From NCBI RefSeq assembly GCF_032854445.1, contig NC_088300.1, positions 9,982,001 through 10,046,000 on the forward strand: DNA of 64,000 nt, given 5' to 3'. The position numbers and the translations under genes are program-made. Below are positions 1 through 64,000 of this stretch, piece by piece. This DNA comes from Liolophura sinensis. Its lineage: Eukaryota; Mollusca; Polyplacophora; Chitonida; Chitonidae. Numbering within the stretch: the first letter of the stretch is position 1; every line of letters starts with the position of its first letter. The notes beneath the pieces were generated by a model. It worked only from the letters and a program-made list of their open reading frames with translations. It did not search any database and was not told the origin of the DNA.

Positions 1-3000
1 CAAAAGATTGATCTCCTGGGCAAGAATGCTTATGTCCTTGGGTGTCTGGGATTTGGCAATTTCAAGGTCGCTTGAAAACAGAAAAAAAAATGGCAAATTG
101 AATGTATTTTTGGCCATTTTCAACATATGCAAACTGGAAGGATTTCTAGTTGGGTTGCTAAATATCTATCTAACAATGCTCTATAATGTAAAACTAAGCA
201 CCTTAATTTAAATGTATGCCTTTCATTTGCACTCTCATGATTTTTTTTTTTTTGCAGTTGTAGACAGTCTTCACCATCCTTGAAGATCACTTCCATACAT
301 ATATGACAGTAAACTTTGAAGTACTAGATGATTTGTGTTGAATAAGATTGAATGTCACACAACACACTGTACCTGGGCACTGGGGTTTTCAAGGTCAGAG
401 GTAGATATCCAATACGCCAATTACCAGAGAGCTGAAACCAGGACAGTAAGAATGTTACATAAAGTCTGCGCAGGGTTTCTCTGTTTATACACAGGAGATG
501 AATGCTGAAAAACTGTATGTGATTATTGTAATTCTTCAACCTTTCACATGTTGGCAAGGTGTTATTCAAGCATATTCTGAAAGCATTATTCTGTATAGAT
601 TGATAAAGTTATACTTTATGTGAAGCCCTGAAAATGGCCCATCCAACCTATGTAAATTTGTCTCCAAAATCAAATTATCAGTTCGCATAAACTGCTCTGA
701 AAGTTGTTCATTCATAGGCGATTTTTTGAAAATTGCAAAAAAAAAAAACAAAAAGAAAAAAAAAAGAAGAAAATAAAGCTATTTATTTCAACATTTCACA
801 ACTCGCAATTGGGGAACCTTTGCTGCATGAAGTCAAAACACTATTGCTCACTTCCTGCTGGTGCAATATAGATTTTCGGACAAATGTGTCATCTTGTAGT
901 GCTCTTGTCTTAAAAGTCAGTCTGGTCAGAGCCGAGAGTCCCGGACGCACAGAAAAGTTCACCTATTATGAAGTTGCATGTATCTAAGATTTTGAAGTTG
1001 CCACAGCAGACCATACATTAGATGGTTGTACATGAAGTACATGAGGTTTTCCTGCTTACCTCTCCAGCCTCGGCACTTGTACGGGCATTATCTACAGTGT
1101 TCTTCATCAACATAGCCACAGTCATCGGCCCCACACCCCCAGGGACCGGTGTAATCCACGATGCCACAGACTTGGCCTCTTCAAAGTCCACGTCTCCAAC
1201 TAACCGTTTCCCGGACTTGGTACTGCTGTCTTCACAGGGAGGGAGACAAAGCACAATGGAGTTCATTCATTGTCAGCCATTCATTTGTTTCATGTTTGAT
1301 AGATGTATAATAACATGTTTTTTTATCCTATCCAATGCATGAAGGAAATCATCAGTGATATGGTCTGAACTGGCCAGTCCTCACACATCACACTTTTATT
1401 TTCTGAATGGGTCTTAGTTTTAGACAATACCAAAAACATGTTGTTGAGCTAGAACATCACAATAAAAGCAAGATTGACCAACACTGGTACTGAATAATGG
1501 GATTTATTTGATTGGTGTCTTACAGCGTACTAAAAAATCATTCACTTGGCCAGCATTATGGTGGGAGGAAACTGGGTTCGGGGAAACCGCTGGCAGACCT
1601 TCCGACATACAGCCTATGAGGAAGCCAGCATGAGGTAGACTTGAAATCACAGCAGCCGAAGTGGTGAGAGGCTCCTGACTTATTGTGCTGCCCTGGCATG
1701 TTAACCACCTTGCCCCACTGAATAATACAATAAATCAAAACATGTCCAATTGAATACTTGTCTAACCTAGAATTTGATATCCTAGTAAATCAAGACTTGT
1801 CTAACCTAGAATTTGATAACCTAGCACTGAGTATCCTAGTAAATCAAGACTTGTCTAACCTAGCACTGAATATCCTAGTAAATCAAGACTTGTCTAACCT
1901 AGCACTGAATATCCTAGTAAATCAAGACTTGTCTAACCTAGCACTGAATATCCTAGTAAATCAAGACTTGTCTAACCTAGCACTGAATATCCTAGTAAAT
2001 CAAGATTTGTCTAACCTAAGACTGAATATCCTAGTAAATCAAGACTTGTCTAACCTAGCACTGAATGTCCTAGTAAATCAAGACTTGTCTAACCTAGCAC
2101 TGAATATCCTAGTAAATCAAGACTTGTCTAACCTAGCACTGAATATCCTAGTAAATCAAGATTTGTCTAACCTAGCACTGAATATCCTAGTAAATCAAGA
2201 CTTGTCTAACCTAGCACTGAATATCCTAGTAAATCAAGACTTGTCTAACCTAAGACTGAATATCCTAGTAAATCAAGATTTGTCTAACCTAGCACTGAAT
2301 ATCCTAGTAAATCAAGACTTGTCTAACCTAGCACTGAATATCCTAGTAAATCAAGACTTGTCTAACCTAGCACTGAATATCCTAGTAAATCAAGATTTGT
2401 CTAACCTAGCACTGAATATCCTAGTAAATCAAGATTTGTCTAACCTAGCACTGAATATCCTAGTAAATCAAGACTTGTCTAACCTAACACTGAATATCCT
2501 AGTAAATCAAGACTTGTCTAACTTAGCACTGAATGTCCTGGAATATCAAGACTTTTCTGATGTAGCACTAATGATCATAGTAAAACAAAGAACATGGCAT
2601 GCAAATATCACAAAACAGTCCATATACATGAATTCATTTACAGATCTGGTTGGTTGTTTGGGAAGTCAGCTGACCTGGGATAGAGTTTATACCACAGTCT
2701 ATGACCACAGCCCCTGCCTTGATCCAATCTCCCTTCACTAGTTTGGGTTTGCCGATGGCTACCACAAGAATGTCAGCAGCCTGAACCTATCCAAACAAAG
2801 AAAAAGGTTGTCTACCTAATAACACATGGTTGCAATTACATCTACTGTACTTCAACAAACATGTACTATGAACTCAATGAACACCTCAACTTTATTCAAA
2901 CTTGATGATGTCCTTTCATCTAACATACCTTCATAATTCATAACAGAATTTATTTCATTGTTGCTTAATGTCAAACTCTAGAATTATTACCTTATACTAC

Positions 3001-6000
3001 AGCATGTTAATGACAAACTAAAATTATTACCTTATACTACGGCATGTTAATGACAAACTACAATTATTACCTTATACTACGGCATGTTAATGACAAACTA
3101 CAATTATTACCTTATACTACGGCATGTTCCTGACAAACTTTCCCCACTGTCCAGTGTGATGTACACCCTACCTTATATAACACAGTATTACTAGAAGATA
3201 AGCCGCCTTCAAGAGACCTAAGGTTGGGATTGAACCGACACCTCAGTTGTTACATCTACAGTATATACAGGAGTGAAAGTTGTCACTGAAGCCTCACAAC
3301 AAATGTACAGAATTTTCCCCAATATATGTACCTCTAATTCTGTGAAGCTCATCACCTGTGTTTCTTACCTCTGCCTTCAGGTCGGCCGTTCTAGAATGAC
3401 ACACTGTAACCGTGGCATGATTCCACAGCAGGAGGTCAGACATGGGGGCACCCACGATCTTGCTGCGACCAACAACAACAGCTTTCTTGCCCTTGATCTC
3501 AATTCCTGTACACAGAAAGTAACAATCAATTTAATCCAATAATGCCAGACAAAAGAGTAAATAAGCTTTCACACTAAATTAATTTCTAAATCTAACTTAT
3601 CAGAAATCTGGTACTTAATAGAAAAGTGGAAATGCCGCTCTTCAGGTCAGTGTACTGTGTACTGCAAATCTGCAAATACTTACCAGTAATATTTAGCGTG
3701 ATGTCTCTGGTCAAACTGTGTGTACACACAGATCTTGAACATGTTTCCACTGACAGGATTCAGTTGAACTGTGTTAAGTACTGTAATTAGTCAACCTTTT
3801 TGCATGTTCGCAAGATGTTTATTCAAGCATATTCTGAAGGCATAATTCTGTGTTGACTGATAAAATTACACTCTTTGTGAAGCTCTGAAACTGACCAATC
3901 CAACCAATATAGTTTTGTTTCCAAAATTAAAATGTCCATAAGATGCACCTTTCATATGCAAATAGGTTGAGGAATTAAGGTAAATCAATATATTACATAA
4001 ATCTCACTTTGTTGGCAATTTTCCATTGACTCCAGATACAAGATTTAAATCTACAACCCTATGATAAAAAAGTGTGTCCTGACTATGCTGGACTTTCACA
4101 AACACGATGAATTACTTCCTGTCCAATGGTGTAGTGGTTGTGTACAGACCACTATGTGATTACCTGATCTCTTAATAAGCTCGAGACACCCAAATGGGGT
4201 ACAGGGCGGGATACAGCTATCCAGATCCCCCCGGGACAGTTTACCAGCATTCACACTGTGTAACCTGTAAACACATGTAAAACAGTAGCTGTAGAGATAC
4301 ATGTGTGCTGCTGATAACTCTAGTTCAGGCCTAGGTCTGAGATCTGTTTCACTCTTCCCAGCTTAGCTTTCAGAAATACAGATCTGTACTCTTATGTAAC
4401 CTGTAATCCTTCAGTAATTCTAACTTCATATTATCTAGTTATTTGCAAATATTAAAGACCATAACGTCACAATAAACACAAACGTATCTGTTACATCGGC
4501 AGCAAGCCAAACTTCACTAACCACAATTGTTAATTTGAGGCAGTCACACTCAGCATCATCCACGAAAAAGATAAAACTCATGGAATGATCTGACTGAAAC
4601 CAATGAGATGTACACCATCTAAAGTACAACTAACAAACTGTTTGGGAGTCTTAACTTTAATTGATGTGTTAATAATGCACAGATATAATCTATAATCAAT
4701 TATATTGTGAAAAAAGATGGTCTTAATTTTCGGAAGAGCAGCCGAGTCCATCCTAGCAACTGAGTCACATGATTTGAAAATGGCGACTTGCGAAGTTCTG
4801 ATGCTGTCTGAGTGGGTGCGTCGGTTACATTTGTGTTATTTGCGATAACATGGCCTTTATGAGTCCCAAATAATGAGGTGATATGAATTCAGAATTACTT
4901 TAAGATCATAGGACACCTCATTTTATGGCGCTTGAAGACAGCGCAGACAACAGTACTGAGTTCACCGTTTAGTGAATGTAACAGTTCACAGGGATTAATG
5001 TGGAAGCTAAGCTGGGAACATGGCTAACTGATCTCAAAGCTAGTTAAGGCCATGACGTAACTAAAAAATTGATTACAGCTTTCAAGTCTTGAGTAACTGA
5101 TCCTTCAGTTTCATCACAACACGAAAACAGATCAATCGTTTGCGCAAATTGGTTACGTGAACATGTGGCTAATAAAGTAATAAAGTAGTTCCTAGCAGAT
5201 TTTTCCCTTTTATTTGCTGCAACTTCCTCAAAGCCTATTAATTTGTGTATGAAGTGTCCAGGAGAATTCTCGGATAGTACAATGGCTACAGGGGGAGGGG
5301 GGGCACAGCATGAACAGTGATCAGCACTGATCAGCACAGATCAGGGTGGATCAGGAAGTCACTACAAAACATATATGTCATAGACAATGAGAATCCCATG
5401 GTTTAGTTTCTTTCGATGATTAATAATTACTTTTACAGTTAGCTACTTGTAATGTGTGTAATATCAAACTGGCTTATAAAGCCCTCACCATCCCTGTCAG
5501 ATAAAATGGTTTCATTTAACAGGGGAAATGACATAACCATTGACACAAGGGAATGTCAACAATGATCAGCTCATAGAAAGTTGCTGACAAATGAAAGTTT
5601 AAATTCAGTTCAAATTGAATATCACAATACATAACTGACGAATGCTGCCAGCTAGCCCGTGTTGTGCACATAACAAAGGAGACAAGTAGTGCACACGCTT
5701 GCATCAGGAAAATGTGGCTGAAAGTCGAAAAGTACTTTCTCTGCCAAAAGTTTTATTATTTTGTTTTAACATGGAAGCCTTCTCAGGAGTTACCTATATG
5801 GCACAGTGAAGTTAATAGGTTGGTTTTTTTTGTTGCTTTTCACAGGAGTACGGGAATGCAAGCATATTCTTGTAGAGAAAATCATACAAATAATTTTCAA
5901 AATGAAAGTGAATGTTCTGAAAATTCTGATTCATATTAGCCACCTTCTTTGGACAGGTGGATGAGAGTTAAATGATGTGAATAAAGGTTAGTAACAACAT

Positions 6001-9000
6001 TTTCACATGGAGAATCTGCTTTGAACTTGTAAGATTTTGACAAGACTCTAGTTGATTCCTTCAAAGTGAATCTGAAGGAATCCCTTTAGATTCTGGTATA
6101 ACCAATAAAACAATATACAATGACAAACTGCAAAATATAATCTAATTACCATTTTTTGTTTAAGTCACCTAATTTGTATTTCATGCTAACAACAATTTAT
6201 AAACAGACAAAATTATTAATAGTCAAATTTCTGCTTATTTTTGGTATGTTCCAACATTTCAGGCTTTCTTCACACCCTGCCCCATCCCACCACACCCATG
6301 GTCCTCAATGCCAGGTCTGCACATTTCAAACTTTAGAAAACACCGTGAAATGTGAATTAAAGTTGATTAAAGCTAGCCTAATCCTAGCCTCATACATGTA
6401 ACCACATACTGGGATAAGAAGTCTTCATACAAAATGTTTTCTTACCACAAAAAAAGACAGTCTAACAAAATCAACTTACCCGTCCACATCTTTGGTAGGA
6501 GCTATTGTGTTTGTGACCAGGTGGGCATCTATAGTATGCACAGAATCCAGGGGCAGCTAAAACACAGACATGTGCCACAGAGTTACGAAATCCTGGAAAA
6601 AGTTGACATCAAATTGATGGCTGCCAATTTAAACAGAAATAGCAACTTACAGAGCTGCCTGTTACAACTAAAAACTTAACACCAGCCCATTCCGTTCTAC
6701 ATCAGACATCAGACTGAGTGAAAACATGAATAGTTAAGTCTAGTCTACCGTTGTGTAAGTTTGAACATTGGTGTAAGAAGTCATTGGTATTAAGGCAAAA
6801 AACAGAGCTGCATGTGTACCAAAGCACTTTCTTGTAGGAGGCATATGAATGTAAAACTTCAGCTCAAAACATAAAGTACTGAAGTCATGAATTGGGTAAT
6901 TTATTGTAATTAATATGCACACAGCGTATCAATAATGGGGCATCTCCTTCGCTCCATTGTGCTTAATATATATGTAAAACTTCAGCTCACTACGCGCAGT
7001 ACTTTTGAGATGCCACCCTTAACATTCTCCTTAACACTGATTCCAATATACAATACACAATACTTTTAGATATCACACTTAAAATTTATTTTAACATTGC
7101 TTTCCTTGTTACTTTATTTATTTATTTGATTGGTGTTTTATGCCATGTTTAACAAACATTCTAATTATATGAAAACAATCAGCACTGTGGTGGGAGGAAA
7201 CCGGGCAGAGCCCAGGGAAACCCACGAACATCTGCAGGTTGCTGGAAGGCCTTTTCACTTACGGCTGGAGAGAAAGCCGGCTTAACCCGGACTTGAACTC
7301 AGTGACCGCATTGGTGAGGGGCTCCTGGGTCATTCACGCTAAACCCTTTGACCCCTTTCCCTGTTATTCAATGCCAATGCAGAAGACACTCAGAGTATGA
7401 CATAAGTTATGCCTACAATGTACAGACGAGCTAAAAATAATTGAACATCTTGTACAGCATATGACATACATATAATGGTCCCCAGGCTCTGCACAATTTC
7501 CTCCCACCATAATGCTGGCCGCTGTTGTACATGTGAAATATTCTTGAGTATGGCGTAAAATACCAATCAAATAAATAAATACAATGGGCAGCAGGCTAAT
7601 GTGCATATCCTTTACTTTTGACTTGAAGTTTGAAGATTCTTGTATACACATCATACTGACCTGCACAATGATGCCATGGATTTTGGGGTCCCTGTTCAGA
7701 TTTTCCACAGACCGAACAACCTGAAATGAATGCATGGTAAAAAGACAAACAGCACAAGTGACTCACCTGTAAAATGCTTAACACTACTTACCCATTATGT
7801 ACGCAGCAATTTTATTGAACTTTCCTCCAGAAAGTCTTTTCAAACTTCATCTCTAATGAAATTTGGCTCTAAATGTACAAATTTTACTGAAATTACTTTT
7901 CTTAGATATGCTAAAGTTATGCAAAACAAAAATTTTTCTATGGAAAGCTTTGCATAGAATTTTGAGGTACAAATTCAGTATATGATACCTGAAAAACTTT
8001 GCCACATGTTATTGTAATGTTATAAAAACTGATGGCAGTATCCTGTTGCCCCTGATGAAAGCTTCTGTCTCCTGAACTCACCTCTTGTTGCGTAGACGTC
8101 TCTGGCAGACGGATATGCTGAGCGTTAATCCCCACTTCCGCAGCTGCCTTTAGTTTCATGCGGATGTACACATTGGAGTCTTCTCTGTTACCCACCTACG
8201 CTCCGACAATTCCAACAGCCAACAAGTATAAAACTATCACAGATACAAAAACTGGCAGGCAAAACTTGTTCTGGTTTCTGGATAAAGAACATTTTTGCTG
8301 TTTTCTTCAAAACATTTATGGACAAATTACTTGCAAATCAGTATCAATAGATAAAGTCTCTGAGAAAAAAAATATAGTTGTTGCATCAGGTGTGACAGAA
8401 TGACAGTGTTTTCACTGAATTTTCTCCAAGGAAAATGAACATTAAAGCAAAGTTAGGGTAAGTTGATTTTAACTATCGTGATAAAACATGCCGTAGATCT
8501 ATACCTGTACAATGGCTAAGCCTGGTTCAAACCCTGGGAACGTCTGTTGTAGAGCAGTTACCTCCTCCTTCAGTTTACATCGAATCTCTCTGCAAATAAC
8601 AACAAGAATGGTTACACATTTTCTTCAAGGGTGTTTCATTTCTTTCATTAATTTTTGATAATTTTTCTAACCCTAATTCTTCAACCTTTTAACCATCACT
8701 GTGATCAATATTTTGAAACATTTTGAGAGAACTATCGGATGTAGGAAAATAATCTGCACAGCTTTATGAAGCTTGCACGTATCATTTTCATAATAATTGC
8801 ACGCATAAATTCCACTGAAAAAAGTGCTTTAGAGGATGAAAAGGTTAATGTTGAACAGTATTTCTTTAGTGTAAATATCACAGACAAACCTTACTTTAAA
8901 TAACTTTACAGATGCATTCCGTAAGGCATATGAATGGGTCAGAACTACATGTAGCTCTTCATGTGCATATTTGATATAAGCAACATGGACAAACTGACAC

Positions 9001-12000
9001 TTCTGAACACCAATAAATATTCTAAACCTGTCCACCAGATACAAAAATCATTAACTGATTGGTTGGCTGAAGAAACTACAGCAGTCAAAGGACTCCGCAG
9101 AGATCTTCAACGCTCTCAAGTAAGACCAACTAAGAGGCATACAAGCATGGTGGGCAGTTTACTGCTCCAAACACCTCCCCACCACCCCCTCCCACCTCCC
9201 CAGATAACAGTGAAGACAGTTGAACACAATGTAAAGTTGTTCTGTATTTTTTTTTAATTTTTGTACCCTTTTGTGCAAGTTGCCAGCGTTTTGTATCTCT
9301 AAACCACATAATGAACAGCTGTGAATCCATTCCTCGGAAAAGTCTGTAGTGCAAGACTGTGCAAAGATTATTTACAAGTGTTTTATATTATACTTATAAT
9401 CAAGAATGACAATCTTCTGACCAACTGTTGTTTACTTCGTTGCTTGATTGATGCTCACGCCATGAGACAAGGTTTTAAAGAGTTCTACTTTAGTGTATGT
9501 AAAAATCAGAAATAAACCAAAGGGAAACTTAATAAATGAATGACTTGGGTCTAACACCACGCTGACAGTACACTTACTCCAGTTAGAGCTTGTTAGAACC
9601 AGAAAGCAGAAGTGAAAACGAACTTTGTTAATCAAAGTAGCAGTACACATGTACAACAACTACATGTACATAATGCTGTCGTCTCTGTAATGACCTTAGT
9701 CTGCACACAACCTTAAACCATCATTATTCATGAAAACATTCATTTATTCATTTTTTTATAGACAGGTGAGACAAATTTATTGTTTATACAGGTGTGTATA
9801 AACACTAAACAAGCCATGAGCTGTCACATATATATTTATTTATAGAAAACTATGTAAACAAGGTTTTAGTGTCTTTTTTCCCTTCAACTACACAGACATT
9901 ACATGACAAATTAAACATGGTACAAGACTGTACCTATAAATCAAATTTTTTATCCTTCTGTTTAATCAAAAAGGTAGGGATTTTAAAGCAATTAGCATTG
10001 AAAGATAAAACTGAAAAAAAAAACACATCAAAATCCTAATAAAAACATTACAGTAGAGCGATTTTGGAGAGTCAATTGGGTTATGCCCATCGTTTTTAAT
10101 GAAGGCCTAATCAAACAATTTCGCGTCATACGAAAGCCAACTCTTCCTCATGCAAGTGACCAGCGCCATTACGGCTTTCACTAATCTAAATATTCTCTTT
10201 CATACTGAGCACCGAGAGTTTGCTGTGACAGTGTGACTTGCCCGACATAATTGACTAAATGACTAAACCCTGAACAACTGTCCCAATGACTAAACCCTAA
10301 ACAACTGTCCCAATGGCTGAACCCTAATCAACTGTCACAATGGCTGAACCCTAATGAACTGTCTCAATGGCTGAACCCTAAACAACTGTCCCAATGGCTG
10401 AACCCTAATGAACTGTCTCAATGGCTGAACCCTAATGAACTGTCACAATGGCTGAACCCTAATGAACTGTCACAATGACTAAACCCTAAACAACTGTCCC
10501 AATGACTAAACCCTAATCAACTGTCACAATGGCTGAACCCTAATCAACTGTCACAATGGCTGAACCCTAAACAACTGTCACAATGGCTGAACCCTAAACA
10601 ACTGTCCCAATGGCTGAACCCTAATCAACTGTCCCAATGGCTGAACCCTAATCAACTGTCCCAATGGCTGAACCCTAATCAACTGTCACAATGGCTAAAC
10701 CCTAAACAACTGTCCCAATGGCTGAACCCTAATGAACTGTCTCAATGGCTGAACCCTAATGAACTGTCACAATGGCTGAACCCTAATGAACTGTCACAAT
10801 GACTAAACCCTAAACAACTGTCACAATGACTAAACCCTAATCAACTGTCACAATGGCTGAACCCTAATCAACTGTCACAATGGCTGAACCCTAAACAACT
10901 GTCACAATGGCTAAACCCTAAACAACTGTCCCAATGGCTGAACCCTAATCAACTGTCCCAATGGCTGAACCCTAATCAACTGTCCCAATGGCTAAACCCT
11001 AATCAACTGTCACAATGGCTAAACCCTAAACAACTGTCCCAATGGCTGAACCCTAATGAACTGTCTTAATGGCTGAACCCTAATGAACTGTCACAATGGC
11101 TGAACCCTAATGAACTGTCACAATGACTAAACCCTAAACAACTGTCCCAATGACTAAACCCTAAACAACTGTCCCAATGGCTGAACCCTAATCAACCGTC
11201 CCAATGGCTGAACCCTAATCAACTGTCCCAATGGCTGAACCCTAAACAACTGTCACAATGGCTAAACCCTGAACAACCTGCCTCAAACAGGTACATGTAA
11301 TGACAACTCAGGTAATACCCACTAAGTACTCACTCGGGTAATTCTCACTCAGGTAATACTCACTCAGGTAATACCCACTCAGGTAATGCTCATTCAGGCA
11401 ATGCCAAAGCAGGTAATGCTCACTCAGATGATGCTCATTCTGGTGCTCCTATGCTGACTCATACAATGCCCACTCAGGTAATGCTCATTCAGGCAATGCC
11501 AAAGCAGGTAATGCTCACTCAGATAATGCTCATTCTGGTGCTCATATGCTGACTCATACAATGCCCACTCAGGTAATGCTCCTTCAGGCAATGATTATTT
11601 GGGCAATGGTCATCCAGATAATGATTTTTCAGGCAATGCTTACTCGGGTAATTCTCAGTCAGGTAATGCTTATTTAGGAAATGACCGCTCAGTTAATGCT
11701 CAATGAAATAATAGTCTTCCAGGTAATGCCCACTCATGTAATGTATGCATTTATGCAGACTTGGATTTTAAATTGAACTTAACAATTTTTCAGTCACATG
11801 ACAACTAAGATTCATTTGGTGTATGGACATATAATGTTTCTTCTTGTGGCAGGGAGAGTCCATGCTGCTACCAATGAAGTATCATTCTGAACACACTAGA
11901 AATGACACCCCACCAGGTCACATTATACTCAGTGTTGAGTGCCAAGAGAGGCAACAAGTACCACTGCTGGTACAAGAGGACGCTCTAACCACTTGGCCAC

Positions 12001-14559
12001 CGAAGCAGTTCATACTCAAGCAATAGTGACTCAGATAATGCTCATTCAACTGATGCAACTTCACTCAAGTAATGCACACTCAAGTTACTGCTCCCTCAGA
12101 TAACGCTGACCCCCTGGTAATGAGAGAATGAGCAGATGTAGGTCATCAAAACCTAAATCACTGCACAGGCACCTGAACAAAGTGGCTTAGTTCTTGTCTG
12201 GCCTAATTTACACACTGCACATGGCACTGTCATCTTCACATACAAAAGGATAAAGACAAACAACACACTTTAGGTTTGATTTCATGTGACAATAGGTCTC
12301 AAGTTTTCTTAAAGTTTTCATGATCTTCTTTCAGGCACCTGCATAGCTACTGTATGGCCACCTAGATATGGCACGCATAATATCGGGCATGTTTGCCCTA
12401 GGGCATAGTCAAATGACAAATGTACAATCTACAACAACAGGAAACTGTTTCTGTCTGTATCAAGACAGTCACAGTCCAAAGCTGTTAACTCATTGTTCTT
12501 TCCTTTATTACGGCACAATTATCAGTCTATATGTGCTCGAAAAAAAAAATGAAGTGGACATACCCTGCAACGTTGCAGAAGAAAACAATGCATTCTACTG
12601 TCATTTAGACTATCTATGATGATTTATCTGCTTTCAAACACAGATATGGTCATTTCTGGACACAGGCCCCCATTACAACTTCCGTTTTTCGGGTGGGATG
12701 AATGTAATTCTGTGTATTTTAGGGTGTAAAGTCCTTTTTTGCTGCCAGCATGCCGTTTCTGGTGTACAGGTGCATGCTTGATATCAAAATGCTGGAAACT
12801 GTCTAAGCTTTGGGCAGGTATGAGTTTTAGTGATAAAAGTTTGACGAGTGACGTCCCCTTGGCGTTGCCAGGCACCCCTCCCAGCTGCTGGCATAGAAAG
12901 GTCCAGATTTTGACAGTCAACCTATGTCAAGATTTTAATGGCTTCTTTCTCACAGGCTGGATCAAGTATGCACCAAAGCTTATTGGCCACGGAATGTTTG
13001 GGGCTGAACTACAGTGCTAAACATTGACAATGTCACTTATGGAAAATGTATGCCAAATGTCTGCATTTGAGAAAAAGTGGCATGCCTTGACTGGTCAGTT
13101 ACTACGGGATGTACTACATCAACTCAGAATATGATGATTTAGCATCTTTTAAGCACAGATATGGTCATGGGTCATCAATACCAGATATGATGTTACCACA
13201 ATAGAATGATCTTCCTATACGATGTGACATCACTTCACTGCAATGTGGACAGTTGGGCCAGTATGCCAATTTTCACATGCTATACCAGTAGTATACAGAT
13301 TATAGAAAACCAAACAGGATGACATTTGTCTTCTGAATTAAGTTATTGGGAGAATTTGAGTGTCAAATATAGCAAAAATGAAGATATTGTTGAAATAATT
13401 TTATCTGAACACAAGTACTGCCATAGATAAAACGCCAACATAATTTTGCACAGGTATGTCATTCAAAGGCTGCTTTTATACAGCTTTGTAAATCATTATT
13501 TCATAACTTTTCTTGTAAATCACATTGATCGCCTGTTGGTGTTACAAGCCAGAGAACATCTTTGAACAAAGTTACCGAAATATTACTTACACAGTTTTGA
13601 TAAACTGCATATGGCACCTAACCATCGAGTTGTAATGTAAACATATCTAAGCATCTTGCCCCAAAAGACTCTCATTCTAAGTCTTGGCGCTTACAATCTT
13701 AATTTCGCACTCAACGAAGGTTCAGGCCGATAAATCTGTTCTAAAAAGGAAGTAGGGGAGTATGGTTGCAGCATAGTGGGTGCAGAAAGTAGGTCTTTAG
13801 GTTGGTGTCTTGTTTGCACAACACTTGTTCCATAACAAAGACAATCAGCCTGAACCTTCGTTGGCTATGAAGTCAACACTGTAAGCATCCAACGATGCTA
13901 GGGCAGTATACGAAAAGGAGTTGGGAGTCTTTCGGGGCTACTAAGCATCATGTTTAACCATGGCTAATATTTAGTAATGTCGTTTTGAAGTCTCAATATA
14001 TTTCCGTATTAATTTATTTATTTATTTGATTGGTGTTTTACGCCATACTCAAGAATATTTCACTTATACGACGGCGGCCAGCATTATTGTGGGTGGAAAC
14101 CGGGCACAGCCCAGGGGAAACCCACAACCATCCGCAGGTTGCTGCCAGACCTTCCCACGTACGGCTGGAGAGGAAGCCAGTATCAGCTGGTCTTGAACTC
14201 ACAGCGACCGCATTGGTGAGGCTTCTGGGTCACTACGCTACGCTAGCGCGCTAACCGACTTATTTTAATATTAAGTGTCAGGAAATGGCAACATTGCAGG
14301 ACATCAAAGGAACACTCAGAAGGCAAATTAAAATTCTTGTCAACTCCTCTGGCTGCCATTGATTAAAATCAAACCATATTACGTGACGCCGCATAATGTA
14401 GAAGCTTGTTGCACGCCAGGGAAAAAAAAAAGCGGCACCCATTTTGCAACAGTATGTTGTAATGTTATGATTGATACGATTTAGCTGATCTACTTACTCC
14501 AGACTGACACAAAAAAAAACTTACGCTGACACCTCCTTGCCACTGAGAAGTTGAGCCAT
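1..14559 (-). CDS. MTHFD1: C1-tetrahydrofolate synthase, N-terminal part (gene runs off left edge)
   Basis: Cytosolic folate enzyme interconverting methylene-, methenyl- and 10-formyl-THF with NADP, with formate ligase activity in the missing C-terminal domain. Exons read on the minus strand: 14559-14525, 8589-8505, 8195-8082, 7720-7661, 6556-6480, 4264-4164, 3505-3369, 2786-2675, 1229-1060, 431-373, 70-1 (incomplete). All junctions are GT-AG, the phases join without a break, and they give 340 codons. Visible signatures: [12 protein letters not shown] near residues 48-59 with the catalytic Tyr-x-x-x-Lys pair (Tyr50, Lys54); LPLDS; the Rossmann stretch [19 protein letters not shown]; and [17 protein letters not shown]. 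The last two exons (LKTPVP, then the [15 protein letters not shown] region) match the linker into the formate-THF ligase domain, which separates MTHFD1 from bifunctional MTHFD2. The first exon starts [12 protein letters not shown] with no obvious mitochondrial presequence, so the cytosolic form fits better than MTHFD1L. Intron 1 is 5.9 kb and carries satellite DNA. Confidence 0.96.
535..690 (+). repeat. Dispersed repeat family C, copy 1
   Basis: Core TTATTCAAGCATATTCTGAA shared with copies at 3796-3945 (same strand) and 17150-17300 (opposite strand). About 150 bp, non-coding, in an MTHFD1 intron. Confidence 0.8.
1503..1720 (-). mobile_element. tRNA-derived SINE A, old copy
   Basis: On the minus strand it ends in the family tail CCAATCAAATAAATC. 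The opposite end is the diverged tRNA-like head. About 220 bp with many substitutions, in an MTHFD1 intron just before the 39-bp array. Confidence 0.85.
1755..2560. repeat. 39-bp minisatellite, about 20 copies
   Basis: Tandem units of 39 bp (core CTAGTAAATCAAGACTTGTC) in the MTHFD1 intron between the exons at 2786-2675 and 1229-1060. Because 39 is divisible by three and the unit is stop-free in one frame, it gives a spurious 327-codon open frame. Copies differ by one or two bases, for example GACTTG versus GATTTG. Confidence 0.95.
2985..3135. repeat. 40-bp tandem repeat, about 4 copies
   Basis: Units with the core ATTATTACCTTATACTAC then GGCATGTTAATGACAAACTA, in the MTHFD1 intron next to the exon at 3505-3369. 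The last copy is diverged. Confidence 0.85.
3796..3945 (+). repeat. Dispersed repeat family C, copy 2
   Basis: Same order of blocks as copy 1: TCAACCTTT, GTTATTCAAGCATATTCTGA-like core, GTGAAGCTCTGAAA, CCAATCCAACC. In an MTHFD1 intron. Confidence 0.8.
4330..5045. mobile_element. Family D element with diverged inverted ends
   Basis: TTCCCAGCTTAGCTTTCA near 4360 is mirrored by the complement of TGGAAGCTAAGCTGGGAA near 5000, giving 40-bp arms about 70-75% alike. The interior 4790-4920 (GGTTACATTTGTGTTA, then GATATGAATTCAGAATTACTT) matches 56820-56960 on the opposite strand. Non-coding; possibly a degenerate DNA transposon. Confidence 0.5.
7113..7357 (-). mobile_element. tRNA-derived SINE A, nearly full length
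   Basis: Contains the tail (AAAT repeats), the CCGGTTTCCTCCCACC box and the B-box-like GAGTTCAAGTCC of the head. The internal part near the tail is scrambled. In an MTHFD1 intron. Confidence 0.88.
7488..7582 (+). mobile_element. SINE A, 5'-truncated 3' end
   Basis: Keeps only the TCCTCCCACCATAATGCTGG box to the AAATAAAT tail. Opposite in orientation to the copy 130 bp away. Confidence 0.85.
8590..10239. other. MTHFD1 intron 1, low-information part
   Basis: Unique-looking A/T-rich sequence with poly-A and poly-T runs. I see no exon, RNA gene or recognisable element. Confidence 0.5.
10240..11285. repeat. 27-bp satellite with AACCCTAA core and 324-bp higher-order period
   Basis: About 38 tandem units of 27 bp (ACTGTCACAATGGCTG followed by AACCCTAATGA and variants) in intron 1 of MTHFD1. 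Variant units recur in blocks: the same variant run starts at 10411, 10735 and 11059, exactly 324 bp (12 units) apart, so the array grew by duplication of 12-unit blocks. Every unit contains CCCTAA, the animal telomere hexamer, but only once per 27 bp. Confidence 0.93.
11286..11760. repeat. Degenerate 15-bp minisatellite (AATGCTCACTCAGGT)
   Basis: About 30 imperfect 15-bp units directly beside the 27-bp satellite, with a longer duplication inside (11388-11480 resembles 11480-11590). The array resumes at about 12012-12120 after an inserted dispersed repeat. Confidence 0.85.
11774..12012. mobile_element. Dispersed repeat family B (SINE-like), inserted in minisatellite
   Basis: Shares ordered blocks with 25452-25768: TTAACAATTTT.CAGTC, then ATGACACCCCA.CCAG.TCACATTATACT, then the ending GGCCACCGAAGC. 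Family B resembles mollusc dispersed elements with a tRNA-like end. Inferred to be an insertion because the 15-bp array continues on its far side. Confidence 0.6.
12012..12120. repeat. Continuation of the 15-bp minisatellite
   Basis: Degenerate units of the form AATGCTCATTCA and AATGCACACTCA resume beyond the inserted family B element. Confidence 0.6.
12121..13685. other. MTHFD1 intron 1, unique part with a diverged direct repeat
   Basis: A roughly 35-bp direct near-repeat (ATGATGATTTA, then ACACAGATATGGTCAT) at about 12616 and 13129 brackets 510 bp. Without terminal TG/CA or coding capacity I cannot call it a solo LTR or another named element. No exon seen. Confidence 0.4.
13690..13890. mobile_element. 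MITE-like element with terminal inverted repeats
   Basis: CAACGAAGGTTCAGGC at 13712-13727 is perfectly complementary to 13848-13863. Weaker complementarity continues outward (GCTTACA on both arms) to arms of about 40 bp. The 120-bp interior is non-coding. The size and structure fit a MITE; no target-site duplication was resolved. Confidence 0.5.
14013..14260 (-). mobile_element. SINE A, full length
   Basis: About 248 bp. On the minus strand the head has an A-box-like GTCGGTTAGCGCGC and a B-box-like GAGTTCAAGACC, and the tail is CCAATCAAATAAATAAAT. In intron 1 of MTHFD1, about 260 bp from the first exon. Confidence 0.92.
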
Positions 14560-14562
14560 CTT

Positions 14563-14568
14563 CACGTG
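14563..14568. promoter_or_regulatory. CACGTG E-box just upstream of MTHFD1 start
   Basis: Palindromic CACGTG begins four bases upstream of the MTHFD1 ATG, and an inverted CCAAT lies about 27 bp upstream (ATTGG near 14586). Both are plausible promoter or leader elements, but short enough to arise by chance. Confidence 0.25.
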
Positions 14569-14569
14569 T

Positions 14570-17500
14570 CTGTACTAAGCCTGTTATTGGACTAATTTTA
14601 ATCGCCCTGAGGCAACAGCAGTACTCGATGCGAGACGGAGAGAAGCGTGACCCACATGTGGTCAGTACAACCCTACTCCCATGCGCCCGAACATGGTGAG
14701 AATATACACGCTGTACATACTAGAACACGCGACAAAAAAAAAAACGGAAAAGGGAAGAGCTACTGGGAACGCGGTTGACAGAAGAGTACATTAAAGGGAG
14801 GTCACGCTGAAGGACCAAACCGAAAACATGGTATATCATCAAAAAACTTTCACGTTTTCTAAACAATGCTTATCCTAGCAAGTTATGACTCACAAAAGGC
14901 TGAAATTAAAACCAAAGCATTTTCATGTAAATACTTTCTATGACACAACCAGTCCTGTGTCAAACAGCCCAAATAAGCATGTCTGAAAAGGTCATATCCC
15001 TATTATATCATTGTCGGAGAACAAAACAACTAAGTCGGTGTTAAAATAGGTAACAAGGATTGTTTATTATTGCATAGAAAAGTACATACATATATTATGC
15101 AGAAAATACGACTTTAATGCACTGGCAAGACCAACCACTTCAACACAACACCTGGAATAATCCTGTTTGACCTAAAAACGTGTTAAAGTTTATCTGGTTT
15201 TGACCAGAGATAACCTAGATGATCCGGATAGCTACAGTAAACCACTTAATAACATGACTCCACCTGGCAGCATTGCATGCATTAGTGTGGAGAGGAACTG
15301 TCTAAGGTCATACGGGTAGAAAACACAATGCTTAGCAGTATGGGAAAATACAGGCCCATATCACCAATTGCAATTCCTACCAAAGAGGTGCAGAAAATAT
15401 TGACATATCTGTAGGCCTACTACCGGTAGATATGATTTAGTAACATCCAATTATGTAAGACTTTGTACTTTTTTTTTGAAAAGCCAGTTCACAAGTAAAA
15501 CCTAAACTAGCCTAAATAACCCACAAAAGTGTATTTTTCGAGGTAAAATTAATGTCACAAAATAATGTTTTTTGACGTGAAACTTACAACTTTCTAGTAG
15601 AATATCATTCTATGTTCCAAGCAAACCTTAAAAACACCTTTCTAAAATCAACAGAACCCTCAGAATCAGGAAAAATGAGTAAGTTAGTTATGGACAAAAT
15701 TTATGGTCATTTAGGGTACTCTCCGATCAGTGGCCTTTGTAGTTTTGTCACTGTCCAACCTGAGAGGGCATCATACAATAGCATGTAGGCCTGTAGACAC
15801 TGTAAATACTGGAGATTTGAACTTGATAAGCGATGACATTTTGTTGGTATTGCACCATTTGTACCACATTTCATTTTACAAAGTTTTGGAGGGTAAAATA
15901 ACTTTACTGGAGAATGATCTTCACAGGTTCCTCACTGCATCTTGCTACTTGCATGTATATGTAGGAACCTGCAGTTCCCCAAACATTGATCTTATAAATA
16001 AATGCATTGAAAGCTGTGTCCAAAATAATGTTGACTTTTAGATCAATTGCACATATGGTACTTTTGTTGATGGGTGTAAGTGTCAAATAAAAGGACTTGT
16101 TCTTTACATGTACGATACCAGTACTGACAGTAAATGGTTCATATCTTGATGAATTAATCATCTGAACCGATAGCATTGAACTACAATCAACAATTTCCCC
16201 ACAATACCAGGGATGATTACAGAATGGAGTATCAGGTCTGTTGTCTTAGGGCTACAGGATTACCTGTCAGATGCTACATCAATTCTGCTTCCACTTAATT
16301 CGGTTAAATGGCACCGACGCAAAACCGTCTTACATACTTATTACACGTTCATCACACAAAACCTAACAGGTAATGTACACAGTAAATACTGAAGATCAAA
16401 CCCTCCACCAGGAGTATTAGGTGAGTTATACTGGATTTTGTTGTCATTTTATTTAAAAATGAATGAAGACAAAGCAAATCTTATGTTCCGCAGTAAAACT
16501 TCCTCAAAATTATTTGTATAAAGATTCATATAGAACTTGGTCTTCCAAACACTTATCAAAGGTATACACGTGCAATAGCTATTTAAAATATCCTTTAATC
16601 TTTAACTGTCGAAACAAAAATACTTCAATATTTATACTCCTGATAACGGCTCAAAAATGAGCTCAATCCTGATGATTTACTGAGACAAGTTGTAGATTTG
16701 CACACTCCTAACAAAACTATCAGGTTTCACAGCTATTAAAAGAATGTGGATTGAATTCTCAACAATGGATTCTGTTATTTTCACATACAGCACAAAATGT
16801 AACTCGTTAACTTCTTCTTGTGCTTAGATATGAACCTAAATGAGACCAGAGTTTGTGGCAGTTCCACAGTTAAACATAACCTATGTCCAGACAAATGCTT
16901 TATGTAGAAAGTATTAATAAGAGTTACACAGTTACATTATACACACAAGTTCCTAAAGCTACTGCGGAGTTTTACTAAAGTCGTGGCACTTTTTATATAC
17001 AATGGTTTCTACATGCTAATCTGGTCCAATCATAAACTCCTACCCACTTACTGACCTATAAAATCAGTAAACCAGTAGCAAAGGTGCATTTGAAGGTGTG
17101 TACTAGTTGCTATAAAGACTACCCTGATTCCTCGACCTTTTTCCATACAGAAGAGCAACTTTCAGCGCAATTCATACACATTTTTAATTTGATTTCAGAG
17201 CTTCACAAAAAGTATAATTTTATGAGTCCACACAGAATAATGCCTTCAGAATATGCTTGAATAAACATCTTGCTAACATACGAAGGGTTTGAAGAATTAC
17301 AGTAGTTCTCATAAACTCTGACAATGACTGTGAGCACTGTAGTAAACCTAAAAAAAAAGTATAAAAAAATAAAAAATAATAATCCATTATATGGATAAAA
17401 TGCATTCAAACAACTGCTGATGTTAACTGACAAAATTCTGACAAAGGTCAAGGTAGAACAGCCAGTCTTACAATAAACTATCTTACTGAACTTTACACCC

Positions 17501-18330
17501 ACTCCTGATCATCTGCTGTTGGGTGTTTACAGTTATCGTCCACTTCTGACTTTCATGAGGATCGAAGACACCATCTTCATACAGTTTTCAGATCTAATAC
17601 TGCATGCTGTGAAAATACACACTTGTCCAAAACAACAGTACAGATCACAATAAAGACCACTTACGATCTTTTAATCTTTATAAACAATACGATTCAAAAA
17701 CCGTCCTTATCAACTAAATTAAACAGAGTTATTTTTTCTCCAAACAATCCCAATAAGTACTCAATTAACCACGACAAAATCTCTAAGTTTTGATTCATGC
17801 CATTCTTCATTATCCGATTCTTCTCACATAAATAACATCCATTCACACACGCACATCCCTCACTTACCCTCAGCTCAGGTTCAATACAGAGACAAATATG
17901 AGTAAAACATTAGCAAAACAAGACTACATACATGTATAGAGTTACAAACAACTCACAAAACAGTCCACTGGTTGCTTATTCATAAGCTGTAGATGCATTA
18001 GATCTGTAGAACTCAAAAAGAAGATTCATCTAGTAACTTTGAAAGCTAATTGTCAGCATTTAAACATGTGCAGAAATGTACCTGGAAAATGTGAGGTGTT
18101 AGTTGACATAGTAACGGTACATGTGGCAATGACATAAGAATATGGATACCGTATGATGAATACAAAGAATGAACCAGCAAGAGCTAAAATGAAATCTCTG
18201 TACTTTTCTCTTGTATAATATTTCAACCCTTGCTGTTTTCTCTCATACTTTGTGGATTCAGCATTACTTGATCTCCATATTCATTTTTCTCAATTTTAAC
18301 ACAAGCTCACATTGGAACAGCCACATTCAG
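14570..18330. other. Intergenic region between MTHFD1 promoter and PRDX5 3' end
   Basis: Both genes are on the minus strand, so this holds the MTHFD1 upstream region (about 14570-14800) and any PRDX5 3' UTR. Minus-strand AATAAA motifs occur near 16450 and 15064. Apart from the family C copy I see no exon or RNA gene; short open frames lack family features. Confidence 0.5.
17150..17300 (-). repeat. Dispersed repeat family C, copy 3
   Basis: Reverse complement of the same core, including TTCAAGCATATTCTGAAGGC and TTTGTGAAGCTCTGAAA. Lies between MTHFD1 and PRDX5. Confidence 0.8.
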
Positions 18331-18334
18331 TTTG

Positions 18335-18455
18335 TGTCAGTTATAGATCAGGTCTGAATCAGCTACCATCAATTACAGATCAGGTCTAGATCAGCCTTTG
18401 AAAGTTACAGATCAGCTCTGGATCAGCTCCCATCAGTTACAGATCAGGATCTGGT
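18335..18455. repeat. Short GATCAG-rich repeat in PRDX5 3' UTR
   Basis: Three to four imperfect units of about 36 bp built on CAGTTACAGATCAGGTCT-like sequence, beginning just after the PRDX5 stop codon on the minus strand, hence probably in its 3' UTR. Confidence 0.7.
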
Positions 18456-18467
18456 GTGTATGGACCC

Positions 18468-21400
18468 TCAGTGATGTAGCTCTCCAAGTTTTATGTTCTG
18501 TATACACAGCAGACAGGCAAGTCCTGTGTGATCTGGCTCCAAGTTACAACTTTTGATGATACTGTCTTCAATCACCAGAGAGTACCTGTCAAAAAATAAC
18601 CAATAATTCATTGTTTGTTTATTTACTTAGTTATGCATACGCCCATCTAATCATTTTCATCATCAAAATTGTTCGCATTTCCTTGAAAATAACTGCTCTT
18701 CACTTACCAAAATCTCAGCCATTTGACTACGGCATTTCAGCTTGTTTAACATTTTTTCAAGTGTCACATTTTGCCTGATTGTGATGGATTCATCCACCTA
18801 AGGTCCACACACCAGGAGTTTTTTTATGAAGTCTGATCAGAAAAACTTAACTGTTGACACCAAAGTATCATTTGAAGACCTTAATGTGCTTCTCCAAATG
18901 CATTTTTATGGATCAAAACTTCAGTGAAGTACAGCACAAGCCTGTATTAATTAGTTAGCACTGCCATTTATACATTTTTTAATTTTAAGGAAAATATAAA
19001 GATTACATGTAAGTTGATGGTGGACTGTGGTATTCATCAAAAAGTAAAGCTGTCTATCTTTTTTACCCTGAGTAATTTTTATTAACACAGTTCCAGTTCT
19101 GAAAAAATTATGGTCATTATGGGTCATTATGGCACAAATTTCTGACTCTCATTTTGTTTATTATCCATTTTGATTCAGGAAAATTTTTGCACCTAAGACT
19201 CACCTTTTAGATCTCACATTTCCCATCAGTTTTGTGCAGTCGAGTTCCATATTCATGGCCTTTGTGAACTCTGCTCTTGGGTCTGCTAACATCTTTATCT
19301 GAGTGACAGTAGAACATATATACATGTACAAGCACAATATCAACCAAATGAAATATATGAATGTCAAAAAAATTTACTACCACAAGAAAAAGAAACAAAA
19401 GGGATGTTTGCTGGCGTATTGTGTCAATAATACGATAGCTGGACAGTCTAAATGTCATGTCTCCATTTATTTATTTATTTATTTGACTGGTGTTTTACGC
19501 CGTTCTCAAGAATATTTCACTTATACGACGGCGGCCAGCATTATGGTGGGAGGAAACCGGGCAGAGCCCGGGGGAAACCCATGACCATCCGCCAGACCTT
19601 CCCACTTACGGCCGGAGGTCATGTCTCGAGGATCTACCTGTAGCATCACATAAACTGACCAGATGCTTCCTCATTTCAACACCATGTCCATGACTACAAC
19701 ACTGACATTTATCTATTCTATCAGGGATGTTGTTTCAGGCTTTTTTTCTTTTCTTCGAACAAATTTGTTACTTTCTTTTTGTAGGTTTTCTTTACCATTA
19801 TTGTTGGAAGAGTTCTGCTCTCCTCGCAGATTCAAACAAAACCTAATAAGCTGTGATAGAACAACGCCTTCGCTGAAATCAAACTGAATGGTATCACATG
19901 GCCCAACCCCCTTTGGTTGGTGTTTTTTCAACTTTCATATGCGACAGCTATTATATTATATAGTATAATATTTTAAGTTTCTGGCTGGTACCTCAGGCTT
20001 TATAAGTTTGTATTTATGATATTAAACCTTTTTACATATATATTTTTTTTATATATCATATATATTTATATATATTTATTTATCTTTCAGTCTATCATTT
20101 GGGTGCCCAAACCCATTATATCGAGTTCAAAGCTGACCTAGATCATTCCACGACCCAATAAATTCACCCAGAAAAATAACGTTCAGTATGTCATGCTTCT
20201 TGGTGGATGGCCACAAAAACATGTGCTGTATTCTATGGTGCACAGCTGGTGATTCAAAGATTATGTTGTACAGATTCATTGAGCTAACCAATAAGAATAT
20301 GAAGTCTGAATGTTATAAAGCAGCCTGTGAGTGTGACTTACTTTCCCATCTGGGTTGACCATTTTACCCCAAGCATCCATCACAAATGGGTCATTTACAG
20401 CGACGCAGGAGATCAAGTCATAGCCTTCGTCCTGAAACAAAGACCAAACAGAAGTCAGGGCGAGGAGAAATTAACAGTACAGAGTACAACTTACAATTCT
20501 ACAGGTTATTAAATATCCCATCAACAAGTTAAATGAAGCAAGTACACACTATTTACAAGAGCTTACCTTAAAGTGTTCATAGTTTGAGAGATAATCAGGA
20601 ATATGGGCCTGAAAATAAAGAGCAACCATGTTTTAATTTCATTTGTTTTGAAATAATGACAACCAGTCAGAAAAAAACACCAATTCATTTATGTACATGA
20701 TTATTGCTCAACACCATACTTAAAAAATTGTTCACCTATATAACAGCGACAAGTTTTATCGTCGGAGGACATGCCCCAAGTAAACCACTGATCTTTGGCA
20801 AGTTACATTAACAGGATTGGACAGAGAAAAATCATATGGCTCAATGTCTAGTAAGGGAGCATAGCCAACTGCCGTTCCTGAACCAATCGTTCACAATCTG
20901 AGAATTTCGCATCTCATCAATTTTGAAACAGATCGAGAGGCCCTAATCACATCACGATCTGTTCGCGATTGGTGTTATCTGGAGTCTGACTGAGCCCGTA
21001 AGATCTCAGGGCAAGCGCCAGATTGCTGTCGTCCGGAGCAAAGAAAGAAGAAAGTAGTTCCACATGGCGCCCCAGAGAGATGACGAAAGCGAATCTAAAC
21101 AGTAATGGCGAGATACACATATCAGTGATCGTGCTCCATTCATCGTTTCGGTTACTAAAACTAATAAAAGCTGTTTGTGACAATTATACAACACGCTTTT
21201 CTTTTATATTTCAGGTTGGTACCCGTAGACCAAACAAAGACAAACATGTAGGATACTATAAATTCCGAGTCAAGTTAGATGTAGGCCTACATACCAGAGC
21301 ACATCTGCCAGTATACATTTAAATAATCTTCTTGCTGAAAGGACAGTCACATAAAGTAATCTCTGCATAAAAACCTAAACATGTGTTTCGGAACAGTGTA

Positions 21401-24400
21401 TGGATCTTTCACTTTTCAGGAGGTCTATGTCAGATATACAACATATATTGTCCCTAATGCTGGATAGTGATCAACAAAGGGAGATTATACGCACAGATAA
21501 CTGGACAATTTTTCCTGATAGCTTTGCCTTTCATTACCTAATGTTCCCTGAGTTTCATCATTATCTTATTTCACTTTGTATACTGGAAGTCGTGCAAGAG
21601 TAACATATACTTGCACATTACAACGGCAATCAGAGGATGAGAACAGTTGAGTAATCCATTCAGAGTTCAGGAAGTCACTTTGAGCCTTGAATGATATGGC
21701 TCAGTGTTTAAAATTAATATAATATAAAGTATTACGCGTAATGTCCAATTTAATTGCTCTTTATAACATCTTTCAGATGTGCCTCTACTAGTATGAGAAT
21801 GAGATCATTTCTGTAACTTGCTGATAATCAGATCACAGGTGTGTCAGAACTTAATTTCCAGGTGTTAATCCGCTCTATGAGCACTTGTCACTGATATTGT
21901 ATATATTTTACTCCATGTCAGTATATACTTTCCAAGATAACTACAACTCTGAACCTGAATATTCAATGTTTTCAGTGTTATTTTCATTCTATTACAGGGA
22001 ATTCATGTATACGACATGGCAATCCCAGTTACAACTAACACAAAAAATAAAGTTTTCTTTATGAAAATATACTTTTTCACAAAATACTCATAATTTATAA
22101 TTTGATCACCACTGCTGGTGTTATGTTAATTTACATGTAATCATTAAACTACTAACATATACAAGTACATGTTGTAAAACCAAGATAAATATTAACCATA
22201 TGGCCACTTAGGAACTGGAAGTCCACTATATGGTAAATGCATGACCCAGATTTATTTTATTTTATCATAAAGAATATAGCATAAAGTCCCTCAGACAGGG
22301 AATTTGCCATATCATCATCATCCACCATATTTCTGGTCAACTGTAAGATCTGTGAATATACAGCCAAGCATACAGAAAGATCACGTGTATTTACAATAAC
22401 AAGATGTAATTGTCTTATTGTACATAAATCGCGACAAAGCCTGGTCCACTATAATAGGCGGTAGGACAATTATCGGCAGTGTGCTTCTCGGCATTCTGTA
22501 GGTCACGAATTTTAGGACTGGAATGTATGCATCCAAACAGGCCTTGCCAAACAGAGTAAAGCAGAATGGTGCTGCACAGATACCACACCTTTTCTAACTG
22601 CTGGAAACTGAAAGGTCATCAACAGGGGAAGAAAATCCTGATAAAAGGAGATTAATAAAGGTGATAGAGCAATTCTCTGAAACGTGAATATGTAACTTCA
22701 GAAAACTGCTCATGAAGTGCGACTCCCAGCTGAGCTGACACTGAGTAATTCAGGATATCACTCAGTACAGACTTGATTTTGAATGGTCACCCAACTTTTT
22801 TCATGGAATCAACCATGGCTGACCAACATATGCTTTCACATTTACTTACGTGCCCTCACAATAAACTACCGGTAGGTCTTCATTCTGGGAACATTTTCAG
22901 TAATTTTAGTTAGTTTAGCACATTTACAGTTACAGCTGCACAATTTATTCCAGGAACAGTTTGCCAATTTTCACTGATCGTGCACAAACCGGCATGTCAG
23001 ACAGGATGTTTTATTCATCTCCGACTTCTTCGGGTCACAGAGCTATTGCTGTATCACTTGATCTCTGTCAAGAAAGGTACACGATTTTTATTCTGTTTAC
23101 TCTGATCGTGGAGGTAGAAAAGTCAATGTACGGATCAAAAAGTTACTGTGACGTGGTCATACTTTGGGATTATAATTCCATACATGCATGCAGACCTACT
23201 GATATCGGAGTTGTGCGGTGTTCAGAGAGGTCACTGTATCACTCTGTGACAGGACAGTGCTCAAGTCTTGTTTGAAAGATGATTTCATCTTATCATGACT
23301 AATCGCAAACTTGTCATCAAAATTAAAATCGATAAACTTAACTGGAAACAGTACGAAAGTTGCAGTTGCAATCAAGAATCAATCATTTGCAATCTTGAAC
23401 TTTCTCATTCACAAAGTTCATGATTTTTGGCTACGTTCCCTAAAGTACTTCCCGACTAAAAGTCAAAACAATGTATGTCATGTTTTCTACCTGTCACATG
23501 CATTATTGTATGTACAAACTTGTATGCAAGCCTGGATGTAAATTTTAAGTCAGTTAATAACTCTGAGCATGGACTGAAGAATATTTAATCACTAGAAGAA
23601 TAAAATATATACATGTTACAATGATGTACAATGATACCTGAGAACAGCCAGGTGTAAAGGCTCCTAACACCGAAAACAACACCCCTCTCTTTCCCTTGTA
23701 CAGCTCCCTCACATTAACAGGACTGGAGGGAGATCCATCATAAAGTTCAATGTCTGGTAAAGTATTTCCTGGCTGAAAGTCAAAACAATGTATTCAGCTC
23801 ACAATAATGTAGTCACTGTTTGTGTCTGTTGTTTTTCATTTTCCTTTTTTTTCTGTCATCAGGTTCTGTTCATGACATTGCCACTGTTAAACAGAGTTAA
23901 ATGTGGACTTTGATTCCATAAACCTCGACAGAACACTGAAATGCTCTTCCCAGAAAAACATGAACTGTTACAAGTGATATTTCTAGGGTACGTCTAAGAA
24001 ATACCTAACGTATGACTGACATGTAAATGATTAGTCCAAGATTGCTCTAATGTTAGGTTTGGCCAAAGTTTTGTTCAGCCAAGGATGGCCCCAAACCAAC
24101 ATCAGAGCGCACTCCATTAAAAACAAAATAAACCATCAAATACATTTGCAAGACCGGGAATTTGCAAACTCTTATGTTCCTTATCTTTTCGTCCGTCAAT
24201 TCATCACAAGTACAGCGCTGATCGTTTTTTTCCTAGTTTTTAAATGGAGCACGCTCTGACGTTGGTTTGGGACATCCTTGGCCCAACAATATTTTGCCAA
24301 ATCAAACTTCAGAGCAATCTCAGATTAAAGAATGTTCAACAATTTTCCATGGCATTTCAGTCTTCGCAACAATAAAGTGGTACTGTTTTGAAAACAGTGT

Positions 24401-24761
24401 AAACTCAAATAAAGTAATGATCAGTAAAATTTTGAAAGAACATTATTTATGCTCTATCCCATAAAGAGTTTGTTGTATCTAGTAGTAGGGACAGTGTCCT
24501 AAAATCCGGACAAACTGAAACAAACTGAAGCAGTGAACGAGTCAGCTGTCGAAAATTGTTGTTGTTGTCATTTGTATGTCGTCGATTGTGTAACCCCCGG
24601 CGTAAATGGTTCAGCTATGCTTTCAGTATTAAGACATACGAGAGAGATGAGACGCTCCTTAACATTGTAATTACCTTCATTGCCCGCTTCCAGTACATAT
24701 AAAGCGGGGGAATCAGTCGATTGACTGAAGTCTTTTGCGCGACTTGTATACAGGCAGCCAT
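18468..24761 (-). CDS. PRDX5: Peroxiredoxin-5 (atypical 2-Cys thioredoxin peroxidase)
   Basis: Reduces hydrogen peroxide, alkyl hydroperoxides and peroxynitrite using thioredoxin. Exons on the minus strand: 24761-24675, 23772-23638, 20608-20567, 20431-20342, 19298-19204, 18585-18468; phases join cleanly into 188 residues. The peroxidatic cysteine lies in GAFTPGCS (Cys72). The resolving cysteine is in the C-terminal block [11 protein letters not shown] (Cys174), with an additional cysteine three residues later. The block KMLADP and the region around [11 protein letters not shown] are also family hallmarks. The first 29 residues ([16 protein letters not shown]...) are basic with no acidic residue, as expected of a mitochondrial presequence, and the PRDX5 core begins in exon 2. 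The C-terminus ends LGELHH and has no SKL- or SQL-like peroxisomal signal, unlike the mammalian protein. A perfect CRE lies 19 bp upstream of the start codon. Confidence 0.96.
19465..19617 (-). mobile_element. SINE A, 5'-truncated, with target-site duplication
   Basis: Tail-proximal 150 bp only, flanked by the direct repeat GTCATGTCTC at 19454-19463 and 19618-19627. The truncation point coincides with the target-site duplication, so it was incomplete at insertion. In a PRDX5 intron. Confidence 0.92.
20609..23637. other. PRDX5 intron 2, no recognised element
   Basis: Three kilobases of A/T-rich sequence. I see no exon with a family signature; 20697-20830 may hold a decayed dispersed repeat but cannot be assigned. 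Confidence 0.4.
24036..24325. mobile_element. MITE with long terminal inverted repeats
   Basis: The left arm (24036-24125; GGCCCCAAACCAACATCAGA) and right arm (24236-24325; complement of GACGTTGGTTTGGGACATCC) are inverted copies about 85 bp long and roughly 85% identical, separated by about 110 bp of non-coding DNA. Both arms include AGATTGCTCT at their outer ends. In PRDX5 intron 1. Confidence 0.8.
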
Positions 24762-24779
24762 TTTCCCGTTACTCTCTAA

Positions 24780-24787
24780 TGACGTCA
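24780..24787 (-). promoter_or_regulatory. Perfect CRE next to PRDX5 start
   Basis: TGACGTCA lies 19 bp upstream of the PRDX5 initiation codon at 24761, so in the core promoter or the 5' leader. CREB/ATF-type sites are common in housekeeping and stress-gene promoters. I saw no clear antioxidant response element beside it. Confidence 0.45.
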
Positions 24788-25215
24788 CTGCTCAGAAAAC
24801 TCCTAAGAGGGGAATCCTCAACATTTCAGTAATTCTAAGAATTCTGACCGTTGCGTTAGAAATGAATGTAATGAATGTCATTGGCAATCTATTTGTGTAC
24901 GAATGTATTTATTGGAGTTGAATGATGTGGGTGAATAATTTACGTATATGAGGTCTTTCAGGTTTATCGGAAGAGCTGGGAAGCTGACCGTGCCTGGCCT
25001 GGATGAGCCGGATTTATACCAGAAATCAGTCATAGATTACATGTGACTGTTATAGGTAGTGCACAAAGATCCATTCATACCCGGGCCCGATTTTCCTGAT
25101 ACTTCATTTATCTTATTCAATTTAAAATGGATTTGTGACTACATGCACAGGCTTAATTAATATTACCACTTCCACCATTTAATTATATACTTTTTCGTTT
25201 TATATACTCTTTAGT

Positions 25216-25218
<3 letters not shown>

Positions 25219-25282
<64 letters not shown>
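25219..25282. repeat. (TA)n microsatellite
   Basis: An uninterrupted TA run of about 64 bp, followed by shorter TA tracts to 25370. The flanks CTTTTTCGTTTTATATA and TATAAAAAGACGAAAAAG are near-complementary, so the block can form a large hairpin. Between PRDX5 and the tetraspanin gene. Confidence 0.9.
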
Positions 25283-25285
<3 letters not shown>

Positions 25286-25451
25286 GGAATTAATATTACC
25301 CATTTAATTATATATATATATAGACGTAATTAATTTTACCTCTTTTTTTTAAGTTTATATATATAAAAAGACGAAAAAGTAGGAATTTTAATTATGTCGC
25401 TCATGTAGTCGCAAATCCAATGTATTTGAAAATCTCATGCATCGGGAATAT

Positions 25452-25768
25452 GATAAAAATAACACATGTTATTGGGGTTTAACATCGTATTTAACAATTT
25501 TCCAGTCGTATGACGACGAGGAGTCATTGGGTGTGTGAACATATACTGTGTCTTCTTGCGAGTCGAAGACACCCGACATGACACCCCATCCAGTCACATT
25601 ATACTGACACCGGATCAACTCTTTCCTTGCTCTAACCTCTCAGTGCAAAGCGAGCCAAGAACAAGTACCATTTTTTAAAGTCTTTGCTATGACCTGAACC
25701 GAGTTTGATATCGGGTCTCCCGACTTCGAGCCGGACGCTGAAATCATAAAGCCACCGAAGCGGTAAAA
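25452..25768. mobile_element. Dispersed repeat family B (SINE-like), longer copy
   Basis: Starts GGGGTTTAACATCGTATTTA and ends GCCACCGAAGCGGT, sharing ordered blocks with 11774-12012. The end contains a GACTTCGAGCCGG segment resembling a reversed tRNA-type B box. Lies between PRDX5 and the tetraspanin gene. Confidence 0.65.
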
Positions 25769-26410
25769 AAATGACTTGAAATTCATACAACTCTGTATTG
25801 TTTGAATGGAGTATGAAAATTTAAGTGTTAAGAAATCAGGTCTAGGTATGAATGGATTTATGTGTGCTAGTTATAAGAGTCACGTAATTATTGACTACGC
25901 AACAACCCGAATTTAAGTGGTTTCAGCCAATTTCTGATGAGAATCAGAAAAAAAACCCATAAGAATTACTAGTACATTACTATTAAAGAGTCTATCTTAA
26001 AGGAATGGCCGTCTGTATGTAGCTGAATAAACACACGGGAGAACGGACATGCTAATAATGTACTGATACCCTTCCTTATCATCCTTACTATTATGTAAAT
26101 ATAGATGCATAGTAGTCCCAGACCCGTTACAGACACGAGAATATAAAGTTGCATTGTACTTGGTTATAGATAAAGTCCAACATCTGAAAGGGGAGTAAAC
26201 CAAATTTTAAATATAGCAACCGTTTCTAGTGTAAATCGTCTGGTAATCAATGGCACGTGACCTATAGGTTTACTATAGTATATTTTTGTGAATTAGATTT
26301 AATCACAGAATTGTGGTCTGTTCAAAAATGCGTAATTATGGGAGCATCACATAGCCTATACAAAAAGAAAAATACTCAAATATCAGAATTCGACTCGCTA
26401 TATACCATGG

Positions 26411-26532
26411 AGACGTCACATTGAATGCAGAACGTTCTGACGTCAAGAAATCGTCGCACATTTCATGTTGGTGCATAGGCGGCTACATCATTATAATGTA
26501 ATCATGATGACGTCATCCTGGGTATTGTGACG
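26411..26532 (+). promoter_or_regulatory. Cluster of CRE (CREB/ATF) sites upstream of tetraspanin gene
   Basis: Two perfect palindromic TGACGTCA sites at 26438-26445 and 26508-26515, a near-perfect AGACGTCA at 26411-26418 and a half site TGACG at 26528-26532 lie within 122 bp, 150-270 bp upstream of the start codon at 26683. Such clustering suggests cAMP- or stress-responsive control, but binding is inference. Confidence 0.55.
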
Positions 26533-26682
26533 TTTTACTATTGTTCCGATATTGTAATTTGAACAGCGTTGAGTTACGTTATCATGGCGGATTTTTCGAC
26601 GTTCTTGCCTGTGTAAACAGTATCACGACGAGATGTAATGTCGAGGTTTAGAGACAAGTTATAGGATGGAACTAGGCAGACG

Positions 26683-29600
26683 ATGGGAGTACCGGCCGTT
26701 CGCCTTTCAGAGAAATCCAGGAAACGTCTAGGCCTTGTTTCTGCTGTTGCCAACTTCATTTGTGTTATTCCGTCGTTGATGTTGTTCGGTATAGGAGGCT
26801 ACATAGAGGTGGGCAAAGTTACTTTGTTATGTAAGACAAGAGACATGTGCCATAGCTTGCACATGCATGCTAGATGCTAAGGTTCACTTATATTTTCATA
26901 GCCTGCCTGACATTGGCAAACTGTTGTAATTAATCATTATATCTTACATGGAAGAAGAGACAGTCCCACTCCAATCACGTAACAGACTAGACTCAGTGTG
27001 AAAAGAAATGCGCTGTCCTGTCCTGATAAGCAATAGCCTATAGGCAAACATGTAACGGGTTGTATAGGCATTCAGTCCTTCCTATGTACCCTTCTTTGGA
27101 CTAAATAAGCTTATATCATGGTTATACATAAGAATGTAGGCCTTTTGTAAGTGTATAGGGCTATTTCTGATGAAACCATTTTATTTATCATTCCACAATA
27201 TGTTTCTTTCGCAACCCGTTTGATGTCGGATCAACCAAAATGATACACATATGGTCTTGGCTGCGATTACTATAGTAGGCCCTGTTTGACCGAGTTATAG
27301 GCCTATAGGCCTGCGGTCTATGAAAGCTAATTATGTTATTCATGATTAGGAGGACACACCAATGTAATCATTAGTGTATTGAACATTATACACATTACAC
27401 TATAGCAAGCATTACGATATAGTATACACGTAGTATTATACAACTGATGGATCTGTGGTTGGTCGCCTGTTTCCCACGGGCTCTGCGTTTCCTTCTACCA
27501 TAAACCTGGCTGCCGTCGTGTAAATGAAATATCCTTGAGTACGGCGTAAAACTCAAATGTAATAAATAAATTATTTATTTATTCATTTGGTTGGTGTTTT
27601 ACGCCGTACTCAAGAATATTTCACTTATACGACGGCGGCCAGCATTATGGGTGCGTAGTTATTCGGTGGTCCAATATTCCTCAGGTGTCAAAAGGTAAAA
27701 TTTTGGACCACCGAATAAATATCTTGTGTTATATCGTATTCCACATTTCATTTTGTACCTACATGTTATCACTTACTCAGTTAAATATCAGGACCATTTC
27801 TGTACATTTACATTATTTTCTTCGGTGACCGAGAGCAGCCGAAGGTCCTTGCAATGTGGTCATGGGTGGCTCTCATGGATACCATACCCAGGGCCCTCTC
27901 GCGTTGTTCTGGAGTCAATCGAGGCATTACTTTGGTGGTTTTTAGACAGTGGGCAAGTGCAGCGCACTGTGTGTAGCGTTTTTATACACTTATTACATGT
28001 GCAGTTGCGGCGATCCATGGTTCACGTGATTTTTCAACTTCCTTCGTTGTCTCAACACGAATTCGTGTGGGTGTATATGACGCTTGTCGCACATGGGAAT
28101 ATGTTTCGTACAATGTTTTCCGACAATAATTTGGTATTAATTTGCTGAAAAGGCTGGTTAAAACTCTCAATAAGCATGTGATGCAATATGCATATGTGCA
28201 TGTCCCAAAGTGGAAAATTCTTCGGTGTGGTGCTCAAAACCGGAAATGAATGTTAAATAAATAAGGACTTGAATCATTTTGCTCTTCTAAAGGCCACCAA
28301 AGACCACACTGTTATTCTGGTTTATGCTTTCAAACAGTTTAAAGTATTTCTTATTTTAAAAGTCTACATTTGCAGTGCCTTATTTGCTTGTAAATTTGTA
28401 AATAAGTTGATCAGTTATGAAATTGTTTCCAAGTTTTACTTCTATTTTGTCCACAGGCAGCCATCCAAGACAAAGTTGATCTGATTCGAGATTACAGCGG
28501 CCATTTTCTCCCTCCAATGATTATAAGTATTGGCTTCATTTACTTAGTTGTAAATCTGGCCGGCGGGAAGATCTGCATGGACAACGCCAAGCCGGAGAAG
28601 CGGAAAAAGATGAGGTCGGTGTTCGCCATCTACATTTACGTGTCAACTGTTATGTGCATCTTGATTATTCTCACATCCATTTTCTGCTTCGCTCAAATCA
28701 TCCACCTCCACAAAGCCTTCCACAACGGTATTGCCGTCGCCATGAAGAAATACCGATTTAATCTGCGCCTGAAGGAAACCATTGATAGGTTGCAAATTGA
28801 ATTCAAGTGCTGTGGAAACACGGCGTACACAGACTGGTTCTCCACACCTTGGATTGACGAACAATACCTGGCATTAGATTCCTCAGGTGTCAAAAGGTAA
28901 AATATTGGACAACCGAATAAATATCCTGTGTTTTATCGTATTCCAGATTTCATATTGTACCTACATGTTATCACTTACTCAGTTAAATGTCAAGACCATT
29001 TCTCTACATTTACATTATTTTCTTCCATATATATAATGTTTACATCTATATTTTTTGTGTTTTAATGGCAATAGACCGTGACGTCCTGCTTGGATGCCGT
29101 TCACATTTATACACCGATATGAATATACGCCTATATAAACGTTTCTGATTGTCACAATATAAAAATGCTGCACTGGAAGACCGTTTATGGCGAATACCTT
29201 TTCCATTTCATCACATTGTTGATATTTCACGTTTGAAAGCTCAATGGGATAACATTCTAATTAAACATTTGTCTGTACAGTCGACTGACCAGTGGTCACT
29301 ACCTGAACGATGACACTCCCTTTAGCTGTTGTAACGTGGAGGCAATCCGGCCGTGTATACACCATCGAGTTCTGCAGAAACACTACAACTACGATTCCGC
29401 GGAGGAACTGACCCTCTATACGACCGGCTGTAGAGACGCCTTGGTCAACATATACGGCAGTCAGCTGCTGACCAATGTCGGAATTATCATCCTCGTCATC
29501 GCCGTCCTACAGGTTTGACATTGCTACGTTCATATCCACTTTAAGAAAGCACTATAGATAACAACCAAAAGAAGTTTTTGGATGGTTAAACGTACAGAAT

Positions 29601-30647
29601 ACAATTAAGTGAGATGAAGAGCTAAGCATCCATAATCTTCCGCGAAAAGCAATTCTGTGTAAAGGGTGTTCTGTAAAAGGCGTTGTTCAAACAGCCTTGG
29701 CCAGTAGAGAGGAAAGCAGGCTGTCAGTTACCACCACTAGTTGCTTATAATTCCATATTCTGTTATTCTTTCAGATAACTGTGGTGGTATGCGCCAGGCT
29801 CTTGCAAACCTCGGCTCTCTTGTCCATCAAAAAGCATAAACCCACGGGCTCCGCGGAGGGCTGGCTCATTCCATGGCCAAACCCAAAGCACGGTGAGTTA
29901 GGTAGTGATTTTGTAGAGACCAGACGAGCTATTATTCAACGTCGGAAAGCCACTATGTAGTGGATCGAACAGAGTTGATCACAGAATACGAAATCAGAGC
30001 AATAACAGATGCAGCAAAATTTCAAATGACTAGAACCATGAACATGAAGCTGTCGTCGGTTTTAACATTGCCTGTTCCCAAACAAAATGCTATTATACTT
30101 TTTCATGACAACCATATTATTGTTCACATTCGCCACAGATGTCTCTGACCTGGACGATGAAGGTTTGGCAGATGATGGTGACACGGGGTGCACTGACAAA
30201 TCCCCAGTGTCAGAAGGGGACATTAGCTCTTCCAATTCGAAACAGATGATGTCACCCAGACCGGCAACCCTTGAGGACCAGTCCTACAGCACGCACGGTC
30301 TGGCCGGACCACCTCCGCCACCGCCGCCTCTACCTCCCTCATTTGGGGCCGCGTTCAACCAAAGCAATAACCACGCGAACATGAACTTCCACAACCGCCG
30401 CCGCTTCCCTGTGGCGCCTCCTCCACCGCCTGCTTCACCACTGCCTCCCCGCCTGCCTCCACCACCTGGAGACAACAGGCGGCACTCTCTGTTGAGAACT
30501 TCAGAACGACACAGAACTTCCCCTTTAGTGCTGTTAAACCGAAGGCGGGAAAATGTTCCGCTCAGAAGGCAAAACAGCAGGACATTCCCCCCAAACATCC
30601 CTTTATACCAAAATGGCTTCTATAGGAACTGTTTGACTGATAAATGA
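26683..30647 (+). CDS. PRPH2-like: Peripherin-2/ROM1-like tetraspanin with proline-rich tail
   Basis: Four-pass membrane protein of the tetraspanin superfamily, closest to the photoreceptor disc-rim proteins peripherin-2 and ROM1. Exons: 26683-26808, 28457-28896, 29281-29512, 29775-29892, 30139-30647; phases fit and give 474 residues. Membrane segments: about 17-40, 62-79, 99-124 and, spanning the exon 3/4 junction, about 250-275. The large outer loop has LQIEFKCCGN (Cys160-161), DWF, PFSCCN (Cys205-206), RPCI (Cys214) and GCRDAL (Cys239): the six intramolecular cysteines of the family. The equivalent of vertebrate Cys150, which forms the intermolecular disulfide, is a leucine. After TM4 comes SAEGWL, matching vertebrate SEGWLL. 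Exon 5 encodes an acidic stretch, runs of 5-7 prolines (about residues 365-425) and an Arg-rich end. Role in this animal is unknown; a rhabdom or membrane-curvature role would be inference. Confidence 0.9.
27446..27571 (+). mobile_element. SINE A fragment, tail-to-tail with next copy
   Basis: Diverged 3' half ending in AATAAATAAA, directly joined to a reverse-oriented copy. In tetraspanin intron 1. Confidence 0.82.
27571..27650 (-). mobile_element. SINE A fragment, inverted partner
   Basis: The last 80 bp of the SINE in opposite orientation, with the tails abutting. Together they form an imperfect palindrome of about 160 bp. Confidence 0.85.
27676..27823 (+). repeat. Duplicated copy of tetraspanin exon 2 end and intron 2 start
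   Basis: These 148 bp match 28878-29025 at about 94% identity (I count 9 differences). The source segment spans the last 19 bases of exon 2, its GTAAAA donor and 129 bp of intron 2. The copy sits 1.2 kb upstream in intron 1, in the same orientation, so it offers a spare donor without an acceptor. It ends where the transposase fragment begins. In the copy, a perfect 14-bp inverted repeat (ATTCGGTGGTCCAA and its complement) encloses the exon-derived core. Confidence 0.9.
27820..27927 (-). pseudogene. Tc1/mariner-like transposase, N-terminal fragment
   Basis: Read on the minus strand from the ATG at 27927, 36 codons begin MPRLTPEQRERALGM and continue through ATHDHIARTFGCSRS. This is the start of the helix-turn-helix DNA-binding domain typical of Tc1/IS630-type transposases in invertebrates. 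The frame is lost at about 27820, where an unrelated duplicated segment begins, so the catalytic DDE domain is absent. About 300 bp on the high-coordinate side (27928-28240) probably belong to the same dead element, but I could not identify a terminal inverted repeat. It lies in intron 1 of the tetraspanin gene. Confidence 0.72.
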
Positions 30648-33378
30648 TAAGAGTCCACCATTTTGGAGAAAACCTTTAGATTGTGATGGATATACTGGAA
30701 TCATGTATCTTGTGATCGCATTTGTAAACATAAATGTATTTTTGTCTTGTTCTTTCTTTCTGTATATATTGATTTGATGACTGTATTATTGCGGATGGTG
30801 AAGTATAACTTGTTACAATAGACGTGACAAAATGAACATGACTGTATGATATATATCTGTATTATTTTGTGCATCGAATCTGTCTCATTGTGATATTCTT
30901 TTCATTCATATATGTATTGGTTACTTTGATAACATTTGTGTAGACATGTACATCAAATGGATCAAATACATTAATGTATCTTTAAAACAAGTGTCAATAT
31001 ATATTTTTTGTTACAACGAATTAATATAAATGTCGTATACAGATTGAGCATAAGTTTGATCTGTACTCTGCCTGGCTCTGCGAGCGTGTCGGTTTAAATT
31101 CTACCAGGAATTAATTACTCCACAGGCCTGGCTCCCTGATCACAAAGCGATCTCAAATCACTTTAAAATTGTTATTTCTTATGTAACAAGGCCACGATCT
31201 TGCTACTCAACTTTGGTACCATAAACTAAATTCCAGCTAAAACAGTAGATTTAATGATTGAAATTTTGACTGAAGTCTAAGATCATTTCGTGATCCTTGG
31301 GTCGGGTGTCATGGTCGCCACAATAGCCTCTGTTCCTTCCTCCAGGTACTAAATGGTCAAATTTGGAAACTGACATAAATCTGATTATGAGTGATTGATT
31401 CCCCTGATCGAAGATTACAGTGAACGATATTGACTGACCGATAAAGATTGATTGATTATTTGCTTCGCTGATTGGTTTGATTTGTTCTGTGATCCTGCCA
31501 GATTAGATTTATTAAGCTTAGTTTATACATCACCAGTGTAGCTGCCCGAGAACCGCAGTCAAACGCCTTCATTTGTCATGTTCCCCAAATGCAATAAGCC
31601 ATAGCGAGAGTACAAACCTCCGCCACAACTTTAAGGTACAAATGCCCTCAATACAGACTCAGGGACAATACTCTGGGTTAGTCCTGTCTTGCAATGGTGA
31701 AGAACAGATTAAGAAATTCCTGGATCGAGTAATATGCAGAGTACCAAAATATTAATGCACTGGTGCTTGGCCAAAATGTCATCCAAATCCGGTATGATAT
31801 AAGGTCTCACTACACCAATAAGAAGCCTGAATCAGGTGGAGATTACAGGCCAACGGATAGCAGGGAATATCAACACAACTGTACCTGCATGGCCCAGTAT
31901 ACCTCTGCATCCAGCACTATATAGGAAGCGAAGGCACTGTGACAGCCCAAACCTCTGCAATCACAGCTATAGGTACAAATCCCCTCACTACAAAGGGGCA
32001 ATACTCTGCATTTCTGTCCTGTCTGCAATTTTATGATGAAGTGTATAGTATCGAACATTCCTGGGTTCGGGTCCAGATGAACACTACAAAGTTAATAACA
32101 TAACATGCATAGCAGAGATAATTACTGAGAATCGTATAAAACAACTACTCAAGACAATAATCATGAGATAGTTCAGTGAAATGAACTTAATTCTCTACAC
32201 TTCGATATTTTCACCGAATCTGTATTTTTTGCACAATGCACTCATTCCGAATGTGACAAGTTCTGATAACGATAAATTAATATCTGTTCCACATTTGACT
32301 GCTCGAAGTCCCAGAAACATTTCGATGAAATAACTGGCATTATTCATTTTGGCTAATATTGAATTCACCGTTCTCGGGTTTACAGAAAGATATCTTAATC
32401 CTTCAACCTGGCTTGTTCTCAATTCCTATACAGTTAGGCCTATATCGTGAACTCTAAGCGTTAAATGGGGCGTTATTCTTTTTATTAATGACAAAGTAAA
32501 ATACTTCACAGTGTATAACATCTGTGTATGCTTTAATGCTTTAAACACATTACTTTTTCTTACAGACTGTACTACACAGATCATATGGGGATTAAAATTC
32601 TTTAATAAATTTCAATTAAACCAGTTTGCTTCTGCACTATCTCCCAACGGTTTGCACAATCTTTCAATCGCCTTTTCGTCCCTATTTTACAAGGAGATTA
32701 AATATTCATAAATCATCTGACCCGAAATCCAGATATAATGTCATTCCATTCTATCAAACTATTCCTACACTACGGGTTACTATCTCACGATGTCAAGCCT
32801 ACAATTTCTGCTTCACAAATTGTCAGCGAGTCCACTCTCCATGCATGTACAAGTTTCTTCCCTTAGTTTATACTTTGTTTCTGCGTGTAAATGTTTTGTG
32901 TATTATCATATGTAGTATTTTTACTTTTCTCACTCAGCATTCGATATAGCCTACTTTATTACGATAGAAAAATTGTATGGAATAGAGAACAAGTCCTTCT
33001 GGAATACATTCTCGCCATACGAGCTGGGACTAATATAACTGGCATATTAGTCCCAGATACGAGGTAGAGTCTCGATAGTTAGCGAGAGAATGGGCCAGTA
33101 CATTGAAAATATAATGCGGGCTATACAAGTACGTTCAAGCATCACGGATCGAGATATAACTTAAATGTCTTCTTGATTTCTGACACAATTTCCGTGCGAG
33201 ACTCGACCCGCATACTGAACTAATATTTTTACTTATTAATTTACATCACAGTTAGTGATATCTGAGAAGAATATACTACATTCCTCCCAAGTGATATCTA
33301 GGCCATGTATTCTCATTGAGGTGGTGACAACCAGAGGGAACTCTTTCGTTTTGGAGGTAAATTTGAGGTGTGTTTGCA
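30648..33378. other. Intergenic region between tetraspanin gene and TTC13
   Basis: Contains the tetraspanin 3' UTR (no canonical AATAAA in the first 400 bp) and the TTC13 upstream region. Only short unrelated open frames; no RNA gene or named element recognised. Confidence 0.45.
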
Positions 33379-36300
33379 ATGATGGCTGGTTGCCGCACAT
33401 TTTTGACACTTCAACTTTCATTTTTACTGTTCAGTCACTCTTTGCAGCACAGCGAATTTTGTGAAGTAGCTAACGTTCACATTGAACACGAAGATGGAAG
33501 TGAGCAAGTATTTGAGGTGAAGAGACTTCAGCCTGTCAGTGACGATTGTGCCGCCAGGGCTGGTTGTCAGGCCTCGGAGTTCCCTCGCGTGGCTGCTTTG
33601 CATACAAATATACGTTTGACAGTTGGAGAGTTGGTAGATGACTGTGGTACGTACCATGAGTTAAGTGCACTTTATTTCTTGCCAATCCTTTAGCGGGATA
33701 GCTCATAAGCGAAGCACCAAGACTAATCACAAAATTAATAAATGTGGCGTTGAATCACTGAACAAGAATTTCAGAAAGGAAATACATAGGCTACAAGTCA
33801 TGTACAGCTTCATTGATGATGTAGGAGTAGTTATTTGCTTGATATCAGCCTTGACGATAACTGGGCAGCCACATCATGGGTGTCTGTCTTGAAATAACAT
33901 AGTCTAGAATAGCAAAAAAAACCCCAAAAACAAACAAACAAATAAAAAAACAACACTTTAATCAATCTGAAGAACAAAAAAGAAAAGGGGCTGAAACAGA
34001 CCACAAGCCAAATCGTTTTAAATGCCCCTGACATCTATATTTATATAATACACAGGTGTTTGTCATTTACTTTGTGTTGTAGATAACGATGCGGATTCAG
34101 ATTTACCTATTGGAATTTGTTCAATTAAAAAAGAGGCTGGTTTTTGTAGCACCGAGGCAGGAACAAGATCTGATTTATTTCAGGTTTGTTTTATAAGAGT
34201 TAATCCATATGCCAAGGGTTTTAGTAATCATACTATCATAGGGGTATTCCATATGTAATTTATGATAAGACGGAAGCCAAACTTAAATGTAAGTTTTTCA
34301 ACCTTAATACCTTGAATATAACACACTGGTTTTGTTGACTTTAAAGTTATTGCTCTTCCTGTACAGTGCCTATAAAAACTTAAAGTGTCCATTTCAATTA
34401 AAGAACTTTTTTTTCTTTTGTTCAGGAGTATGCAGAACAGATTCTGGAAAGAGATATGGTCCCCATGGCAACAGGCATTAATGACATCGATAAAAGTTTA
34501 GGTAATTCCAGCTGTCTGTCAATGTTTGTTTGGTTACATCTGCAGCCTCACCTGTAAGAGATTAAAATCTCCAACACCGAAGAAATGACAATTTTTTTTC
34601 ACAGATGTGCTTACATATGTGTTAATTATTGATAAAACTATATTGAGCATATTGCTGTTATGCCTGAAAGCGTGATAAATATTTGTGCTTATTATAAATT
34701 TCAAATTAAAAAAACCTAATAAATTAGCAGCCAGTGACAATGTACTATCATCTTTGTTTCTCTAGCTGTTGGGATTGTCATGTTGAACGCTGGTTTGTCA
34801 GACGAGGCAATTCATGAATTCACAGCTGTACTTAAGGTAAACATACAGGTTTATAGCTCTGAAAGTTATACAGATCCTATAGGCATGAATGTAAAGTTGT
34901 ACCAAATTGATGGTCATGGGTTTTCCCTGTGCTCTACACGATTTACTCCTACCATAATGCTGGCCGCTGTTGTATAAGTGAAATATTCCTGAGTACGGTG
35001 TAAAACACCAGTCAAATAAATAAATAAATATACAGAAATTGATTAGAACCAGTAGACCTAAAAGTAAACTTCTACAGAATTCGGTTAGAGTCTATAACCC
35101 TGAATGTAAAGCTGTGCGGAAATTGGTTAGAGTCTATAGGCCTGAATGTAAAGTTGTACAGAAATTGGTTAGAGCCTTTATACCTGAAAATAAGGCTGTA
35201 CAGAAATTGGTTAATGCCTATAGGCCTGATAGTAAAGTTGCACAGAAATTGGTTAGAGCCCATCGGCCTAAATGTGAAGTTGACAGAAATTGGTTAGAAC
35301 TTATAGGCCTCAAATTAAAGTTGTACAGAAGTTGGTTAGATCCTATGGGCCTGAATGTAAAGTTGCACAGAAATTGGTTAGAGCCCATCGGCGTAAATGT
35401 GAAGTTGACAGAAATTGGTTAGTTAGAACCTATAACCCTTAAATTAAAGTTGTACAGAAATTGGCTAGAGCTTATAGGCCTGAAAGTAAAGTTGTACAGA
35501 AATTGTAGAGCCTATGGGTCTGAATTTAAAGTTGCACAGAAATTGTTTCACATACATTTGAGAGTTTATTGTAAAAGAAGTTGCAATGGCTTGCAACATT
35601 TTCTGATTTCTATGCAGAAGCGACCAAAGACTGCAGCTGCATTTTATGCCAGAGGAGTTGCATATGCAAGAAAAGGTCTTCAGGTAAAATAAACCATGGC
35701 TGCTATAAACTGTTGGACACTAATGACTGAATCTTCATGTTACTGGTTTAGGTAAATGTGCTGGTAATTGGTATACTTTTGGTTTCAGTTTTAAGGTTAT
35801 ATAAAAAGGTGACAAAGATGCCGTGCATCATTGTGGTTAGCATTGATGATTCTCATTGTTTAAATAACACAGTCATTCTCTCTTCCATAGCAAAATTTCT
35901 GTTTAACACTCACAGTATTGATTAGTTGTCCAAATGTTCATTCGGTGCAAGCCATTTTATGAAGACTAAATGTTTTTACTCACTAGTATTTGGTTGGATA
36001 CGTTGTCATTGGTGTCCTCAGTGATGGGATACCAAGTGGTTGGTTTCCTCAGTTTTTAAATTCCTAATGGTTGGTTTCTCCAGTGTTTGGTTTCTCCGGT
36101 GTTTGGTTTCTCCAGTGGTGGGTCCAGAGTGATCCTAAGTAGATTAGTGTCCTAAGTGATGACCACTTCTCTCTTGTGTGCTACAGGCTTCATTTCCTAT
36201 TTGTATAATTCCTTACATACCTTTGTCTTTGGGAGCTAGTGTTTAACGTTGTTTTGGAAGTGGATCTTGCGATTATCAACTTGGAACACCCCTTACAGAC

Positions 36301-39300
36301 TACGAATGGTAGACGAATGTCGGACATGACACTTATATTTGGTTTATCCCGTGGTTGGATCCCAAGAGTTTGAATTCTCCAGTGGTGGGTCCCAAGTGTT
36401 TGGTTTCTCCATTGGTTGGATATCAAGTAGTTTGGATTCTCCAGTGGTTGGATCCAGATGGTTGGTTTCTCCAGTGCCACATGTCTGACTATTATATCAT
36501 AGACATCGGCATACCTATCTCTGTGAAGACAACATTCAGAGCATGTATACCTAGAAGTGAAGTAACTCTTAAATGTGGAAATCGGAAATTCCATATTCTC
36601 TGCAGGTGTCCAGTAATGCGGACAACGCAATCCGTGATCTTAGTAAAGCGGTAGAACTTGACAAAACCAGTCATGAAGCACTGGAGAGAAGATCTGAGGT
36701 ATGTCTTTTCATCAGATTTTACCTTTTTCTGTGCAGTGATGTTTTCACCAACAGAGGGCATTAACTTTCTTGAAATCTTTAAAACTACATGTAAATTTTG
36801 AGCTTTGGCCTATTTTCCTCAGAGGTGAAAAGCAAAAATATGCTGTTTGAATATTTTGTTTTTGGCACCTAAATCAAGTACTGCTATTTGTGTTCTTCGT
36901 GTATAGTTTCTTTTTAATGAAAATATTCAGTTTCCGACCACAAGATTCAGCCTTAAACTCGAATTTACAAACCGAATATTGGTTATACTTCCCAGGTGAA
37001 TCATTATGTTAATGATGTTTTCCAGGTATATATTGCCATGATTATGTTTACATGATTGTTTCTCTTTGTGTTTCCTAGGTGTATATTGCCATGATTATGT
37101 TTACATGATTGTTTCTCTGTGTGTTTCCTAGGTGTATATTTCCATGATTATGTGTACATGGTTGTTTTTCTGTGTGTTTCCCAGGTGTATATTGCACAGA
37201 ATCGTTACGAGGAGGCTCTGGAGGATCTCTCCATAGCCATGGAACTTCACCCTAGCCAGAAACTATTCTTCCTCAGGGGAACTCTCAATCTCATCTCAGA
37301 GGTGATTCTGTTGGTTCAGGGAAATGAACAGAAATTTGGGGGCTGTAGTTTAAACAGAATAGCTGCGTGTTGTAAATGAGAAAGCTTCTCTGACAAGCAT
37401 GTGTAGGTAGCCTTTCACCAGCTAGGATATGTCCGTAGACACCACAAGCTCCTTATTAAGCCAACCTAGAACAGGGCTTTTCGTCTCCGGCCATAAGTGG
37501 GAAGATCTGTCAGCAACCTGCGGATGGTTGTGGGTTTCCAACGGGCTCTGCCCGGTTTCCTCCCACCATAATGCTGGCTGCCGTTGTATAAGTGAAATAT
37601 TCTTGAGTACGGCGTAAAACACCAATCAAATAAATAAATAAATATATAGAACAGGGCTTAATACGCATTAACTAGAGACATTTTCTTCCCCAGTCAAATT
37701 CTGAAAAACAACATTAAACAAATCTTGGTTTTCAAGGTAAATATACTTCTATATTTTTCAATAGTCATGTTTGAATAAGATGATGATTATATTCATGTTG
37801 GCCATTTCAGCTTTTTGTTCATTTGTATTACAAAAAAGAATCTCTGAAGTATTTTTCACTCTTTCTAAAGGAACTTCTGTCATTTTTGCCAGTCAAATAC
37901 ACCTTATTTACCTAAAGTAAGATCTTTTTTTCTTACATGTTTAATGTTTATTTCTGACAGAACTTTGCTGAAGCTGAAGGAGATTTTAAAAAGAACCTGG
38001 AGAAAGATGGACCATGGTATATTCTGTCTTATTACCATTTAGGCTTAGCTCTGTATTACAGAGGTAAGGTGCGGGTAAGTTGTCCAAGGTGGAAGGCCAT
38101 CAATCATCTTTTATTACAAGATAAAAGTTAAACTTTCAGATGAATATCTGTTTGATTCGGTTTCCAAAATTGAATCTGTCATCCTGTATAACTGATGATT
38201 TTTGAATTATTTATTTATTTATTTTTATTATTTATTTTATTTATTTATTTGATTGGTGTTTTACGCAGTGCCCAAGAATATTTCACTTATATGACGGTGG
38301 CCAGCATTATATCAACAGGAAACCAAGCAGAGCACAGGGGAAACCTAATGGATCTTACGTATGTCAGGAGCGAAAGCCAGCATGGGCTGGACTTGAACTC
38401 ATGACGACTGCATTGGTGAGTCTCCAGGGTGTTCGAATGCTAAGCACAATCTTTTGTTGAATTGTCATAGCACATATATATGTGTACATTTCCGTTTATT
38501 ACAGAATGCCATTGAGGTTTTTAAAGAAATTCTGAAGCTGAAACCAGATCACATTGAGGCATGCACAAGTTTAGCACAAGCCTTCAGGTGGGAGCATGAG
38601 TTAATTAACAATAATGTGGAATATATTAACTTTGAAGATAAAGAAGTAAAAATTGAATGAAAAAAAAAGTAGCTCAAAACCATTATTCATCTTTAAGAGC
38701 TATGTTATATTTCCAATTTGTGGGAATGATTTTTAGAAAACTCAATATGTTTGAAAAAAAAACACCAACGCTTTACCATTTTGTTGTGCTTATGACCAGA
38801 GATATCTCCAACCCCATTCAGGACTGATTGTGTTAACAAGTGGTAACACATCTGTGCCATCCGTACATGTACATCTATATACCAGCCTCATCACCCACTA
38901 TCAAATGCTGGGTAATTATGTACAAGCTAAATTACATTTTGGACAGAAGAATGAAGCCACCTTAACTCAGCATTGCACTTCGCCACAGGAATAGTAACAT
39001 ATGTTTGATCCAACCCTAGTTCTGAATTTGAAATTGCTTTTCTAGCAAGTTTTTTTTTGTATTTCGGACTTAACAAAACAGTTGGACGGAAGAAGGCAGT
39101 CTTACTCAGAAACAAGAAATCAGCTGCTGGGGACGGTTTCTTTTTCTCTGTAGATGTGAAGACATTTGTTTTGATTGCAGGGAGCTGGGGAACCTGCGTG
39201 CGGCTCAAAGTCGATTTAACCAGTCGCTCAGCATGAATCCCAATCACCTTCTCTCGCTACAGCTCCAGGGTACCATGCACTATCATAGCGGGAACCTCCT

Positions 39301-42300
39301 AACTGCTATGCAAGATTTTAAAGTGAGCAGCAGTAACTTTAGTGACCAAATTTACACACTAAGATTTCGTATTTTCTTTGTGTTGATTTTAAATCTACAG
39401 ACAGTATTTTTCAACATTTTTGGAAAAAATATTTACGCTTTTGTACTTCAGTAATTTCATATTGGAGGAGAATATTTGATCATCTTATTGACAGAGATAA
39501 ATTTGAATTGATTTAAACCATTCCATGTTGATAGATTTGCTGATATTGTCCAATTAGGTGATAATTGGCCTTTCATTTGACCAGCATGAACATGTCCTGT
39601 CCTGAGTTGTAGAAGTTGTTATGGTGATGGGTGCTGTTAGATTTGATGATGTCATTTTTTATGCTTGATTTCTCTTAGTTTCTGTTGACAAACTGTAGCA
39701 AGCGAGTTTTAAATATCAAAAACATTAAGCAGCATGCTTGGTGATGTATACAGACGTACCATTCCAGCTACTGTCAGTGATATGTGGATTAAAGTCTAAC
39801 CTGACACAGTTCTTTGTTTGAATTCCTTGAAACAGAAATGTTTATTAGTTGATGCAAACAGCCAGGCCTGCTTGTACATGATGGGACTGTCACAGGTAGC
39901 TGTGGGAAGGTTTTATGATGGAATTAAATCTACAACAAAAGTGAGTACAGTAATGTTTTGTGTGTTATGTGGAAACATTTCTTCTTGCATGGATACTCAA
40001 AGAAAAGCCATACCTTTAGTTTGTAATAATTTGTATTGTTATCATTTTGTGGTCAAGGATGATATTTAATCTGCGACAAGAATTATTGGGAAAATGTTTG
40101 AAAATGGCACAGTTTGTGCCCAGATAAATCTTAAGTGTTTCTACACTGATTTTTGTCATGTAATTGTGATTAACAGAGAACCTTTTAGGACATAGATTTA
40201 TATTAAGTGTTCCTTTCTTATTTTTTGATTTGCAGGTAATGGTTTCCAGATCAGATTTCAAACTTTCTCCTGAATTTTTAAAAGCTCATTATCTGCGAGG
40301 TATGTTGTGTTGTTGCTTGGCAACAAATGGAACAATGTGTTCTACCTCAGGATTTATCTTCACTGGTGTCATGATCAATTCAGTAAAAATCTAAGACATA
40401 ATGGTTTTCTGTGCCTGTTTTACCTTTCGATGAGCATGACCATCACAGTATCGGGGAAATAATCTTCAGTGAAGTGTAAAACATCAGTTAAGATGAAACC
40501 TGAAGATTTTACTAGATCGGGAACAGAAAGAACACTCTACCAGTTTGTTCAGATCTCATGACCTAATGTATTGTGGAAATTTATGAATGATTTATCAGTG
40601 ATACATGTATCTACTGTAGGTAATAAACAAAAAAACAGGGTTGATAATGGAATCTCCTTAGCAGAGGTTATGGTAACTACATGTAGTTCTATCTCAGCAG
40701 GGGTTATGGTAATGACGTAGTTCTGTCTTAGCAGAGATTATTATAATTACATGTGGTTCTGTCTCAGCAGAGGTTATGGTAATGACATTTAGTTCTCTCT
40801 CAGCAGAGGTTATGGTAATGACATGTAGGTATGTCTCAGCAGAGGTTATGGTAATTACATGTAGTTCTGTCTCAGCAGAGGTTATAGTAATGACATGTAG
40901 TTCTGTCTCAGCAGAGGTTATGGTAATTACATGTAGGTCTGTCTCAGCAGAGGTTATGGTAATGACATAGTTCTGTCTCAGCAGAGGTTATGGTCATTAC
41001 ATGTAGTTCTGTCTAAGCAGAGATTATTATAATTACATGTGGTTCTGTCTCAGCAGGGGTTATGGTAATGACGTAGTTCTGTCTTAGCAGAGATTATTAT
41101 AATTACATGTGGTTCTGTCTCAGCAGGGGTTATGGTAATGACATTTAGTTCTGTCTCAGCAGAGGTTATGGTCATTACATGTAGTTCTGTCTTAGCAGAG
41201 ATTATTATAATTACATGTAGTTCTATCTCAGCAGGGGTTATGGTAATGACGTAGTTCTGTCTTAGCAGAGATTATTATAATTACATGTGGTTCTGTCTCA
41301 GCAGGGGTTATGGTAATGACATTTAGTTCTCTCTCAGCAGAGGTTATGATAATGACATGTAGTTCTGTCTTAGCAGAGGTTATGGTCATTACATGTGGTT
41401 CTGTCTCAGCAGAGGTTATGGTAATGACATGTAGGTCTGTCTCAGCAGAGGTTATGATAATTACATGTAGTTCTGTCTCAGCAGAGGTTATAATAATGAC
41501 ATGTAGATCTGTCTCAGCAGAGGTTATGGTCATTACATGTAGTTCTGTCTTAGCAGAGATTATTATAATTACATGTAGTTCTATCTCAGCAGGGGTTATG
41601 GTAATGACGTAGTTCTGTCTTAGCAGAGATTATTATAATTACATGTGGTTCTGTCTCAGCAGGGGTTATGGTAATGACATTTAGTTCTCTCTCAGCAGAG
41701 GTTATGGTAATTACATGTAGTTCTCTCTCAGCAGATGTTATGGTCATTACATGTAGGTCTGTCTCAGCAGAGGTTATAGTAATGACATGTACGTCTGTCT
41801 CAGCAGAGGTTATGGTAATTACATGTAGTTCTGTCTCAGCAGAGGTTATGGTAATTACATGTAGGTCTGTCTCAGCAGAGGTTATGGTAATGACATGTAG
41901 TTCTGTCTGAGCAGAGGTTATGGTAATTACATGTACATGTAGGTCTATCTCATGAGTTATGATAATTACATGTAGTTATTGTAACTACATGTAGTTCATG
42001 TAATATCTTCACATACTTATGTAATATCTACACATACTTACAGAACACTCTCGTTACCTGCATGCCCACCTGGATTCTCCGTTGGCCTCACTACAACCTG
42101 ACAGAGACTACACACCACAGTTCAAAGACAACTGGGTCAGAATGCTGCCATTCACGTTCAAGGTAACTTACGGACAAAGTGCTGAGTTTGAATTTCGATG
42201 GAAGACAGGTTTACATGTGTTGCGCTCAAGTCTGTTCAGTTTTCACTTTAGTGTTTGCTTGTACTACACCATGTCAGGTACATGTTCAAGTTAATGTATT

Positions 42301-45300
42301 ATTGAGTCAAACACAGAATGAATTTTTGGAAATTTGGTAAATGTGAACTTCTTGATATTCACAGTGATAAAAGACTTTCAGAGGTTAAAAGTGAATCAGT
42401 ATGTACAGAGCACATTAGTCCCTGTCAGCATTTACAGTGTGTACATATATAATGTTTCCTCTACCTGCATACTTGTGTTTTGGTGTTATGAGCAGTGATT
42501 TTTTTTTCCGCAGGGCACATATAAAGAGCAGCCAGGATTACAGCCAGATATACGGTTAGTCATAGCGGTACCAATTTTAATAATGCAAAATTTCCTGTTC
42601 ATTTTCAGATTTAATGTCCTTTTCATGAAATTACTTTAGTTACATCACAGTTGTCTCAGCTTCACTGCATTACAGAACCCTGTGCTCTGCTTCACTGCAT
42701 TGCAGAACCTTGTGCCCTGCTTCACTGCATTACAGAACCTTATACTCTGCTTTACTGCATTACAGAACCTTGTGCTCTGCTTCACTGCATTACAGAACCT
42801 CGTGCTCTGGTTCACTGCATTACAGAACCCTGTGCTCTGCTTCACTGCATTATAGAACCTTGTGCTCTGCTTCACTGCATTATAGAACCTTGTGCTTTGC
42901 TTCACTGCTTTATAGAGCCTTGTGCTCTGCTTCACTGCATTACAGAACCTTATACTCTACTTCACTGCATTACAGAACCTTATACTCTTCTTCACTGCAT
43001 TACAGAACCTTGTACTCTGATTGTTTATTTGGATTCATTTTTCATCGTGTGCTGTAATCTTCAGGTTCAGCCAGTTTGCAGTTTAATGTGAAGAAATTTC
43101 ACAAAAAATTGCTCATTTGTTGCTGAGGGAGATATAGGATAAAGAATCAACTTGAAATTCATGTTGAAAGAAGACAACACTAGACCAAATGTATGTATGC
43201 ATTGATAGAATACACCACAGGAAGTTTAAAAAGCACAACAATTTGTTTTTGTGATGAAGCACAACAGACTTCCAGTAGTTCGATGAGCAAAGTTGTGCAC
43301 GTCAAGAGAATCAAAACAACAACAGCATCCAAAGGTTACGACAATGTTTGTTTAGGCTACACATATACTGAACATCGGGTTAAATGGATTTACTAAGTTA
43401 TTTTTAGTGGATGGAACATAATGATTTCATACATCAGACATCAAAGTCGGTAGGGCACGCGTACTGTACCTAACTGAACAGCCAGATAACCTTGGCTACT
43501 ATGGCAGCCGCCAATGTGAACAAACCATGTTGATCATGTTAAACTAATATCATGACTACAGAGTTATTGGGCAAGTTTTATTCAAATTAGAGATGATTTT
43601 GTAAAATGGCCTGGCCGCTGGCTTTGAGCTGCTAGATCTGGATGACTGACATCATTCATTATCTGTGTTTATTAATTCATTTATTTGATTGGTGTTTTAC
43701 GCCGTACTTAAGAATATTTCACCTATGAGATGGCAGCCAGCATTATGATGGGAGGAAACTGGGCAGAAACAACCATCCGCAGGTTGCAGGTAGACCTTCC
43801 CATGTATGGCTGGAGAGAAAGCCAACATGAACTGGACTTGAACTCACAGCGACCCATGGGTGAGAGGCTCCTGGGTCATTGTGCAGCACTGGCGTGCTAA
43901 CCTCCTCAGCCACTCAGGCCTTCATTGTCTGTGCTAGCCTGTATTCCATAGTAAGCTTCTGTGTGGATTCCATAGTAATGTTTACTGTGGATTCCATGGT
44001 AGTGTTGACTGTGGTTTCCATGGTAATGCTCATTGTGGTTTTCATGATAATGTTTACTGTGGATTCCATGGTAATGTTCACTGTGGTTTCCATGGTAATG
44101 TTCACTGTGGATTCCATGATAATGTTCACTGTGGTTTCCATGGTTATGTTCACTGTGGTTTCCATGGTAATGTTCATTGTGGTTTCCATGGTAATGCTCA
44201 TTGTGGTTTCCATGGTAATGCTTATTGTGGTTTCCATGATAATGTTTACTGTGGATTCCATGGTAATGTTTACTGTGGTTTCCATGGTAATGTTCACTGT
44301 GGATTCCATGATAGTGTTCAGTGTGGTTTCCATGGTAAGGTTCTGTGTGGATTCCATGGCAATGTTCTGCGTGGTTTCCATGGTAATGTTCTGTGTGGAT
44401 TCCATGGTAATGTTATGTGTGGATTCTGTGTGAATTCCATGATAATGTTCTGTGTGGATTCCATGGCAATGTTCAGTGTGGATTCCATGGTAATGTTCTG
44501 TGTGGTTTCCATGGTAATGTTCTGTGTGGATTCCATGGTAATGTTATGTGTGGATTCTGTGTGAATTCCATGATAATGTTCTGTGTGGATTCCATGGCAA
44601 TGTTCAGTGTGGGTTCCATGGTAATGTTCAGTGTGGTTTCCATGGTAATGTTCTGTGTGGATTCCATGGTAATGTTCAGTGTGGATTCCATGGCATTGCT
44701 CAGTGATCTCCATGTCTCTTTCAGTGATGTGGTGAAGCTGGGACTGAGTGAGTTTCCCAAGGATCTGCAAACCCTGATCTGTAAGGCTCATCGTGTGGGG
44801 TTATTAGGTCAGGTCAGTGTGGATGGCTTCACCACCAACCGCAGACTCAACTTAGCCATGGGGCTGGCCTCCATACACATAGCTCAGCTCGTAGAGGTAA
44901 GCACAGACATAGCCTAGCTTGTGAAGGTAAGCACACACACGACCCAGCCCATAAAGGTAAGCGTACAAAGCCTAGCTCACGCAGCTAAGTACACAGATAG
45001 CCCATCTCATGGAGGTAAGCCTACACACAGCCCAGCTCATGAAGGTAAGTACACACATAGCCTGGTTTGTGGAGGTAAGTACACATATGGCCCAGCTCAT
45101 GGAGGTAAGTACACACATAGCCTAGCTCATAGAGGTAAGCAGGCACATAGCCTGGCTCATGGAGGTAAGCAGACACATAGCCTAGCTCATGGAGGTAAGC
45201 AGACACATAGCCTAGCTCATGGAGGTAAGTACACACATAGCCCAGCTCGTGGAGGTAAGTACACACATAGCCCAGCTCGTGGAGGTAAGCACACACATAG

Positions 45301-48300
45301 CCTAGCTCATGGAGGTAAGTACACACATAGCCTAGCTCATGGAGGTAAGTACACACATAGCCTAGCTCATGGAAGTAAGTACACACATAGCCTAGCTCAT
45401 GGAGGTAAGCAGACACATAGCCCAGCTCAAGGAGGTAAACGCACACATAGCCCAGCTCATGGAGGTAAGCAGACACATGGCCTGGCTCATGGAGGTAAGC
45501 ACACACATAGCCTAGCTCATGGATGTAAACAGACACATAGCCCAGCTCATGGAGGTAAGCAGACACATGGCCTGGCTCATGGAGGTAAGCAGACACATAG
45601 CCCAGCTCATGGAGGTAAACGCACACATAGTCTGGCTCATGGAGGTAAGTACACACATAGCCCAGCTCGTGGAGGTAAGCAGACACATAGCCTAGCTCAT
45701 GGAGGTAAGCAGACACGTAGCCCAGCTCACGGAGGTAAACAGACACATAGCCTGGCTCATGGAGGTACATGCACACATAGCCTGGCTCATGGAGGTAAGT
45801 ACACACATAGCCCAGCTCGTGGAGGTAAGCAGACACACAGCCTAGCTCATGGAGGTAAGCAGACACATAGCCCAGCTCACGGAGGTAAGCATACACATAG
45901 CCTAGCTCATGGAGGTAAGCAGACACATAGCCCAGCTCCCAGCTCATGGAGGTACAAACACACATAGCCTGGCTCATGGAGGTAAGTACACACAAAGCCC
46001 AGCTCGTGGAGGTAAGCAGACACATAGCCTGGCTCATGGCGGTACATGCACACATAGCCTGGCTCATGGAGGTAAGTACACACATAGCCCAGCTCGTGGA
46101 GGTAAGCAGGCACATAGCCTAGCTCATGGAGGTAAGCAGACACATAGCCCAGCTCGTGGAGGTAAGCAGACACATAGCCCAGCTCACGGAGGTAAGCAGA
46201 CACATAGCCTAGCACATGGAGGTAAGTACACACATAGCCCAGCTCATGGAGGTAAGCAGACACATAGCCCAGCTCATGGAGGTAAGCAGACACATAGCCC
46301 AGCTCATGGAGGTACACACACACATAGCCTGGCTCATGGAGGTAAGTACACACATAGCCCAGCTCGTGGAGGTAAGCAGACACATAGCCTAGCTCAAGGA
46401 GGTAAGCAGACACATAGCCCAGCTCACGGAGGTAAGCAGACACATAGGCTAGCTCGTGGAGGTAAGCATACACATAGCCTGGCTCATGGAGGTAAGTACA
46501 CACATTGCCTGGCTCATGGAGGTAAGCAGACACATAGCCTAGCTCATGGAGGTAAGTACACACATAGCCTAGCTCGTGGAGGTAAGCATACACATAGCCT
46601 GGCTCATGGAGGTAAGTACACACATAGCCTAGCTCATGGAGGTAAGTACACACATAGCCTAGCTCGTGGAGGTAAGCAGACACATAGCCTAGCTCAAGGA
46701 GGTAAGCAGACACATAGCCCAGCTCACGGAGGTAAGCAGACACATAGCCTAGCTCGTGGAGGTAAGTACACACATAGCCCAGCTCGTGGAGGTAAGCAGA
46801 CACATGGCCTAGCTCATGGAGGTAAGCATACACATAGCCTGGCTCATGGAGGTAAGTACACACATTGCCTGGCTCATGGAGGTAAGCAGACACATAGCCT
46901 AGCTCATGGAGGTAAGTACACACATAGCCTAGCTCATGGAGGTAAACGCACACATAGCCTGGCTCATGGAGGTAAGTACACACATAGCCCAGCTCATGGA
47001 GGTAAGCAGACACATAGCCTAGCTCACAGAGGTAAGCATACACATAGCCTGGCTCATGGAGGTAAGTACACACACAGCCTAGCTCACAGAGGTAAGCATA
47101 CACATAGCCTGGCTCATGGAGATAAGCAGACACATAGCCCAGCTCACGGAGGTAAGCATACACATAGCCTGGCTCATGGAGATAAGCAGACACATAGCCC
47201 AGCTCACGGAGGTAAGCATACACATAGCCTGGCTCATGGAGGTAAGCATACACATAGCCTGGCTCATGGAGGTAAGTGCACACATAGCCTGGCTCATGGA
47301 GGTAAGTACACACATAGCCCAGCTCGTGGAGGTAAGCAGACACATAGCCTGGCTCATGGAGATAAGCAGACACATAGCCCAGCTCGTGGAGGTAAGCACA
47401 CACATAGCCTGGCTCATGGAGGTAAGCAGACACATAGCCTAGCTCATGGAGGTAAGCAGACACATAGCCTAGCTCATGGAGGTAAGCAGACACATAGCCT
47501 AGCTCATGGAGGTAAGTACACTCATAGCCTAGCTCATGGAGGTAAGTACACACATAGCCCAGCTCGTGGAGGTAAACGCATACATAGCCTGGCTCATGGA
47601 GGTAAGTACACACTTAGCCCACCTCATGGAGATAGGTCGCACGACAAATAGTGTAATTTGTTTATTTAAATGTTATTCATTTTTAAGATGGATAAAAAAA
47701 CAGAACAGTTTTATCTGTTTTTTTATGGGTTTAAACGATTGAGTGATCATACTTTCATCAAATGATATTTTTTTGTTGTCTTCTGATTTTGTAGCAAAGA
47801 TGGAAAAGTTATAAACAGAACAAAAATGGTGAGTCTTCTATTTCATCTAAGTACATGTAGTGCCCATTAAATTGGGTGGACAGATTTATGTCGTCATATG
47901 GAGGTCGAAAAAACAGATTTGGGTGAACAAGTTCCCTGTAATTTGGTCTGTATATCTGAAAAGAGTAGACACCTTTTTCATAGTTCCTTGATTTCTCAGT
48001 GCATATTTCTGAAATTGATTAAATTTCAACTGCGTAGTAATTCGCTGAACTATTTTGTGACGTAATTAATGAAAAAACAAGTCTAGGAACATCTGACAAA
48101 TTAATTTCCAACTTAACAGTTCGTAATATTGTAAAAAGTTGTTAGGAGAGGTCAAAAATTTATTCTTATTAATATATTCCTGCTCCACCAACATGTAAAA
48201 TTTTGTGATGGAAATGATTTTCCTTTTGCGCTGTGGTTTTACAGGTGAAGATTAAATTAAATGAAGATAAAAAAATGTTTAAGATGCCGGGATTGGCTTT

Positions 48301-51300
48301 TGTCAATATTTTAGATAAGTATGTAGGCTGGCGAGATTTATTCGAGATTGCTGTTGAGTATCGCAGACTGGTTGACCCGGAGCAGCCTGTTTTCTGGTTG
48401 GACAGAATGGGTGATACAGATAATAAGGATTTCAGGGGAGAGATCAGTTTTGTCAGGTAAGAAGGATGTTTCAGATTAGGCAACTGGGCACGGTCCCTTA
48501 CTCAACTGGGACTTTAAACCAGTCCATGAACTAACACTATATGTATGAGTTGATCCAAGTCATTGTTTAAGCCTATGATGTTAATCCTGGTGATTAGCTA
48601 GGACTGTTACCCTCTGACTTTCATCAGACTTTCAGGTGACAGGTTTCAGCAAAGCATACCGTCAGGTTTTAAATGTTTGTATATGTAATCATAGTGACCT
48701 TACAATACTTGTGTCTTTCAGAGGTTCCATGATGAATCTCAAGGTGATGCAATACTTTGATCTGGTTTTTAAACTGGCCAAAACCATGTTGGAACATTAT
48801 ACAGGGTAAGATGAGATATAACAAACAGTAGTTTGTGTTCCTCTACCTTTTGGTCACCTCCCTAGGTAAAGCTGACCACAACTCTGAGTAAAACAAGTAG
48901 AATGTGTCTACATGCATGGAAACACACTCATAAAGCAAGAACAAAACAAGTGTCCTTATTGTTGATGTTTTTAGCAGCCCTACCGAACGGTAATTTTGAT
49001 CTTTTGACCAGATTTCTCAACATGTTCTTGCTTTTCATCAACAATAGGGGAGTTTTGAGTTGGAACTCTTTTGTCATCAAAAGTAAAAACAGTCCAACTT
49101 TGTCATGTGACTGGTGAAAAATGTTAGGCAGCCTTTGTTGACATTAATTTACTGATCTCTGGAAAAGGGTGGTTTCACCCTTTTCCAGAGACACAAATGA
49201 GACCTCTTTCCTGTACGAGCTCATAAACATCCATATTCTCAATCTTCTTTATCCTTCCTTCACTCTAAATTACTTTTTATGATACTTTTTTCAGATGCAC
49301 ATGTTATAGTGAATGTGATCAAAAATGGTTGCCTAACATTTTTGACAGGTCATATAATACAGTTAGACGTTTTCCACCTTCAGCGATAAGAGTTCGAACT
49401 CGAAACTGGAACAGTCATTTCCTTGCACTGTAAATTTATGATTTAATGAATGTGATTAATGTGTGAAACCAGTAATGTGATTAATGTGTGAAACCAGTGA
49501 TGTCATTAATGTGTTAAAGCAATAGTGTAATTAATGTACAGAAACCAGTAATGTGACTATTATGTAAAACCAGTAATGTTATTTATGTCTATAACCAGTA
49601 AACCAATGTTTAAATGTTGCGCAGTAAGCAGTATGTTTGTGTGATAAATGCAGTGATAATAATGATGTCATGATTTACCTTTTCAGTGATGGAGTCATAT
49701 TTTACCCAGGATTAAAAGAGGATATTGATAATGCCAAAACCTGTGAAGATCTGCTGGCCATAGCCAGAGTAAGGCCTCTAGCTATACACATGCTTCCAGT
49801 TTCTAGCAAGCATACATAACTGATTCCAGTGAGAAAGTAATACACTGAAAAAGGTATTAATAAAGTCAAAAGTTAAAGTCACATTTATTGGGCTTCTTTT
49901 GGCACTGCAGATCTTGAAAGTTTTGTCAGACTAGAATACAAGGTAGGGCTTAAGACTGTCTGAAGTTTGCTGTTTCATAAGAATTCGCTAAATAATCCAA
50001 AGAAATTTGTTCTGAAGCTTTGTCTGTAGGAAATTGTGTTCAATTTTTGGAATGTTGTTAAATTCTCATTCTGAAGCCAAACATTTTAGTATGTACAGGT
50101 AGCTGTAATAAAAGTGGGGGCATGTTAGATTGATACATGAACCTGTTTTCTGTATTCTCTCATTTCATTCCTTCTCTGAATTTTTTCAGAAAAGAAAAAT
50201 TAACCCTAATGGATTTTTAGTGTCCACCCAAGTTCCTAGTTTAAAAGAGAAGAGTAATACTCGACTAGATGGAGTGGTTTTAACTCTGACAGAAGATTTG
50301 TAAGTGTGTTGTTAGTCCTGCAAACTCAGCTCTGTTCTAGTCATAATGATCATTATAATCATTTCCTTATCTGAACAAAAAGAGAGCGTTTCTCAGCTTC
50401 CAAATTTAGAGGTCACAACTGTCAATTTTGTGTTTACCACCCTTAACTGTTAGTGCATGTAAAGCTGTTCAGTACAGTACCAAAGAAAAAGAGTAAATCT
50501 ATGATTTTCTTGGACTTTTTAATAGTTCCCTAATACATGCACCTAAATGAGTTAGAAATGAATTAACATACATCAGACTCGCCTGGATAATTTCATTACA
50601 TGTGTATTTCGGACATCTTGTAAACATGTTTTACTTTTGTAATACGATAACTCAGTAATTTAGAAATAAACTGAGGAATATTGACCATTGCACAAATTGC
50701 ATGATGTCGTGGTCAGAAGCTTATTATAACAGACTTGCACCAGATTCTGCTTCACAGATTCATAGTACGCCCTTAATGCTGACGGGCTGGCATGCGGGCA
50801 TGTGGACTATTTCTGTCTGTATGTGTTTTTCTTTTTGTTTTGCAGAAATAACAAGATTGTGCTTTCCATAAACGTGGCAAGTTCAAAAAGCAGGACAAGC
50901 TCATACCATGCTGAAATGGAGCATTTGTTCTTACAGCTCAAAGAGGAGATCAAGAAAAGTGGGGTGAACAAAATATCAGTAAGAAACCCTCAACTATACT
51001 AAACCACTGTTGAAGAGTGAAAAAATAAAATATTAAGTCTGTTAATTGCACAACAACTACAGGTATGTAACCATGCCCATGCTACTTTGTCAGCTCGTTA
51101 GTTTTCCAAACAGAGATTTCAAATAAATTTGATCATATTTCTTTAACCTTTATATCATGCCTGTGTGTAATACAGTGTAGAGTGTTGGCAACATTTCAGG
51201 ATTCATTGTGTCCATTGTGAACACTGTCTTGTCTGTAGTGTACTATTTTTGCATGCCTTTATCACTGTTTCAGGATATGGAGTCCATTGTGGACACTGTC

Positions 51301-54300
51301 TTGTCTGTAGTGTACTACTTGTGCATGCCTTTATCACTGTTTCAGGATATGGAGTCCATGATGAACACTGTCTTGTCTGTGGTGTACTACTTCTGCATGC
51401 CCTTATCACTGTTTCAGGATATGGAGTCCATTGTGAACACTGTCTTGTCTGTAGTGTACTACTTGTGCATGCCTTTATCACTGTTTCAGGATATGGAGTC
51501 CATTGTGGACACTGTCTTGTCTGTAGTGTACTACTTGTGCATGCCTTTATCACTGTTTCAGGATATGGAGTCCATGATGAACACTGTCTTGTCTGTGGTG
51601 TACTACTTCTGCATGCCCTTATCACTGTTTCAGGATATGGAGTCCATTGTGAACACGGTTTTGTCTGTGGTGTACTACTTCTGCATGCCTTTATCACTGT
51701 TTCAGGATATGGAGTCCATTTTGAACACTATCATGTCTGTAGTGTACTACTTCTGCATGCCTTTATCACTGTTTCAGGATATGGAGTCCATTTTGAACAC
51801 TATCTTGTCTGTGGTGTACTACTTCTGCATACCCTTATCACTGTTTCAGGATATGGAGTCCATTGTGAACACTGTCATGTCTGTAGTGTACTACTTCTGC
51901 ATGCCCTTATCACTGTTTCAGGATATGGAGTCCATTGTGAACACTGTCATGTCTGTAGTGTACTACTTCTGCATGCCTTTATCACTGTTTCAGGATATGG
52001 AGTCCATTGTGAACACTGTCATGTCTGTAGTGTACTACTTCTACATGCCTTTATCACTGTTTCAGGATATGGAGTCCATTGTGAACACTGTCATGTCTGT
52101 AGTGTACTACTTCTGCATGCCTTTATCACTGTTTCAGGATATGGAGTTCATGGTGAACACTGTCTTGTCTGTGGTGTACTACTTCTGCATGCCTTGATCA
52201 CTGTTTCAGGATATGGAGTCCATTGTGAACACTGTCATGTCTGTAGTGTACTACTTCTGCATACCTTTATCACTGTTTCAGGATATGGAGTCCATTGTGA
52301 ACACTGTCTTGTCTGTGGCGTACTACTTCTACATGCCTTTATCACTGTTTCAGGATATGGAGTCCATTGTGAACACTGTCATGTCTGTAGTGTACTACTT
52401 CTGCATACCTTTATCACTGTTTCAGGATATGGAGTCCATTGTGAACACTGTCTTGTCTGTGGTATACTACTTCTACATGCCCTTATCACTGTTTCAGGAT
52501 ATGGAGTCCATGGTGAACACTGTCTTGTCTGTAGTGTACTACTTGTGCATGCCTTTATCACTGTTTCAGGATATGGAGTCCATTGTGAACACTGTCATGT
52601 CTGTAGTGTACTACTTCTACATGCCTTTATCACTGTTTCAGGATATGGAGTCCATTGTGAACACTGTCTTGTCTATGGTGTAGTACTTCTGCATGCCCTT
52701 ATCACTGTTTCAGGATATGGAGTCCATTGTGAACACTGTCTTGTCTGTAGTGTAGTACTTCTGCATGCCTTTATCACTGTTTCAGGATATGGAGTCCATT
52801 GTGAACACTGTCATGTCTGTAGTGTACTACTTCTACATGCCTTTATCACTGTTTCAGGATATGGAGTCCATTGTGAACACTGTCTTGTCTGTGGTGTACT
52901 ACTTCTGCATGCCTTTATCACTGTTTCAGGATATGGAGTCCATTGTGAACGCTGTCTTGTCTGTAGTGTAGTACTTCTGCATGCCTTTATCACTGTTTCA
53001 GGATATGGAGTCCATTGTGAACACTGTCATGTCTGTAGTGTACTACTTCTACATGCCTTTATCACTGTTTCAGGATATGGAGTCCATTGTGAACACTGTC
53101 ATGTCTGTAGTGTACTACTTCTGCATGCCCTTATCACTGTTTCAGGATATGGAGTCCATTGTGAACACTGTCATGTCTGTGGTATACTACTTCTACACGC
53201 CCTTATCACTGTTTCAGGATATGGAGTCCATTGTGAACACTGTTTTGTCTATGGTGTACTACTTCTGCATGCCTTTATCACTGTTTCAGGATATGGAGTC
53301 CATGGTGAACACTGTTTTGTCTATGGTGTACTACTTCTACAATCTGATGCCTTTATCACGGGGTTCAAGGTTAGAGTTCTTTTTTATGAACTTTACATTG
53401 AGTTTGGTCAGTAAAGAGACAAACCCTTTGCTAAATTACGTTAACACATACATGTAATAATGGTATTTGAGGGTCCTCCTAAATACTGGCTCGCTCACCT
53501 AGTGTGACTCTTGCTTCAGCTGAACTGTCCAGCTGGCCAGGGATGTTGCCAACTTCACAATGCCTCTGCTTGGTTCCCCCACTCTTGCATTGTATCACTG
53601 ATGGGAGTTGTTGAAGTACTGGGTAAATAATAATATTTGGTGGTAATTTGTGAGCATGATATGAAAAAGTTTTTGAATGGAACTGCTAGCCTTGTATGAG
53701 CAATCTGTTACTATCAGATGTAGCAGGTTTGACCGGGGCTGTTTGTGTTGTAGTGTGGTGGCGTATTCTGTGGCCTTGGGCCTCATTATGTCCCTCGGTA
53801 GGGAAGTGACAGGGAAAATACCCACAGGCAAGGTAAGCTATGGTAGTAATATTTAACCTGGATATGATGGATTGTTGGATTTAATTTGCATGGTATTCAG
53901 TACTTAACAACCTGGATGTGGTGGATTGTTGGATTTAATTTGCATGGTATTCAGTACTTAACAACTTGGATGAGATGGATTGTTGGATTTAATTTGCATA
54001 TATACAGTACTTAACAACCTGGATATGATGGATTGTTGGATTTAATTTGCATGGTATTCAGTACTTAGTTACCTGGATATGATGGATTGTTGAATTTAAT
54101 ATGCATGGTATTCAGTACTTAACAACCTGGATGTGATGGATTGTTGGATTTAATTTGCATGATATTCAGTACTTAACAACCTGGATATGATGGATTGTTG
54201 GATTTAATTTGCATGGTATTCAGTACTTAGTTACCTGGATATGATGGATTGTTGAATTTAATATGCATGGTATTCAGTACGTAACAGCCTGGATATGATG

Positions 54301-56597
54301 GATTGTTGGATTTAATTTGCATGGTATTCAGTACTTAATAACCTGGATATGATGGATTTTTGGATTTAATTTGCATGGTATTCAGTACTTAACAACCTGG
54401 ATATGATGGATTGTTGGATTTAATTTGCATGGTATTCAGTACTTAGTTACCTGGATATGATGGATTGTTGAATTTAATATGCATGATATTCAGTACGTAA
54501 CAACCTGGATATGATGGATTGTTGGATTTAATTTGCATGGTATTCAGTACTTAACAACCTGGATATGATGGATTGTTGGATTTAATTTGCATGGTATTCA
54601 GTACTTAACAACCTGGATATGATGGATTTTTGGATTTAATTTGCATGGTATTCAGTACTTAACAACCTGGATATGATGGATTTTTGGATTTAATTTGCAT
54701 GGTATTCAGTACTTAGTTACCTGGATATGATGGATTGTTGGATTTAATTTGCATGGTATTCAGTACTTAACAACCTGGATATGATGGATTGTTGGATTTA
54801 ATTTGCATGGTATTCAGTACTTAACAACCTGGATATGATGGATTGTTGGATTTAATTTCCATGGTATTCAGTACTTAACAACCTGGATATGATGGATTGT
54901 TGGATTTAATTTACATGGTATTCAGTACGTAACAACCTGGATATGATGGATTGTTGGATTTAATTTGCATGGTATTCAGTACTTAACAACCTGGATATGA
55001 TGGATTGCTTTATTTAATTTGCATGCTATTCAGTACTTAACAACCTGGATATGATGGATTGTTGGATTTAATTTGCATGGTAGTTACCTGGATATGATGG
55101 ATTGTTGAATTGAATATGCATGGTATTCAGTACTTAACAACCTGGATATGATGGATTGTTGAATTTAATTTGCATGGTATTCAGTACTTAACAACCTGGA
55201 TATGATGGATTGTTGAATTTAATTTGCATGCTATTCAGTACTTAACAACCTGGATATGGTGGATTGTTGGATTTAATTTGCATGGTATTCATTACTTAGC
55301 TACCTAGATATGATGGATTGTTGGATTTAATTTGCATGCTATTCAGTACTTAACAACCTGGATATGGTGGATTGTTGGATTTAATTTGCATGGTATTCAG
55401 TACTTAACAGTTTGTGCATTTAGAATCCGTCAAATGAAATACTGATGGGATTGAACTGTAGGGCATGTTTTATAATGATTTGTACATTGTAATTGTAGAC
55501 AATTACAGATTGTTTTTTCAGACAAGGGACTTCAAACATTACCTAGCTATAAACCCTAGTGGATTATAGATTTTTCATGCTTCTTGATCTGCTACATGCA
55601 GCTACACACTTTTTTCATCAGAATTTGCTGCACAAATTAGTGGCAAGCCTGATGTCATATCTTTAATGTGATGTTGACCTTCCATCTGTTTGATTTGGTG
55701 ATATAATCATGGTGTTTGGTACTTTGCAGCTGGTTGATCTGGAGGCCATGTTGTCAGGAGCACCAGATGCGTTTATCCTCGTCACAAAACAGTGGATGAA
55801 TATAAAAAAGTGAGTTTGAGAAGGATTGTGCATTACTGTCAGAGTAATGTACATCCAATGCATCACATTTTACAGAAATCATGTCATATATAATGCCATT
55901 AATTGTTGTCAGTATGTTCTATTATTACATGTTAAAGTCCTGTTAAATCCAACAAATTTTATGCACAATGCAAAGCATGTTGCGCCATGTGTTATTGCAC
56001 ATTCAGGATAATAGTTTGCTACTTCATAACAGAACATCACATACATTGTAGCTCTTCATAGAAAGTGTATAATAATAGTAATTATTGTAACAATATATAC
56101 ATCTTATATGTTACTGAAACTTTTCTTCGTTTACTCTTTGTCACCAGCATTTAAGATTTCATCAGTATCTTTAGGCATACTCTAATTCTTCAGACTTTTG
56201 GGACAGATATCAGTAGTGTTGAAAGTAAAATATTACATTTCTCTACCAGCCTCTTGGAAAAGTAAAGATATGAGTATGTTAAATGGTCTAACCCTGTGAG
56301 AAAAAAGAAACTCAATATTCCTGCTACATTTACATATATTGGCTAAAAATGAGTAGACCAGGTGTCTCAAAAATTAGAAGAAATAAGGTAGTGCAGCTAA
56401 ACACCCCCAACCCCCAGATTTATTCAGTCATATATGGAGTAGAGGTCGTAAAAATGTTTTGAAATAAGCAGTGAGCTGGCTTTGTTATCGGTTTCAGGAA
56501 TGGCACGACGTTAAGCACATTGCCAAAAGTGTGGGAGGCATTTCCCACTGTGAGAACTGTCATCGAGGCCTTAAATCTCAGCATGGAATCCTGCTGA
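33379..56597 (+). CDS. TTC13: Tetratricopeptide repeat protein 13, complete, 25 exons
   Basis: Orthologue of animal TTC13, whose molecular function is not established. Exons: 33379-33646, 34083-34183, 34426-34501, 34766-34836, 35618-35683, 36606-36698, 37185-37301, 37961-38074, 38505-38587, 39181-39322, 39836-39940, 40236-40299, 42044-42162, 42514-42554, 44725-44896, 47795-47828, 48315-48456, 48722-48805, 49687-49768, 50190-50299, 50846-50978, 53290-53369, 53754-53832, 55730-55809, 56498-56597. Phases join throughout and predict 851 residues, near the roughly 860 I recall for human. Residues 1-22 look like a signal peptide (LTLQLSFLLF core) followed by a cysteine-containing stretch, so the protein probably enters the secretory path. 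TPR helices occupy about 150-425 (AVGIVMLNAGLSDEAIHEF, AFYARGVAYARKG, and so on). The C-terminal half has the diagnostic WRDLFEIAVEYRR, DPEQPVFWLDRM, VYYFYNLMPLSRGSS and GREVTGKIPTGK. The exon 16/17 junction is the least certain; see findings. Introns are unusually rich in tandem repeats. Confidence 0.95.
34863..35565. repeat. 42-bp minisatellite in TTC13 intron 4
   Basis: About 13 imperfect units (CAGAAATTGGTTAGAGCC, then TATAGGCCTGAATGTAAAGT). It starts about 25 bp after the exon 4 donor and each unit carries a GTAAAG resembling that donor's GTAAAC. A SINE interrupts it at 34911-35031. Confidence 0.88.
34911..35031 (+). mobile_element. SINE A, truncated, inside a minisatellite
   Basis: 3' half ending TCAAATAAATAAATAAATA, inserted in the 42-bp array of TTC13 intron 4; array-like sequence lies on both sides, with a possible short flanking repeat AAATTGAT. 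Confidence 0.88.
36005..36480. repeat. Degenerate minisatellite in TTC13 intron 5
   Basis: Irregular units built from GGTTGGTTTCTCCAGTG and GGATCCCAAG-like blocks, period about 17-35 bp. Highly diverged. Confidence 0.6.
37026..37184 (+). repeat. 53-bp tandem repeat made from the exon 7 splice acceptor
   Basis: Three complete copies precede the true exon. Each begins like exon 7 (GTGTATATTGC) and ends TGTGTTTCCTAG or TTTCCCAG. Exon-like starts lie at 37026, 37079 and 37132, with the real one at 37185: exact 53-bp spacing. The period is not a multiple of three and each decoy soon meets a stop, so decoy use would disrupt the protein. Confidence 0.92.
37480..37646 (+). mobile_element. SINE A, 5'-truncated, perfect 13-bp target-site duplication
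   Basis: Flanked by TAGAACAGGGCTT at 37467-37479 and 37647-37659. About 167 bp long and lacking the tRNA head. In TTC13 intron 7. Confidence 0.95.
38204..38446 (-). mobile_element. SINE A, old nearly full-length copy
   Basis: Extended TTTATTT tail on the plus strand, then the family core with substitutions and a small rearrangement. In TTC13 intron 8. Confidence 0.85.
40660..41960. repeat. 36-bp minisatellite in TTC13 intron 12
   Basis: About 36 units (GTCTCAGCAGAGGTTATGGT plus AATGACATGTAGTTCT) with variants that recur in blocks, such as the TTATTATAATTACATGTGG type. It ends about 85 bp before exon 13. Stop-free in some frames on both strands, giving false open frames. Confidence 0.93.
42650..43020. 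repeat. 30-bp minisatellite in TTC13 intron 14
   Basis: Twelve units (TTCACTGCATTACAGAACCT, then TGTGCTCTGC), beginning about 95 bp after exon 14. Each unit contains ATTACAG, which resembles a splice acceptor, but I see no exon from which it derives. Confidence 0.93.
43668..43920 (-). mobile_element. SINE A, full length with target-site duplication
   Basis: On the minus strand it begins GGCCTGAGTGGCTGAGGAGG, a tRNA-like head with A box. It is flanked by TTCATTATCTGTG (43655-43667) and TTCATTGTCTGTG (43921-43933), a 13-bp duplication with one mismatch. In TTC13 intron 14, immediately before the 24-bp array. Confidence 0.93.
43960..44710. repeat. 24-bp minisatellite abutting exon 15
   Basis: About 30 units (TTCCATGGTAATGTTCTGTG) with a larger internal duplication (44410-44480 matches 44530-44600). 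It ends about 15 bp before the exon 15 acceptor, leaving little unique sequence for the branch point and polypyrimidine tract. Confidence 0.93.
44873..47635 (+). repeat. 30-bp minisatellite made from the exon 15 splice donor, about 91 copies
   Basis: Each unit (ACACATAGCCTAGCTCATGG followed by AGGTAAGCAG) copies the last 24 bases of exon 15 (ACACATAGCTCAGCTCGTAG, then AG) plus the donor GTAAGC. The array thus has about 91 consensus 5' splice sites after the true one at 44896. In the coding frame the first unit carries TAG at 44915-44917, so use of any decoy would truncate the protein. Other units are CAG-type and open. Stop-free off-frames give false open frames of 580 (plus) and 568 (minus) codons. 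Confidence 0.97.
49440..49610. repeat. Degenerate 25-bp tandem repeat in TTC13 intron 18
   Basis: About six units of the form TGTGATTAATGTGTGAAACC with AGTA spacers, ending about 75 bp before exon 19. Confidence 0.8.
51200..53289 (+). repeat. 72-bp minisatellite: tandem copies of TTC13 exon 22 with its acceptor
   Basis: Each unit is a CTGTTTCAG acceptor, GATATGGAGTCCATTGTGAA and the rest of exon 22 to about TACTTCTGCATGCCTTTATC, then CACTG leading into the next acceptor. Acceptor-exon boundaries run from 51274 to 53290 at exactly 72-bp spacing (28 intervals, 29 acceptors), with a degenerate one at 51200. Only the last copy has the family sequence FYNLMPLSRGS and the donor. In the exon frame, stops occur at 52195, 52681, 52753 and 52969; after that the frame is open to the real exon. 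Confidence 0.96.
53851..55410. repeat. 54-bp minisatellite in TTC13 intron 23
   Basis: About 29 units (AACCTGGATATGATGGATTG, then TTGGATTTAATTTGCATGG and TATTCAGTACTTAAC), beginning about 18 bp after the exon 23 donor. Variants with TTAGTTACCTGG recur in blocks, showing multi-unit duplication. Confidence 0.94.
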
Positions 56598-56689
56598 CAA
56601 AGCAAAAATATACAGTTTTATTATGATACTCCTAGAGCAATAACCATACAGTTGTCATATTTGTTAGTTCACATTATAGGGGACCAGAG

Positions 56690-56970
56690 AGAAGTAGATA
56701 AACAGTCAGATCTGAGGCTTGTTTTACTCTTCCCAGATTGGGTTCTAAAGTTACACATCTATACCCTAATATTCACTACCTGGAAATTCTGTCCTGTTGC
56801 CCGAGCTTTGCTCAAGGTGTGAAAGCCATGCGCCACAAAAACAGATTTCCCGTGATCTTGAAGTAATTCCGAATTCGTATCACATCATTACCTGTTAATA
56901 ATAATGACCATACCTAGTCTAGCACAATTAACACAAATGTAACCAATACATTCCCTGAGACAGGGTCTGG
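56690..56970. mobile_element. Family D element, second copy
   Basis: Contains TTTTACTCTTCCCAGATTGG, like the left arm at 4350, and the complement of the 4790-4920 interior. Lies in the TTC13 3' flank, possibly within the 3' UTR. Confidence 0.5.
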
Positions 56971-57124
56971 ACATTACCAGCTTGTATCAGTTGACTTCCT
57001 TTAAAACACTGAGGATTGTCCAGGAATGGTACAACCTGTGGATTACACACTAGACCTAGCCTACACCATTAATAGCATGATAGACAAAATGTTTGAGAGT
57101 CTCAATGTTAATTATTGTTTTACA

Positions 57125-57130
57125 AATAAA
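57125..57130 (+). terminator. Candidate poly(A) signal AATAAA for TTC13
   Basis: A canonical AATAAA about 530 bp after the TTC13 stop codon at 56597. It would give a 3' UTR of about 550 bases. Other A-rich hexamers nearby are not canonical. No transcript evidence. Confidence 0.35.
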
Positions 57131-57699
57131 CAGAAGCTACTAGTAACAAATATTTTGAAAAAAAAAACAATTGTTTAAATTTTGGGAGTAGGAACTAAGT
57201 CCAGACTAACCCATGGCAGTGATGTGATTGATGTGGCAGTTGGTGAAATTTACATGTTGTCTGAGCTGCCAGTTACTTCTGTGCTATATGGACTTCACGG
57301 GCTTTCTAATTTAAATCCAACAAATTTAAAAACATATTCATCTTCGGTTCAAGAAAACTCTGCTTTTGTGATGTTCAGTTTAACATGTTGAGGACAGCAC
57401 AGCCTGCTGGGCAGAGTTCCAAATTAGTGAATGTATCGATTCAGAAAGGGTAAATATGCGAGCAAAACTGGGAATATCACCAACCATATCTGAGATCTAG
57501 TAAACAGTATGTGTGGGCTGTGAAAGCTCATGTGTATATGACATTTACAAGCTGTAACCGTCCATGATCTTTTGGGTTGAGGTATCATGAACGCACTTTA
57601 TGACTTTACTTAATTCTCACTTTGCTTTAACAAACAAGTAACTATCTAGAAATATCTGTGTAATCATTCCTGATTGGTCAGTCTTGTGACTGTAATTAT

Positions 57700-58270
57700 C
57701 TCAGGCTACGTGTGATTGGTCAATGATGTCACTTGATTATTTCAGGCTGTGGTTAATAGTAATTGGTCAGTTATGTCACTGTGATTATTTCATGCTGATA
57801 GTAATTGGTCAGTTATGTCACTGTGATTATTTCATGCTGATATTAATTGCTCAGTGATGTCACTGTGATTATTTCATGCTAATAGTAATTGCTCAGTGAT
57901 GTCACTGTGATTATTTCATGCTGACAGTAGTTGGTCAGTGATGTCACTGTGATTATTTCATGCTGATAGTAATTGGTCAGTGATGTCACTGTGATTATTT
58001 CATGCTGATAGTAATTGGTCAGTGATGTCACTGTGATTATTTCATGCTGACAGTAGTTGGTCAGTGATGTCACTGTGATTATGTCATGCTGATAGTAATT
58101 GGTCAGTGATGTCACTGTGATTATTTCATGCTGATAGTAATTGGTCAGTGATGTCACTGTGATTATTTCATGCTGACAGTAGTTGGTCAGTGATGTCACT
58201 GTGATTATTTCATGCTGATAGTAAGTGGTCAGTGATGTCACTGTGATTATTTCCAGCCAGTAGCGATTGG
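57700..58270. repeat. 42-bp minisatellite downstream of TTC13
   Basis: About 13 units (GTCACTGTGATTATTTCATG, then CTGATAGTAATTGGTCAGTG), with degenerate units to about 58360. Each contains ATTGGTCAGTG. Intergenic. Confidence 0.93.
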
Positions 58271-58959
58271 TCAGAGATTTCAATATCATTATCTCAGGCT
58301 AATTGTGATTGGTCAGAGATGTCATTATCATCATTTCAGGCCGAATGTGATTGGCCAATGAAGGCTGGGGTTACTGATGTTTTCATTATGGACCCTGTGG
58401 ATGTCTTCTCACATTGTGTCCCCTTTCAGCCTGAAGTGACTCTATCATTTAATTCAGGTGTAATAATTTGGTACCTTTTCTGAATCATTTTGGTCTGTTT
58501 TATAAAGTTTTAATTTTGAAAAAAAAAACCAAAAAATTCTTTTATGGTAAAAGAATTTTTTATATTTGGTTGCAAGTTGCATCCATTCATGCCAATTCTG
58601 AAATGAAAAAAAATTGAAATGGTATTTCCATTTTATCTGTTAAAAAGTTCCCAAATTGTGAAAGTATTCAGCCTACTGACTGTTCTTTAAATACGCTCAG
58701 CTGTACAGGATCACTTGGTCAAAAGCCACTGATATTTCTTATACCTCAAATGCTTTGTTGTCTAATTGTCAAGCCCTCTAAATGTCAAAGACTTTAAAGG
58801 TTATCTGGTGTTAAGTTTACGTTATAAAACTAAAGAGACTGGATTGTTACCTCTTTGTGTGATTTTGGTTACTATTGATGACAATGGTTGACTTTCTAGT
58901 TAACTCTCATGAGTAGATTTATTGCATCAGATATGACATTACTTCAGACCTTATTCTGG

Positions 58960-61900
58960 TGATGATACAGTGATATCATGCAGTAATGCTACCTCACTGT
59001 AGTATTATAGCTAAGACACCCTCGTGACAACTCACACAGTCACCTTATTCTGGTCATGTTACAGTCATATCCTGTAGTAGTGTTACCTCACTGTAGTATT
59101 ATAGCTAAGACACTCTCCGTGACAACTCGCCCAGTCACCTTATTCTGATCATGGTACACCGATATCCTGTAGTAGTATTACCTCACTGTAGCATTATAAC
59201 TAAGACACCCTCCATGACATCTCACCCAGTCACCTTATTCTGGTGATGGTACAGTGATATCCTGCAGTAGTGTTACCTCACCTTAGCATTATAGCTAAGA
59301 CACCCTCCATGACAACTCACCCAGTCACCTTGCTCTGGTGATAGTACGGTGATATCCTGCAGTAGTGTTAGCTCACCTTAGCATTACAGCTAAGACACCC
59401 TTCATGACATCCCACCCAGTCACCTTATTCTGGTGATGGTACAGTGATATCCTGTAGTACTGTTACCTCACCCTAGCATTATAGCTAAGACATCCTCCAT
59501 GACAACTCACCTATCACCTAATTCTGGTCATGTCAGAGTGATATCCTGTGTTACCTCACCCTAGCATTATAGCTAAGACACCCTACATGACATCCCACCC
59601 AGTCACCTTATTCTGGTGATGGTACAGTGATATCCTGTAGTACTGTTACCTCACCCTAGCATTACAGCTAAGACACACTTCATGACATCCCACCCAGTCA
59701 CCTTATTCTGGTGATGGTACAGTGATATTCTGTAGTAGTGTTACCTCACTGCAGCATTATAGCTAAGACACCCTCCGTGAGAACCCACCCAGTCACCTTA
59801 TTCTGGTCATGTTACAGTGATACCCTGTAGTAGTGTTACCTCACTGTAGCATTATAGTTAAGACACCCTCCATGACAATTCACCCAGTCACCTTATTCTG
59901 GTGATGGTACAGTGATATCCTGTAGTGCTGTTACCTCACTGTAGCATTATAGCTAAGACACCCTCCATGACAGTTCACCAGTCACCTTATTCTGGCGATG
60001 GTACAGTGATATCCTGTAGTAGTGTTACCTCACCCTAGCATTATAGCTAAGACACCCTACATGACATCCCACCCAGTCACCTTATTCTGGTGATGTTACA
60101 GCGATATCCTGTAGTACTGTTACCCCACCCTAGCATTATAGCTAAGACACCCTACATGACATCCCACCCAGTCACCTTATTCTGGTGATGGTACAGTGAT
60201 ATCCTGTAGTAGTGTACCTCACTGCAGCATTATAGCTAAGACACCCTACATGACATCCCACCCAGTCACCTTATTCTGGTGATGGTACAGTGATATCCTG
60301 TAGTAGTGTACCTCACTGTAGCATTATAGCTAAGACACCCTCCATGACATCCCGCCCAGTCACCTTATTCTGGTGATGGTACAGTGATATTCTGTAGTAG
60401 TGTACCTCACTGCAGCATTTTAGCTAAAACACCCTCCATGACAACTCACCCAGTCACCTTATTCTGATCATGGTACAGTGATATCCTGTAGTAGTGTTAC
60501 CTTACTGTAGCATTATAGCTAAGACACCCTACATGACATCCCACCCAGCCACCTTAGTCTGGTGATGTTACAGTGATATTCTGTAGTAGTGTACCTCACT
60601 GTAGCATTATAGCTAAGACACCCTTTATGACACCTCGCACAGTCACCTTATTCTGGTCATGTTACAGTGATATCCTGTAGTAGTGGTACATCACTTAAGC
60701 ATTATAGCTAAGACACTGGACATGACAACTCACCCAGTCACCTTGCTCTGGTGATAGTACGGTGATATCCTGCAGTAGTGTTAGCTCACCTTAGCATTAC
60801 AGCTAAGACACCCTTCATGACATCCCACCCAGTCACCTTATTCTGGTGATGGTACAGTGATATCCTGTAGTACTGTTACCTCACCCTAGCATTATAGCTA
60901 AGACATCCTCCATGACAACTCACCTATCACCTAATTCTGGTCATGTCAGAGTGATATCCTGTGTTACCTCACCCTAGCATTATAGCTAAGACACCCTACA
61001 TGACATCCCACCCAGTCACCTTATTCTGGTGATGGTACAGTGATATCCTGTAGTACTGTTACCTCACCCTAGCATTACAGCTAAGACACACTTCATGACA
61101 TCCCACCCAGTCACCTTATTCTGGTGATGGTACAGTGATATTCTGTAGTAGTGTTACCTCACTGCAGCATTATAGCTAAGACACCCTCCGTGAGAACCCA
61201 CCCAGTCACCTTATTCTGGTCATGTTACAGTGATACCCTGTAGTAGTGTTACCTCACTGTAGCATTATAGTTAAGACACCCTCCATGACAATTCACCCAG
61301 TCACCTTATTCTGGTGATGGTACAGTGATATCCTGTAGTGCTGTTACCTCACTGTAGCATTATAGCTAAGACACCCTCCATGACAGTTCACCAGTCACCT
61401 TATTCTGGCGATGGTACAGTGATATCCTGTAGTAGTGTTACCTCACCCTAGCATTATAGCTAAGACACCCTACATGACATCCCACCCAGTCACCTTATTC
61501 TGGTGATGTTACAGCGATATCCTGTAGTACTGTTACCCCACCCTAGCATTATAGCTAAGACACCCTACATGACATCCCACCCAGTCACCTTATTCTGGTG
61601 ATGGTACAGTGATATCCTGTAGTAGTGTACCTCACTGCAGCATAATAGCTAAGACACCCTACATGACATCCCACCCAGTCACCTTATTCTGGTGATGGTA
61701 CAGTGATATCCTGTAGTAGTGTACCTCACTGTAGCATTATAGCTAAGACACCCTCCATGACATCCCGCCCAGTCACCTTATTCTGGTGATGGTACAGTGA
61801 TATTCTGTAGTAGTGTACCTCACTGCAGCATTTTAGCTAAAACACCCTCCATGACAACTCACCCAGTCACCTTATTCTGATCATGGTACAGTGATATCCT

Positions 61901-62200
61901 GTAGTAGTGTTACCTTACTGTAGCATTATAGCTAAGACACCCTACATGACATCCCACCCAGCCACCTTAGTCTGGTGATGTTACAGTGATATTCTGTAGT
62001 AGTGTACCTCACTGCAGCATTATAGCTAAGACACCCTTTATGACACCTCGCACAGTCACCTTATTCTGGTCATGTTACAGTGATATCCTGTAGTAGTGGT
62101 ACATCACTTAAGCATTATAGCTAAGACACTGGACATGACACGTTACCCAGTCACTTTATTCTGCCCTTGTTACAGTGATGTCCTATAGTAGTGCTGTCTT
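58960..62200. repeat. About 95-bp satellite with a 1413-bp internal duplication
   Basis: About 34 units (CACCTTATTCTGGTGATGGT, CAGTGATATCCTGTAGTAG, CATTATAGCTAAGACACCC). The block starting near 59310 and ending near 60720 is repeated from about 60723 to 62135 at a constant offset of 1413 bp (checked at 59331/60744 and 60711/62124), with only a few differences noticed, for example near 60600/62013 and 60232/61645. Confidence 0.94.
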
Positions 62201-62833
62201 GCTATAGCATTAGAGCGAAAACACCAGGCATGAGATCTCACCCAGTCGCCTTATATTTTGACAACAAAAAAGCAGTCCTTGTGCGTTTGTCCAGATTCAG
62301 AGCAGATATAGTTTGGGGAACAGTATAAATCTAGTCACAGACGTGGCACTTATCCCAAACTCATGACTTCAGCAGGCAGAAATGCCAACACACGTAAACA
62401 GTATGCCACAACATGATTCTGTAGAAAACGCCATTGTTCATTCAGACAAGTTCCACAGCCGAGTGCAGGAATGTTGTGACTGAGCTAGGATGATAACATC
62501 TGAAGATTAAGGAAAGGTACTGTTACTGAACAATCGTTTAAAACGTCTTCCGAAAAAAATGAATGATTCGCGACTATCACTTCGAACTGGACTGGTATTA
62601 GATTCAAATGATCGCTGTCAATTCAATGGTTGAGTGATAACCGCGGTCAGTGAGGCCTGACAACTGACAATTTGACGTCCATGGCACTGCCTTCCCAGCT
62701 GGGTTCCTCATCAACCTGACGACTTGAGTGAATACCTAAATTTGTGACCAGAATGCAGCTTCCAAGTCATTTGTAGGGTTGTCTTCTTATGGCAGTCAGA
62801 ATGATTAGAGTTTTCATACTTCGGCATGTAAGT

Positions 62834-62970
62834 TGATTTATTTATGTGATTGGTGTTTTACGCCGTACTCGAGAATATTTCACCTATATGACGGCGGCCA
62901 GCATTATGGTGGGAGGAAACCAGGCAGAGCCCGGGGAAAACCCACGACCATCCTCAGGTTGCTGACAGAC
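62834..62970 (-). mobile_element. SINE A, 5'-truncated, perfect 13-bp target-site duplication
   Basis: Flanked by TCGGCATGTAAGT at 62821-62833 and 62971-62983. The core is close to the family consensus, so the insertion is fairly young. Confidence 0.94.
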
Positions 62971-63189
62971 TCGGCATGTAAGTCCCAAATTCTTGAGAAT
63001 ATAGGTTCCAAGGCAGACCTGGGTATATAACCACCTAAACGCTGTTGAAACACGGTATAGAGCTGAAGTTACGCCCCGGTTTTCACTGATCAGGTACGGT
63101 GTCGTACTGACCTCTCCGGCAGTAATTTTGCTTACACGGTGACTCCTTGAAAGAAACTGGATGCAATTATCTTTGCCCATCATAGTCAT

Positions 63190-63395
63190 GTATGCGGCCG
63201 CTGTGAGTTCAAGTCAAGCTCATGCGGGCTTCCTCTTCAGTCGTAAGTGGGAAGGTCTCCAGCAACCTGCGGATGGTCGTGGGTTTCCCCCGGACTGTGC
63301 CCGGTTTCCTCCCACCATAATGCTGACCGCCGTCATATAGGTGAAATATTCTTGAGTACGGCGTAAAACACCAATCAAGTAAATAAATAAATAAA
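63190..63395 (+). mobile_element. SINE A, nearly full length
   Basis: Begins in the head (GGCCGCTGTGAGTTCAAGTC, B box) and ends in TAAATAAATAAATAAA. Close to consensus. Confidence 0.92.
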
Positions 63396-64000
63396 GGAGG
63401 AGGAGGAAACCGGGCAAAGACCGATGGAAACAAGGCCCCAGAGTCACGAAACTTAAGTCAAACTTGTACAGTATGATACCTCAGCTTATACTTGGGCTAC
63501 CATCGCCCTTTCACTTAAGAGAGGAATGTATAAAGCCATTATCTTAAGGTTTCTTTAATTTAAAACTTTTATCAAAACTCCACATAAGTTTCATGAAAAA
63601 TGTAAAAATCTCACATAATTTCTATGAAAAATGTAGAAACTTGGACGTCTGCAGGTCACCATTCGTCACTTAGAAGGCTGATGAGAAATTTGGTTAATTA
63701 TGAATTCTGGATATGCGGGACATCCAGCTTACTGTATCATTTAAAAGTTTCTGTTACAAATTCGTACCCAGAATTTACATCTGTTATTCATATTTCTCAT
63801 ATAACCCGTAATCATATGGGTATTAACATATCTCTCGCGATACTGGGCAGGAATATAATTGTTCGGCCTATAGTCTTTACGAAAAACAGCGTTAATGTTC
63901 CCGAGCGACAGGACCTCTATGCATCGGTCTGGGTGAAATAAATCCTCAAAGACACAGTTTGTGTGTATTTTGTAAGTGTACGTGGATTTTTTTTTTTTTT

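Follow-up and report, generated by a model that had tools for sequence, protein, structure and literature searches.

The tandem array that leads into exon 22 of a TTC13-like gene in the window analysed here (the whole stretch of 64,000 nucleotides of chiton DNA) is very probably a mirage, that is, a by-product of minisatellite growth that is tolerated because splicing would take the exon-proximal site. TRF placed the array at 51194–53338 on the forward strand, from within intron 21 to a point inside exon 22, with a period of 72 bp and 29.8 copies (94% matches, 0% indels). The acceptor motif CTGTTTCAG/GATATG (slash, splice junction) recurred without a mismatch at 29 sites (51265–53295), each 72 bp apart; 28 of these are decoys (51265–53223, forward strand) and the remaining one is the true acceptor of exon 22, so that the exact spacing given in the original prediction was recovered. 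When up to three mismatches were allowed, the window held 31 motif matches compared with a mean of 3.08 in 100 shuffles, none of which reached 31. The array starts with a diverged outermost copy (51191–51264, forward strand, by sequence reading), the acceptor of which, at 51200, reads ACATTTCAG/GATTC.

In each unit the last intron bases (CTGTTTCAG) are followed by exon bases from GATATG through TTTATCAC. Relative to exon 22 it comprises the first 70 of the 80 exon bases minus a 6-base gap (exon AATCTG is missing), together with those last intron bases. The claim that the array repeats a coding exon with its splice acceptor was thus right as to its material, exon 22 plus acceptor, but the copies are not full exons. 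Since the unit joins the exon end to an acceptor, the bases just upstream of the acceptors, including the true one, are exon-derived. Over 23 nt, 17 of the 28 decoys were identical to the true acceptor, and in this respect the earlier wording of a decoy ladder is apt. Eleven pairs of copies were identical, and the distant ones, which include 1/4, 2/5, 9/26 and 11/19/22/25, seem to point to block exchange between units. Exon 22 itself differed from copy 28 at 1 of 49 nt and from copies 1–27 at 3–7 of 49. A variant-free stretch of 23 nt surrounds the acceptor in the 28 copies (51265–53295; probability 0.003 for such a run).

The TTC13-like gene (33382–56597, forward strand) has 25 exons and 850 codons with the frame intact, and its product matched TPR families (Pfam). 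The exon map was built by splicing the window so as to respect AG/GT borders and the reading frame and to follow resemblance to a human TTC13 bait, on which the name TTC13 rests. Exon 21 (50846–50978, forward strand) ends in phase 0 with the donor gtaaga after 50978, and the true exon 22 (53290–53369, forward strand, 80 nt), which encodes DMESMVNTVLSMVYYFYNLMPLSRGS, forms the exon-side end of the array. A missing microexon lying between exons 15 and 17, suspected from a phase clash, was rejected, as an exon 17 start at 48315 and an exon 8 end at 38074 gave the intact 850-codon frame. No TTC13 retrocopy recording splicing was seen in the assembly, where all five matches were the TTC13 locus itself.

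Boundary arrays were found at 3 of the 25 exons of this gene. TRF and junction analysis identified a donor array of 30-bp units (44872–47634, forward strand; GAG/GTAAGC) with 92 junctions, of which 87 keep GT; the donor of exon 15 (44725–44896, forward strand) is the first, true junction of the 92. Exon 7 opens at 37185 at the true site of an acceptor array of 53-bp units with four sites (37019–37195, forward strand, from TRF and the exon map). About a dozen more long minisatellites were reported by TRF in the window, for example at 10258–11277 (27 bp), 40660–41935 (36 bp), 53855–55409 (54 bp) and 58948–62254 (95 bp). The window also contains a dispersed element, possibly of SINE type, that recurs on both strands in introns and intergenic DNA (e.g. 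around 34920–35010, 37480–37640, 43680–43890 and 62820–63000), as well as minus-strand exon-like frames at 23554–23793 and 3294–3530 that by eye resemble peroxiredoxin and methylenetetrahydrofolate dehydrogenase.

Beyond this gene, 60 loci were sampled that surround exons matching dynein (PF08393) or myosin (PF00063) (154.5 kb in 38 blocks); the loci were chosen from the best-scoring matches, and the sample is not random. The two domain searches listed 86 and 81 matches, of which 105 were judged to lie within the loci, 102 of them with at least 100 nt of flank. Ten exon rows had a near or overlapping array, and six were counted by eye as boundary arrays, that is, at 6 of 102 sampled exons: acceptor arrays at C2:5378501 (32 bp, about 22 copies) and C1:95580461 (AG kept in two of four decoy junctions examined), and donor arrays at C12:684214 (31 bp, 18 copies), C12:686729 (66 bp, about 8 copies), C2:23749053 (58 bp, about 2 copies) and C8:10565028. 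The two C12 arrays lie a few kb apart and so probably belong to one gene. Four candidates were not counted, namely C1:95581759 (acceptor-like repeat without exon sequence), C4:1247172 (10 nt off the exon), C9:13725794 (AT-rich, two copies) and C1:44394631 (within the exon). In a separate part of C8 (37880506–37891931), eight matches to a haemocyanin domain, of a molluscan family, stand in a row within 12 kb.

In all three TTC13 arrays and all six sampled arrays the true site is the one at the exon side, a position that the encoded protein demands. Array ends were not enriched at exon edges in the TTC13-like gene, with 3 of 28 in exons and about 3.1 expected (11.0% coding), nor in the sample, with 9 of 92 in exons and 12.9 expected from the matched exons alone. 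Nothing here suggests that the arrays seek exon edges, and their origin appears blind.

Acceptors were scored with a small matrix built from the other 23 acceptors of the TTC13-like gene. On this scale 19 of the 28 decoy acceptors equalled the true site, 9 scored lower and none scored higher. Among the donors of the exon 15 array, 76 of 91 decoys scored equal to or above the true one. The decoys are mostly as strong as the true sites. The two decoys nearest exon 22 scored 7.22 and 5.94 against 9.86 for the true acceptor (small matrix), and local strength may help site choice there.

For the mirage reading, we propose that a founding duplication by chance took in most of exon 22 along with the 3' end of intron 21, and that growth to about 30 units followed, probably via unequal exchange or slippage. 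As the array reaches out of the exon towards the intron, the outermost unit on the exon side is still the true exon, and the protein remains the original one. With units carrying equally good-looking acceptors, local site strength is unlikely to set the correct choice, and, most decoys being no weaker, the choice is likely guided by position. The most likely rule would be exon definition, the downstream donor being paired with whichever acceptor lies closest to it. Upstream copies would then be ordinary intron, drifting without protein-level constraint, and splicing would proceed normally despite the array.

The original prediction had raised, beside a decoy ladder, a different role, in which the four open copies serve as alternative acceptors and yield functional TTC13 length variants, and this we regard as very unlikely. 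Frame reading on the forward strand bore out the observations behind it: acceptors 25–28 (53002, 53074, 53146 and 53218) are in phase 0 and stop-free into exon 22 at 53290, so that the last four copies (53002–53289) would add 96, 72, 48 or 24 residues, and two of these four acceptors score as high as the true site. The older copies do meet a stop, as had been stated, since in-frame stops in copies 13 (52195–52197), 20 (52681–52683), 21 (52753–52755) and 24 (TAG, 52969–52971), all on the forward strand, close the frame for acceptors 1–24, the one in copy 24 alone being sufficient. Four open copies at the 3' end are, however, unremarkable and expected by chance (0.52, given stops in 4 of 28 copies). 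Nor are silent changes favoured among the copies: the unique variants of the 28 copies comprised 14 missense, 2 stop and 5 silent changes where 14.4, 0.7 and 5.9 were expected (16 protein-changing and 5 silent, against 15.1 and 5.9), and thus look neutral in the coding frame, with no trace of protein-level constraint. Any insertion would also sit next to a stretch with good similarity to human TTC13 (63% over 30 residues of the bait sequence). Equivalent arrays occur in the same gene and in others, some with units of 53, 31, 32 and 58 bp, which are not multiples of three; as the TRF period is divisible by three in just five of the nine boundary arrays (72, 30, 66 and the composite periods 327 and 267), the divisibility of 72 bp is not telling. 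Lancelet arrays offer something to each side (PMC3087553, PMC3902484): one PGBD5 model placed a 57-residue exon inside the repeats, although it had no transcript support and was omitted by the authors, and the arrays are reported not to seem to disturb regular splicing.

A ladder of poison splicing or buffering, in which leakage to acceptors 1–24 gives stop-containing transcripts that are degraded and array length tunes TTC13 output, is to our judgement quite unlikely. It would agree with the fact that 24 of the 28 decoys lead to a stop, and with the 15 acceptor columns that are invariant in the 28 copies, a result that hints at constraint, and to that extent speaks against the mirage reading, at a probability of about 0.004 to 0.005 for randomly placed variants, in an array picked for this very motif. 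In four of six boundary arrays, however, there were windows that varied less than the splice core. This test covered six of the nine arrays (C1:95580461, C2:23749053 and C8:10565028 were left out), with rows of more than 15% gaps removed, which left exon 7 with two units. The count of windows with strictly less variation than the splice core was 0 of 72 at exon 22, 10 of 30 at the exon 15 donor and 41 of 53 at exon 7 in the TTC13-like gene, and 4 of 32 at C2:5378501, 17 of 31 at C12:684214 and 0 of 66 at C12:686729 in the sample (ties exist); the core was thus least variable, with ties, only at exon 22 and C12:686729. AG or GT was kept in 164 of 170 rows of the six arrays, true copies included, and the donor columns of the exon 15 array gave a probability of 0.088. 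General selection on splice signals was accordingly dropped and is not claimed, and the invariance at exon 22 is recorded as unexplained. It also weighs against a tuned ladder that array ends land in exons roughly as often as blind placement would put them there. More broadly, we consider it unlikely that decoys are used measurably and that array length, which is expected to vary between individuals and perhaps cells, sets the share of premature stops or of insertions in 24-residue steps; if this were true, chitons would possess, in the boundary minisatellites of several percent of their exons, a layer of splice control that is genome-wide, heritable and unstable. Least probable of all, in our estimate, is an assembly artefact or an inflated copy number. 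Tandem arrays can be mis-sized, and the mitochondrial contig of the same assembly is a head-to-tail concatemer; against this, TRF found no indels, the copies carry distinct variants, and all 15 DNA matches in the assembly lie at the TTC13 locus, a single one. The published HiFi reads average 8,347 bp at 14x and so exceed the 2.1-kb array (PMC11068029). The mitochondrial contig (C99) repeats the mitochondrial genome every 15,537 bp and shows a long simple repeat near 12,300–12,800.

How the spliceosome chooses among several equal sites is an old question, and the TTC13-like gene provides a naturally occurring set of about 30 acceptors and 92 donor junctions whose local sequences largely agree. 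Public RNA-seq from five tissues is listed for this chiton, Liolophura japonica (BioProject PRJNA973839; PMC11068029), which allows a direct count of how often the exon-proximal site is chosen; a genome also exists for another chiton, Acanthopleura granulata. The rate in the sample further suggests that introns of this chiton often grow through minisatellites at exon edges. Boundary arrays in molluscs, or a frequency for them, were not found in the literature searched, a weak negative in that subscription papers lay largely outside it.

The term mirage was introduced for lancelet minisatellites that duplicate an exon-intron boundary, and the two reports (PMC3087553, PMC3902484) describe globin RT-PCR and Adh3 data as suggesting undisturbed regular splicing, state that aberrant mRNAs do not arise from the Adh and troponin C repeats, and propose boundary repeats as a source of new introns. 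Judged from its DNA, the chiton array fits this class, already known and named in lancelets. Its minisatellite-sized tandem units lie in an intron contiguous with the exon (51194–53338, ending inside exon 22), and the unit holds part of the exon together with a splice signal (CTGTTTCAG plus exon bases to TTTATCAC). The splice dinucleotide is kept in 28 of 28 decoy acceptors and in 87 of 92 donor junctions of the sister array. The inner copies appear to evolve in concert and the boundary copy stands apart from copies 1–27 (3–7 of 49 nt), but by only one difference from copy 28. The lancelet mirages and the chiton arrays are likewise similar in having a unit across the boundary, beside the true exon, with AG or GT retained, in including both acceptor-side and donor-side cases, and in a boundary copy distinct from the inner ones (PMC3087553, PMC3902484). 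Unit lengths overlap those of the chiton, being 10–72 bp in lancelet Adh3, 60 and 108 bp in PGBD5 and 150–160 bp in globin, whereas the copy numbers differ: the globin and PGBD5 cases described have 2–7 units, and the single chiton gene has 28 decoys on the acceptor side and 91 decoy junctions on the donor side.

Internal tandem repeats in human paralogues also alter gene structure from within the gene, as here, but they belong to segmental-duplication paralogues (PMC2812944). The host differs as well, a chiton here and a lancelet for the named mirages. A human minisatellite, that of the interferon-inducible gene 6-16 (IFI6), carries multiple splice donors in 12-bp units arranged in tandem at an exon edge; the resemblance to the chiton lies in donor-bearing tandem units at the exon edge, while the units are short, on the donor side and in human. 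Lancelets may thus not be the only animals with boundary arrays of this broad type.
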